Assembly (NCBI GenBank): GCA_964036195.1
Contig: OZ038453.1
Coordinates: 7,517,469-7,581,468 of the forward strand
Source: Sphaerolaimus hirsutus
Lineage: Eukaryota > Nematoda > Chromadorea > Monhysterida > Sphaerolaimidae
Direction: 5' to 3'
Length of the DNA: 64,000 nucleotides
Both the position numbers and the translations under genes were made by a program. Below, piece by piece: positions 1 through 64,000 of this stretch (positions are counted from its first letter, which is position 1; the number at the start of each line of letters is the position of its first letter). The notes beneath the pieces were generated by a model. That model had not been told where the DNA came from and searched no databases. It saw nothing but the letters and a program-made list of their open reading frames with translations.

Positions 1-1486
1 AAATTATTTACAACTTCAATCAAAATAATCTCTCTAATAAACACACTTTCGATGCCAACATCCGACATATTGGACGAATTTGAAATTTTTATTTTTTGTT
101 AAAAATTAAGAATTGATACGGAACATTTTTTTTACAGAATGCTTCGTATGTCAACAATGTGTGATGTTTCCACTCTATTGTCATAAAATTGACACACAAG
201 TAAGAAAATCAACCAAAAAATTGTTGATTAGAATCCATTTTTTATAATGGAGGATCAACAAAATAATAAACAACTGGAACAACAGATTTTCAATGGTTTC
301 TGTTACACTGTGCGCCAGCATGTCAACACATGCCACAGATGTGGGCCGTTTCTGAAAGAAATTTGCGCGGAAGTTGTCAAGCGCGAAGATCAAAACAAAG
401 TGTTGGCATCAAAATTATTGAACTTGAAGGATCAATTCGCAAAGCTGAGTTTGACTCATGACAAATGTGACATCATAAAGCAAGAGTTTGCATTGCTTAA
501 AGAGAAATTGGCACAGGTCCTTTCAACTCATTTCAACATTGATTCAAAATAATAAAATTGAATAGAAAATCCAATTTATAATTTGTTTAAAATAATACTC
601 TTAAGATTCAATAATATTTTTTCAAAAATAAAAAATGAAAATTTCATTTGAATTTGTCTAAAAATTTTTAGTTTGAAGAAACACATGTGCCACAGAAACA
701 CAGGCCAGTGCATGCAGCCAGTGGAAGAATTGGTTGTAGATTGAATGTAGATGAAATTTCCATTGGGTATGAACACTGGTGTTGCCAAAGTTGTGAAAAT
801 GGTGGCAAAATTGAATGCTGTAATGCGTCAGCACTAATTGGAAAAGTCTGTTTCAATGACTGATCAAATTTTGGAAATTTAAATATTAAATTACAAAATC
901 ACAAAAAAAACAAATTTTGTAGACATCCAACGCCGATCTGGTGGGTATTGCCCAGAGAATGCAAATTTTGACTTCCACTGGGCAAGAACGAGGAATGAAA
1001 GCAGAATTTGAAATCAAAAATCAATTCATGTCGAAATTTAAGGTCTTTTTCTGTTTGAAATTTAATTTAACTTATTAAATTTGAAAAACTCATGAAAATC
1101 ATTTTACAATGATACGCATAGGTCCCACGAGTGCGCCATTTTGATTCCATTCAAAAGGAACATGTTCAGCCACAGGGCTTGCACCCAATGCAATTGATGC
1201 ATCAAATCAAAGATAAGAATATGGGTTCTGGATTTTATCAGAATAGAGGGCATTTTTCCAGGGGCCATCACAGGGGAAATTTCAAAATGCTTAGAGGGTA
1301 CCACGGGAAAAGACATTTTCGTGGCAATTGCGGCTGAGGGTTTCCATACCAAAAGTCATTCGGAAAAACGTTGACTGAATGTGACCCGTACAGTGAAGAG
1401 GTCAGAAATTTTAATAAATGTTTACTTAAAATTTGTCTAAAAAATAAATGAATAAATTTTGATTAAAATAATTTTAATAAAAAATA

Positions 1487-1508
1487 TATACATATATATA
1501 TATATATA
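1487..1508. repeat. AT dinucleotide microsatellite
   Basis: Short run of alternating AT with one C interruption, inside the intron between exons 4 and 5 of the broken gene at 0.2-3.9 kb. Confidence 0.8.
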
Positions 1509-2072
1509 ATTAAATAATAACCAAATCATTTATAATTCAAATAAATTTTCAAACAAACTTATTATTTCTGTAAATTAATAGTCTCTTACTTAAAAATTCA
1601 TTTTTCTGTTTTCAGTGGAATGAAGTCTTTCAAGCGTCAAAACAAAATCCTGACTTTGGTGTATTCGGACCAGAATATGGTGAACAAAAAAGTGAATTCA
1701 AATTGCAAAATGACACAAAGCCGAATAGATTTGCAATCCCATTTGAACCGAAAAAGTCTGTTTTGCAAACATTTCATTGATTAATTTAATTTAGAAATTA
1801 TATTTTTAAAATATTTTTGAAAAATTATCTAAATCTCTATAAAAATTCTTTTTTATTTCACTCCTATAAAAGGTAATTTTAAATACCATTCTAGGATATC
1901 AATTCATCAAAGTGAAATCACAACGGACCCCAATGACATTTATGCACTGGTACACTCCATGGTTCAGAAAGAATAATCAAAGAAATTGAAAGAGCACGGT
2001 GCAGTGACACAAATAAGTGGTATTTCAACCACCAGTGAAGCCACATTCACAGCAGCTCAGCTGACTCAAATG

Positions 2073-3196
2073 TAACGATGGCAAAAAAAGATTCGAAAAT
2101 TCGAAAACATTTTCGAATTTTCGAATTTTTTTGGAATTTTCGAATTTTTAGTTCGCCCCTAGAAAAAACACTTAAAAATCGATTTATTTTTCAAAAAATT
2201 CGAAAATTCGAAAATTCAAAAAAAGTTTTCGAATATTTTAGAGAATTCAAGGCAACAAAACACACTGTTAAGTTCAACGTGCTAAATAGATCAACAATTG
2301 ATACGCGGCGCGTATGGAAAAGCGAAACGTAACAAAAAAAACGTTGAAATGTCATCCACGGTGGAAGAGGCAGACTTCGACACATCCGTTTTTTATACTG
2401 TATTTTCTCGAAATATCCCCCCCTCGAAATACCACCCCCCCCCCCAATTTGGTGTATAGAGAACGTAATGCAGTTTGTGATCTGGGAAACACAGAACACA
2501 CGTTAAAAACAATGACTGTGTTGTGTAGACCAGGGGTTTGTACCATCTACGTAATATAAGTATATAGAGTCTTATAAAAGGCAGTTTTTGTTGCATTTTT
2601 TGACATCTGTGTTACCTACAAACAACAATTTAGTACTGGGATTTTAAAAAAATTCTGGCAAATAAATACACCCCCCTCGAAATACCCACCCTCGTTTAAC
2701 CCCCCCAAGTTTCCACTCTGAAAAAATAATATTTAAAGCCAATTTTGTATTTTATGCTGATATTTTATTTGACGCCAATTTTTAAATTGTTGTTTTTATT
2801 GCCTTCGCTCTGTTGGTGAATTCAATGTATCAATGTGTGAATTGAATGAAGAAGCAGCACACGCGTTTGCATAACTCATTCCACCCTTTTGTAATGCTTA
2901 TTTATGGTTAAAATAAAGTCATAACAACTGAGCAGAACATGAAGACAGTCCAAATTCTGTGTTTAAAGCTTAAGATTCAATATTTTTCCAAAAAGATTCA
3001 AAAATTATTTGAAAAAATTCGAAAACTAGCCAAAAAAATTTGAAAATTGCCAAAAAAGATTCGAAAATTCGAAATTCGAAAATTAAATTCGAAATTCGAA
3101 AATTATTTTGAAGAAAAATTCGAAAATTCGAAAATTCATTTCAGAAAAAACACTTAAAAATTTAAATACTTTTTTTTCGACTGTTTGCCATCGTTA
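2073..3196. mobile_element. Family F hAT-like non-autonomous element, copy 1
   Basis: Ends are TAACGATGGCAAA and its reverse complement TTTGCCATCGTTA. The 8-bp target duplication CTCAAATG lies at 2065-2072 and 3197-3204. An 8-bp duplication is typical of the hAT superfamily. The core is degenerate TTCGAAAATT-type simple sequence in inverted orientation at both ends (2085-2235 and 2985-3175). Between them lies a fragment of family A (about 2395-2710, C-tracts). It encodes no transposase. The host site is exon 6 of the gene at 247-3855. Confidence 0.85.
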
Positions 3197-3855
3197 CTCA
3201 AATGGGCTTGAAAGAAAATATGACAAAATTTCAAGTGGAGAACACACCGGCATTGGGAGAGTCAAAATTATCCATGGATACAGAGACAAAATTTGCCAAA
3301 ACAAAGTTGCGAGTTACCAAAGTCCAACAGGATAGAGCCAAATGGATCAAAAAACAACAGAAAAAGAGCGTCAGAAAAAGTGCCATTCCAGTGCCATTGT
3401 CCAAAGAAGAAAAAGCATTAATTGCTGCTTCTGGTTATTTTTCCATCATTTTTGTGTCATATTATGTCCTTTTGACAACATCATTTCTTTGCAAATTTTT
3501 AACTTAAAATTTGGGAAAGGTTCTCTTCATTTAAGTGGTTCTTTTCATTTAAATGGTTCTCTTTATTTAGGTTGAATTTAGTTTATCTTTATAAAAACAA
3601 AATTTCAACTTAAAATTAAATACTGAAATAGTTTCAATAAAATCGATTGATTTAGCTGAAAAGTTCTTTTCATCTAAAAATTTAAATTTACTAATTTTCC
3701 CTCTTCTTTTAGCATCGATCGTCTACGATGGTGAAGTGACGCAGCCAGATTTTGAGGACAATCAAGAAATGCCAAACTCCGAAATGCAAGTGATTGACAA
3801 AATGGAGAACACATCAGAGCCGTATATACAGACACCGCCACACACAAATATTTGA

Positions 3856-4655
3856 TTTGGTTTTTGTTTAAAGTTATTTAGAGAGAAGGTGTTGTGAATT
3901 TGACATTTATGTGAAATGAGATCTAGTGATCACTTCTGATAGTTTTGAGATTTAAGTTTATTTTATCTTTATTTTTTAACACGCATACCACGGCTGGCTC
4001 TACAAGTCACGGGCATTATAATAACAATAAGCAAAACAAACGCTAAATTACAGCATGACAGTGTCGACAGTTGAGATTATTAATCGGCTTTACCTGTTAC
4101 CCAACAGTAAAATAAGCAAATAGTTCATACACATTACATGGAACAGGATATAATAACGGTATATAAAACAGAACCTAAATGTTTGACAGGTAAGGCAATT
4201 TTTTTAAGTGAACAGAGTCTATACTGGCGATACAGTAGGTAGATATAGCTGAGGTACAAAGTGATTAATCAAAGTACCGGTCACAAACTTGAGATACATT
4301 GTAATATGCATACTTATAATAGTAAAAGTAAAGCAAGAATGGTACCAGGGCCCTGGATTTACCTAAAATACTTGTAGCTTTGTATGAGACTGGGGTGTGT
4401 TCTTGTGCATACTCAATACACATGACACTGCTGACTATTTACATGTGGAAGTTAAAATCCCATGATATGTCATGACGCAATGATCAATATGACGTGTATC
4501 GTGACCACTTTAAGTGTGTCGTTGCACTTGTATGACACTCCGCGACTCAGAATGATTATCCATTAAAAAAAAGTTTAGTTATGAGAGTAATAGACAGCTT
4601 TCAGGATTCCCGAATAAATAAAGGCACAAAAAGACTTATAGACTCATAACATGCA
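3856..4655. other. Non-coding stretch, no feature recognised
   Basis: AT-rich sequence after the last exon of the first gene. I see no long reading frame, repeat or RNA gene, and no clear canonical polyadenylation signal close behind the stop codon. Confidence 0.5.
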
Positions 4656-4745
4656 CATTTGCCCATTTTTTCACTTGACACTTTTTCAAGTGATTTTCAG
4701 ATATGAGTCAAGTGAAAAAAGTTGCGCAATGACATTAGTGAACTT
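4655..4745. repeat. Fragment of foldback element related to the one at 25.3 kb
   Basis: Contains the CACTTGACACTTTTTCAAGTG-type segment and the GTTGCGCAATGACATTAGTG segment that also occur in the intact foldback element at 25318-25664. Only one arm is present here, so this is a relic. Confidence 0.6.
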
Positions 4746-4756
4746 TTTCCACTTCT

Positions 4757-5430
4757 GTTCTTACATAACACAGTCATTGTTTTTAACGTGTGTTCTATGA
4801 TTCCCGCATCACAAACCATGGCTTTTGTCATTTACGTTCTCTATACACTATATTTGGGGGGGGGGGGTATTTCGAGGAGGGGTTATAAACTCATAGTGTC
4901 CATTTTGAGGGGGGTATTCCCAGGGAGAGTATCTCGAGGGGGGGGGGGGGGTTAATCGAGGAAATACGGTATGTATGTACTTAAAAAATTTTTTTTTAAT
5001 ATTTAAAAAAAGTGCGGGAGCCCAATACAACCAAACGAACATATGTTTCGTGTTTGAAATCATTTTGTCTTTTTTGAAGCAATTTTCTATTGTTAATGAT
5101 GGGGTGTTTTGTTCAAAATGCATAGCATGAGGTCCGCTGAGTAGAATATATACAGAATATATACCATATATCCTCGAATAAAACCCCCCTCGAAAAACTC
5201 CTCCCCTTGAATAACTCCCCCCTCAAAATGTCTGATGAAAAAAATACTCCCCCTCGAATAACTCCCCCCTCTTGAATAACTCCCCACCTCTGGGTGAAAA
5301 ATATCCTACAAAATTTACAAAGATGATCGATGAAAATACAAAATAATGTTAACGTATAGCAGCGACAGCAGATACATAACGTGTACGCAGTATACACACT
5401 TTTTTGTTGTTGTTGAACTGTTAAATACAT
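4757..5430. repeat. ~650-bp repeat, paralogous to 40376-41045
   Basis: Matches 40376-41045 over most of its length with scattered substitutions. It holds two family A pieces (G-tracts 4853-4972 ending in ATACGGTA, and C-tracts 5160-5300) joined by a shared unique segment (AAGTGCGGGAGCCCAA). The start of this copy (4761-4790) is an empty site for the 1.57-kb element inserted at 38804-40376 in the other copy. Confidence 0.75.
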
Positions 5431-5435
5431 GTGCT

Positions 5436-5830
5436 GTATTACCGTATTACCTCGAATTACCCCCCCCCCCCTTGAATTAACCCCACCCCCCTCGAATTAA
5501 CCCACCTCAAAATGGGCTGGGGAAATAATAAACCACCCCCTCGAAATACCCCCCCTCCGGAATGATGTACATCATGTATGCAATGTACATGATGTATTTA
5601 TTACTACTTATTTGCATCGCAGCTACTTTTATACACTCATTTGTGTACAGATGTACCTACATCTATAGCCCCAATATAACCTACCTATATTCTCACATTT
5701 ATTACCGTTTTTATGTAAGAAATAGCGTATTCTTTACTATGAATTCCACGAAATTTTCTGGCGAAATAATAAGAACCCCCCTCGAATTAACCCCCCCTCA
5801 AATTTTGCTGGCGCGCAAATTTTTTTAAGT
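5436..5830. mobile_element. Family A element, degenerate
   Basis: Starts ATTACCGTATTACCTCGAAT followed by C-tracts. Further CTCGAATTAACCCCCC blocks lie near 5780-5805. No intact right terminus is present. The middle holds an AT-rich segment with ATGTACATGATGTA motifs, which recurs in the family A elements at 16.8 and 61.6 kb. Confidence 0.6.
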
Positions 5831-6036
5831 TGTCGAAAATTTATGGCGGAAGTCGCATTTTGCTGAAAATTTTTTGGTCTCACAACGTTTTTTTACGTTT
5901 TCTCTGGTACCCGGGTATTTCGGTCAGGAAAACGTAACAAAACGTAACGGTATTTTATGAAAACGTAAACTTAAACGTAAGTATAAATACCCGAATAACC
6001 GGTATTTCGGGTAAACGTAAATACGTTTTTACAACT
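5831..6036. repeat. Family H fragment (CGTAAACGTAAATACG core)
   Basis: Low-complexity ACGTAAACGTAA-type sequence ending TTTTTACAACTCTG, the reverse complement of the family H terminus CAGAGTTGT. The left end is degenerate (TCACAACGTTTT). Confidence 0.5.
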
Positions 6037-6725
6037 CTGCTCCCCAACCACAGCATGTTCCCAAAATTTTGTTTGCTTACAAAATCAAATTTGACAACAT
6101 ACCTATACAGATAAATGTAAAAACTAATACTTGCAAATGATGTCAAATAGCATAATGACCACTGTACAGAAAGATCAACCTGGGTCCAGTTCCGCAAAAT
6201 GAGAAGTGAGAAGTGAAATGGCAAAGGCGAGATAAGCGCAAAGAGGAGTGAAATGGCAAGTGAATTGGCAAGTGAAATGGCGAGAGCGAAGAGAAAATAC
6301 TTTTTATTTTTTGACTTCGCTTTTGCCAATCCACTTGCCATTTCACTTCGCCTTTGCGCATTTACTTCTCACTTCTCATTTTGCGGAACTGGCTCCACCC
6401 AGCCTTCATTTTGTTGTGCACCTTTTCACTATTGTAAATTTCTAACCTTAATAGGCATTTTGTTCACTGGAATGTCGGAACAAGGCGGAAGAATCGCTGT
6501 TTTCGATACAGGAATTGAAATTGACGTTATGAATAGAAAAAGTGACATCTGTTTCTCCATTTTTTTAAATTTTTTCTGTGTAGAAATGGTGTAACTAAGG
6601 TATGTATCATCAAAATATCAGGTTCAATGTGAAGTTTTTTGTTACCAGACATTCACTATAATTGAATTCTCTTTCTCACTTCAATAATATAATAATATAA
6701 ATTCTCACTGAATCAACAATAGTAA
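6037..6725. repeat. Dispersed repeat with central foldback, partial copies at 41.2 and 52.1 kb
   Basis: The left part (6037-6190) recurs at 41243-41390 and the right part (6380-6720) at 52130-52455. The centre (about 6187-6396) is a foldback: CAGTTCCGCAAAATGAGAAG on the left and its reverse complement on the right, with an AAGTGAAATGGC-type core. A short frame (6253-6594) is open here but has stops in the 52-kb copy, so I treat it as non-coding. Confidence 0.6.
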
Positions 6726-6731
6726 AATATA

Positions 6732-7163
6732 TACCGTATTACCTCGAATTATCCCCCCCCCCTTGAATTAACCCCCCCCCTCGAAATACCCCCCTAAAAT
6801 TCGGCTGAGGAAATAATAAACCCCCCCCTCGAAATACCCCCCCTAACATTGAGTGTAAAGAGAACGTACATGACAAATACCGCAGTTTGTGATCTATACA
6901 CTGCAGAACACACATTAAAACTGAAGATTGAGTGACGTTAGGGAAGGGTTTATGTGTATATACAGTTATATATACCTATAAAGACATATACATCTATGTA
7001 ATTGTTCGATTTTTCTATGTCCGAGTATGGGGAATTTCCGAAAATTTCTGGCGAAATAATAGACCCCCCCTCGAATAACCCCCCCCCCCTCGAATTATCC
7101 CCCCCCTCAAATTTTGCTGGCGAAATAATAAACCCCCTGGGGGTATTTCGAGGTAATACGGTA
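6732..7163. mobile_element. Family A element, intact
   Basis: Begins TACCGTATTACCTCGAATTA and ends CGAGGTAATACGGTA. C-tract blocks of 7-9 bases lie inside both ends. The internal segment (GAGAACGTACATGACAAATA) is shared with the elements at 19474-19907 (inverted) and 22916-23965. Both outer ends are bounded by TA, so a TA duplication as in Tc1/mariner-like transposition is possible. It encodes no protein. Confidence 0.75.
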
Positions 7164-7169
7164 TTAGAA

Positions 7170-7629
7170 ATAAAAAATCTTTCAATTAAAATGCCAAGTA
7201 TGCTCCAATTATCAATGAGAGAAGGTTGCTTTTTTGGTGGAGAATGTTTTCCAGAGAAAACGTAACAATGTGTATTTTTTCTCGCAAAAAACGTGAAAGT
7301 GAGTATTTTTCTCACAAAAATAACGTAAAAACCAGTGTTTTACTCTTAAATACAATAAAAATGTGTTTTTCTCTCCTGATAAGTATTTCAGAGGGAAAAT
7401 GTCCTATGATGGTCACTTTCTGTCCGGCAAAATCTCATTCTCTGTCCCATTAAAATAAGTTTTCTGTACTTGTGTACTTTCAAAACATACGCGAGTAAGT
7501 GAGTACTGGTATTTTTTCGGGGAGAAATGTAAACGTATTTACGCAGTACGCGAGTGCGAGTATACGTATTTATCGAGTAAACCTAAATACGTTTTAAGAA
7601 CTATGTTATTAACCTGACCTAGTGGTGGG
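7170..7629. repeat. Left part of repeat paralogous to 54710-55625
   Basis: Matches the segment around 54.7-55.6 kb (AATGCCAAGTATGCTCCAAT, then CTCACAAAAATAACGTAAAA). Holds family H-type low-complexity sequence (ACGTAAA, GCGAGTACG). The paralogue carries an extra family H/J insertion near its start; this copy carries the family G insertion at its end. Confidence 0.6.
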
Positions 7630-8668
7630 CAGGGTTGGCAAAATCTCAGAAAAGAATAAAAATAAAATAAAAATAAAATGGAAAATTGAAGAATAAAATA
7701 AAATAAAATAAAATGGAAAATTTCAAAATAAAAATAAAAATTGTATAAAAATTCGAATTTTTGTAAAAATTTTGTAAAATTGTATACAAATTCATATTTT
7801 TGTAAAAATTGTATAAAAATTCATATTTTTTGTAAAAAATTTGTTCTGTTGTTTATAGTTCAACCTGTTCATTTGCGGAGCTGGGGCAATCCCAAGCCAT
7901 GTAAAGTGTCAAAATGTCACATGAAATGGAATGGAAAGTGTCAATTTTCATGAAAATGTTAAGTAAAGTGTCAATTGTCATGACAAATATAAATAAAAGT
8001 GGAAACTGTAAAGCAAATTGTATCCAAATCTTATCTTTTGTATCCAAATCTTATCTTTTGTATCCAAATCTTGTTGGTTTTGTAACCAAATCTTATGTGA
8101 TCATTTGGATACAAAAACATAAAATTTGGATACCAAAATATAAGGTTTGGATACCAAAACATAAGATTCAGATACACAATTTACACTCTGCACGACATTT
8201 GTCATGACAAGTATACTTTGCTTGACATTTGAGATGCCAATTGACTCTTTACTACATTTGTCATGACAATTGACACTTTGCATGATGTTTTACAAATGCG
8301 CCCAGCACACTCCAGTAATCCTTCTACTGAAAATGCAAACCATTCTTATCGATACTTGTAATTTAACACTTGCAACTAGCTAACAATACATACTACATGC
8401 AACTTTTGCAAAGTAATGAATAAATTTGTCACACGTTTTTCATGTTTAAGTCTAATTTACACATTTTTCTGACCTTGCATGCAAGATTCTGATTTTTTGT
8501 AAAATTTCTGTAAAATTTTTGTAAATTGGTCCATTTTATTATTTTATTATTATTTTGGAATAAAATAAAATAAAATAAAATGAAACAAGAATAAAATTAA
8601 AATAAAATACATTTTTATACAATTTTTATACAATTTGTATACAAATGATTTTTATAAAACCAACCCTG
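7630..8668. mobile_element. Family G hAT-like element, copy 1
   Basis: Ends CAGGGTTGGCAAAAT and AAAACCAACCCTG. The 8-bp target duplication GTGGTGGG lies at 7622-7629 and 8669-8676. The outer core is AATAAAATAAAAT and TTTTTGTAAAATT simple sequence; the inner core is AAGTGTCAATTGTCATGAC and TATCCAAATCTTAT repeats in foldback. The paralogous locus at about 55625-55645 lacks the element and so shows the empty site. Confidence 0.85.
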
Positions 8669-8960
8669 GTGGTGGGCTAAAGAGAAAATAAATCTTTCTG
8701 AAAATAGCATCAAACATCTCATTATTTTTCTAAAAGTTCAGTTTATGTTTAGTTCGATATGTTTAGCCACAGGTGTGCTATTCATCGGTGGGAATCTTGT
8801 GACTTTCTTCCCATGAAATTATATTTCTTTTTAATAGGTATAATTGTTGTCATTCGTGAACTTTCCAGTAAAAAAATAACTTTTGAATATTTTGTCTCTT
8901 GTGCTAGATGTTATTTTTACCATGTGGAAAATGATGTTATAGACTTGTGATTGAAATATC
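8669..8960. repeat. Right part of repeat paralogous to 55635-55930
   Basis: Near-identical to 55635-55920 (TTAGTTCGATATGTTTAGCC). Short open frames in both copies differ by indels, so coding is unlikely. Confidence 0.65.
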
Positions 8961-9185
8961 ATTGCCGTACGTACCAAATACTGCACCCCTCCAAATTTCC
9001 ACGATGATACAATACCCCCCCCCCCCCGGGGGGTATTTCGAGGAAATACGGTACCGTGATTGCACTTGCACGCATGCGTTAATCGTTTTTGTGAATGAAC
9101 GTGGGCAATTCTGTAGAAGAAACCCCCCTCCAAAAAAAGAACCCCAAATAAGACACATGGACAAAATACGGCACCCCCTGTGCAG
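8961..9185. repeat. Family A end plus segment shared with 20565-20690
   Basis: A family A right end (CCCC...GGGGGTATTTCGAGGAAATACGGTA, to 9052) is followed by sequence homologous to 20565-20690 (GGCAATTCTGTAG, then AGACACATGGRCAAAATA). This is the upstream part of the duplicated gene segment annotated next. Confidence 0.55.
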
Positions 9186-9239
9186 AGTTTGCCCACCAGC
9201 CCAGTGCACGTGTATCCGGACGAAATGCCCGAACCCCCG

Positions 9240-9440
9240 GTGCGCACTGCCACACCCTGTAAAATACCCTGAAAAATGTCAAACGTCAAGCAAAGTGTCA
9301 AACGTCCAGTATTTAAAATGCCCTGTAAAATGACAATCGATGCTCGCCATTTTTCAGGACATTTTACATGACTTTAGACACTTGACATTTGACACTTGAC
9401 ATTTTCCATGGCATTTTACAGTGTGCGGGACTGCCGCCAG
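9240..9440. mobile_element. Family B foldback element occupying an intron
   Basis: Starts GTGCGC and has CCACACCCTGTAAAATACCC on the left; ends TGCGGGACTGCCGCCAG. The core is TGTCAAACGTC-type on the left and TGACATTTGACACTTGACA on the right, forming a hairpin. The boundaries coincide with the GT and AG of the intron between two coding segments. The orthologous position at 20743-20934 carries the same element. Confidence 0.65.
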
Positions 9441-9444
9441 GAAC

Positions 9445-10132
9445 CAGAGTTGTTAGAATTACTGAACTTTTTTAAAAGTATATGTAAACGTAAAGTATTT
9501 TTTTTTACTCACCACAAAGTATCGAAAACGTAAAATACTTTTTTTACTCATACGTACGCGTAAATTTGGGTACTTTTTGCGAGTGTAGAAACGACTACTT
9601 TTCGTCATTCCTGACGCTACACCTTTTGTGAGGAGTCAATACTTTTTCAAGTGGGTGTCAAGTGGGCACTTTTCATATGGGTACAACACAAAGTATGTTT
9701 TTGTTTAAGAAAATGATATATAACATAGTTTTCAGGGTCTCTTTATTCTAGCAGATAAAATAGCAAGATGGGCCCTACACACGCTAGTTGACATTGACAC
9801 CAAATGTCAACTGGTTCCGTTCCCAATTCAAAGCTTGCGTTTGAAGGTCGTTCGTCGGAAGCTTTGAATCGGGATCTGCACCAGTTGACATTTGGTGTCG
9901 ATGTCAACTAGTGTGTGCGGGGTCAATAGCGGCAAAAAAAATACAGCACTAATTCATCCAAATCTGGTAAATCACTAGAATACTGAAATACATATTCCGT
10001 ACGCGTATGCTCTGAAAATGTACGCGTACGAGTGCGTACGGTATTTTTTTTAAAAGTATATGTAAATGTATTTACCGCGTACGCGCGTACGCGTATTTTT
10101 CGAGTAAACGTACGTACCTTTTAACAACTTTG
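9445..10132. mobile_element. Family H hAT-like element
   Basis: Ends CAGAGTTGTTA and TTAACAACTTTG. The 8-bp duplication CCAGGAAC lies at 9437-9444 and 10133-10140. The core is low-complexity ACGTAAAGTATTTTT on the left and TACGCGCGTACGCGTA on the right. A separate small foldback (about 9775-9926, arms GTTGACATTGACACCAAATG) is nested inside. No coding capacity. Confidence 0.8.
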
Positions 10133-10226
10133 CCAGGAACACGTCAACCGCATGATGGCGAGTTTGTTCGGCACCTGCCCGGCTGCCTTGACATGTATCA
10201 GAGGACTGCAGAAGGAAAACAGAGAG

Positions 10227-10773
10227 GTTGAGTTCTGAATAAAGCGCATTTTCTGAAATGAGTTGATAGGAACATGCTTGAAAATTTTGATGAAATAATA
10301 ATCCCAGCTCGAATAGTGCCCCTGAAAAAGTCTGACAAAAATAATTCTGCGGGGGAATTGTTCAAGTAAGTATGGTGAATTAGCCTACTATTGTTGCATA
10401 AACTACCTACCTAGTTTAGAAATGCCCCTCTTTAATGACATGAAAATGTACCATAACTTCATGAATGACCACTCTCAGTCTCAAATAAATCCTCCAAAAA
10501 CACCACCAGGTTGGTGCCTCCAGTCAGACTATGTAAATACAAGTTGGGAAATGAAAATCCCCTGAAAATACATCCTTTTGGTACACTACTTTAGCAACAT
10601 GATATACAGGGGTGTGCATTTTCAGTTACCGCTGGAAAAACGCGATCGCTTGAGCTACGTATGAGCTATCACAGTGAAATTTAAACACTATAGAGTAGAC
10701 TCCATAGGACACCTATTCTGAAGTTTGCAACCCAAACGGCCACATTTTGGATGAGTAGTGGAACACACCGTTT
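10227..10773. repeat. Non-coding, with segment repeated inverted at 32.0 kb
   Basis: Bases about 10390-10605 match the reverse complement of about 32033-32240 (CTAAAGTAGTGTACYAAAAG on the inverse strand). The segment carries GAATAGTGCCCC and AATTCTGCGGGGGAATTGTT near 10310-10350, resembling family A-like ends. Nothing coding is seen. Confidence 0.5.
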
Positions 10774-12612
10774 TTAGTGTAATTTTGTGACTTGACCCCC
10801 GTTGCGCGGCACTGCAGACGTTTTGTCTCTGAATTTGGCCATTTTATCAACGCATGTGCTCGAAAACGTACGCGGGGACAAAATCACAGGGGGCTCATTT
10901 AGGAATGGGTCTAATGGGGCGTCACGCAAAACCCTCCACTCGATCCTAGTGAGCGTGTCATTGTGGTCGTCATGCGGGCGACAGTCTGGGAGCACCACAC
11001 AATCTTCATCCTTCAGATCATGCATTGCAGTGCGCCGCAGATAATCCAACCAACTCGTATGGAATAGAATCAACGTGGCTTCGCGTTGATACGCCCAGTG
11101 ACTAATCCATTGTTCCCGATCTACCATAAGCGCATGCATTTTATAATGAAGGCTAGCTACAGGTTGCTCCTCCATTTTCTCCTCCTCTTCTTCAGGGGCT
11201 TCCGGTTCCAGCCCTTGCAATGTCAATAGTTGATCATGATGGAAGAGAATTCTAGCATAAGACGGCGATGACTCGGTCACGGCCTTGTAAGTGCATTCAC
11301 CCACCTGTGTCACTGTCGTCGGGTTCAGCAGCGGCACACTGCTGCTCTGGCCTTGCTGCGATTCCAACGGTCGTTGCGCCGGTTGTGGTTGCGGGTGCCA
11401 TCCGATGGCTGCAGGCTGCTGGCTCTGGACGTACACAGGCTGCATCATCTGCGAAGAAGGCACGGTCATAGGTTGACTTAATTGCATCGGTACCCATCCC
11501 ACTGGATACCCAAAATTTTGTGGATATTGTCCTCCCTGTCCACGGCCTCGCACTCGGCCGCCACCCCTACCGCGCGCGCGAAAGTCACCTCCGCGCCCGC
11601 GCTGATTACTATCGTTGCCAGCAGATGGCTTGGGAGGGGGCTTATTTGGACATTGATAGCGAAAGTGATCAGGAGATCCACATTCCCAACACCCATTTTC
11701 AAACCTCTTGGGCAGTAACTCACGCCTCGGGCGCGGCGCGCCCATCATCTTAGCTTCCTGGGCGTCGAGCTTTTTCTGTCGCTCGTCAAGTGCCCGTTCC
11801 TTGGCCTTGAGCTTTGCATTCTCTGCACTCTCGGCCTCCATCGACTGGACCGAGGGGTGCAGGTTCATGGCCATGATGCGCTCCATGACCTGGTTCGACG
11901 TCTCGGCGACGATCTTGCTGGCCGACTTCGCATGTTCCTTCTGAACGGTTTCAAGATTTTTGTAACTTTCTTGCATGCGCACGTTATCAACTAATTCCTT
12001 CCAACTTATATTGGCATGCACGGCCAAATTACGCCTGATGTCTTTGTCCAACCCTTGGTGAAACTTGGTGATGCACATGCCTTCCCTTTGGGCGGAATGC
12101 AGCATTGGGTACGCGCGCTTTACCGCACGTTCCAGTCTGGTTGCCCAGTCCAACACAGATTCAGTGGGACTTTGAGTTGACTCAATGAACTCGCGCTGTG
12201 CATGATGCTGATCGTTCAGATTTGCAAACAGTTCTTCCAAACGATCCATCATGGCTTTGTAATCAAGCGCGCGCAGTTCCCGCCTTCTAGCTACAAAAAT
12301 AGAATTTGCATTCTTTTGTAAAAAGATAGGCAGCAACTTTTGCCTAGAGCGCATTGAAACACCTAGCGCATCACACAAAATATCCCACTTACGTCTCCAG
12401 TCCTTGAAACTTTTGTCAGCCCTTCCTGTGAATGCATCGCACTGCGTAGCCAGGGCGGTCAGCGTAGCGGCCATGCCATGCGGCACCTGGTGCTGCGCCA
12501 AATAGTCTGGATCCGTAGGATTAAGTGCAGGTGATATCGATCCTGATGATCCTGGGGAGGAGGGACCCGGCTGTCCTGCCAAATTAATTACACTCCAGTG
12601 CGCTAGGGTTGC
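10774..12612 (-). CDS. Retrotransposon Gag-like protein with CCHC zinc knuckle
   Basis: Reads from 12612 (after a stop at 12613-12615) to 10774; the frame has no ATG before the one in PHGMAATL, so the true start or a frameshift from the preceding ORF is unresolved. Visible in order: a Pro/Ser-rich leader; a helical capsid-like region (DAFTGRADKSFKDWRRKWDI through SWKELVDNVRMQ); a charged coiled stretch; one zinc knuckle of the C-X2-C-X4-H-X4-C type (CWECGSPDHFRYQC); an Arg/Gly-rich tract; and a Gln/Pro-rich region. This order is that of LTR-retrotransposon Gag, where the capsid region packs RNA into particles. No protease, reverse transcriptase or integrase follows on the - strand. GC content is clearly higher than in the surroundings. 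It could be a truncated element or a gag-derived host gene. Confidence 0.7.
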   Translation of the reverse strand, partial: ATLAHWSVINLAGQPGPSSPGSSGSISPALNPTDPDYLAQHQVPHGMAATLTALATQCDAFTGRADKSFKDWRRKWDILCDALGVSMRSRQKLLPIFLQKNANSIFVARRRELRALDYKAMMDRLEELFANLNDQHHAQREFIESTQSPTESVLDWATRLERAVKRAYPMLHSAQREGMCITKFHQGLDKDIRRNLAVHANISWKELVDNVRMQESYKNLETVQKEHAKSASKIVAETSNQVMERIMAMNLHPSVQSMEAESAENAKLKAKERALDERQKKLDAQEAKMMGAPRPRRELLPKRFENGCWECGSPDHFRYQCPNKPPPKPSAGNDSNQRGRGGDFRARGRGGGRVRGRGQGGQYPQNFGYPVGWVPMQLSQPMTVPSSQMMQPVYVQSQQPAAIGWHPQPQPAQRPLESQQGQSSSVPLLNPTTVTQVGECTYKAVTESSPSYARILFHHDQLLTLQGLEPEAPEEEEEKMEEQPVASLHYKMHALMVDREQWISHWAYQREATLILFHTSWLDYLRRTAMHDLKDEDCVVLPDCRPHDDHNDTLTRIEWRVLRDAPLDPFLNEPPVILSPRTFSSTCVDKMAKFRDKTSAVPRNGGQVTKLH

Positions 12613-13693
12613 CTACGCTGGTATACATACTCAAGCCTAGCCTAATGGCCTGTAGCTTATTTTTATCTGCTGTGGAAGCATTAATTGAAATCGCCGCGGG
12701 TCCCTCGCGAGTAAGTTCCCCAGACCACTGGTGTAATAATTGTATCATGCCCGGAAAGGTCCAACCTTCTCTAGTGTACCCAGTGGTTTCCCTGCCCGGG
12801 TCCGCCACGGCCGCCGCCATCAAGATCTGGCCCGGCGTCACTTGGTTGGCCGCTGCCGCCGGGGTGGTTGTTATCGTGGTGAGCGTGCCCGGCGCGATCG
12901 TCACACTCGAACCTGGGGGCGGGGTGCTAGTCATTCTACTTTGATTTATGGGAGACGATCCTACGATTCTGCGCCGTGCCCTATTCGAAGAGACACAGCT
13001 TTCAATCGAGCCTTGCGCGGATGCAAGCTCACGTGGTGTAGATGAACTTCGCGGGGCACTTAATTGAAGCTCCCCCAATGAATTTTCCGCCTCTTCGAGC
13101 TCTTTGGCTAACAAGGGAAATTCAATATTTATATCTGGGATCGCTACTGGGGTGTCAATTAGATTTACGGAAGTCTCACCACTTCTACGCTGGTATGCAG
13201 ACAAACTCACGGGCTCGTCTTCACCAGCGTACCCTGCTGAATCAGCCTGTGATCCAGACCCTGTCGACACCGGGGAGCTACTGCCGCTTTTTCCCCACGG
13301 TCGTCGAAATAAACCCCACTTACTTGATTTCCGCTGCTCTCGCCCGGGCTCAGCACTTACTGGCCTGTCGGGTCGCAGGAGCGGACTATCTGGTGGGCGT
13401 TCTGTTTCTGTGCCTCCACTGGACGCTCGTCGAACCGCCCCAGTCGGTAGCGCACCTGGCGCGCAAGCCAGCCTATCCCAATGGCTGCCGCCTGTTCCTG
13501 CACGTGTAATTCCAAATTGCAGCACTGGCCGGACAACGGGAGTGCTATCCTCTGTGCGTCTGGTCCAAGTCGCTGCTTCCTGTGCGCGCTCGGCTTCCGC
13601 TTCCGCTTCCTGCGCACCTGCTTCAACTCTTACCTGTTCAACCTCAGCGTCCTGTGCGTCCGCAGTCTGCTGTGCCCTGCGCAAAGCCGCCTC
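12584..13693 (-). CDS. ORF upstream of gag: Glu/Ala-rich coil and Ser/Pro-rich protein
   Basis: Open from just inside a TGA at 13694-13696 to a TAA at 12584-12586. Same strand as the Gag ORF; the two frames overlap by 29 bases (12584-12612). The first part is a Glu/Ala/Gln heptad-like stretch (TADAQDAEVEQVRVEAGAQE), then Arg/Ser/Pro-rich disordered sequence, then a folded-looking tail (TFPGMIQLLHQWSGELTR). The reading frame stays open beyond the TGA on the far side (about 13697-13800, VEEVWRAAEQLQ), so the TGA may be a CGA-to-TGA decay event. No family recognised. Likely the N-terminal part of the same Gag polyprotein, joined to the next ORF by a frameshift or separated by a mutation. Confidence 0.5.
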   Translation of the reverse strand, partial: EAALRRAQQTADAQDAEVEQVRVEAGAQEAEAEAERAQEAATWTRRTEDSTPVVRPVLQFGITRAGTGGSHWDRLACAPGALPTGAVRRASSGGTETERPPDSPLLRPDRPVSAEPGREQRKSSKWGLFRRPWGKSGSSSPVSTGSGSQADSAGYAGEDEPVSLSAYQRRSGETSVNLIDTPVAIPDINIEFPLLAKELEEAENSLGELQLSAPRSSSTPRELASAQGSIESCVSSNRARRRIVGSSPINQSRMTSTPPPGSSVTIAPGTLTTITTTPAAAANQVTPGQILMAAAVADPGRETTGYTREGWTFPGMIQLLHQWSGELTREGPAAISINASTADKNKLQAIRLGLSMYTSVGNPSALECN

Positions 13694-13799
13694 TCAGCAC
13701 GTGCGCTTCTGTAGCTGTTCTGCAGCTCTCCACACTTCCTCAACTGACCCTGGGATCGACGCTGGCCCTCCTGACCGCAGCGTTTCCACCCGGCGCGAC

Positions 13800-15489
13800 A
13801 GATCGTTTATTGCTTATCACTTAACGGCTTGGCGTTGATCAGGCGCCGCACCGTTCACTGAAGTGAATTAAACAAACCACTCGCGTCTGCTACCAAGTTG
13901 TCATGAATCCGTGTATTCAGCTGTTTTTTGTCTACACGATTCATGAGTGTTTTTTACCGCACATTTCCCTCTATTCCCACTTCACCGGCCGCTTGCCACT
14001 GCAGTGCACTGCACTGGGCCCGGAGGTCCAGGTTATAAATGTGTGTTGTAAATTTTAAGGAAACGTGTCCAAAGACGGTAGGTTTTTCAGAACGTGCGAT
14101 GAACCACTCGGTGGCTCACGCTGTTCCGTTTCCCACAGCACGCACAGCACTTACACTTAGCACAAGCAGCGCGGCAATTAGAGCAGTTGTTAATTAGCTA
14201 ACTTAGGGAAAACAGTTAGTACTTAGTGCTAATACAAAAGGGGGTCCAAGTTGGGTTGAGAAGAGAGTTTATTTTTAGGGCGATGGAAGAACAGTAGCGG
14301 CAGAGTAGAAACAAAATCAATTTTCGTCGAATCAAAGAATTGGGTTCAAAACAACAATTTCAGCTACTTATAAGGCAATTGAAATTACCATAATCAACGT
14401 GAATAAAAACTAAAAAAGGCATAAAATTATGAAGGTACAGAATCACTTTCAAATCACATAAGCTCTGATATGAATACTTAGTAAAATCTTGACACATAGC
14501 TGCTTATGAAAAGAGTACTAATTAATATCAGCTAACAACGGTAATTAAAAAGCTTCATGCGACATGGGGCTTAATCTATAATTTACAAATTTACTTGGTG
14601 CGACAATTACTCACTTCCATAATTACCTACAAATCCCTACTTAATCTAATGCGATTTAAAACAGATAACAATGCAGTGCAACGCACATCTACAAAAATGG
14701 AACAAACAAAGTATGTACTAAGGCAATTACGGTATCATAATCTAACACAGCAATTTAAGCTAACAAGTAATTAGACAGCTAATACAAGCTTACAACTAAT
14801 GTTAATTAATTAAGATACAAGACGATTAATTAAACTTGTGGGAATGAAAGGCATTGGCGTGAAACGATATGTACAACAATTTCTACATGTCACATGGAAA
14901 CTTTGTTTGGGGGTTTTATATTCGTAAGTTACGGTAGCTAGAAAATGCTCGCGGGCGCGAAATGCTTATCACCTCCAACCCGGCGACCCACTATTGTGAC
15001 TATCCGGTCAGCTAGCGCCCGTGAGAAAGGTTTCAGCCCGATGGCTACACCCTTCCGAGCGCAAGGAGATATTTTTGCTAGGGTGGCGGAAAAGTATTTT
15101 TTGGACTGCGACTTGTCACTTGGGGCGTTATCAGAAGCTGTTCCTACCACCCACCGATACTAGATGACACACGACAATCTAGTCAACATGGGGAGGAACA
15201 CGGAACAGAGTTTTTGTATTTTTTTGAGCGAAGTTCATTGTTCCTGGCTTCCGGTCGCCACCTACCTATCAGTCGTCAGTCTCCGTCTCTGCCCAAAGAT
15301 AAGTAAAGGGTAGAATGTGCTTTAGACCGCCCAGAAAGTCACAACAGTGTGCCGGCGAGCTCAAAAGCGGCCACACGCCGCGCCGCGGCATTTCAAGGTG
15401 AAAAAATGTAAATTCCCCTCTCACCTTATGCCACGTGGAATGTAGTTGCACTTAAGCTAGACATAGATTGTCTAAAATTTTGTGGGGTG
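13800..15489. other. Region upstream of the gag ORFs, no gene seen
   Basis: Would hold the leader or LTR if the gag region is part of an LTR element. I looked for a second copy of any part of it below 10774 and saw none by eye, so no LTR pair can be claimed. 14230-14930 is AT-rich and unique. 14940-15460 is more GC-rich, with only short open frames. Confidence 0.4.
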
Positions 15490-15594
15490 GTGTCTTTCCC
15501 ATCGTAAAAATGCTCTTACAGCCATTGGTGCTTGGCGCTGTGCTACCGAAAAGCGCCATGGCGCTTTTGGCGCTTGGCGCTATGATGTTGTGGC
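15490..15594. mobile_element. Family C element, left half (GCGCCA core)
   Basis: GGCGCTT and GCGCCATGGCGC motifs in palindromic arrangement. It is interrupted at 15595 by a family I element; the right half continues at 17286-17360. The duplication GTTGTGGC flanks the interrupting element. Confidence 0.65.
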
Positions 15595-17285
15595 CAACGA
15601 TGGGTAAGTTCTCCAAAAAAAAACACTTTCTGTGTTTTGAGTTTTTCAAAAATGAATACCTGTGTTTTGAGTTTTTTTTTCTTGAAAAAAACTTGAGTAA
15701 CTCTGTTTTTATTTCTGTGTTTTTTTGTAAAAACTCAAGTTTTATGAGTTTTTTCTAAAAAAATCAAGTTTTCCCAAAAAAAATTTTGGTTTACAGCATT
15801 TCGATCTGGAAACAGTGGTTTTCTTATAAAATTTTGGTTTTACACATGTTTTAATCCCACATAAACTTTGTGTAAGTGTCAAAAAAGTCCATAAAAATGT
15901 CCACAATGAGGACATCAACATCACAACACCAGCAACAAAATGCCCAGAAACGACAATTTACGCAGTACTCCAAAATTCTTCAATGGATGTGCACTGTATG
16001 GAAGACTACGGAATTGATTTGAACTACAATTACCATTTACCTTGAAATACCCCCATGGGAGTTTATTATTTCATCAGAACGTTTTGTAAGGATCATAGAA
16101 AATAGTAGGCATTTAGGTACCCAAAACAGGTTATAAAGCGGGAATTAGAGCTCAGCGTCGATTCGACGTGAAATGATGACATGAAATGACGTCGTGAAAT
16201 TAATTACACGAGTGTGGATCATGCTACGGGTCTACAATTTTCTAAGGATAATATATGAATCAATACCTTAATCGTGTCCAATACTGAGTGTTATCAGCCA
16301 CAACTAGAGCGAATTGAAAAATTCAATTTTTATCATTTCACGTCATCATCATTTCACGTCACAGTGTCAGGGAACAACTTGACATTTCACGTCAGACTGC
16401 TGCTTGCAATAGTCTGACGTGAAATGTCAAGTTGTTCCCTGACACTGACGTGAAATGATGATGACGTGAAATGATGATGACGTGAAATGATAAAAATTGA
16501 ATTTTTCAATTCGCTCTAGTTGTGGCTGATAACACTCAGTATTGGACACGATTAAGGTATTGATTCATATATTATCCTTAGAAAATTGTAGACCCGTAGC
16601 ATGATCCACACTCGTGTAATTAATTTCACGACGTCATTTCACGTCGTCATTTCATGTTGAATCGACGCTGAGCTCTAATTCCGGCTTAAATGCGTACAAA
16701 CAGGATATATTTGAAATAAACATGTAGATAGCTACACAACCTAGTACAGTATGTGTAGCTGCGATGCAAATTAGCAGTAATAAATACATTATCTAAATTG
16801 GATACATGATGTACATCATCCCAGAGGGGGCTATTTTGAGGGGGGGGGCTTATTATTTCACCAGTCCATGTTGAGGGGGGTTAATTCAAGGGGGGGGGGT
16901 TAATTCGAGGTAATAAGGTATACTTGAATGTCGAAACTTAAATTGTCAACTCCACCATGAGATGTGCATGCCATCTTGTATTTCTTTTTTGTACCTTTAT
17001 AAAATATGAAAACATTATGTACATATTTACATACTATACATGCTTATCTTATCTTGGTTAGTTTAACTGAATTAATGTGCATTCAACCACTTCGCTGCAA
17101 AAACACACAAAAACTCAAAAAAACTTTTCTGTGTTTCCGTGTTTCTGTGTTTCTGTGTTCTCCAAAAAAAACTCATTTGAGTTTTGAGTTTTTCAAAATT
17201 TATGAGTTTCCGTGTTTCTGTGTAAAACAAAAACACAGAAACTCAATGAGTTTCTGTGTTCAATTTCTGTGTTTTTCCATCGTTG
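15595..17285. mobile_element. Family I hAT-like element nested in family C
   Basis: Ends CAACGATGGG and CCATCGTTG. The 8-bp duplication GTTGTGGC lies at 15587-15594 and 17286-17293. The core near each end is simple sequence built from CTGTGTTTTGAGTTTTT and its reverse complement. Inside lie a 550-bp palindrome (16135-16688) and the right part of a family A element (about 16800-16922). No transposase is seen. Confidence 0.8.
16135..16688. repeat. Near-perfect long inverted repeat (~265-bp arms)
   Basis: The left arm starts AAGCGGGAATTAGAGCTCAG and the right arm ends CTGAGCTCTAATTCCGGCTT. The arms pair almost completely, meeting near 16402-16412 with a loop of roughly ten bases. The near-identity means that the insertion or the palindrome is young, or that the arms are being homogenised. 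Inner sequence contains GACGTGAAATGATGA repeats. Confidence 0.85.
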
Positions 17286-17360
17286 GTTGTGGCGCCATTG
17301 GCGCTTGGCGCTAGTGTATTATAAAGCGCCAAAAAAGCGCCAAGTAGTACGAAAAATTTG
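17286..17360. mobile_element. Family C element, right half
   Basis: GGCGCCATTGGCGCTTGGCG followed by AAAGCGCCAAAAAAGCGCC. Continues the element split at 15594. Confidence 0.6.
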
Positions 17361-17552
17361 TTCATTTTTCTTTTTTTTAAAGACCTTGCCTGCATGAGTT
17401 ACATACGTAAATGTGTTACTGTGAATGTGTTACAGGAAGAACAAACCCTCTACTTGCTTATTTTGTAAACCATGTCCATGCAATTGCAAGGATATTCAAA
17501 ACTTTTACCAAAAAATGGGCCTACACGCACTAGTTTTCAATGACATTATATG

Positions 17553-17965
17553 TACCGTATATCCTTGAATAAGACCCCAGGGGCGTTATTATTTCGTCAG
17601 AGGTTTTGGAGGGGGGAGTTATTCAAGGGGGGGTACTATTCAAGGGGGAGTTATTTTTTCCTCAGAACTTCCAGGAAAACTTTCACTTTATTCATTGTTT
17701 GTATGCATTCCATCAACACATCTAATGCAGAAAATGATCAGTTCAACAAGAACAAAAACAACGTATCCATCCTAAAATTCGTGTTCATCGGCGTCTGAAT
17801 CATTCAAATACACATTGTCGTTTTACCCAGAGGGGGGACTTATTCAAGAGGGGGGAGTTATTCAAGGGGGGGCGTTATTTTTTCCTCACCTGGCCAACAG
17901 GGGGGTGTTATTCAAGGGGGGGGGGGTATTATTCAAGGGGGGGTCTTATTCAAGGATATACGGTA
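17553..17965. mobile_element. Family A element, TATATCC variant
   Basis: Begins TACCGTATATCCTTGAATAA and ends CAAGGATATACGGTA. G-tract blocks lie inside both ends; the middle is unique. Same terminal variant as 38370-38745. Confidence 0.75.
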
Positions 17966-18245
17966 AACTGGTGTTCATCCCAATTCAAGGCTTGATGACG
18001 AGCCGACGAACAGCGTTCAAATGCATAGTGTCGCATTATATTGCAAATGAAGTTGTATTGTTGCTGTGGTATGAAGTACCGGCATGAAGTACCTTCCGTA
18101 TTTCCTTGAAATATACCCAGGGGGTTTATTTTTTCAGGGTGCGGATTTTTTTGCAGGGTCGTAGTAAAGTATAGTTTTTTGTACCCAAAACGTAATTAGA
18201 TGACCAAATAGGATATATTTTGTTCATATTATCATAGATCGTTCC
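17966..18245. other. Spacer with family A fragment
   Basis: Contains one degenerate family A end (TTTCCTTGAAATATACCC near 18100) and nothing else that I recognise. Confidence 0.4.
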
Positions 18246-18886
18246 TAACGATGGCAAAAAAAGATTCAAAAATTCGAATTTTTCGAATTCTTTCATAATT
18301 TTCGAATTTTTATTTCACCCCTGAAAAAACACTTAAATATCGATTTATTTTGTAAAAAATTTGAAAATTTGAAAATTCAAAAATTCGAAAATAGTTTTCG
18401 AATTTTTCAGAGAATTCAAGGTGACAAAACGCGGTTTTAAGTTCAGCATGCTAAAAATAAAGCAACAAATGATATGCGTTGGGTCTGAAAAAGTCTCATC
18501 TAATGAAAAAACAAACATTAAAAAGCCATTGGAATGGCATCGGCAAGCGGCGGACTCGATCACATCCATTTAGGAATGCATGGAGCCGCCCAAACAATTA
18601 GAACTGCGGCGCTCTACTTCCGCGGATACAGACTCCGGTCCATCAAAAAAATCGCTTGCGGGTCTTCCGAGGGGCAGTCGCACATACGTTTTTGGAAGGC
18701 ATTCAGCCCCAGCAAAAATGGTCCATACTGATCCATTTGAAAGTTGCCAAAAAAGATTCGAAAATTCAAAAATTAAATTTGAAATTCAAAAATTAATTTG
18801 GGAAAAAATTCGAAAACTCGAAAATTCACTTTAGAAAAAACAGTTAAAAATTTAAATACTTTTTTCTGGAAGGTTTGCCATCGTTA
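18246..18886. mobile_element. Family F hAT-like element, copy 2
   Basis: Same ends as copy 1 (TAACGATGGCAAA and TTTGCCATCGTTA). The 8-bp duplication ATCGTTCC lies at 18238-18245 and 18887-18894. The core is TTCGAAAATT simple sequence on both sides with about 300 bases of unshared sequence between (18450-18740). The short frames inside are probably not genes. Confidence 0.85.
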
Positions 18887-19473
18887 ATCGTTCCATAAAC
18901 AAGGCCATGTATAGCTGCGATGTAAATTCGCAGCTATAAATGTATCATGTTCATTGGATACATGATCTACCTTATTCCAGATGGGTTGTATTTTGAGGGG
19001 AGGGGGGTTAATTGAGGGGGTATTTCAAGGAAATATGGTATAAATATGTGTATACAACACTGGATAGTGTTACTTGTCAGCAAGCTTTGAATTGGGATGG
19101 GAACCAGTTGACAAACAAATAGATAACACTGCATTTGCATCGCTGCATTTTTTGCAGCAAAATTATTTTGGCGCTGGCGCTATTGGCGCTTGGCACCATC
19201 ATCCCCTGGCGCCATGGTCTAGAAAAGCGCCATGGCACTTTTGTCGCTTGGCGCTATTTTGCTGTGGCGCCATCGGCGCTTGGCGCTCGCATGCTAAAAG
19301 CGTCATGGCGCTTTTTACATCACTAGTCATGTGTTTTATTGCCTATTCTCAGCATGCCGGGTTTAATCAAATGTGTTCCGTGTCAACATGTTTGGTGTCC
19401 TAGTCTAGATGTCGGATGGGTTTAGATGTCGGTTATGCATGGCCCCTTGGTTCTCAATGTGCGTAAATACAAA
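18887..19473. repeat. Family A fragment and family C element
   Basis: 18980-19042 holds a family A right end (G-tracts, AGGAAATATGGTA). 19165-19326 is a family C element with GGCGCTATTGGCGCTTGGC palindromic core, ending GCGCTTTTTACATCACTA. Its left terminus is missing. No coding sequence is supported. Confidence 0.55.
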
Positions 19474-19907
19474 TACCGTATTACCTCGAAATACCCCCAG
19501 GGGGTTTATTATTTCGCCAGCAAAATTTGAGGGGGGGATAATTCGAGGGGGGGGTTTATTCGAGGGGGGGGTCTATTATTTCGCCAGAAATTTTCGGAAA
19601 TCACCCATACGCGGACGTAGAAAAATCGAACAATTATATTGATGTATATGTGTTTATACGCATATATAACTGTATATACACAAAAACCCTTCCCTAACGT
19701 AACTTAATCATCAGTTTTAACGTGTGTTTTGCATTGTACAGATCACAAACTGCGGTATTTGTCATGTACGTTCACGTTACACTCAATGTTAGGGGGGGTA
19801 TTTCGAGGGGGGGGGGGTTTATTATTTCCTCAGCCGAAATTTAGGGGGGGGTATTTCGAGGGGGGGGTTAATTCAAGGGGGGGGGGTTAATTCGAGGTAA
19901 TACGGTA
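19474..19907. mobile_element. Family A element, intact
   Basis: TACCGTATTACCTCGAAATA to CGAGGTAATACGGTA. It is the inverted-orientation sister of 6732-7163 over its whole length, including the middle segment with AATCGAACAATTA. Confidence 0.75.
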
Positions 19908-20167
19908 GGTAGTCTACCAACTCAATTAAACGCTCCCTACTGTGAAATTGATATCGCGCCAAACGATATTTACAAGCTCGAACGGTGAATATGTTTATAA
20001 ATGGCAGACATGCGGGGCGGACACTTTTTTTCTTAAAAAAAGACTAAGTTTACATAAACAATCAAATTCAAAATGTTCAAAAGCGGCCAATCATAACACA
20101 TTTCATAACTTTACATCAGCATTCAAGGAATCCACCGCGGTAGAAACCGACGTTGAGCTGTCCCGTC

Positions 20168-23100
20168 ATGTGCCACTCCCAGACCCTGTAAAATGCCATG
20201 TAAAATGTAAAATGTATGCAAAGTGACAAAAGTCATGGAAAATCAAAACTCCATTGCCACATCGCAGGGTATTTTCCATGACTTGACACTTTGCATGACA
20301 TTTTACATTTTACATAACTTTTTACAGGGCTTGGTAGTGCCCCCTTGTCTATCAAAATCGTGCTCTTTTTGGTCGTCGTGCCTTTGTGCATTGTGAGTGG
20401 AACTACTACTAGCACTGCTAATGATTTTTGTCATCTGCGGTAAACCAATTATCGTTTTTCCTCGAAATACCCCTCAAAGTGGTCACTATGAATCAATAAC
20501 CCCCCCCCCCCCTTCTCGAAATACCCCACCTAGAATTAGTGTAAATGGAATGTAATTGCCAAAAATTACGCCACTTCATTTCCACTATGACTTACCCCTT
20601 AATCGCTTTTGTGACGTCACGTGGCAATTCTGTAGTTTAAATACCCCCTCCCCAAAAGACACATGGGCAAAATATGGAACCCCCTGTGCAGTGTTCGCCG
20701 ACCGGTCCTGTGTGGAAACACGCCGAAATACCCGAACCCCCGGTGCACCCCTAACCTTGTAAAAAGCCCCGAAAAATGTCAAATGTCGAGCAGAGTCGAA
20801 AGTCATGTAAAAAACCCTGGAAAATGAAAATCGAGTTCGCTATTTGCCAGGGCATTTCACATGATTTTCTTCACTTGACATTTGACACTTGACATTTGCC
20901 AGGGCCATTTTCCAGTGCGCGGGAGTGCCGCCAGGAGTACGTCAACCGCATGATGGCGATATTGTCGGGCACCTGCCCGGCTGCCTTGAGTTGCCTCAGA
21001 GGACTGCGGAAAGAAAGCAGAGATGTGCGCTGGCCCGTGTTTCAGATTGATAGAGTTGTTAAAACGTATTTATGTTTACTCGAAGGATACGTGTGCTCGA
21101 GTACAGAGTGAATATGTTTGAGCGTAAGTAAAAAAGTATCCCTGAAAGAAAATATCTGTACACACCTTTACGTGTACTTTTTTTGAGTACTCGAGTATTT
21201 CGTATTTCGTCTAGGCTTTTATTTCAGCTTTTTCAGGGCACAGGATGGGAAAAAAACGAAGAAAAAAGAAAGAAGTTAAAAGTTAAGAGAGTATCTTACT
21301 TAAAATAAGTGAAAAAAGGATTTTACTAATGCTTATCGCTCACTCATGTGAAAAAGTGAGAAAATAACCTTACGGTTTCTGTACTCAGGGAGGGCTTTAC
21401 ATGAGGGTGTACCTAGTGTGTCAAACTTCCGTTTTTCATACCGCTTTCCAGCTGCTGAATGTTTTTTCATTTTCCATTTCCGTTTTTCCAGCCTTGTTTT
21501 CCGTTTAGTGGTTGCAGAGTTGTCAAAAGTACCGAACTTTTTTCAAAGTATACGTAAATGTAAAGTATTTATTTTTTACTCACCCCCTGAGTACAGAAAA
21601 CATAAGGTAATTTTTTTACTTTTACTCATGACCATGAGTAAACATGAGTAAAATACTTTTCCTGCCAGAAAACATATTTTTGAGTATTTTTGGAAAAATT
21701 TTGGCCCAATTTTCACTCAAAATCACCCATTTTCGTAACTTTTTGACCATTTTGACCTTCAAATTCACAAGTACATGTGTTATGTGCCTATTTTTAGCAA
21801 CTTTTTCCTATTTTTCATCTTTTCTTCCCATTTTTGTTATCCTAGTCCTATTCTTCCCTTTAAAAAGCCTATCTGAAATACGTTTTCTGTACTTGAGTAC
21901 TTTCCAAAAGTATACGTAAAAGCAAGTACAGCTACTTTTTTGAAAGTATACGTAAACATATTTACTCAGTACTCAAGTATACGTACTTTTTGAGTAAACG
22001 TAAATATGTTTTAACAACTGAGGAGTTTGATTATGAAACCCATTATCTGCACGTTTTGGAGTTTTTTGAAAATCGCATTTTAAACTTTGACATTGGCCCG
22101 AGCCAGCATGGTTTGAGTGACAACGCTCGCTCAAAACGTTTCGAAAACGCCATGAATTTATCTACATTTTCCATATTTACAACCTTCTGGCTGGCAAATA
22201 TGGTTAAAGTTATGGCCACTTGATTGACATCACATCAACATACGTACGTGCAGATTTGTTCCTTATGTGGCGATTACAGCTCGGGCGTAAAATACCTAGA
22301 CAGGGCGTAACATTGATTTTTGGACGTAAAATTGATTTACAGATGACTGGATAAAGATACGACGTTGTAATTTCAGTCAAAGATAGGTTAGATGCAGACG
22401 TTTCTTGTGCCCAAAGCTGATCAGTTTTTTTGAATCGTACTGGGAGTTATGAATTTTCGCACAAATTTTTCCCATTATGCGCAAGAATTTTGCGCTCGAA
22501 TTTTACGCTGGTGTGTATTTTACGTCAGTGAAATTTGTATTTTCAGTCGGAGTTTTTCGCCAAGTAATACGCCGCGCCACGATGGGTTTCGAGTGCAAAC
22601 TCCATTTTTGTATGGTGATTTTGACACCTCTGGGCCAAATCCTTAATGGGTTTCGGATGCAAACTTTTTTATCTGCAGATAGCGGGTTTCGGGTAGTGAT
22701 GTTAAAGGCACCGGGAAAAATGGCACCGCACCGCACCGGCACCTTTGCCAACGCATGAAAAGGGCACCTGGCACCCTGGGACACCGGTCAGAAAATGGCA
22801 CCGCACCGCACCGGCACCGGTGTCTTTTGGAAAAAATGGCACTGGCACCGAAGGGCACCGGCGGGTTGCCGGTGCTAGCACTGAAAGGCACCGCACCGGG
22901 CTGGAATTTCTGAAGTACCGTATTACCTCGAATTATCCCCCCCCCTTGAATTAACCCCCCCCTCGAAATACCCCCCCCCCTAAATTTCGGCTGAGGAAAA
23001 AATAAACCCCCCCTCTAAATAACCCCCCTAAAATTGAGTGTAAAGAGAACGTACATGACAAATACCGCAGTTTGTGATCTGTAAAGTCAGAACACACGTT

Positions 23101-26100
23101 AAGACTAGGGTGTCAAAAAATTTTTTTACGGAAAACGGAAACGGAAAAAAAAATTCAGCGGCCGGAAAACGGAACGGAAAACGGAAAAAAATTTGCACTT
23201 GGCGGAAAACGGAAACGGAAACGGAAAAAAAATTTCAGTGGCCGGAAAACGGAAAAAGCGGCCGGAAAAACGGAAACGGAAAAATGGAATTTGCATGGAA
23301 ATGGACAAATTTGCTGAAATTTTGCCTAAAAAAACGATAAAATTCGCTGAAATTTTGCTGGAAACAGAATTTGTTTTACATAATTGACAATCTGCATGAC
23401 TGTTTACCAGTTTGGCTGGAACAGAAAACAGAAAGTTGAGCCAGAAAAGGGTAAAATGAGGCGGAAGGCATAAAATTGAGGCGGAAAACGGAAAAAAGGC
23501 GGAAAAACTGGAAATTGAGCCGGAAAACAGAAAATTTAACCGGAAAACGGAAAATGAGCCGGAAAAACGGAAACGGAAAAAAAGGTGGCCGGAAAACGGA
23601 ACGGAAAACGGAAAAAAAATTTCAGCGGCCGGAAAACGGAATGGAAAACGGAAAAAATTTGCCTGCGGAAAACGGAAACGGAAAACGGAAAACGGAAATT
23701 TGACACCCTAGTTAAGACTGATGATTGAGTGACGTTAGGGAAGGGTTTATGTGTATATACAGTTATTAATGCCTAAAAACACATATACGTCTATGTAAAC
23801 GCTTGATTTTTCTACGTCTGAGTATGCGGAATTTCTGAAAATTTCTGGCGAAATAATAGACCCCCCCCCCCCTCGAATAAACCCCCCCCCCCTCGAATTA
23901 TCCCCCCCTCAAATTTTGCTGGCGAAATAATAAACCCCCTGGGGGTATTTCGAGGTAATACGGTAAATATCGGGCAGTTTCTCAGTGGTCTCACTGCAAT
24001 GTCCATAGCCACTATTGTCTACTGATCGGAGTCGTTGCTGTACAGAGAATGGTCATAACTATCTCTGTCATAAACTGACAACAAATTTTGAACAAACAAG
24101 TAAGATATATATAAAATATAAAAATGATTTGAAATTCAACAAAATTTTAGATTCGCTCATCAGATCACGTATCGGGTATAATGGATTTCACAGTAGGTAT
24201 ATTTATCTGATGGGAGGTTTACAAAATAGGCAAAAACGGTTGGGTAAATATATCGCTGTTTTTTTAAATATGAATAAGCACATACTATGGACAAAATTGC
24301 ACAGCACATGAAGCCTTGGCCGGTACTTTCCCGGTGCCTTTTACTTTGGCCGTGGTGCTAGCACCTTTGGCACCAGCAAAAAAATGGCTCCGCACCGCAC
24401 CGGCACCGGTGCTATTCTGAAATAAATGGCACCGGCACCGGCATGGCACCCCTGAAGATTGCAATGGCACCGCACCAGCACCGGTGCTGGTGCCCTTCGG
24501 TGCCCAGCACCGGGGTACATCACTAGTTTCGGGTGCAAAAAATGATAGTTTTTTTGTAGATAACGGGTTTCGAGTGCAAACTCACCTATTTTGGGCTGTA
24601 CTGTAGATAACGGGTTTCGGATGCAAAGTTGCATTTTTTCAAAAATCGGTATCTCTGATCTCGGTAACGGTATGAGATATTGAGGTAATTTTCTTTTTAT
24701 CATGAAGAAAAATGAAAATATATATCAGATCCGCACTTAACTCATTTTTTTTTCCACTTTTGCACTTAACGGGTTACGGAACCAAACGCCTCAACTATGA
24801 CTGGCTGTTGCAGTTTTATTCTGTTTCCGTTTTCCAGCAAGTGCAAAAATGTTTCTGTTTCCGTTTCCGTTTTACGGCACGTGAAAACATTTTCTCCGAA
24901 AAAAAAGTTTTGTTGACACACTAGGTGTACCGCTAGCATGAAACAATGTGACATGGGCAAAATAAAATATGAAAACTATTCAAAACCGCAGATGATGAAT
25001 ACATACACCGATGGAGGAAAATTGCTGCAGGAGGGTGCCGAGAACGCATTTATAGATGAGTTATGCCAGTAAGTTGAAACGTTTTACAAATGGGTTTTCC
25101 GTTAATCGAGATTTACAATTTAGATCCTGGTTATACTTTTCCGTTCGAGTGCACCTTTGTAATAGTGATGGAAAAGCGCCAGGGAAAATGGTGCCAGGCT
25201 CCAAAATCGCCATTCAAAAAATTGCGGCGGGCGCCAAGGCCAAAGAACGCCATAAAAAATGTCGCCAGGCGTCAAAATGGCGCCAACCTTCAAAGTTATA
25301 TTTTACCATTTTACCATGGGGGCATGCCTAATACGCACATCTGCCCGTTCCGCACATTTACCCGTTTTTTCACTCGACACTTTTTCAAGTGATGTTCAAA
25401 TATAAGTAAAGTGAAAAAAAGTTGCGCAATGACATTAGTGAACTTTTTTCACTCATATCTGAAAATCCCTTGAAAAAGTGTCAAGTGAAAAAACGGTCAA
25501 AAATAGCCATTTTTCACCGTTTTTTCACTTGACACTTTTTCAATTGATTTTCATTGCCCAACTTTTTTCACTTCACTCATATTTGAACATCACTTGAAAA
25601 AGTGTCAAGTGAAAAAATGGGTAAATGCGCGTAACGGGCAGATGTGTGTATTAGGCATGCCCCCATTTGACCATCTATGTATATCAACACAGAAGTATTT
25701 GTAGGAGCGTAGCGAAGGTGTTACACCATTTTTCTGATGGTAAAAGCCAAAAATCCATCTGCCACACCCAAGAAACTGCATCTTATCATTAATTGCAACC
25801 CCATCTAAAGAGAAGCGGCAAAACGGCGCGAGTGCGTCGACTTATGCCCCAACCCCCCAGCTGAACACAGCCTGGTGCCAGTCCTGGACCCAGTAAAATG
25901 CCCTGTAAAATGTCGAGTGTCATGCAAAGTGGCTAAAGTCATGAAATAGGCCCTGCGACATGGCAATGCAGTTGTCATTTTACAAGGAACTTTAAATGAT
26001 TTTTGACACTTTGCATGATTTTTGACACTTTGCATGATTTTTGACACTTTGCATGATTTTTGACACTTTGCAGGACATTTGACATTTCACAGGCATTTAC

Positions 26101-29100
26101 AGGGTCTGTGACTGCCCCCTGGTCGCATTTAACAATGACATGGACCAGTACTTTTGCACTGACAGAAAACAAGGTCAGCGTTTAGCACACATCTGTGGGC
26201 AGTCTTATTATCTAACACCAAATTTCCTCGAAATACCCCCCTCCTTAAATTACCCACTCCTTGAAATACCCCCAGGTCTTTTAGAGCTGAGGAAAAAATC
26301 CTCTCCCCTCAAAACTTTCACTCTAAAAAAATAAACCCCCTGGGGGTATTCCGAGGAGGTACTGTACCTATTTTATAACGGTGGAACGCAGACGTGAAGG
26401 AAGCGATCACTTGTTTCAAGAAAGTCGCCACCAGCGAGCAGGGTAGGCAAGATCTGCAGGCACCTCAGTGCAGGTGTGTAAAACTTTGCGGACTTTTTGG
26501 AAGTCATTGTTCATCAGGATTTTTGTACGAGTGTGAATACTTCAACTTGGCACATGTCCAAGTTCCTTGCGTTTCAGGCAAACTAGTTTAAAGATGCACA
26601 ATTTCTGTTCGCGTCACCCATTATGGCTGCGGAATCCAATTAGGCGACCGCAAATGGTGACCCACATACTACCGTATTTCCTCGAAATACTCTCCCCCCC
26701 CCTCGAAATACCCCCCCTTGTTTGACCCCCCCCCCCCACCCCTCTCCAGACCACTATGAAACAGCCACCCCTCCTCGAAATACCACCCAGATTGAGTGTA
26801 AAGAGAACGTACATGACAAATACTGCAGTTTGTGTTCTGCGTAGTGATGGACACATGTTAAAAGAATGTCGGAATCACGTTAGGACAGTGTTTATACCAT
26901 CTACGCAGGGTTGGCAAAATCTCAGAAAAAAATAAAAATAAAATAAAAATAAAATGGAATATTCAAGAATAAAATAAAATAAAATAAAATAGAAAATATA
27001 AGAATAAAAATAAAAAGTGTATAAAAATTCGAATTTTTGTAAAAAATTTGTTAAATTGTACAAAAATTCGTATTTTTGTAAAATTGTATAAAAATTTGTA
27101 TTTTTTGTAAAATTTTATTTCGTTGCTTGAGTTTCTACCTGTTTATTCATGGATCTGGGAGCAGTCCCAAGTGTAAAGTGTCCAATGTCATGTAAAATGT
27201 CATGCAATGTGTCAATTGTCATGACAAATGTAAGGTCAAGTGTAAATTGTCATGATATGTAAAAAATAAAGTATCAATTGTCAAGTAAAGTGTGTCCAAA
27301 TCTTATGTTTTATATCTAAATCTTATGTTTTGTATCCAAATTATGTTGTTGTTGGATCCAAATCTTATGTGAACATTTGGATACAAAAACATAAGGTTTG
27401 GATACAAAACATACAATGGATACGAAAACACAAGATTTGGATACACAATTTACACTTTGCATGACATTTGTCATGACAATTGCCACTTTGCTTGAAATTT
27501 GACACGACACTTGACATTTTGCATGAGAATTGACACTTTACTTTATATTTGTCTAGACAATTGACAAATTGCATTACATTTTACAAATGTGCCGAGCACA
27601 CTCCACTAGTCCTTCTACTGAAAATGCAAACCATTCTTATCAATAATTGTAACTTTACACTTGCAGCTAGCTAACAATACATATTGCATGCAACTTTTGA
27701 AAAGTAAGGGAAAAATTTGTCACAGGTTTTTCATGTATAGGTCTAATTATAACATTTTTTTGGCCTTGCATGCATGATTCTGATTTTTTGTAAAATTTTT
27801 GTACAATTTTTGTAAAAATTTTGTAAAATGTGTCATTTTATTTTATTAATGACTTTTGGGAATAAAATAAAATAAAATACAATGAAACAAGAATAAAATA
27901 AAAATAAAATAAAATTTTTATACAATCTTTATACAATTTTACTAAAATGAATTTTTATAAAACCAACCCTGCATCTACGTACTAATATTAGTCTACAGGA
28001 GTCTATACATATCAGTTATTGATGCATTTTTCTACCCCAACGCATATCACAAACAACCATTTTTAATTTAATTTAAATTAATTGAATTTATGGGTAGAGC
28101 GGATTTCAAGGGTACTAAGATTATGCCAAAATAATCACCCCCCCCCTTGAAATAACCCCCTCCCTCATTTAACTCTCCCCCTCTCGGGAGCAGTATACAA
28201 CAATCACCCCCCGGGGGGTATTTCGAGGAAATACGGTAGTTGAAACTAGGGTGTCAAATTTCCGTTTTCCGTTTTCCGTTTCCGTTTTCCGCAGGCAAAT
28301 TTTTTCCGTTTTCCGTTCCGTTTTCCGGCTGCTGAAATTTTTTTTCCGTTTTCCGTTCCGTTTTCCGGCAACTTTTTTTTCCGTTTCCGTTTTTCCGGCT
28401 CATTTTCCGTTTTCCAGCTGAATTTTCAGTTTTTCCGCTGTTTTTCCATTTTCCGCCTCAATTTCCAGTTTTTCTGCCTTTTTTCCATTTTCCACCTCAA
28501 TTTTCCATTTTTCCGCCTCATTTTACCTTTTTCTGGCTCAACTTTCTGTTTTCTGATCAGCCAAACTGGTAAAAATTCATGCAGATTGTCAATGATGTAA
28601 AAAAATTTCTGTTTCCAGCAAAATTACTGCAAATTTTTTCCACTTCCAGCAAAATTTCAGCAAATTTTATCCATTTTCCGGCAAAATTTCAGCAAGTTTT
28701 TTCATTTCCGTGCAAATTTGATTTTTCCGTTTCCGTTTTTCCGGCCTCTTTTTCCGTTTTCCGGCTGCTGAAATTTTTTTTCCGTTTACGTTTCCGTTTT
28801 CCGCCAAGAGCAATTTTTTTTCCGTTTTCCGTTCCGTTTTCCGGCCGCTGAAAATTTTTTTCCGTTTCCGTTTCCGTTTTCCGTAAAAAATTTTTTTTGA
28901 CACCCTAGTTGAAACTTCCGCGTTTCATGTCCGCCTACAGCCTTTATATTTATGTATATTTAAGTATGTAAATGTATAAACCATGTTCTAACGTAACTCA
29001 ATCGTTGTTTTTAACGTGTGTCGTGTGTTATGCCCGGGTCATAAACCGCAGCTTTTGTCATTGACGTTCTCTTTACACTCAATTGGGGGGGGGGGTATTT

Positions 29101-31340
29101 CGGGTAGTGTAAAAGGAGCCTTATAGTGACTAGAGCCGATCCGCCGCAGTGGTCTAGCGGAATAAATACCTAGGCAAAAATGGGTATACTCGGTGGACAT
29201 CACACTTAATATGGAAACCTACCATAACACATCTACATACTGAACCAATAATTCAACAACTTTTCATCATTATTTCTCATTTTTTACTATTGTATAATTA
29301 ATTACGAAGTTTATCACAGGTACTTATTCATAAAATTATGGTAGGATTCTGCAGATATTTTGCGGTCCGCCGAGTATATATAAGACGATATATAGCCAAA
29401 GAAGCTCAAAATAGGTGAAGCTGAATATGCGAAGGTGAAAATGCATAGGTATAAATATAACAAAATTAAGTAGTGCTTTTGAGTGACAATTGGGGCAAAA
29501 TTTGTCAAAAATACTCAAATTTACATTCTGCATCACCTACGTTTCAATTGACCATCGTATTAAATTTTACCAAAAAGCGGATCAAACATTGACGCGCAGC
29601 CAGTGCAAGGCGCATCTCATGGAAATGCGTCACTCGGCGCACGAATTTAAGCAGCTGAGCTACTGGTTCCAGTCCCAGACCCTACAAATAGCCCTGTAAA
29701 ATGTCAAATGTCATGCAAAGTGTCAAAAGTCATGCAAAATGCCCAGCAAAATGTTAAATGTCATGCAATGTGTCAAAAGTCATGTAGAATGCCATTTTGC
29801 AAGCGAGTTGCCATTTTCAGAGCATTTTCCATGACTTTTGATACTTTGCATGACATTTTACACTTTACAGGGCTTTTTACAGGGTCTGGGACTGCCCCAG
29901 GGAAAACAAATCGCTCAAGGACATCGTCAGCATGGTGAATGGAAATGACGGTACAATTGGCAAAATGTGCAGGTGGGTGGACTTTTAATGGCATTTGCAT
30001 AAAACCATTGTACATATACCGCATTTCCTTGAAATAACCACAGGGGGTTTATTTTTTCAACGTGGAAATTTTGAGGGGGGGGGGGGTCAAACGAAAGGGG
30101 CGCTTTTGAGCGGGATTTATGATTTTGCCAGAAATTTTTCGAACTCCCATTCTCACTACTAATTCATCGTTGTTAACGTACGCTGAGGTAGAAAAATGAA
30201 AACGATAACTGATATGTATTAACGTCTGTAGACTTATATATGTATGTATATGGCACAAGCCCTGTTCTCACTAGGGTGTCAACTTTCTGTTTTCCGTTTC
30301 CACTTTCTGCAGCAAATTTTTTCCCGTTTCCATTTCCTTTTTTCTGGCTCATTTTCCGTTTTCCTGCTAAATGTTCAGTTTTTCCACTTTTTTTCATTTT
30401 CTGGTTCAAATGTCTGTTTTTCCAACTTTTTTTTCATTTTCCAGCTCAATTTTCTGTTTTCTGTTTCAGCCAAACTGGTAAACATGCATGCAGCTTCTCA
30501 ATTATGTGAATTTTTCTCTATTCCTAGCAAGATTTCTGCATATTGTTTTATTTCTGGATAAATTTCTGGAATTTTTTTCTGTTTCCAGCAAAATTTCAGC
30601 AAATTTTTTTCTGTTCCGGCATAATTTCAGCAAAATTTTCTGTTCCCCTTTCCGTTTTCCGCCCTTCCATTTTTCCGTTTTCTGTTTTCTGGCAAGTGCA
30701 AAATTTTTTCTGTTTCCGTTTTCCAGCAAGTGCAAAAATTTTTCCGTTTCCGTTTCCGTTTTCCGCCAAAAAGTTTTTGTTGACACCCTAGTTCTAACGC
30801 GTCTTGATTATTTTTTTTACGTGTGTTCTGTATTACGCAGAACAAAAACATCGAGGGGGGTATTTCTAGAAAATATGGTAAATCAATGATTCACATAAAT
30901 AAAAAAATCGCAATTTTGTATCAAAAAAATCGCAGCTTTCTTCACTGCGCGCTGGGCTGCGTTCGGCACGTGTCCGAGTCCCACTGCGGCGACGCGAAAC
31001 ACGCCGGGTGCCAGTCCCAGACCCTGTAAAAAGCCCTGTAATCTGTCAAATGTCAGGCAAAGTGTCAAAAGTCATGGAAAATGCCCTGCAAAATGACAAC
31101 TCGGTTGCAAATTAAAAAATAAATTAAAAAATTAAAAAGGGCACTTTACATGACTTTTGAAACTTTGCTTGACATTTAACATTTTACAGGGCATTTTACA
31201 GGGTCTGTGACTGCCCCAGGGTCGTACTCGACATGGTGACCATGATAAACCAGTTCGGCAACGACATGAGTAGTGAACTGAATTTGAACTGTTTGGTGCC
31301 GGATACGTGCAAGACTATGCACGTGGTCGATGGTAGTTGA
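20168..31340 (+). CDS. Secreted Cys-rich protein, at least 11 small exons; introns filled by transposons
   Basis: Exons by frame and phase: ATG 20168-20170 with 20348-20439 (signal peptide IKIVLFLVVVPLCIVSG); 20692-20742; 20935-21024; 24992-25068; 25811-25874; 26122-26173; 26392-26473; 29600-29665; 29901-29972; 30936-31007; 31220-31340 (TGA). From the exon starting 20935 to the end every phase matches (0,2,0,1,2,2,2,2). The junction between the signal exon and 20692 does not match, so an exon or splice choice is missing there. Cys motifs: GTCPAALSC, RRECVDLCPNPP, DQYFCTDRKQ, AITCFKK, QAPQCSQC, GTIGKMCS, FLHCALGCVRHVSESHCG and NLNCLVPDTC. Cys spacing in an all-helical background recalls small secreted domains such as DUF19 or CPG4, but I cannot assign a family. 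Introns 20743-20934, 25875-26121, 29666-29900 and 31008-31219 are whole family B elements. The intron 25875-26121 ends TG, not AG. Confidence 0.65.
20171..20347. mobile_element. Family B element directly after a putative start codon
   Basis: Begins right after GTCATG and reads TGCCACTCCCAGACCCTG; ends GGTAGTGCCCCCTTG. Removing it joins ATG to TCT ATC AAA ATC GTG, giving an in-frame signal peptide. The edges are not GT...AG: the AT before it could supply a GT donor one base earlier, but the 3' edge ends TTG. Confidence 0.55.
20450..20640. repeat. Family A fragment inside the intron after the signal exon
   Basis: CTCGAAATACCCC blocks and a C-tract near 20500-20530. Followed by a segment shared with 9060-9150. 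Confidence 0.5.
20743..20934. mobile_element. Family B element occupying an intron (GT...AG)
   Basis: Starts GTGCACCCCTAACCTTGTAA and ends GGGAGTGCCGCCAG. The boundaries equal the exon boundaries. The same element lies at the homologous intron 9240-9440. The hairpin core has TGTCAAATGTCGAG on the left and TGACATTTGACACTTGACA on the right. Confidence 0.65.
21040..22020. repeat. Family H-type and family E-type fragments
   Basis: TAGAGTTGTTAAAACGTA at 21052 and TTTTAACAACTG at 22010 look like family H ends. A second end (CAGAGTTGTCAAAAG) at 21527 shows nesting. 21415-21520 is a family E fragment (TGTGTCAAACTTCCGTTTTT). 21700-21880 contains open but low-complexity frames. Confidence 0.5.
22021..22693. 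other. Spacer ending in short tandem repeats
   Basis: 22021-22560 has no recognised feature. From about 22575 a degenerate unit containing GGGTTTCGRGTGCAAACT recurs at roughly 55-60 bp spacing and continues after the nested elements (24526-24640). Confidence 0.45.
22916..23965. mobile_element. Family A element nested in family D
   Basis: TACCGTATTACCTCGAATTA to CGAGGTAATACGGTA. It matches 6732-7163 once the family E insert 23106-23710 and one 8-bp duplication are removed. Confidence 0.8.
23106..23710. mobile_element. Family E hAT-like element, copy 1, nested in family A
   Basis: Ends TAGGGTGTCAAA and TTTGACACCCTA. The 8-bp duplication GTTAAGAC lies at 23098-23105 and 23711-23718. The core is degenerate GGAAAACGGAAA simple sequence along nearly the whole length, all in one orientation here. 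Confidence 0.85.
24526..24990. repeat. Tandem-like unit and family E fragment
   Basis: 24526-24640 continues the GGGTTTCGRGTGCAAA unit. 24815-24935 holds a family E fragment (TTTCCGTTTTCCAGCAAGTG) ending TTGACACACTAGGTG. Confidence 0.5.
25155..25317. repeat. Family C-like fragment
   Basis: TAGTGATGGAAAAGCGCC followed by GCGCCAGG-type repeats. The right terminus is not found. It abuts the foldback element at 25318. Confidence 0.5.
25318..25664. mobile_element. Foldback element with ~10-bp imperfect target duplication
   Basis: Ends GGGGGCATGCCTAATACGCA and its near reverse complement TAGGCATGCCCC. Flanks ATTTTACCAT (25308-25317) and ATTTGACCAT (25665-25674) agree at 9 of 10 bases, the length expected for Mutator-like elements. 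The core is CACTTGACACTTTTTCAAGTG repeats in foldback. It lies in the intron before exon 25811. Confidence 0.65.
25875..26121. mobile_element. Family B element occupying an intron with GT...TG edges
   Basis: Starts GTGCCAGTCCTGGACCC and ends GGGTCTGTGACTGCCCCCTG. The flanking GCCTGGT and CCCTGGT form a likely 6-7 bp target duplication. The exons on both sides join in frame (AEHSL|VAFNND) only if the intron ends in TG, or if removal follows the duplicated bases. The core has four tandem TTTGACACTTTGCATGATT units. Confidence 0.65.
26228..26370. mobile_element. Family A fragment in intron
   Basis: TTTCCTCGAAATACCCCCC, internal repeats, and ATTCCGAGGAGGTACTGTA at the right end. Confidence 0.55.
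26670..26905. mobile_element. Family A fragment in intron
   Basis: TACCGTATTTCCTCGAAATA with C-tracts, then the GAGAACGTACATGACAAATA segment common to the family. The right end is lost where the family G element begins. Confidence 0.6.
26906..27971. mobile_element. Family G hAT-like element, copy 2
   Basis: CAGGGTTGGCAAAATCTC to AAACCAACCCTG. The 8-bp duplication CATCTACG lies at 26898-26905 and 27972-27979. Same layered core as copy 1 at 7630-8668. Located in the intron between exons 26392-26473 and 29600-29665. Confidence 0.85.
28125..28246. mobile_element. Family A fragment
   Basis: C-tracts with CTTGAAATAACCCCC and a right end TATTTCGAGGAAATACGGTA. Confidence 0.55.
28247..28907. mobile_element. 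Family E hAT-like element, copy 2
   Basis: TAGGGTGTCAAATTTCCG to TTTTTGACACCCTA. The 8-bp duplication GTTGAAAC lies at 28239-28246 and 28908-28915. The core is TTTTCCGTTTTCCG simple sequence throughout. Confidence 0.85.
28916..29599. other. Intron sequence, no gene seen
   Basis: 29030-29105 repeats the family A inner segment (TTTAACGTGTG, then G-tract and TATTTCGGG). 29106-29590 shows nothing that I recognise. The exon starting at 29600 is preceded by ACGCGCAG as acceptor. Confidence 0.45.
29666..29900. mobile_element. Family B element occupying an intron (GT...AG)
   Basis: Starts GTTCCAGTCCCAGACCCTA and ends CAGGGTCTGGGACTGCCCCAG-type sequence. Both edges equal the exon edges, phase 2 on both sides (tac tg|g gaa). 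The hairpin core has TGTCAAAAGTCATG units on the left and CATGACTTTTGATAC on the right. Confidence 0.7.
30018..30271. repeat. Family A fragment in intron
   Basis: ACCGCATTTCCTTGAAATAA, G-tract near 30075-30087, and GGGATTTATGATTTTGCCAG. No right terminus. Confidence 0.5.
30272..30790. mobile_element. Family E hAT-like element, copy 3
   Basis: TAGGGTGTCAACTTTCTG to TTGACACCCTA. Duplication GTTCTCAC at 30264-30271 and GTTCTAAC at 30791-30798 (7 of 8). Core TTTCCGTTTTCC simple sequence. Confidence 0.8.
31008..31219. mobile_element. Family B element occupying an intron (GT...AG)
   Basis: Starts GTGCCAGTCCCAGACCCTGT and ends AGGGTCTGTGACTGCCCCAG. Exon edges coincide with the element edges, phase 2 on both sides (gcc gg|g gtc). 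Core of TGTCAAATGTCAGGCAAAG and its inverse, with a short AAATTAAAAAAT run at the hairpin tip. Confidence 0.7.
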
Positions 31341-31784
31341 AAAGATGGTAGTTGATCGAAAACGTTCGCGTGAAGCGTAATGATACTAGGTTGTTTAGAT
31401 CTTACGAGATTTATATTATGAAATATAAGGAAATTTTATCAAAATCTTATTTTTATTTTTATTTGGTTCAGGTTTTTCTTCCGGAGACATTTAATTATAT
31501 TTATTTATATGTGGCCGACAATCACACACATCACCTACCCTCTATAACTTTCTCAAATTCCTTCAACCCAATAGGATTTCTCCTCACTGTACTTTTTACT
31601 TTTCGTAGATTTTGTATTGAGCAAGTAATTCACCAACTGTGATTCGAGGCTACCTTTCAAGAACGTGTGTTGAAGAATGCTTTTTCTCCCCGAATATGCT
31701 TTTGATGTCTTGTCCAATTTGCGTGTGACAGCATTTTGAGTGCTAATAAACAGTTAAAATGATGGACAGTTGAACAGTTGAAAC
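31341..31784. other. Sequence after the secreted gene
   Basis: Likely 3' flank. Several short open frames but nothing recognisable. A possible AATAAA lies near 31745. Confidence 0.4.
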
Positions 31785-31930
31785 ACAGCAAAACATGGGT
31801 GCGTGACGCGTCGTGAAGCGTCGTGAAGTGTCTTCACGGCGACACTTTCCGACGCTTCACGATTCTCAAAGCTAGTTGGCGCTTCACGAAATTCGATGAT
31901 AGGTGAAGCGTGTGAAATAATTGAACCTGT
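31785..31930. repeat. Family J fragment
   Basis: CACAGCAAAACATGGGTGCG followed by GTCGTGAAGCGTCGTGAAG simple core. The right end is missing. Compare the intact copies at 32972-33275 and 54895-55180. Confidence 0.55.
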
Positions 31931-32029
31931 TTTAGTCTCTAGAAGTGGATTTTTAGACTGGCTTTTTTTTTTTTGGGGGGGGGGGTGGTGCAATATTATT
32001 TCATCAGAATTTTCATGAAAGTTGAAGGT

Positions 32030-32436
32030 AGTATATCATGTTGCTAAAGTAGTGTACTAAAAGGATGTATTTTCAGGGAGTTTTCATTTCCCAACTTGTA
32101 CAGTCCTGACTGGGGGCACCAACCTGGGGGTGTTTTTGGAGGATTTATTTAAGACTGATAGTGGTCATTAATGAAGTTATGGTACATTTTCATTTCATTA
32201 AAGAGGGGCATTTCTAAACTAGTTTATGCAACAATAGAAACAATCAGCACTTTATTTTGAGGATGCTTTTCATTGCATTGACTGGAAGAATATTTGGAGT
32301 AGTTTACTCAAATACCATATTTCCTCGAATTACCCCCCCCCCCTCCTCGAAATACCCCCCCCCCTCGAAATACCCCCCTCAAAATTTCCACTCTGAAAAA
32401 ATAACCCCCCTGGTGGTATTTCGAGGAAACACGGTA
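32030..32436. repeat. Inverted copy of the 10.4-kb repeat, then a family A element
   Basis: 32033-32240 is the reverse complement of about 10390-10605. 32313-32436 is a short family A element (TACCATATTTCCTCGAATTA to CGAGGAAACACGGTA). Confidence 0.55.
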
Positions 32437-32534
32437 GTTAACCATTAACATAAGCTTGACTTCATTGGGGTTGTATTTAGGGTGTCAAATTTCCGTTTCC
32501 GTTTTCCGTTTCCGCCTTTCCGCAGGAAAATTTT

Positions 32535-34332
32535 TTACCTTTCCGTTTTCCATTTTCCGGCAGCTGAAAAAATTTTACCTTTCCGTTTTCCATTTTCCGG
32601 CAGCTGAAAATTTTTTACCTTTCCAATACCGTTTTTCCGGCCCATTTTCCCATTTTCTGGCTTGATTTTCAGTTTTCTGGCATTTTTCCATTGTTTTTCC
32701 AATCTGTATTTATCTTCAATTGGCTCATCCCATTGTGTTGTTTTTGTCTCTTGGAGCAGCATTGACAACTGGGATTTCAGGGTCAGTGAAACAGGTGCTG
32801 TGAACCCAATTGGGTCATATGCTGACGCCAATAATTTATTCAAATTTTGTCTGGTTGGTGTTGTGATGCTGTCAATTTGCAATTTTGGTATTGATATTGC
32901 CAGCATGTCCGTTCGGTGATTTTATTTCATGCCCATTACTGCAACAATTTTATTCACCTTTGGACTCCTGTCACAGCAAATAATGTGCTCGTGAAGTGCA
33001 CTGAAGTGGTCTGAAGTGCCCCTTGTGATCACACTTCAGACCCTGATCACGCCTGATCACCAGGCACTTCACCGCTCGTGATCACACTTCAGAGCCTGAT
33101 CACGCCTGATCACAGTTGGAATGCACTTCACCGACACTTCACGGATTTGTTTACTAAATTGTTTACAGAAATAAAAAATCAGTAATTCGTGAAGTGCGTT
33201 GAAGTGCCTGCGAGCGTCTGCGTGAAGGCACTTCACCGCAGATCACCGCAGATCACCAGCGCATTTTTTGCTGTGTGTTGTTTTCTGCTATTTCATTCAT
33301 GACTGATCTGGAGTTTGATAGCCATTCCCTCATGTTCATAGAACATTGGTTAAATAAAGCTTTGACTTTGTAATATAGTTCTAAAGCTTCAACTTCATTC
33401 ATGACACTCATGATGAAGTTATTGTCATAAATGTTGTTTATTATCACTGCCAACTGGTTTCCTTCCCCTTCATTTTCTTCATATTCATTCATGTTGTTTA
33501 TTGTCACATTTAAATGGTATTTTATGACTGCTCCCAAAATTGCTGGGCTGCAGACAAGTCCAAACAGTATGCGTTTAAAACAAAGTACTATTAAGTTATT
33601 TTCAGTTACTGGTTTTGAGGCATCTTTCAGCCAGAAAAATTGTATGTAGTCTCTAGCTTGGTCATGCAATCCTATTTGCAAAAATGCTTTTTCAATATCG
33701 GCAATTAATGCTGGATTGCCTGCCCTGAACCTCAGGAGTAGGCCCAGTGCTAATGGTGTTGTAATTGGTCCTCTAAAAAGGCACTCGTTGAAACTGGGCT
33801 TACCTGCCAACCCGTCGTACACGATTCTGCATGATGTCGATTTGCCTGGCGTGATTACTGGCTGGTGTGGCAGGTAATGAATCCCCTTGTTGTCTGTTTT
33901 GTTGTCACAGATCTTAATTATTCCCTTTTCTAGTTGGTCATCCAAAACTTTCAGGTATTGTTCGAATAAGTTTGGATCTTTGTTGAATCTTCTTATCAGT
34001 GATTTAAACCGCGCCAAGGCTTCTGCTTTTCCCGTGGGCAGGTCACTGATACTCTCTTTATACAGCCAGTCAATATATTATTGTTTGTTGTTGTTGTTGA
34101 ATTTTATGCTATTTATTATCATCTCCTCTGCAATGTCGTCATCAATTGCATAGGGGTCATCAGTGATTCCCACTGCTTCTAGACTGTGAAATTGTTGTAG
34201 TGTTTCCTTTCCTATGGCCACTATGGCTACTTTTTGATGATTTTTTGTTGGTTCAGTTAAGCTTGAACTACAAGTGAAGTTACAGGCATGATCCATAGTT
34301 GCAGAATGTACAGCTACCACAATCAAAGCCAA
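32535..34332 (-). pseudogene. BEL/Pao retrotransposon pol fragment, decayed
   Basis: Read on the - strand. 34332-34084 shows the region before the RT (LQQFHSLEAVGITDDP), then a stop at 34080-34082. 34080-33253 carries RT motifs typical of Pao/BEL: DLPTGKAEALARFKSL, DQLEKGIIKI, STSCRIVYDGLAGKPSFNE, and IADIEKAFLQIGL with the first catalytic Asp. The expected YVDD box reads YDNN, so the second catalytic pair is lost. A family J element (32972-33275) interrupts it. After it, 32971-32700 has an in-frame stop and YDPIGFTAPVSLTLK, the conserved segment behind the RT. No Gag, integrase or LTR is present. Not functional. Confidence 0.8.
32972..33275. mobile_element. Family J element with CACAG ends
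   Basis: CACAGCAAATAATGTGCTCG to GCGCATTTTTTGCTGTG. The 3-bp duplication TGT lies at 32969-32971 and 33276-33278. Core of GTGAAGTGCACTGAAG and GATCACGCCTGATCAC repeats in foldback. CACAG-type ends with 3-bp duplications suggest the CACTA/EnSpm (CMC) group. Confidence 0.7.
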
Positions 34333-34652
34333 ACAGGCAAACCTGCATGCAGGTTTTCCTTCTGCAAATTTGTCTATTACCGTGCTAATTTCACTTTATT
34401 TTTTTTCGTTTCCATGAAAATTTTGCTTTCCGTTTTCTGTTTTCCGGCATTTCATTTTTCTGTTTTCCGTTTTCTGGCCGACAATTTTTTTTTACCTTTC
34501 CGTTTTCTGTTTTCCGCTGAGAGAAATTTTTTTACCTTTCCGTATTCCGTTTTCCGGCAGAAATTTTTTTTTACCTTTCCGTTTTCCGTTTTCCGTAAAG
34601 TGAAAAAATTTTACCTTTCCGTTTTCCGTCAAAAAATTTTTTTGACACCCTA

Positions 34653-35296
34653 GTTGTATTATAGTTGTGACACAGCTCTCAGCAATTTTGTCATAATAAA
34701 CTTTTTCAAAATAAAATCGATACAACCAAAGTCTCTAAAAATTCAACTTTTTCAAAGCGTCTATAACATCATCTGGACTTTTCACCACAGCTGCTACCAC
34801 CAACTTCACTTCACCAGATTTCGGAAAACCTGGTGTGGTTTCATTATTCATCTGACAGTCTCTCAGTGAGAATTTCCATGACTTGTCTGGGAGAGATTGA
34901 AATTATGTAGTACCGTATATACTCGAATAATGCCCCCAGGGAATTATTTTTTGTCAGACTTTTTTAGGGGGGGGCAATTCAAGGGGTGGAACTATTCACA
35001 GGATGAATTATTATTTCGTCAAAAATGTTACTATTAACTGATTTCATGAAATATGCTTTATTTATTAAATTGTTTTTTTTTTGTTCAAATTGGATGCAAA
35101 AACTTCATTTGACTTAAGGGGTGGGTGATTATTCGAGGGGGGGGGGGGTGGGGGTATGGATTATTTCTTCAACACTCGTCTAAGAGGGTGGAATTATACA
35201 AGGGGGTATTAGTCATGGGGGAATTATTTTATTTAATTGGGTATCATCAAAACCTTATAAATTTAAAGAAATCTGTTGAGATCTTTTTAAAGTTAT
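34653..35296. repeat. Spacer with a family A-like element
   Basis: 34910-35240 holds TACCGTATATACTCGAATAA, G-tracts at 34967-34975 and 35138-35154, and further GGGGGAATTATT blocks, without an intact right terminus. 34660-34905 shows nothing recognised. Confidence 0.5.
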
Positions 35297-35633
35297 CACA
35301 GGGAATAGTACCTTACTGACAACTCGCTGCCAGCTAGGAGACAACAAGCTGACAAGCATTTGTTTACACTTGGCAGCGAGCTGTCAGCATGCGGCAGCGA
35401 GCTGTCAGCGTGCGGCAGCGAGCTGGCAGCTAGCTGTAAAAGGCTGCAGTGTAGTTGGCAGCGAGCTGTCAGCTTGCTGAAAGCACATATTTTATAAACA
35501 CCTTACAGCATTAAAAAAACATGTCAGCAAGCTCGCGGTGAGGTGCAAAAAAATCGTCAGCAAGCTAGGACTGATTTTTGCTGCTTGGCAAGCGAACTGG
35601 CAGCGAGTTGTCAGCAAGGTACTTTTCCCTGTG
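35297..35633. mobile_element. Family K element with CACAGGG ends
   Basis: CACAGGGAATAGTACCTT to AAGGTACTTTTCCCTGTG. The 3-bp duplication TAT lies at 35294-35296 and 35634-35636. Core of degenerate GGCAGCGAGCTGTCAGC repeats. Same logic as family J with a different end and core. Confidence 0.75.
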
Positions 35634-36133
35634 TATGTTTTGATCAACACCTTTTGAATCTGGTTGATCAGCACAGTTATAAAAAAGATCAAAAAAGCTT
35701 TCTGGCAAAAAACACACCTTCAATTCCATGATGTAGACTATAATACATATAATTAAAAGGTTTTGAATTGAATGCATTAAATTTGCAAGTAAATCCTGTG
35801 CCAATCTTGATGTGTGCACTTTTCTGTTTGCATTTGCTTGTATATTGTGCTGTTGACCCATAGATCATGGGTATCGGCTGCCCATTTGAATTAGCAGGCT
35901 GTGTTAAAAGCATTAATTATCAGTTTGCAGTTAATTTTACACACACACACACACACAATGAAGCCAGGAACAGTTTTTGAGATGAGGCCCTAGACTGCAA
36001 AATGTCCACCATCTGTGACTGAGAGTGAGATGTGACCATCATGTGCTTCAGTTTGAACTCCAGTTTGAACCAGATGATTTTATGTCATGAGTCATGAGTA
36101 AAGCACTTATCATTTTCAACTGGCATGAGTGGT
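35634..36133. other. Spacer with an AC microsatellite
   Basis: An (AC)n run lies at about 35939-35957. No gene is seen; short open frames on both strands are not supported by any motif. Confidence 0.45.
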
Positions 36134-36141
36134 CCCAGGTC

Positions 36142-37881
36142 TAACAAAAAACGATGGCAAACTCTCTCGAAAAAGTATTTAAATTTTTAAGTCTTTTTTC
36201 CAAAACTCCTTTTCCAATTCAAATTTTTAAATTTTGGAATCGTTTTTATTACTTTTCGAATTTTCCAATTTTTTTGTAACTTTTTGAATTTTTTTGCATT
36301 AAATTTTTGCATTTTCTGTGTTGACCATAGCGGAATGAATGGATAAAGAATACAGAGATTTGATAATTAGGCTCATTTTGTTCATTTTATTCATTTGCAC
36401 AATTTACCTATTTCATGCACTATGTAATTTGACCACAACCAATATTCAGTTTTCATGCACTATATTATTTATCCATGGAGAATATTTGATTAAGAAAATG
36501 TTTTATATGTTATTTGTAGGTTTGTGTGGAATATTCAAGTTAAAATGTCAATTATGTTATATTTAGGTTTATGGACACAAAATTAGGCTCATTCGATCCG
36601 CCGTAATTTTCTGATTATTTTGATATATCATTCACATGATTTACTTGAAATTTGGGAAACTCAAATCTTGTAAAATGGTTGTCTGCAACGTATTCACTTA
36701 GGCCAGCATCCAAATAGAGAAATGGTACCCTGCACAGTTGACTAGCACATTTTTACCAAGCCCTTCGCATAGGCATATATTAAGTCAAGTAAATGCCTCA
36801 TATTAGAACCCTGCTCATATATGTATTTAACACATTTATATACAGAATTCAAACCTCATTTGATTATGACTTTTATTTACCTTGAATAAGTCCCAATTTG
36901 CTTATTATGTATTTTCAGGAAAAGATTATTATTATATCAAGTATAAACCCTGCTCTGCTTGTAACTAGGAACATTTCCAATGCTATTTACAGTTTCCATC
37001 TCTATCAAATTAGTTTCCAAACTGTGTCAATGTTTTCTGACAAATTGAAACAGATTAGTAACTTGCCCAAGTTTGCTGATTTAGCTACCCACAAGATTAA
37101 TTGTTCCTTTCTCGTCCAATTTGTACTCAGTATTTCTTTACCATACTTATTTGAATATACACGCGCGCTGCATAAGCCAACTGTTTAGGCTAAATGTGTC
37201 TTATTTGTGCATTGTATTTAGGAAATTATTGTAGCCTGGTTTTCTATACAAATTCCATGTTTCTGCAACTTTGGGAGTTTTTACTTCAGTCATTTGAGTC
37301 TAGAATTGACCTTGCAAAACAAATAAGTTAGTGATAGAAACTTTGACTAGGAAGCTCGCTAGCTTTGCATTTTTATATTTCATGCTGTATCTGATCGACA
37401 ATAAAGTACATGAAACAACTTCAAACCCCTTTTCCAACATGCAACAATGAAATAAGCGCAATTGGCTGCCGGCAAGTGAACGTTTGGCTACAAGGAAAAT
37501 CCAACCACGCTCAATACAGTCTTGGAGTTGCCGGAATCGGTGGCAGAGGTCGCTAACTTCGGTGGCTTCATCACATTTTCAAATTTTTGGTATGACTTTT
37601 GAATACATCTTTATGTTTTACAGTTTTACCACTGTTACATGCATTGCTACTAAACAAAAAATCCATGTGAATATGATATTTTTAGTTAAGTTTCGGCATT
37701 TTTCCTAATTTTGAACAAAAATCACCAAAAAAATTTGAAAATTCAAAAACGTTTTCGAATTTTGAATCTTTTGAAAAAGGCGATTTGTATGTATTTTTTC
37801 ACTGTGTGATCAAAAATTCGAAAAGTCCTAAAAAATTCAAAAATTCAAAAACGTTTTCGGAGTCTTTTTTTGCCATCGTTA
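36142..37881. mobile_element. Family F hAT-like element, copy 3, long form
   Basis: Left end TAACAAAAAACGATGGCAAA (with an extra AAAAA), right end TTTGCCATCGTTA. The flanks CCCAGGTC (36134-36141) and CACAGGTC (37882-37889) agree at 7 of 8. TTCGAAAAAT-type core near each end only; the 1.2 kb between (36340-37600) is unshared and contains open frames up to 97 codons without recognisable motifs. It could hold decayed transposase or captured sequence. Confidence 0.6.
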
Positions 37882-37889
37882 CACAGGTC

Positions 37890-38369
37890 CGATTCAGATT
37901 ACAACCTTTTGCTCACCTGGAGTCTGCATCCAGATTCTGTTATTTTGACAGTGAATTGATAATTTTCGGCGCCAAACAAAGTTCGTCTACAAACTTCTGA
38001 TACATTCCTAGCAAGCAAATATGATTTTTTGGCGCAAAACTGATCATTTTGCTTTCTACAATTCATGTTCAATAGTTGATTGGTCGCTTGCTGTGCCAAT
38101 GCCTGGAAAGTTAGTGCGAGTATTGTCTGCATGCAATTCCATTTTACATACCATATTTGCTTGAATAGTTCCCCTTGAATAATCCCCCCTCGAATAATCC
38201 CCCCCTGTAAGACGAGTGAGGAAATAATAATTCCCCCTTTGAATAATCCTCCCTTTAAAGATTTGATTAATATGTTGTACCTAATTTTGGCAAACATGGC
38301 ACGTTTTTGTGTTTATAAACCATATTTACGTCAAAAAATGCAACAAAAACCACCATGTATAAGACTGTA
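37890..38369. repeat. Spacer with TTGCTTGAATAAT-type family A fragment
   Basis: 38150-38265 has TACCATATTTGCTTGAATAG and CCCCTCGAATAATCCCC blocks, the variant also seen intact at 54223-54393. The rest shows nothing recognised. Confidence 0.45.
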
Positions 38370-38745
38370 TACCGTATATCCTCGAATAAGTCCCCCGGGG
38401 AGTTATCCTTTTGTCAGAAGTAATTCCAGTAAAATGTTTGATAAATTTACTGCACAAATGTGGTTAATTTGGTAACATAAATCATTTGTAGGAATACAAA
38501 ATTGACAATTCAAGCTGTGAAAACAATGTTAGTGAACTCTAGCTGCAAGATATTACATATATTTACATATTAAATACAGAAAACGTTTTTTATAAATGTG
38601 AAATGTGATGAAATGTTTCTACCCATCAAAGTGGGGGGAGTTATTCGAGGGGGGGGTTGTTTTTCCCTCACACTCACAAGAGGGGGGACTCAATCGAGAG
38701 GGGGGAGTTATTCGAGAGGGGGGACATATTCAAGGATATACGGTA
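38370..38745. mobile_element. Family A element, TATATCC variant
   Basis: TACCGTATATCCTCGAATAA to CAAGGATATACGGTA, with GGGGGGAGTTATTC blocks. Same variant as 17553-17965. Confidence 0.75.
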
Positions 38746-38803
38746 TATAGACTTATATATGTACGTAGGCAGTATAATAAACCCTGTTCTTACATAACAC
38801 AGT

Positions 38804-40376
38804 TAGCATTCAAAAAAATCACCAATTGTTTGGAAAATATATATAAATATATCACCCCAAACTTGGAAAAAATATAAATATATATAAATCACTCAAGGCC
38901 TTCAGAAAATATAATTAAATCACTGAAAAAATAACTCTAAGCTCAAAAAAATCACAAAAAATCACTTGCGGTTTATTTAAATTACAAGCAAAATTGTGGG
39001 CTATTGCTGGCTTAATTTACAATTTGCAAGCACAAAAATGTACTCTAACATCCTACAATCTATTTATTATTGTTTCACAAGCAGTATTCATGTCATACAA
39101 TATTGACAAGTGAAAATATCATGCAAATATCACAATGGAAAAATTCAACCTACAACCTCAATGACAACTTCAAAAACATTTTACACTGCAAACATGTTGC
39201 ACTGAACCTATAGCGCCTGGTTGTGGCAGTGATGTTTGACTAAATAGGTGCTTAGTACTTGCAGCAGTGCCAGGTATGCCGAGGAAGTTAAGTGTGAATT
39301 CACTTACCATATTTCCTTGAAATACCCCCAGGTGGTTTATTTTTTCAGAGTGAGAATTTTGAGGGGGGTTATCAATTCATAGTGTCCATTTTGAGGGGGG
39401 GGGGTATTTAGAGGAAATGCAGTAGTTCATGCAATCATCTAGTGTTTTAAAAAGCTACTTTTTCAACAGTGGTGAGCTGTGAAAACTCAGTGCACACGGC
39501 TACATGTTTGGCAAAATTTTGGTGACATTTTGGTGACACCATGGTGACAGTTTTCCACAGTTGTCCCTCCTATTTGATAACTGGCAACATTGGTGGATGT
39601 CACCAAGTGTTGCCAGCTTTCAAAAGTGGTGAAGTGAGTTTTCAATTACTGTAGATCATTTTTGATGACATCAAGCTGGTATTTTTGATTCAATGTTATG
39701 TTTTATTTCAGAAAAGTATGTTATAAGATAGAGAGATGCTTTATACACTAAAACGTGACAATACAATTCATAGCAGGATGACATAAAAAGTTACTAAAAC
39801 AGTTTACATCTTTGTCACACACATAATGAAGACTAAGTGATGGTGATATCACCATTTGTCATCATTTGAGTTTTCACATTAGGTAAACACAGTGGCAAAC
39901 TAGTGACTTGTCAAAACTACCCCACTGAAATTCACGCTATATGTGAAAACTGAACATCTACAGCATTCTATTGTGGAAAACTGTATGGTGACATGTCACC
40001 ATTTTTGGCCATTTCAGTTTTCAAAAAAGTCATGGTGAAAACTAGTGTGTCTAGGCACAATATTTACCTACTTCAAACACTATTTTAACTCAATAATGCT
40101 GTACATGAGCAGATGAGAGATTTTCAGGAGAAAATTCTCTTGCAAAATTCAAAATTCCCTTGCACAAATTACATGTTTTAGTCATGAAGTGCAATACTTG
40201 CACCACAATGTATCTAGTATGAGTGATTTTCTCAGTGATTTTTTTCCAAATTTAAAAAATATATATAAATATATCACTCAGAATTTGAAAAAAATATAAA
40301 TATATATAAATCACGGGTTATTTATATTTATTGTGATGTTCGAAAATATAAATCGCGGGTTATTTTTCGAATGCTA
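38804..40376. mobile_element. 1.57-kb element with TAGCATTC ends, empty site known
   Basis: Ends TAGCATTCAAAAAAATCA and TTATTTTTCGAATGCTA. Core near the ends: AAAATATATATAAATATATCAC in both orientations. The paralogous repeat copy at 4757-5430 runs uninterrupted through the insertion point (4761-4790). Flanks AACACAGT and AACAGT suggest a duplication with a 2-bp loss. Inside lie a family A fragment (39307-39425) and a foldback with GTGACATTTTGGTGACACC repeats (39465-40060). No coding sequence seen. Confidence 0.7.
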
Positions 40377-41050
40377 AACAGTCATTGTTTTTAACGTGTG
40401 TTCTATGTTTTATGTTAATGTTCTATGTTAAACCGTGGTTTTTGTCATTTACGTTCTCTATACACTATATTTGGGGGGGGGAGTATTTCGAGGAGGGGTT
40501 ATAAACGCATAGTGTCCAATTTGAGGGGGGTATTCCCAGGGGGAGTATCTCGAGGGGGGGGGGGGTATATCGAGGAAATACGGTATGTATGTACTTTAAT
40601 TTTTTTTAAATATTTTAAAAAGTGCGGGAGCCCAACACAACCAAACCAACATATTTATGTTTCGTGTCTGAAATCATTTTTTCTTTTTTGAAGCAATTTT
40701 ATATTGTTAATGATGGGGTGTTTTGTTCATAAAAATGCATAGCGTGCGGTCCGCTGAGTAGGTATACAGAATATATACCATATATCCTCGAATAACACCC
40801 CCTCGAATAACTCCTCCCCTTGAATAACTCCCCCCTCAAAAAGTCTGATGAAAAAATAACTCCCCCTCGAATAACTCCCCCCTCTTGAATAACTCCCCAC
40901 CTCTGGGTTAAAAAATATCCTACAAAATTTACAAAGATGATCGATGAAAATACAAGATAATGTTAACGTATAGCGGCGACAGCAGATACATAACGTGTAC
41001 GCAGTATGCACACTGTTTTGTTGTTGTTGAACTGTTAAATACCTGTATTA
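40377..41050. repeat. Repeat copy paralogous to 4770-5430
   Basis: Contains family A G-tract and C-tract pieces in the same order, plus AAGTGCGGGAGCCCAACACA. Indels in homopolymer runs distinguish the two copies. Confidence 0.75.
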
Positions 41051-41099
41051 CATGAGTTAACAGAATGCATTCATACAATGAATTAAGTCAAGTTTTCTG

Positions 41100-41520
41100 A
41101 GGTAAAATAACCCCCCCCCCCTTGAATAACTCCTCCCCCTTGAATAACTCCCCCTCAAAAACCCTGACGAAAAAATGACTCCGCTGGGATTTTTTCGAGG
41201 ATGTACGGTATATTTAGATATCATCGAATCCAACACAATACTCCCCAACCACAGCATGTTCCCAAAATTTTGTTTGCTTACAAAATCAAATTTGACAACA
41301 TACCTATACAGATAAATGTAAAAACTAATACTTGCAAATGATGTCAAATAGCATAATGACCACCGTACAGAAAGAAGGTGCCAGTTCCGCAAAATGAGAA
41401 GTGAGAAGTGAAATGGCAAAGGCAAAGTAAAGCGCAAAGGCCAAGTGAAATGGCAAGTGAATTGGCAAGTGAAATGGCGAGAGCGAAGAGAAAATACTTT
41501 TTATTTTTATTTTTTTACTT
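41100..41520. repeat. Family A fragment and copy of the 6.0-kb repeat
   Basis: 41106-41212 is a C-tract family A piece ending GAGGATGTACGGTA. 41243-41520 matches 6040-6310, including the left arm of the GTTCCGCAAAATGAG foldback, then stops. Confidence 0.6.
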
Positions 41521-41896
41521 CGCCTTTATTTATTTATTTCTGATGTATTTTGGATTGCCTACATAAAGGAAAAAAATATCCCCTATACAGGCCTCGGTTT
41601 TCCACGTAAAAGGTATACCGATCCCCAAACCTACATTACGATGCCCGCCGTTACAAAATCACACAGATCAGTGAAGGTCATGCATTCTTTTGCGGCTGGC
41701 GTGATAGATATCGATTCTCTGCGTGATGAAACATTTACACAATGAATACACACAGAATACCTAAATTATGCATGTAATCTCCAAAGATTCTTACACGCTC
41801 TATTTTCTGCATACCGATTGGAGTGATCTTATATATCCGTACATTTCCATACTGATTTTGAGTGATCTTACCAGTCCCTACATTTAGATTTATTTT

Positions 41897-42859
41897 ATGT
41901 CCTTACATAACAGTGTAGCATTTGACTTTACCAATAAATGTACAGATAAAACTTCACAGTTGACCGAAGAAATATCTAGAGATGCACACATCATTAATTT
42001 TCCGGAATGGCTTCTTGAGAAATTCCCGAGAACCACCCCAAAAACGATCACGATGCCGAAATCCAGAGTATCAAATAATCAGTCAAATTTTCGTACCTCG
42101 ACAATGCCGCACTGCCGTATGTTGGAAATTTATGGGCAGCACGCCAAGTTGAAGTTTGCCGAGCCACAAATGCGACTCCAGGGACAGACTACGATCCAAC
42201 TGCAAGCGAATGGAACCGTCGACTGCAGCGCTGAAATTATCAACATGTATTCTTCTGGTAATGATATCAGGTATAGTCAACCCGTTATGACGCCTAGATA
42301 CCACTACAGAAGTAACCGTAATTTACTATTCCACTTTCCAGTAGCATATATTGAATACCCTTCCCTCTTTCTGAGAAATAGTAAAAATAAAAAGTTTGTA
42401 TTTTCAGATAAAAAAAGAAATTTATTCTTTATAAACATTCATTTTAATCTTATATTTTTGCAGCCTATCCGCCCGTGTCAATTTACGCACGAACTGTGAG
42501 ATAGCTGTCAAATGCTGGGACCTTCCACGGACCCTTTGCCTCGCTCATGGTGACGTAGATCGCCTTATTGAGGATTTTACGGTATCTTACATGAAAAGGG
42601 TAAAAATATTGACCTTCCCATAGATACATAATCCTTGATGCAGACATTATCCTTAAACTCGAACAATAGCTGCAACATGGAGCTGTCAAGCATCGGCACC
42701 GAGACGCCCGGCACCGAGACGCCTGTCAACACCATCGGACTGGAATGCCTCTATTCTGTACACGTGACCAGTACAGAGATGGAGGACAGGCCCAGATTCG
42801 TACGTTTATCTGCGTTTTGTCACGAAGACGTGATTGATGTGAAATATATTGGCCAGTGA
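41897..42859 (+). CDS. Three-exon protein resembling the BPI/LBP C-terminal domain
   Basis: Exons 41897-42270, 42464-42599 and 42644-42859 (TGA); phases 2 and 0 match, and introns are GT-AG (the second is only 44 bp). The ATG at 41897 may be internal: an AG acceptor lies in ACAG|TGTAGCATTTGAC and upstream exons could exist. The protein has FPEWLLEKFPRT near residue 35, then AKLKFAEPQMRLQGQTTIQL, ANGTVDCSAEI and DISLSARVNLRTNCEIAVKC across the first junction. Alternating beta-strand pattern, a PEWLLEKFP-type helix and the NGT turn resemble the C-terminal half of the lipid-binding BPI/LBP/CETP family, secreted proteins that bind lipids or LPS. I would expect about 450 residues; only about 240 are seen here, so the N-terminal half is missing or outside the visible exons. 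The family call is tentative. Confidence 0.4.
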
Positions 42860-43302
42860 ATTGACCGCACAGTTTTGCTAATATGTAGCTTGAACGTACA
42901 AATTTGCACTTTTGTAACTTTGAGTGTAAATGCTGACCTCATTTATATATTTACATATTCGAGTAAATACTGATCTCATTTTTAAAACTATATCTCTCGC
43001 CATCTACTTTGAGTAGCATGCAAAAGATAATAATGATGTCCGATAACCAACTTAAAGATGGCGGCGTAGGAAATTAAGCAACTTAAAGATGGCGGCCTTG
43101 GAAATTAAAGATGGCGGCCTAGTAGAATTTGTAAGATAAAGAGATCAACGTGAGAAATAGACAACATTTTCATCATTACTCAATGCATTTTAGGAGTTAA
43201 CACCAATCTGGCTGACTTGTAAGCATATTCAAATGTATCTGGGGATAATTCCAGACTTTGATCATTTGCCTAGCTTACCAGTCAGTTTCGCAGTGTTAGC
43301 CC
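42860..43302. other. 3' flank of the LINE, with GATGGCGGC repeats
   Basis: 43050-43125 has three AAAGATGGCGGCC units. On the - strand this lies after the LINE stop codon and may be its 3' UTR. No poly-A or microsatellite tail could be located. Confidence 0.4.
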
Positions 43303-46300
43303 CTAACATGCATAATTCTGCATACCTGCTATTATCAGTTTATCCACGGCCTTCCTATGGGCCGGACAGGTGAGATGTGAGAGCCAGTCTTTGCGTGTTA
43401 TACAATGTGATACACACTTTATACTAGAAACGGCATATCGATATTCATCAAGGGCAGGGCATATGTATAGAATATGGTTCAGGTTGCAAATTGTTTTAAC
43501 ATTAGATGAACTACACTTCACACAGTGTTTCCTAGTGCTACCATTATGACACCGTATAGCGTTGTGGCGTGCTGCGAACCAAGCCAAATTGTTGTAATAC
43601 ACTTTACTTGGGTGCATCTGTAATCCTACATCTTGTCTGACAGTTACAACTTTTTGCTTTAGCGCAGTCTCTTTCGCAACCGACATACGATAGGTGCGAC
43701 ATGCCAGTTTAACGTTTGTTTTTGTAAGTGTTTTAGCTTCACATGACTGTAATGAAATGTCTTTACAACAGTCTGACATTCTATCAGTTAGTAATCTAAA
43801 CCCCCTTTTTGTCAACCTAACATTGTTCATAAGAGATTCTTCACACAACATCGCCTTTTTCAGTAATCTATCAGCATTAAGTGAGTTTGCATAATTTGTG
43901 TAAGTTATTGTCATCTGACGATATCTATCTGACGGTAGTTCACCACCTAAGTCTAATAATAGACTGTCACCGCTGCATGATTTGGGTAGTCTAACGCAAC
44001 GCTTCATTGTCTGAAGGTATAGCTGATCCATTTTCTTAAGTAGTCCCGTGTTGCACCCCGTTACTTCCAGACCGTACATACTGGCACTTTCTATGTATGA
44101 TTTCCAGGCTATTTTTCCATATAACAATGGTTTCGTAGTTTTCTGTGAAGAAAGTATCGCCAGACTGCTATGTTTGAGGAATTTATTGTAACATGATGTT
44201 ATATGTCGTTTGAATGGCTGTAAATCATTGGTTATTGTGATGCCCAGATATCTTATCTCTGTTGTTTCCTTTATACTATTAAGCGATTTATTACTATCAT
44301 AACCCAATTGCCATTCAATGTTATGTGTTGGTTTACCCCATCTCAGTACTGATGATTTTTCTTTGTTTATCGACACGTTCCATCTCCATGCCCATTTACT
44401 GAATATATGCATCAACTCTTGTAACTCATATTCTGTATTGGACAGTAGCACAATGTCATCAGCAAAGAATAGTCCCGGAAGTTTAGGTTGTTCTTTTCCT
44501 AATTTTGCACCAAATCCCGTGTTCAGTAAATCATACGCTAAATCATGCATGTATATTGCGTATAATGTAGGGCTCAAAGCGCAGCCTTGGGCTACCCCTA
44601 TTGGGTATTCCATTTCCTCACTAACGTAATCCCCATACGTCATTTTAACACTAATATTTGTGTATGCATTTTGTATTGCACTTATAAGTAAACTCGGTAG
44701 ACCCATTGTTTTCATTTTAAACCATAGCTTCTCCCTATCTACTCTATCAAATGCCTTAACGGCATCTACAAAGCACCCATAAAAGTTGTTTCCCTGAGCC
44801 TGGGCATAATGATAGCATGTATTAAGTATATGAACGTTGTCACATGTTCTTCGGTTCGGTCTGAACCCCCCTTGTAACTCTGTAAAAACGTCGTGCTGCT
44901 CCATGACATGCATTAATCTATTGTTTAGTAGAACCATATACAGCTTTTTCACATTACATGAAATACCTAGAGTTCTATAGTTTTTCATGTTGCACCTATC
45001 TCCTTTTTTGTGCAACAATACCATTTTGCATACTATTGCATCAGGCGGTATCGGGCTACCGTGTAACCAAGCATTGTACATATTAAGAAGGACAACCCGT
45101 GTACTCCCATCCATATGTTTTAGATGTTCATGATGAATATTTGACGTTCCCGGAGATTTATTCAGCTTTAATTGTTTTATCGCATTGTCTAATTCCACCA
45201 AGGAGAAATCTGATGTTAGATTATCTATGTCAGATTCCTCAAAGTTTCGATTGCCTACTTCATAATATGTTGGTGACCCTGGATTCGCCTTCATTATATT
45301 CTTCCAAACCATACCCATTTCTACATTCATTTCCGTCTCAGTTTCAATGAGTTTTCCATCTTGGTTTTTCATTGCGGTAACTACTTTACCAGTTTTCCAA
45401 TTTTTATTGATGTGTTTGTAGATAGTGTTCATTTCTGCCCCCTTATTTTGCAGTGTTTTTTCTATATTTCGATCGTTTGATTCTAGATATAGTCTCTTTT
45501 TTTCCTTCTTGAGTCTATTTTTGAGTAGTGTTAGTTCATTTTTCAGCTCGGCTGTATAACTCACTCTAATTTTCCTACGTGTTTTCGCTATGTTTCTGTG
45601 AAGTTTTTGAATTGAACGAGGTACAGATGGTTTGTGTAATTTAACACTTCTGTTGGCCGTCGCATAAGACGATGCAGACTGAATTGACTTAACGATTTTT
45701 TCGTATGATGAATTTTCGGGTATATGTAAGACCTTTTTATAACTCACCCACTCATCTCCCTTTGGTTTAACTGTCAAAGATGTCGGTTTTTTGCATGGTT
45801 TCATATCGTTCACACGTAGAAGAATTGCATGATGATCTGATGATATTGGACATACCACACCATTACTATCAATCTGACCACTAATTCCATCGATGGGAAA
45901 GTTCGAGAAGCAAAGATCGATGACTGAGCGTGCATTTGACCGTTCATATGTCCATAATTCGGAAAAAATGTTGTTTATCAACGTCGGACCATAGAATGCC
46001 CTCCAATCCCTTACTAGTTTACCATTCATGTTTACGTCGGCATTATTTCCTTCAATACCTAGTTCATCATTTCCAATATGGCCGTTAAAGTCACCTACTA
46101 GAATTGTACGCTGTGAGTATTCCGTATGGTGTAGTAACATTTCACCTAGTTCTGATAGGATAGTTTCATTCTTCTCGGCTACCGAGTTTGATTTCTTACA
46201 TTTACTATTGTTTTCTAGATAGCATGCCACTATATTTTGAGTTTGCATTTTGGTTTTAACAGAAATGCCAACTAAATTATTTTCATTTTTAAACGTAAGT

Positions 46301-47967
46301 ATTTTGAAGTCAAGTGCTTTCTTGATGTATATCGATATGCCTCCAGTTTCTAAGCTTGTTTTAAAAGTGTGTACCGCACTATACCCTGGTATACAGATTG
46401 CATCTGTAGCACATCTGAAATGAGTCTCCACCAAGCATAAAATATCTGCACATGCGAGGTTAGCAGCTGCAAATAGTTCCTCCTTTTTCCATCGTAATGA
46501 GCGAACGTTCTGATACAAAATTGTAAAAGGTATAATAAGGGATTGTAAAACCACTGATGTTGAATCAGTTATTTCCGAAGTTCCAACTAGATCACCAATT
46601 GCATTTATTGGTCGTATCAGTGTGATCACAACGAGTAGGACAGTAAAATATTTGACCTGTGACACACCGCGGATAAATTTCAGAAATGTTGACCATATAT
46701 GTAGTATCCCTGTAATAGTTACAGTCAACCATAACAGATATTTAACAATGGCAACAATTCTGGAATTTTTTATCCCAAAACTAGCAAAATAACCCGATTT
46801 AACGCCAAAAGTGTAAAATTTCACATCCTTCAATTTTGATGCAGTTGACGCGCAAAGTGCTGCGTCAAGGTGCGATTCCCCGGTGTTTGATTCATGTTCA
46901 CTGCTCCAGATTGATGGGCGGAGCTTGATGCGGCAGCCTGCGTCGTGGTAATGTTGTAGCATTGTAAAAAAAGAGGGTTTTGTAGGAGTAACTGACATTT
47001 TTAATAACTCTCTCCTTGTAACTTCACTTAGCACCATATTGCCCAATTCTGACGTATGGATGCCATCACGGGCCATCATACGCATAAACAAGTCTATGCT
47101 GTCATCACATTTACACATCCTAAACTCATTGCAGATAAACTGCATCAGTGGCAAAACAACAACTTTTTCCAAATTATCTGTCACAAGGTCAATTAGCGAT
47201 CGTTCCAACATCAAGTAGAATTTTAAAGTGTCAGCTAACAACAAGCGAGACCACCCATGTTTAATGTGCCGATTCATTGTCGGCCCTATTAGCGACAGCA
47301 AAATTTTTCCTGAGGGCATTAGTTTCAGCCCTGTCGAATTACAAACAGTTGAAACACACTTGAAAACACCCGACAAAAAAAAGTCATCGACGCATGTGCT
47401 GCTGAATTTTTCGGAAAAGTACTGTTCGGCATCACATGCGTCCAGAACACATCTGATGACAACTGCGTCATAACACGTATCAAACTGCACATCGGACAAC
47501 GCGGCACATACAGTTGGCAGGCGCTTGCCATTGAACAACGATTTACTGCTGTGCACCGAAACGGGCACGTTGTGGCTAGCACAATCATTCCCAAACATCA
47601 TTTGAAGCGAGTGGGCACATGAATCCCCGATTAGAAAAACGGAAAAAAAATATTCGTATGCGTCAACCCTAACTGCACCGAATTTCGAGCATGTATTGAC
47701 AAATGCCGGCACAGAGTCACAATCCCTATAGGCAATTTTCGGACCTAAATCGCACGAAATGTGTAAACTGCGCAGAATTTCCGAAGGTGATTTTATTTTG
47801 TGCCCAAAAATTTTATCACTGAAAACCCCGGTGTCCGGATTTTTCGCAGTTGATTTGACAAATGACGCCAGTGTTTTGGCACATTTTGCCGCCGTAAGTG
47901 GACCGGTCGTTTGTACGCGTTTGTTCGTCGTTTGTTTGAAAAAAAAGAAAATTGGCCCGATTTTCTT
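43303..47967 (-). CDS. Non-LTR retrotransposon polyprotein: SGNH hydrolase-like domain + endonuclease + reverse transcriptase
   Basis: Open from a stop at 47968-47970 to TAG at 43303-43305, about 1,554 codons. No ATG lies in the first 85 codons, so the start is upstream, by splicing or frameshift, or non-ATG. Numbering from 47712: IGDSC at 28-32 and DGIH at 216-219 are blocks I and V of SGNH esterases. Two hydrophobic helices follow at about 318-340 and 354-367. An APE-type endonuclease begins at about 398 (LYQNVRSL, ILVGDFNGHIGND at 537-549, SDHHA at 625-629). RT motifs: QGGFRPNRRTCDNV (947-960), VDAVKAFDRVDREKLW (982-997), GVAQGCALSPTLYAIY (1039-1054) and FADD (1083-1086). The tail has CVKC...H...C, a zinc knuckle. 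The ORF is intact with catalytic residues in place, so the copy may be young. Esterase domains are known in ORF1 of some LINEs; here the fold lies in the same ORF as EN and RT. Confidence 0.85.
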   Translation of the reverse strand, partial: KKIGPIFFFFKQTTNKRVQTTGPLTAAKCAKTLASFVKSTAKNPDTGVFSDKIFGHKIKSPSEILRSLHISCDLGPKIAYRDCDSVPAFVNTCSKFGAVRVDAYEYFFSVFLIGDSCAHSLQMMFGNDCASHNVPVSVHSSKSLFNGKRLPTVCAALSDVQFDTCYDAVVIRCVLDACDAEQYFSEKFSSTCVDDFFLSGVFKCVSTVCNSTGLKLMPSGKILLSLIGPTMNRHIKHGWSRLLLADTLKFYLMLERSLIDLVTDNLEKVVVLPLMQFICNEFRMCKCDDSIDLFMRMMARDGIHTSELGNMVLSEVTRRELLKMSVTPTKPSFFTMLQHYHDAGCRIKLRPSIWSSEHESNTGESHLDAALCASTASKLKDVKFYTFGVKSGYFASFGIKNSRIVAIVKYLLWLTVTITGILHIWSTFLKFIRGVSQVKYFTVLLVVITLIRPINAIGDLVGTSEITDSTSVVLQSLIIPFTILYQNVRSLRWKKEELFAAANLACADILCLVETHFRCATDAICIPGYSAVHTFKTSLETGGISIYIKKALDFKILTFKNENNLVGISVKTKMQTQNIVACYLENNSKCKKSNSVAEKNETILSELGEMLLHHTEYSQRTILVGDFNGHIGNDELGIEGNNADVNMNGKLVRDWRAFYGPTLINNIFSELWTYERSNARSVIDLCFSNFPIDGISGQIDSNGVVCPISSDHHAILLRVNDMKPCKKPTSLTVKPKGDEWVSYKKVLHIPENSSYEKIVKSIQSASSYATANRSVKLHKPSVPRSIQKLHRNIAKTRRKIRVSYTAELKNELTLLKNRLKKEKKRLYLESNDRNIEKTLQNKGAEMNTIYKHINKNWKTGKVVTAMKNQDGKLIETETEMNVEMGMVWKNIMKANPGSPTYYEVGNRNFEESDIDNLTSDFSLVELDNAIKQLKLNKSPGTSNIHHEHLKHMDGSTRVVLLNMYNAWLHGSPIPPDAIVCKMVLLHKKGDRCNMKNYRTLGISCNVKKLYMVLLNNRLMHVMEQHDVFTELQGGFRPNRRTCDNVHILNTCYHYAQAQGNNFYGCFVDAVKAFDRVDREKLWFKMKTMGLPSLLISAIQNAYTNISVKMTYGDYVSEEMEYPIGVAQGCALSPTLYAIYMHDLAYDLLNTGFGAKLGKEQPKLPGLFFADDIVLLSNTEYELQELMHIFSKWAWRWNVSINKEKSSVLRWGKPTHNIEWQLGYDSNKSLNSIKETTEIRYLGITITNDLQPFKRHITSCYNKFLKHSSLAILSSQKTTKPLLYGKIAWKSYIESASMYGLEVTGCNTGLLKKMDQLYLQTMKRCVRLPKSCSGDSLLLDLGGELPSDRYRQMTITYTNYANSLNADRLLKKAMLCEESLMNNVRLTKRGFRLLTDRMSDCCKDISLQSCEAKTLTKTNVKLACRTYRMSVAKETALKQKVVTVRQDVGLQMHPSKVYYNNLAWFAARHNAIRCHNGSTRKHCVKCSSSNVKTICNLNHILYICPALDEYRYAVSSIKCVSHCITRKDWLSHLTCPAHRKAVDKLIIAGMQNYAC

Positions 47968-47970
47968 TTA

Positions 47971-48469
47971 ACGAACGGAAACGTCTGCGAAGCTGAGTAG
48001 CGGTTCTTGGAAGCTTGTGGTACGTTTGGGATGTACCGGTAGACCAACTACAGCGCATTTATGTGTCTGTACTGGTAAATTTCCTCCAAAAGTACCTAAC
48101 TGGTGCATAATATATGGAAATGTTATCTTGGCCGAGTGCCAATTAATCTTCCTAGCGAGGCTAGACATTATACATGTTACCCAAAAGTCCTTCAGAGGCA
48201 TCTTAAAGTCCTTCCGAGGCAAACCAAAGTCCTCCCGAGGCAAATTATTGTGGCTGACTCGCGCAAGCGAGGCTACAATCGCTTCTCAGCTTGCGGGAGT
48301 ACAGCCGCACAATGTTGATCCTCTGTATCCAAATCTTGTCAATTTGGCATTGAGCCAAAGAAGTCAATCATTACCTATTGAATACAATTATAACAAATAT
48401 GACACTTATTTATACAGGCTATCGAGCGTAGTGACCTACGGCGATCGCACATGTACGTATTCAGCTACA
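47971..48469. other. Spacer between LINE and the next gene
   Basis: Holds three AAAGTCCTTCCGAGGCA-type tandem units (about 48184-48242). The LINE 5' end and the promoter of the + strand gene probably lie here; neither can be fixed. Confidence 0.4.
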
Positions 48470-51400
48470 ATGGCAGACAACAAAACTTCAGTGAGTTGTA
48501 TCTCCTTAGTTTTAGTGGCTCTTTCTGTGGTCTGGCGCATATATGTGCCTGTGACATGTCCGGAACGTTTACGGAACTGTAACTGTAACAAATTGCTGTG
48601 TTATGGGGTAAAGAATCACAAAGATCAGTATTGTAAACATACGCATAGATCAAATGCGTATAATTATGTGGTGAAATGCACATTAACCAATGAAAATCAA
48701 ACTCAGACTCCGTCAAATGCACTCGATGCTCTCACAAACTCTGCCCGGGCGCTACGTACATCCACGACAGCGGCCAAGAAAAAATCTGTTGCCGCGCGTA
48801 ACCGTTCTGCATCTCAAACAGCGCAAACTCCGACAAATCGACCCAAAAACAACGCCCTGCCACGTTTCCGAGAAAACGCATCGGCGTCGGTAAACGGGAC
48901 CGCTGGTGAGTGTTGTCTACTGAGCTTTATCCCATTGGTGTGTTGTCTACTGAGCTTTATCCCATTGGATGTAAAGGTATTTTTGACTAATGAATCGTTA
49001 TCCACCAAAACGTCGACAAAGACTATAACAAATATCATGCAAAATACTAAAGAGTTTGTTACACAACACGTTTTTAGAACGCTGAGAGATGTGTGCTGGT
49101 GCATTGAATCACTGTTATATTTCACAGTATGTATACGTAGATTTACGTGTGCAGATTCGAATTTGGAAGATGAACGTCCCGACACGGCTGCATCTGTTCG
49201 CTCGGTGGTCAAATCGGTACATGAAACAACGTTGCCCGCTACGCAACCAGACAATCCCATTACGCAACTGACCGACACTATTAGACAACCTGTCACTGTT
49301 GAAAAGGGTGACCACAATGCCCTAATAATCGCTGAAGCCTTGGTTGAACCGGGGGATTGTGTATCGAATACTGATGGGCAGGATTCCGGTGACGAAGTGC
49401 CCTATGTCAATTATGGAGTGGGTTTTGACCCATCTAAATGTACGGGGTACTACGCATCACACACGGGCTTCTTGCGGCTTGATTCGGGCGTAGTGGTTCG
49501 CACGGACTTTTCCAAAGCGACAAAAATGGTGTCGCTAGCCCGCATGAAAGGTGATTTTGGTCGTTTTTCTGCCATTCTAAACGTGTGGGTGATACATTTG
49601 AAAATGTGTACAAACACTACGTCTTTGCACAACTACATGTATAATAATACGTCTAAACTAATTAAATATGGTAAATTGACATATTGGCACATAGCCAAAA
49701 CTGGAACGTTTCAAACATTTAAACGTATTGATAACACAGGTTGCGATACGACTCCACCCGAAATGGTTGACTGGGAGCCAATTTCGGTGCATGCGTCAGC
49801 TGGACACCTGGTGGCTGGGACTAACCTTCACCCGTATGAAATGGCTGGGTTTTTAGAGGATAAACTTTTGGAATCACCCAATTCTACACCCAATGCTCAA
49901 GAATTTGCTTATTTGGCCCACTTGATTAGGGATTTAGAGGAAAGTAGGCGCCGGCAGGGGGACTACATCCAAAGGGTGCGGTTTGGAGTTATCCATCTTA
50001 ATAGGCATTGTTGCATGATATCGCTGCACATACGCTGTGTTTTCAAATTACACACAGTTATTTTCATATTACAATTGATAAATTCGGTTAAAAAAACTGA
50101 AATGTTTTGTATTTGCCTAGAGCAGCCAAATATAGGAATATTGATTACACACGCACACTGTAAATTGACATTTTCAATTACATTTCAGCTGGAAATTCAG
50201 ATCGCATCGGCAATGGGTCAGATGTCTGCGAACACAAAATCCGAGTTGCAGACCGAAATTTCAAAAATATCAGAAAAATTGAAAAAAATGGAGGATGAAA
50301 CGGCGGCTTTTCGCAAGGTAAATGGAGGGTCATCCGTATTGATATTGTTTTACAATAGTCAGAAAATAAAAATTCACACTTACACATATGTAATTACAAA
50401 AGACAACATGATTAATTCAGAATTTTGTAGTTTTGCTTTAAAGATCGCAGTTCTGGCTGATAATCAATGTAAATATGTGCATACGCAGAACTCTTCTGAT
50501 ATGGACGATTCGCTAGCGGCCATACGGCTTCGTTTGATGGCGCTAGAAAATGGACAAGTACATACATCCAGCGCGGCGACATCTGCAACCAAGCGTAAAG
50601 AACCTTCGACAGATCAAGTGCACACAGTTGTGCGCTCAGCAAAACGTCCGAGAACGATTCAGACGATATCTGAGGTGAATTGGGGGTATTTGGCACTTTC
50701 CCAAAAATTGTTATTTTTCGCTAGGACATACAGCGAAGTTACATTCAATTCACTAAATCAGTGGCATAGCATTCAACATTTCTTTCATCTACATACACAT
50801 ACCACCGTTTTATGGGAAACTCATCCTGAAATTTCATGCACAAATATAAGATTTTATAATGTATTATACATCTTAAAATTCATTTTTTTAAACAAGTTCA
50901 TATTCAATATGATAACTACTACTAACTCGAATATGTTTCAGATGGACACGGCTCCGTCCTCGTCCGCGCCCGAGTGCTCGTCGAACACGCACAAGACGGG
51001 CGCCAGTGACGTGGTGATATGCTTTGATGACCCAACCGATCCTTTTGGGGGATACTACCAATGGAAAGTGAAGTATGATGGGGCAACCTTTGACTGCATC
51101 CTCACCGCGATGATCTATGTGAGTTACATGACGTGGGTAGTGTACGCCATAAAATTACTTTTTTTTTTCAGAGTTTGAGGGATTGCTTTACGATTTGAAA
51201 CTATATCTTTCCCTACACAGGCTGAGGCAAAGGCTTGTGGGAGCAAAACGCTGGCAAGTACTGCGCTAAACCTGCATCAGCTCTTTGCTGTGACAGATGG
51301 CCTGGCCTGGGACCCGAAATTCCACAAATTTAACAGACACTGCAAACGAATCATGGGCAACATTGGGCGGTTTGTGAAAGACCAGAATGTTGACACAAGC

Positions 51401-52012
51401 CAGGTGTGGTTCAAATCTGGCAACGGCCGGCAATCAGGGGCCGGGGTTTTGTATGACTCGGTGGATGCGGCCAAAAAAACGTTTGCGTACACGGCGCTTC
51501 TAATTATTTTGCAAAATGCCGCGGAAAACAACGTGGGTTTACGGTTAGTATTAGTTATTGTATTTGTTGACAAAAGTTCAGTCCGTATGTTGTTGAAAAC
51601 CTACGAACGGTCACAAAATCGACTTGAAATAACAAATTTACACTTCATGGCATTAGAGTTGAATACATCATGTAACATGACAATTGACTCGGGATTTAGT
51701 TTGACTATGGCGATTATTTCAGTAATTTGGGTTACAAATGACAAATACTTGTCCTTGAGGGAAATATGTCGACAAAATGGTTACGCACATATCATTGATT
51801 TTCTAAAAAACTTTTGTAGTAACCAAAACACACTGGTGCTTCCAAAACATATGCAATACATTGTTCATAGGCAATTACTTTGGGCGTCCGGCCACGACGA
51901 GGTTGAGGGCGGCTGGATAATCACAAATAGGGAAATTCGCTGCGCCGGGGAATCCCCTAACTATGGATGGAAGGGCGCCATGATGAGTGGGTACAACAAG
52001 GGTAGGCTAGAA
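48470..52012 (+). CDS. Nine-exon (5'-complete, 3'-open) protein with possible NADAR-like C-terminal domain
   Basis: Exons 48470-48490 (ATG), 48707-48905, 49155-49550, 49740-49975, 50189-50317, 50489-50674, 50942-51118, 51221-51543 and 51871-52012. All introns are GT-AG and phases 0,1,1,0,0,0,0,2 match at all eight junctions: 603 codons, no internal stop. The last donor (GTAAGT at 52013) needs a further exon that I could not find before the repeats at 52.1 kb. Exon 2 is basic and disordered (TTAAKKKSVAARNRSAS); exons 3-4 are acidic with YGVGFDPSKCTGYYASHTGF; exon 5 is a coiled coil (SELQTEISKISEKLKKMEDE); exon 6 has nuclear-localisation-like KRKEPS and AKRPRT. Exons 7-9 read DDPTDPFGGYYQWKVKYDGA, AEAKACGSK, then EGGWIITNREIR and PNYGWKGAMMSG, in the order of the N- and C-terminal blocks of NADAR/YbiA ADP-ribose N-glycosidases, but the usual Glu after the DG block and the WG.G block are not evident. 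Treat that as a hypothesis; a nuclear protein of unknown function is safest. Confidence 0.6.
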
Positions 52013-52081
52013 GTAAGTATTTTGATTTATTTTGGCACACGGCCAAGTTTGATTTTTGGTTGCATAAAGGCGATAGTACTT

Positions 52082-52479
52082 AAAGGTGTGGTTTTACACT
52101 ATGCCTTTGCCATTTCATTTCTCACTTCTCATTTTACGGAACTGGCTCCACCCAGCCCTCATTTTGTTGTGCACCTTTTCACTATTGTAAATTTCTAACC
52201 TCAATTCTCGCATTCACTGGAATGTCAGAACAAGGCGGAAGAATCATTGTTTTCAATACAGGAATTGAAATTGACATTATGAATAGAAAAATTGACATCT
52301 GTTTCTCCATTTTTTATAATTTTTTCTGTGTAAAAATGGTGTAACTAAGGTATTTATCATCAAAATATTGGGTTCAATGTGAAATTTTTTTGTTACCAGA
52401 CATTCAGAATAATTGAATTCTCTTTCTCACTTCAATGATATATAAATTTTGACTGAATGAAAGATAGATGTAACAATGT
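52082..52479. repeat. Right half of the 6.0-kb dispersed repeat
   Basis: TTTGCCATTTCATTTCTCAC through 52455 matches 6330-6720. The left foldback arm is absent. Confidence 0.65.
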
Positions 52480-53346
52480 GGCCACACAAGCTGGTTTTCA
52501 AGGTTCCTTTTTGAAAACTCTTCTGCGCGATGCGTCGCTGTACGGTTTTCAAAACTGTGCAATTTGCACTTTTATTTTTCTTTAAGTGAAAGCATATGTG
52601 AATATTGGTTTCGGCAAGTCACATTTGTTGTTCAAAGTTCACATTTGCAGAACATTTTTGAAAACTGTACGGCGACGCATCGCCAACATTCTACTCTGTT
52701 GACAATTTTGAAAACTTAAAATTGAATAATGTAGTTTTCAAAAATGTACATTCCAGTTTTCAAATGTGTAAAACATTTTTGAAAACTGAACATAGAGGGT
52801 GATGTACAGCGATGTATGGCAACGTCGCTGTACGTCGCTGTACATCGCTGTACATGCCAGTTTTCAATATCTGTGCAACATATGTGAAAATGTGTTGCAG
52901 TACACACCAAAAGTAGCAAAATCATCACCAGGCATCACCAGTTTATGAAATTTCGCCAACTTACTCCAAAATCCTTTAAAAACTACTGGATGAATGGGTT
53001 TATGTAAAATTGACACTGTAGATGCAGTATTTTATGCTGCATTTAATGATAGGGTTGTAGAAAACTTGGGATTTATGTAAAAAAAAAATAATTTTTTTTA
53101 AGTATGTCACTGTGGCTACATTTCAGGTGACAACTGCATATGTCACCTGTTTCCACAACTTATTACCATATTTGAAAAGTATTTATAAAATGAAAGAATT
53201 CATGCATTTATTAACAACACAGAATCTGGTACTTGGTACTACTGTTACAAAGGGTTCAAAGGCGCAACTACTGGTTAAATTTATCTTTGTGAAATTTGTG
53301 TGGACCATGCAATGATTATGAATGATCTTGCATTACAGGTTATCCT

Positions 53347-53661
53347 GTGCACTGTGTAAAATGCATTTTTGGGATTTTGGCTGCTCGGTGGCGCATCCTG
53401 CTAATGACCATTTCAATGGAATCACACAGGGTCAGCAAACTGGTTATGGCTGCATGTTATTTGCACAATTTTATCAAAGAATTGCATGGCACAAATGTAT
53501 CGGATCACTTTGACGAGGAAGGAAATGAAAAGCCACCTGTGTGCGCTGTTGAAGAACAAAGTCTACACAACCAAACAGTTAGAAATTGTATTTTAATTGA
53601 TATAAATTTTGGAATTGCTGAACATTTCATAAATGCAGTTAGATTGGCACCAGGGGTATGA
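53347..53661 (+). pseudogene. Harbinger transposase C-terminal fragment
   Basis: The frame encodes IFGILAARWRILLMTISMES and VSKLVMAACYLHNFI. In DDE_4 / HARBI1-type nucleases the last catalytic Glu lies in an ENAFGIL..R block before a C.LHN motif; here the equivalent position reads VKCIFGIL, so the Glu appears to be Lys. The upstream part of the transposase cannot be traced. The fragment sits inside the element 52480-54699 and is on its + strand. Confidence 0.65.
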
Positions 53662-54222
53662 TGGCTTAGAGGATGGATTAGAGTCCTAAATCACAACAAC
53701 TTTTGAGTTTTCAAAAATGTTCACATTTATGTTAAATTTCGTGACACATGTTTCTATGAAATGAAAACATTTTTGAAAACAATACAAAAAAATTGTTTGT
53801 TTTTTTTGTGCTAGTGTATTCAACGTGAAATTGTTGCAGTCAGTGTTCACTTTTAGTTCATTTTTTTGGCTTTCATTTTCATACAAAATCAGCTGTCTGA
53901 ATTGCACTTGTGATTTTTAAAAAAATTATAAAGTTGATTGTATAAAAATAACATTATTTGTTTTGCGGAACTGTTATTGAATTCAGTTTTTTTTGTTCGA
54001 TGTGAAAAAATTTCCACTGTTTACCGTGATAATGCCATAATTACAGATACAGGTATGCTATTTAAAACAAAATAATTGAATGTTTTCTGCATCACCACAC
54101 TTTCTCCATCATTTTTGTACTTCTATCGTGAAACATGGTATCAAATGAAAGAGAAAAAAAACTAGACATATATGTGAGACGGATATCATCTACAATTTAA
54201 AACAGAATTTGAAAAATATTTA

Positions 54223-54393
54223 TACCGTATTTGCTTGAATAATTCTCCCCCCTCCCTTGAATCATTCCCCCCCTCAAATAATCCCCCTCCCCTGTAAGTG
54301 GAAAAAATAATTCCCCCTCTTGAATAATCCCCCCCTCAAAAAAGTCTGACGAAATAATAATCTCCCAGGGGGATTATTCAAGCAAATACGGTA
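54223..54393. mobile_element. Family A element, TTTGCTTGAATAA variant
   Basis: TACCGTATTTGCTTGAATAA to CAAGCAAATACGGTA, 171 bp, with CCCC blocks and one GTCTGACGAAATAATAA segment. The shortest intact family A copy, a useful type specimen. Confidence 0.75.
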
Positions 54394-54709
54394 GTTAGAA
54401 AATGAATTAATTATCACAGCGGTAAAAATATACAGTACAGTCCACAAAATAGAGCATAGTTTTTTGCATCACATGCCGCTTACAGCTTGTCCTACAAATG
54501 CATACTTATTCCACAAAAAAAATATTTTGTCTGCAGCATTTTGCTGGAGTTTTCAAATATGTGTTCTTCTGGCAGAAAAATAGAGAAAAAAACAAAGATG
54601 ATGGCTGCTTTGGTGATTACACACAGTGTTTAAATGAATTTGAAAACTAAATAATGGGTTTTCACAGAGGGAACATTGAAAACCAGCTTGTGTGGTGCCA
54701 ATAGTAAAA

Positions 54710-55930
54710 TTTATATCAGAAATAAAAAATCTTTCAATTAAAATGCCAAGTATGCTCCAATTTTAAATAAGAGAAGGATGCTTTTTTGGTGGAGAATGTG
54801 TCACTATTAAAAGTTGTTAAAAATACTGAACTTTTTAAACATAAACGTAAACGTAAAGTATTTTTAATACTCACCTCTGAGTACAGAAAACGTACACAGC
54901 AAAAAATGGGTTTGTGATGCGCGGTGATATGTCCTGAAGTGTCTTTATGCAGACGCGCAATGTAGTCACTATATCCCAGATGCTTCACGGCACTTCATGA
55001 ACCATGCAAAGTATGCTGCAAAAGTTCATGAAGTGCACTTCACGAATTTCGGTCTTCGTGAAGCTAGGTGAAGTAAGTGGAAGACACTTCACCGAAAACT
55101 TTGTGAAGTGTGTGGAAGTGAGTGGAAGTGCCTTCACAGAGCGCACTTCCACACATTTCACGAACCCATTTTTTGCTGTGGTAACCTACTTTATTTTACT
55201 CTTACACTGCATAAAACGTGTGTAAAATACTTTTTCCAGAGAAAACGTAAAGACGGGTATTTTTCGCAGAAAACGCAGAAGTATTTATACTCGCAGAAAA
55301 CGTGAAAGTGAGTATTTTTCTCACAAAAATAACGTAAAAATCAGTGTTTTACTCTTAAATACATCAAAAGAGTGTTTTCCTCTCCTGATAAGTATTATAT
55401 AGGAAAATGTCCTATGATTGTCACTTTCTGTCTAGCAAAATCTCATTCTCTGTACGTCCCATTAAAATAAGTTTTCTGTACTTGCGTACTTTCAAAACAT
55501 ACGCGAGTAAGTGAGTACTGGTATTTTTTCGGGGGGAAATGTAAAACTATTTACGCAGTGCGCGAGTGCGAGTATACGTATTTATCGAGTTAACGTAAAT
55601 ACGTTTTAAGAACTATGCCATTAACATGGCCAAGTGGGCTAGAGAGAAAATAAATCTTTCTGAAAATAGCATCAAACATCTCATTATTTTTCTAAAAGTT
55701 CAGTTTATGTTTAGTTCGATATGTTTAGCCACAGGTGTGCTATTCATCGGTGGGAATCTTGTGAAATTCTTCCCATGAAATTATATTTCTTTTTAATAGG
55801 TATAATTGTTGTCATTCGTGAACTTTCCAGTAAAAAAATATATTTTCAATATTTTTTCTCTTGTGCTAGATGTTACCATGTGGAAAATGATGTTATAGAC
55901 TTGTGATTGAAATATCATTGCCGGAAATCA
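54710..55930. repeat. Paralogue of 7170-7629 + 8669-8960, lacking the family G insert
   Basis: Carries the empty target of the family G element at about 55625-55645. It has a family H fragment at 54805-54894 (AAGTTGTTAAAAATACTGAAC) that the other copy lacks, and a family J element. Confidence 0.7.
54895..55180. mobile_element. Family J element, intact copy
   Basis: CACAGCAAAAAATGGGTT to AACCCATTTTTTGCTGTG. The 3-bp duplication GTA lies at 54892-54894 and 55181-55183. Core of GTGAAGTGYRTGGAAGTG repeats in foldback. Confidence 0.75.
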
Positions 55931-56450
55931 TGTTCATGAGAAACTAAAGAATGTTGATAGGATACCCCCTGTAAATACCCCCCTCAAAATTTCAACTATG
56001 AAAAAATAGAAATGAAACCTACAATAGATTACATCAAAAATTGATCAGAATAATGAAAAATATACGTAGTATTCACTTTTAATGGGTGTTGATTTAAGTT
56101 GTTGATTAACCATAAGAATGTCAGAAAGGATTGAAAAACCTTTGATTTGGAATTGGCACCAGGAAAAATATTTGACATCAATAGTCGCAATATCCAATGA
56201 AAAACTTCCCATGGGATTTATTCGAGTGAATATTATCTATACTCGATTGTTTTTCCATTCCATGTGCACATTTGACTAGGTAGTTATTATATGAGTGACC
56301 TTGGTACCAGCGCCAGTGCATGTTTCCTCATATTGCACATGCAATTTTTATAAATCTAGGTATGTAGTATCAATTACAATTCACATTACAACATGTAAAT
56401 CATAATCTCTAGTGTGAAATATCTGCAACAGACTAGATTCAGACGCCAAT
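55931..56450. other. Spacer, small family A fragment
   Basis: GATACCCCCTGTAAATACCC near 55960 is a weak family A trace. Nothing else recognised. Confidence 0.4.
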
Positions 56451-57415
56451 TCCGCAACTGGTCAAGTGGCAAGAAAAGTGCAAAGTGATAAGTACTAACT
56501 GGTAAGGAATGTACTGGTAAGGACCCTGTAAAATGAAAAATATCATAAAAAGTGGTAAAACTAATTTAAAATGTAAAATGTCATGTGGTGTCAAAAGTCA
56601 TGTAAAATGCACTGTAAAATGCATTGTAAAATGCCAAACGACCAGTTTAAAATTAAAGAAAATTTTACATTTTACGGAGCGTTTTACATGACTTTTGTCA
56701 CTCTGCATGACATTTGACATTTCACAACTCATTTTACATGACTTTTAATACCTTGGGCCAGTCCCGCAAGTTGACAAGTTAAGAGTCAAAAATCAACAGT
56801 TAAGAAAAAAACAAAAGATAAGTTAAGAGTACAGTAAAATGACAAGTTACAAGTCAAAAGTCAAGAGTCAAGTCAAGAGACAAGTAAAATGTCAAGTGGC
56901 AGATAAAAAGTAAAGAGTCAAGTTAAATGACAAGTTTCACAACTTTTCACCTGTCATTTAACTTGACTCTGGACTTTTCACTTGTCACTTGTCATTTAAC
57001 TTTAACTTATTCAAATCAAGAATAAAGAAAAAACAAAAGATAACTAAAGAGTGAAGTAAAATGACAAGTGACAAGTCAAGAGTCGAGAGTCAAGTCAAGA
57101 GTCAAGTGAAATGACAAGATACAAGTGAAAAGTCAAGAGTCAAGTTAAATGACAAGTTTCACAACTTTTCACTTGTCATTTAACTTGACTCTTGACTTTT
57201 CACGTGTCACTTGTCATTTAACTTAACTTCTTACTTGTCATTTAACTTGTCTCTTCACTTTTCACTTGTAATTCAGCTTGAGTCTTCACTTTTCACTTGT
57301 CATTTAAATTGACTTTATTTTTCACTGGTCATTTAACTTGACTGTTGACTTTTCACTTGTCACTTGTCATTTAACTTGACTTTTGACTTTTCACTTGCCA
57401 TTTAACTTGACTCTT
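56451..57415. repeat. Foldback tract of AAGTCAAGAGTCAAGT-type sequence with a family B-like element
   Basis: 56515-56757 is family B-like (GACCCTGTAAAATG, TGTCAAAAGTCATG, then the inverse) without the intact CAGTCCC ends. 56765-57415 is simple sequence built on CAAGAGTCAAGTTAAATGAC and its inverse CTTGACTCTTGACTTTTCAC, changing orientation several times. Such sequence will form long hairpins. Confidence 0.6.
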
Positions 57416-57660
57416 GACTAGTGATGTAAAAGCGCCATGGCGCTGGCGCTTGGCGCTAGCGCCAAAGCAAAAAGCGCCATATGGCCATGGACTGGAATGC
57501 CATTTGACATTTACAGGGTGCTTTACTGGGTCCGGAAGTCGAGTGGCACCAGAAATTTACATGTCACTTCTAAGTTAACTTCTCGAGTGACTTCCCCTCG
57601 CCCACCACTTCAATTGTAATACAACTTAACACTTGACTTGTCACTTACACAATTGTGGAA
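57416..57660. repeat. Family C end and foldback remnant
   Basis: TAGTGATGTAAAAGCGCCAT and GGCGCTTGGCGCTAGCGCC at 57419-57470. The remaining part continues the CTTGTCACTT-type tract. The right C terminus is missing. Confidence 0.5.
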
Positions 57661-58251
57661 TTTGCACCAGCTTTCAGAGGTCAAATTGTGACCCATTGTA
57701 AATAGGTACCTATACATTGTTACAGAAATGAAATGTGTTTCAGTTCCAGTAGAAATTTGACACTAAATAGGTGCCAGGTAAATTCGGATGTATGCGTGAT
57801 TTTGTTGAGTTCATATGAGGTCATTTTCGCATTGTGTTTAGAGAATGAAAAATATGATTTTGCATCAAATGGTTAATTGTTTGTCATTATATTTATATTT
57901 TGGGATAGTTAATGCCGCGTTTTATTGCATTTTATCGCACAAAATTATCAGTTAAATCATTTTGGATGGGTTTTTTTCACTCACTATTTTGAATCGAGGG
58001 AGGAGTGATCGCTATAATTACAACGAAAAACAAATTTTTAGCGAGATTCATCATTTCGTACATTCGAGAAAAGCTTTAGAAATGTTCAGCCCTAATTCTG
58101 AGTCTATAGTAAAGCTTGCTTGCATTCATTTTTGTATTCGATTGATTTAGTGCAAAATTGCTTTTTCCATTACTCAACAAAAATTATTCCCCTAGACATA
58201 TTCTGAATACTGGTTTCGGACATTTTAATCAAGCAATTGAAACCTTACATG
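57661..58251. other. Non-coding, nothing recognised
   Basis: A 62-codon open frame at 57962 has no motif, splice context or repeat support. Confidence 0.4.
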
Positions 58252-58560
58252 CCGTATTTCTTCCAATAGAAGAGCGCTGTTTTATTTTTCCATCAACTTT
58301 TTTACCTGCCGTTCTATTGAAGGTGCCGTTGTACTGGAGGCTGCCGTTCTATTTTTCACCAACGTTTTTCACACATCTTTCGTTTGAACATTTGGCACTC
58401 CTCCAACGCAATACCTACCTGCCGTTCTATTGAGGGTGTCGTTCTATTTTGAGGCTGCCGTTCTATTGTTTTCATGAGTGCAAAAAAGCCAAAACCTGCC
58501 ATTCTATTGGAGGTGCCGTTCTATTGGAGGTGCCGTTCTATTAGAAGAAATACAGTACTT
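58252..58560. mobile_element. MITE-like element with GCCGTTCTATT repeats
   Basis: Starts GCCGTATTTCTTCCAATAGA and ends GTTCTATTAGAAGAAATACA. Internal GAGGTGCCGTTCTATTG units. A second, shorter copy is at 62284-62402. Confidence 0.6.
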
Positions 58561-59130
58561 TGGTACATACCTATTTACAAATTTCTGACAATGCACACAC
58601 AAACGTTTCCCTTCAATCATCTTTAAAAAAATCATTCACAAATCTGCAAAAATATGCAAACAATGGGCGTAAAGTGTAAACATTTTTCCGGTTCACACTA
58701 GAAGATTTCTGGTTTTGTGTTTTCCATGTTTCAACGGCCTATTTTATCTGTCTTTTATCGAATTATGGATGAAATGACCTAATATAAAAGTGTGTCAGTT
58801 TGCGACTTTTGCGATTCCAAATACTATTGAATTTTAGACAATTGTGGGAGAAATTTTCATCGCGGAACTTTAGATATTTATATTTGAAATAGATTTGCGT
58901 GTGAGAACCGTTTTTGCTTTTTTATTTTAGCGATTGTGACGGCTTTTTATTTCGTTTTTAAAACCTTTATATATTTCTGTGAGTTTAATACAGCAGAAGT
59001 ATTTACTTAACAATATACCATAACCTAATTTGAATAGAGAAACAACATCATATTTCCTTTACCTCACAAAACATCTGTTGAAATTATTTCACTGGGGAAT
59101 TTATTGGTGAGGCCGCTTAATTCGGATATA
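58561..59130. other. AT-rich spacer, nothing recognised
   Basis: No open frame of note, no repeat end visible. Confidence 0.4.
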
Positions 59131-59240
59131 CCTAGTGCCATTTAAATCACCAGGATTTTGGTGTCAAAATAGTAAAATAGCGCCAGCATTTTGGCATTTT
59201 GTTCCCATTTGTTCACAAAGATATTTATAGCAGAGGGCCT
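59131..59240. repeat. Left flank of the satellite, family C-like
   Basis: AAAATAGTAAAATAGCGCCA and related pieces introduce the tandem array. The right flank (59745-59790) has AAAGCGTCACGGCGTTTTTACG ending in ACGTCACTA, resembling the family C terminus. Confidence 0.5.
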
Positions 59241-59743
59241 ATAGCGCCACAGCAAAATGGCGCCAATCGCCAATAGCGCCACAGTAAAATGGCGCCAATC
59301 GCCAATAGCGCCACAGTAAAATAGCGCCAATCGCCAATAGCGCCACAGTAAAATGGCGCCAATCGCCAATAGCGCCACAGTAAAATGGCGCCAATCGCCA
59401 ATAGCGCCACAGTAAAATGGCGCCAATCGCCAATAGCGCCACAGTAAAATGGCGCCAATCGCCAATAGCGCCACAGTAAAATGGCGCCAATCGCCAATAG
59501 CGCCACAGTAAAATGGCGCCAATCGCCAGTAGCGCCACAGTAAAATGGCGCCAATCGCCAATAGCGCCACAGTAAAATGGCGCCAATCGCCAATAGCGCC
59601 ACAGTAAAATGGCGCCAATCGCCAATAGCGCCACAGTAAAATGGCGCCAATCGCCAATAGCGCCACAGTAAAATGGCGCCAATCGCCAATAGCGCCACAG
59701 TAAAATGGCGCCAATCGCCAATAGCGCCACAGTAAAATGGCGC
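59241..59743. repeat. 32-bp tandem satellite, about 16 units
   Basis: The unit starts ATAGCGCCACAG and contains AAAATGGCGCCAATCGCCA; starts fall every 32 bases from 59241 to 59721. Because 32 is not a multiple of 3 and no unit contains a stop on the - strand, all three - frames are open (157-209 codons) with a 32-residue period. They are artefacts of the repeat, not genes. Confidence 0.9.
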
Positions 59744-59990
59744 CGCCGACGATAACCACCAAAAGCGTCACGGCGTTTTTACGTCACTATTTATTCCGGA
59801 ATGAACCACGCGTTTTCTGAAATGGATACAAATATTTTTGACGGCATGTTGTCAAAAAAATTTACGAACTCCATCGAATGAATCATTTACCACATGTAAA
59901 AAATTGAAAATTGTTTCGACAAATACCCTGTAAACGCAATATCTATACACCCATACTCAAGGTAGGATTCATAAATGGGTACGCAGGGTT
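59744..59990. other. Spacer, nothing recognised
   Basis: AT-rich, no coding support. Confidence 0.4.
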
Positions 59991-60662
59991 CCTGTGTAAA
60001 TCGATTTACCTATGCAAATGGTGTCAAAAGTCATGTTAAATGAAAAATGCTGTGCAGTGTCAAAATTCATGTGAAATGTAAAATGCCAGGCAGTGTCGAA
60101 AGTTGTGTACAGTGTAAAATGTCATGCAAAGTGCCAAAAGTGATGTTAAATGCCAAATGTCGTGCAGTGTCAAAAGTCATGTAACATGTAAAATGCCAGG
60201 CAAAGTGTCAAAAGTTGTGTAAAGTGTCAAATGTCATGCAAAGTGCAAAAAGTCATGAACAATCCACTGCATAATGACAAATAGTTGATAAACAACATAA
60301 AAATGATATTTTACATGACTTTTGACACTTTCATGAGATTTAGCATTTTACATGGCATTTTACATGACTTTTGACATTTTGTATGGCATTTGCCTGTTTC
60401 AGGGTGTTTTACATTACCTTTGACACTTTGCATGACATTTACTAATTTACACAACATTTTCCACGGCTTTTTGCAGTGTACATGTCACTTGACATTTTAC
60501 AGGCACTTTTTACATGACTTTTGACAACTTCCATAACATTTTACATTTTACAGTACATTTTACATGACTTTAGATCGTTTGCACTGGCATTTGACTGTCC
60601 ACAGTGCATTTTACATGAGATTTGACATTTTACATGACATTTTACCATTTACAGTCACATTA
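59991..60662. repeat. Long family B-like foldback
   Basis: The left half repeats GTGTCAAAAGTCATGT and GTAAAATGCCAGGCA many times; the right half repeats ACATGACTTTTGACAC and ACATTTTACA. It is three times the length of the intronic family B elements and lacks the CAGTCCCAGACCC ends. Confidence 0.6.
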
Positions 60663-60718
60663 TTTGCACATGCAAATTGATTTGCACTAGAAAAATACGA
60701 CATCCGTATTTCCGTAAA

Positions 60719-60859
60719 ATGCGTAAAAACCCACTAATTTCGCAAGTGATATTGATGTCAATAGTCATGTTTGCATTACATCATGCGACAACATTACGCG
60801 GATTTCTCTCTTTAATTTCCCATTGTGAATTTTCCGGAAATCGCGTGTTTCCCGAGTGA
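60719..60859 (+). CDS. Possible first exon with signal peptide
   Basis: ATG at 60719 opens a frame starting MRKNPLISQV, then ILMSIVMFALHHATT: a short basic start, a hydrophobic core and an AHA-like cleavage region (LHHA|TT). A GT lies just before the stop (CCCGA|GTGAAA). No second exon can be paired with it. It could be the start of another secreted gene related to the one at 61952, or chance. Confidence 0.3.
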   Translation: MRKNPLISQVILMSIVMFALHHATTLRGFLSLISHCEFSGNRVFPE

Positions 60860-61314
60860 AAAGGAAATGGGAAATTTCTGGCGTCTAAGGAATCTGTCGC
60901 GTTTTCATGGCGCTTTTAAGTGTTTTTTGATAATAATTAACTGCAAAATATGTAGGTAGATAAATCTGCAATTGGAATTTTTTGCCCATTGAATGTAAAT
61001 ATGGAGAAACATTTATCATGGCGCCATTCAAAATAATGGCGCCATTAAATGGCGCCAGCGCCACGGCGTCATTCCAGCGATAGTGTTATCTCATTCCATT
61101 TTTGGCTGTGTTTCAATTCACAAAGGAAGACGTTTACACGTGGGTGGGTGTCTATTTATGGTCTCTTTTTATGTTTCGTTTTTTTTACTTTCTTTTAAGC
61201 GTGTCTTTGAGAATATTTTTACTTACCAACCAACGCCATCAACTGGTTTCACTGGTTTCCATTCAGATTTTAGTTGACAGATCGCCAAACGATGTTAAAA
61301 TTCACATTTCAATA
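60860..61314. repeat. Spacer with family C fragment
   Basis: 60985-61080 has GGCGCCATTCAAAATAATGG and GGCGCCAGCGCCACGGCG. The rest is unassigned; a 121-codon frame (61102) overlaps family A sequence and is not supported. Confidence 0.4.
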
Positions 61315-61733
61315 TACCGTATTACCTCGAAATACCCCCATGGGGGTTTATTATTTCGCCAGCAAAATTTGAGGGGGGGTTTATTCGAGGGGGGGTTTAT
61401 TATTTCGTCAGAAATTTTCGTAAGGATCGTAGTAAATAGTAGGCATTTGCATACCCAAAACAGGTAATAAATGTGTCCAAACAGGATATATTTGGACATA
61501 AAAACGTAGATAGCTACACAAACTATGTCCATGTGTAGCTGCAATGCAAATTAACAGTAATATACATCATGTACATTGCATACATGACGTATTTATTATG
61601 TACATGACGTACATCATTCCGAAGGGGGGGGTATTTCGAGGGGGGGGGGTTATTATTTCCCCAGCCCATTTTGAGGGGGGGTTAATTCGAGGGGGGGTTA
61701 ATTCAAGGGGGGATAATTCGAGGTAATACGGTA
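61315..61733. mobile_element. Family A element, intact
   Basis: TACCGTATTACCTCGAAATA to CGAGGTAATACGGTA. The flanks ATTTCAAT at 61306-61313 and after the right end suggest an alternative 8-bp duplication, besides the TA present at every intact copy. The inner segment with ACATCATGTACATTGCATAC is shared with 5560-5600 and 16.8 kb. Confidence 0.75.
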
Positions 61734-61951
61734 TTTCAATTATTTTCCACTTTACCGCACGCCATTTGATAATACGCCCGCACGCCCTACGAAGTACGAT
61801 CCGTCAACAAAAATGTGAATTGAAATGGCAACCAGTTGACACCGAATAGTGTGCATAGAATTCCGTAGAATTTCATAAATTACCTCCGTTAATTCCAGTG
61901 ACAATTTTTCTCCATTTTACAGATAAACCAAACATTGCAAAAATACTAAAA

Positions 61952-63063
61952 ATGAAATGTCACTCTAACTTAATCACCCTAATCTACACGATTCTACTCA
62001 AACCGCTGGCAATTTTAGCCGACAAAAATGGGGGCAATCTTTTCGGCAGAACTTTGTTCGAATGTCCGGACGGATTTCACATGTCGCTTTTTGGTGGCGC
62101 TTACAGTCCGATGATGAGAATGTACACTTTTGGATGCGCGCCATTGGCGGGGAATTTGGTTGGTTGAAATTTGAATTTTTGATGGTAAGAAATGTGATGA
62201 AAAATCGATCATTTTTGTTTAATTTCTCATGTTTTTTTTGTTTTTGTATTTTTGGTTTTGTAAATTTTTTTTTGCACTTTGTCACACCTACGGAGATAAT
62301 AGAACGGCACCCTCCAATAGAACGGCACCTCCAATATAACGGCAGGTAAACAGTTGATGAGAAAAATTAAATGGCGCCGTTCTATTAGAAGAAATACTGT
62401 ATTTTGAAGAGCAAATACAACACCTGCCCCTTCTCAGTTGCCAACAGAAACCTGCGTCAAATCGAAAACTGTGTCAACTCAAAATGGTGACATGCTCATA
62501 GAATGTCCATTTGGCTATTATTCAGCTGGGGTAGCGATTGAAAAAGATCAGGGAAACAGTGACTCGTTAGTTTTGAAGTATTTATGTGCAGATAAAAATG
62601 CCTACGTGAACTCGCTCTGTCAACTGATTTTTTTTGTGGTTGTTGAGAATTTGTGAAATGCTTTTGAATGAGTTGTACCATGAGTTCCATGATTTTACGT
62701 TAGGATTCTACCACTAAAAACAAGCTATTTTACTTTAGTTTCATTTTGTGCGTGATTTCAAATCAATCAACAAAAACACACACAATATACTCTCGAATAA
62801 AGTGTAAGTGTAAAGTGCAATTTTAACACTTAACCTTACGCAGGTGGACATTGTTATGTTGCAGCAACACCTACATAACTATAAAAGAGGCGGAATGTGT
62901 GCAAACATCATTTGTCAACAATTGGAAAATGGCATTTGAATTCAGTACTGGGAAGCAGATTATTAGAAGATGGCACACGATTTATGATGAAAGCAAAAAG
63001 TTTGTTGAAATGTCGCTGCACAGACTGAAGCGTATTTTACATCTAAACCCGTCACACATCTAG
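61952..63063 (+). CDS. Secreted Cys-rich protein, dermatopontin-like
   Basis: Exons 61952-62158, 62438-62577 and 62844-63063; phases 0 and 2 match, and introns are GT-AG. The start ATG gives a signal peptide (MKCHSNLITLIYTILLKPLA). Mature part: NLFGRTLFECPDGFHMSLFG ... MYTFGCAP; MLIECPFGYYSAGVAIEKD ... LVLK|WTLLCCSNTY; AECVQTSFVNNWKMAFEFS. The repeated pattern F-x-C-P-x-G ... W/Y-x-h-x-C(C) is that of dermatopontin, an extracellular-matrix protein family with Cys pairs and ..R.W.F.CC motifs. The W-T-L-L-C-C motif forms only after splicing at 62577/62844, which supports the intron. The exon 3 frame runs into a CATCACACATCTAAACC foldback and the stop at 63061 lies in it, so the true C-terminus may be elsewhere. 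Family call moderate. Confidence 0.5.
62284..62402. mobile_element. MITE-like element, AGAACGGCACC repeats
   Basis: TAATAGAACGGCACCCTCC and CCGTTCTATTAGAAGAAATA; shorter relative of 58252-58560. Lies in the first intron of the dermatopontin-like gene. Confidence 0.6.
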
Positions 63064-63245
63064 ACCCGGCTTACATCTAATTCTACCCATCACACATCTA
63101 AACCCATCACACATCTAGACCCATCACACATCTAAGCACATCACACATCTATGGGGGTTTAGATGTGTGATGGGCTTAGTTGTGTGATGGGTAGGATTAG
63201 ATGTGTGCCAGGTCTGGATGTGTGATGGGTTTAGATGTTGGCTGG
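63045..63245. repeat. Foldback with CATCACACATCTAAACCC units
   Basis: CCCATCACACATCTAAAC units on the left and GTTTAGATGTGTGATGGG units on the right. It overlaps the end of the preceding gene model. Confidence 0.65.
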
Positions 63246-64000
63246 CACAGGGTTGCTGCACACACTAGCTTCCTAAGGAAATCTTGACAATTTAGTTAAC
63301 ACTTAAATCAGCTTTGAATGCATTTGGGTTTAACAGAATGAGTTTTTCAGATCGCCGTCAGCTGTAGTTGACAGAATTATAATTCCGGTAAACTCAGATG
63401 CATTCAAACCAGATTTATCAGTTTCCAAATTTTGATTTTAAAAAACTAGTGTGTAGACCAAACAAAATACAGGTTGCATACACGTTAACAACAAATGCTT
63501 CACTCTGACATATTTCTCCCCCACTCAGAGACAGACGCTGGTGGCTACAAGTGTGTCCGACAATTGAGACAACACCCCAAAACATGGCACCCCCTCAAAT
63601 GGAACCCCCTCAAAACAATGCACCCAATGCCAATATGCACATGCAAATGCCAGCACACAGAAGATTCTCCAGGGGTGCCAGGGTGCGTTATTGGCACACA
63701 GCCAACAATGGCAGATATGGTAGATTAATGGCCGATGAAGTGTTGAATTCTGGCGCCGGCTTTTATGGGTGTGTTTGGGGGTTTTCAATGGTTGTTTTGG
63801 ATGTGGTTGTGAAAATAGACTGGTATTCTTGTTTGATGTAAGTGTGTGTAATGCAATTTTGGGAAAATGGTGGATATTGTCTGTGGATTTTTTTGGATTG
63901 TTTATTTTTGATGATTAATATGTTTGTTCAGTGAAACTTTACGAATTCTGGTACTTATAAAATATTTGAGTAGAAAAGTAAATCTACTCCAAATACAATA
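63246..64000. other. Right end of window; one possible exon
   Basis: 63519-63720 is open in more than one frame after a CCACTCAG acceptor. One frame is Met/Pro/Gln/Asn-rich (MAPPQMEPPQNNAPN) followed by RRFSRGARVRYWHT. Compositional bias only; I cannot choose a frame. 63260-63470 has a weak inverted repeat (ACACACTAG ... CTAGTGTGT). Confidence 0.3.

Follow-up and report, generated by a model that had tools for sequence, protein, structure and literature searches.

Hairpin elements of one family at exon junctions of a secreted-protein gene: a candidate introner family in an animal

Introners and related introns in other lineages

The origin of new introns is a long-standing question. In PMC9860276, introners are reported from 175 of 3,325 genomes and, among animals and land plants, from two taxonomic groups, both of them animals; copepods are named among the introner-bearing species, and many routes are described by which splice sites are recruited from the element or from its target. 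Introners of that study resemble the family considered here (family B) in being introns alike to near both ends, many of their families having inverted termini; those of Symbiodinium have target repeats of 4 bases together with inverted repeats. They were drawn from whole annotated genomes, whereas family B comes from the DNA of one gene alone and its target repeat is uncertain. The original prediction for this locus held that a family of this kind would be unusual in an animal, which is fair, but the animal introners in the same text mean that it is not unprecedented.

Hairpin introners of the dinoflagellate Amoebophrya, as described in PMC7789003, have direct repeats of 3-5 bases that span the borders with the exons, and widely varying ends. 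Family B resembles them in having inverted repeats able to form a hairpin, ends that are not necessarily GT-AG and, possibly, short direct repeats. However, more than 60% of Amoebophrya introns are non-canonical, whereas family B stands beside six ordinary GT-AG introns, and the inverted repeats of Amoebophrya measure 8-20 bases against arms of 68-105 bases (78-90% alike) in family B. In the non-canonical introns of euglenids and diplonemids covered by PMC12621601, direct repeats flank the intron and its two ends pair with each other, and MITE-like elements are proposed as a source of the diplonemid introns; these organisms belong to another lineage, and family B differs in having GT at 5/5 and AG at 3/5 of its gene copies. 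In Fritillaria borealis the non-canonical introns are mostly AG-A(N) (Henriet 2019, as related in PMC12621601 and PMC7789003), whereas family B has GT-AG, or GT-TG/GT-TT in two copies. Among the introner papers listed under horizontal, copepod and sponge themes, no title or abstract opening describes family B. The Fritillaria introns have reportedly been linked to MITEs, and the introner authors are said to have carried out a follow-up survey in 2025.

Family B copies and the gene that holds them

The window, that is the whole 64-kb stretch of Sphaerolaimus hirsutus DNA analysed, contains six near-full-length copies of family B, all on the + strand, as is the gene described below. Four had been put forward in the original prediction as copies of one family and do form a single inverted-repeat family: E1 (20743-20934), E2 (25875-26121), E3 (29666-29900) and E4 (31008-31219), with pairwise identity of 0.67-0.80 and nhmmer E-values of 3.3e-65, 1.2e-62, 8.3e-50 (plus a second piece at 9e-19) and 2.9e-47, respectively. 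Two more go beyond that prediction, namely E0 (20170-20346; E-value 1.4e-46), separating the ATG from the signal-peptide exon, and E1' (~9240-9440; 1.6e-42), which occupies the site of E1 within a partly duplicated exon pair; the nhmmer profile was built from the five gene copies E0-E4, leaving E1' out, and identity across all six copies is 0.67-0.82. Family B is like a MITE in its terminal inverted repeats, its short length (175-247 bp) and the fact that no coding capacity was seen. In 6/6 near-full-length copies the left end is GTGC or GTTC and the right end GCCCC or GCCGCC, so all six share one orientation relative to the gene. A scan for the terminus CAGTCCCAGACCCTGTAAA, allowing up to five mismatches, found paired termini at 5/6 of these copies; E1 was missed because its ends have drifted further, and was placed by the profile instead. 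An exact search of viral contigs for the inverted terminus gave no match.

All six near-full-length profile matches in the window lie at exon junctions of the secreted-protein gene or of its partial duplicate. Partial relatives occur at 7.9-8.3, 27.2-27.6, 56.5-57.5 and 60.0-60.7 kb, with weaker matches elsewhere, and all of these fall outside the exons of that gene, the only one modelled in the window. If 10% of the window is coding, five independent insertions would all land in coding exons with a chance of ~1e-5, a simple bound that assumes independence rather than a model, and on this reckoning random placement does not explain the copies at the predicted exon junctions. Introners are recognized by several introns that resemble one another from end to end, as far as the splice borders; such likeness is seen here among predicted introns at five positions of one gene and in its duplicate.

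Lone family B termini were also found at 7.9 kb and 57.5 kb, the latter a left end on the minus strand (57497-57545) with CTG before GTGCC, lacking a right end and lying outside recognised exons. The family B relative at ~27156-27594 lies inside a different inverted-repeat element at 26907-27971, with ends CAGGGTTGG/CCAACCCTG and flanked on both sides by CATCTACG, which itself sits within an ordinary intron. Elsewhere in the window, the minus strand carries an open frame of 1554 residues with reverse-transcriptase and endonuclease-like matches, a LINE-type element (43303-47967), as well as a repetitive stretch whose three overlapping open frames translate alike (59142-59783) and a piece of BEL/Pao-type reverse transcriptase (33253-34077). 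The best match of the BEL/Pao piece is from the sponge Dysidea avara (44% identity), and named matches among the best 120 of 276 include a rotifer, bivalves, nematodes, corals and others; BEL/Pao elements are not known outside animals. A DDE_4-type transposase-like piece at 53326-53658 scores below the Pfam cut-off.

When E1-E4 are excised exactly, E0 is cut out at its direct repeat and six ordinary introns of GT-AG type are removed, the result is a predicted frame of 795 bases that runs from ATG to TGA through 12 exons and 264 residues with no inner stop, the start of the predicted protein resembling a signal peptide. In this model the signal-peptide exon (SIKIVLFLVVVPLCI, 20348-20392) ends at a GTGAGT donor, and the exon to the left of E1 (20692-20742) begins after a GTGCAG acceptor; to the right of E1 follows 20935-21024 (EYVNRMMAILSGTCPAALSCLRGLRKESRD), and an exon between ordinary GT-AG introns lies at 24992-25068. 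E2 is bordered by exons 25811-25874 and 26122-26173 (VAFNNDMDQYFCTDRKQ), another exon between ordinary introns occupies 26392-26473, E3 lies between 29600-29665 and 29901-29972, and E4 between 30936-31007 and the last exon, 31220-31340, which ends in TGA. GTAAAC as the donor of the first exon (phase 2) was rejected, since it clashed with the reading frame of 20692-20742, whereas the donor GTGAGT at 20393 fits that frame.

A search for protein homologues, made with an earlier 280-residue model containing one misread segment, found none at E-values up to 10 among 281 candidates; solved structures searched with the final protein model gave no homologue either, and the one Pfam match, CPG4 (E 0.027), is below threshold. 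The gene itself consequently rests on sequence logic. Its six ordinary introns are all GT-AG and their donors match GTRAGT at 4-6/6 bases, against just 2-3/6 in the donors of family B, while the 17 bases before the acceptor contain 7-10 pyrimidines in ordinary introns and 7-10 in the elements.

The exon pair around E1 is duplicated at 9079-9442 and 10132-10228. This duplicate is broken at an exon start by another insertion (~9445-10132) with CCAGGAAC on both sides, the ends of which we take to be hAT-like, and its right exon has 8 changed against 3 silent codons. Both features, along with the two gene copies that lack AG, would suit a gene that has died, in which the copies are mere insertions in former exons and nothing is spliced there. 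We regard this as very improbable: the frame is intact across 264 codons in 12 exons, the six ordinary introns are all GT-AG, and the exons have a G+C content of 0.53 where the window as a whole has 0.38, albeit in exons selected for an open frame. The element copies of the gene differ from one another by 19-33%, and at such an age a dead gene would be expected to have acquired stops.

Element ends, splice sites and the predicted hairpin

Alignment places the element termini at the intron ends that had been predicted, with left ends GTGC, GTGC, GTTC and GTGC and right ends CCAG, CCTG, CCAG and CCAG in E1, E2, E3 and E4. E1 (GTGCAC..GCCGCCAG) would fill a phase-0 intron, E3 (GTTCCA..CCCCAG) and E4 (GTGCCA..CCCCAG) would each fill one of phase 2, and E2 (GTGCCA..CCCCCTG) stands at a phase-0 junction, without AG and with CCTGGT on both sides. 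Removal from end to end preserves the frame on both sides in 4/4 cases, bearing out the matching exon phases of the original prediction, and retention of the element would bring 2, 8, 3 and 10 in-frame stops at E1, E2, E3 and E4. The accompanying claim that the element supplies the splice sites fared unevenly: GT is present at the aligned left end in 4/4 (5/5 with E0), but AG at the right end in only 3/4 (3/5 with E0), since E2 ends in CTG, as the original prediction had partly noted, and the additional copy E0 in CTTG.

Frame alone cannot fix the exact ends, because each copy offers more than one GT-AG pair that leaves the frame open: when donors were allowed between -40 and +60 relative to the left end, and acceptors no more than 60 bases away from the right end, 9/54 pairs keep the frame at E1, 12/63 at E2, 12/40 at E3 and 26/66 at E4. 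The sole pair common to the lists of E1, E3 and E4 is that of the exact element ends, and for these three copies the case for exact fill appears good, although that E1-E4 are introns at all is itself a prediction. At E2, if GT at the left end is kept, a single frame-keeping AG lies 27 bases into the exon (26148) and its use would drop nine residues; two internal pairs also keep the frame, with the weaker donors GTCGAG and GTCATG, and end in VAFNNDMDQ. Removing E0 at its short direct repeat gives ATG-TCT-ATC, the ends being GT..TT or, shifted by one base, TG..TG, and six internal GT-AG pairs of E0 yield an in-frame ATG (for example 20200/20327, where the ATG comes from the element itself).

These internal pairs bear on a quite unlikely alternative, in which the copies are ordinary insertions spliced at internal GTAAAA/TTTACAG sites, their termini being kept as codons, or else lie within pre-existing introns. 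GTAAA does occur in the left half of all five gene copies (1-3 per copy, none in the right half) and TTTACAG in the right half of 4/5 (in no left half), a split that is expected of reverse complements such as GTAAA and TTTAC. Two GTAAA/TTTACAG pairs preserve the frame in each of E3 and E4, and the six E0 pairs with an in-frame ATG and the two frame-keeping E2 pairs, with their weaker donors, could likewise be used; but no GTAAA/TTTACAG pair keeps the frame in E1 or E2. Pre-existing introns, for their part, would leave non-element sequence beside the exons, for which the exact-fill frame gives no room in 4/4 cases.

Predicted RNA folding separates the elements from their shuffles, with z of -12.0, -6.0, -6.6, -13.7 and -13.9 for E0, E1, E2, E3 and E4. 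In E0, E2, E3 and E4 the predicted stem begins at base 5, leaving GT unpaired, and stops 6-8 bases before the right end, whereas in E1 it pairs from the first base. A stem that runs from just inside the donor to near the right end would thereby bring the element ends side by side.

A short target-site duplication is plausible from the flanks. In one of the best registers the left/right pairs for E0 to E4 are CATGT/CTTGT, CCGGT/CAGGA, CTGGT/CTGGT, CTGGT/AGGGA and CGGGT/AGGGT; the direct repeat is perfect in E2 only (CCTGGT) and imperfect in the other copies, and, taking the best of 120 registers, 12/120 left/right flank pairings match equally well. The base at -3 from the left end is C in 5/5 and that at -1 is G in 4/5, and a preferred target CNG is thus possible. 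Elements of the hAT superfamily have CAG..CTG ends with an 8-base target duplication outside them. Membership of family B in hAT was considered and rejected, there being no 8-base duplication: the flanks agree at 2, 4, 1, 3 and 4 of 8 bases in E0, E2, E3, E4 and E1'.

We consider it probable, though well short of certain, that family B is an introner, that is a non-autonomous inverted-repeat DNA transposon of MITE type with several insertions in exons, each spliced out. Family B, presumably moved by a DNA transposase, would have entered the coding exons of a single secreted-protein gene on several separate occasions, and splicing would take every copy out of the pre-mRNA. The left terminus would supply the donor (GTGCC). 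The right terminus, CTGCCCC, is followed by a base triplet that is CAG in three copies and would act as acceptor; this triplet may be the target-site copy, drifted to CAG. The hairpin of four gene copies would help by setting their ends side by side, while E1 is predicted to pair nearer its ends. A more specific variant, which we think unlikely, is that E2 (CTG) and E0 (CTTG) are cut exactly between short direct repeats, so that the hairpin, by bringing the ends together, and the repeat rather than AG would define the 3' end, similar to the hairpin introns of Amoebophrya and euglenids; in the other copies CAG would have arisen later, through mutations in the target copy on the right.

Separate insertions or duplicated exons

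A family present at several junctions of one gene could also have spread with the exons themselves: one insertion would have made one intron, duplication of the exon pair would have multiplied it, and E1-E4 would be alike by descent, the exons having diverged fast afterwards. That process is represented at this locus, in that E1 and E1' clearly stem from a single insertion that was then duplicated. They group together in the tree, in which branching among E0, E2, E3 and E4 is unsupported. Within the duplicate, the left exon stretch (20683-20742 against 9177-9239, 46/60) is kept no better than the element (157/190 aligned bases identical), and the right exon, 10137-10226, matches its counterpart at 76/90 bases. 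In fast-evolving secreted proteins, exons can outpace introns in divergence, as in snake venom phospholipase genes, and the elements here do sit between comparable cysteine-bearing stretches.

Comparison against shuffles nevertheless points the other way for E1-E4. Alignments of the element ends score above all 500 shuffles in 20/20 comparisons, whereas for ordinary introns (three of the six, those that follow comparable cysteine codons) 120-460 of 500 shuffles are as good in 6/6 comparisons of their ends; the best of 12 comparisons of coding halves, made with exon ends that deviated from the final model by as many as nine bases, had 18/500 shuffles as good. Among six protein unit pairs only U3-U4 stands out (15/1000 shuffles as good), a weak match that would be compatible with an ancient duplication of a domain, while the other five pairs and the coding-half DNA lie at or near shuffle level. 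The dissimilarity of the three ordinary introns in comparable places, the differing phases of the element introns (0, 0, 2 and 2) and the position of E0, which lies by the start codon and belongs to no unit, also argue against descent by exon duplication, which we judge to be an improbable source of E1-E4.

Because the elements resemble one another whereas neither the coding halves nor the three ordinary introns do, repeated separate insertion is favoured by these comparisons over one insertion copied with the exons; homogenisation between element copies may have contributed to their likeness. Of the original proposal that family B made several introns, exact fill of several predicted introns, GT at the left end and repeated insertion are the parts that the sequence favours; splicing, an origin by insertion into exons, mobility through a DNA transposase and help from the hairpin we infer.

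A palindrome with TTTTACAG on one arm has CTGTAAAA on the other, and a hairpin transposon can therefore offer sites resembling donors and acceptors whichever way round it lies. Introners are already known elsewhere, and family B, five copies of which lie in one gene, is likely to be such a family in an animal. If this is true, one family would stand behind up to five introns of a single animal gene, and its copies, which differ in how well their right ends fit a splice site (CTG, CTTG and CAG), would allow the passage from fresh insertion to well-formed intron to be tested step by step in an animal.
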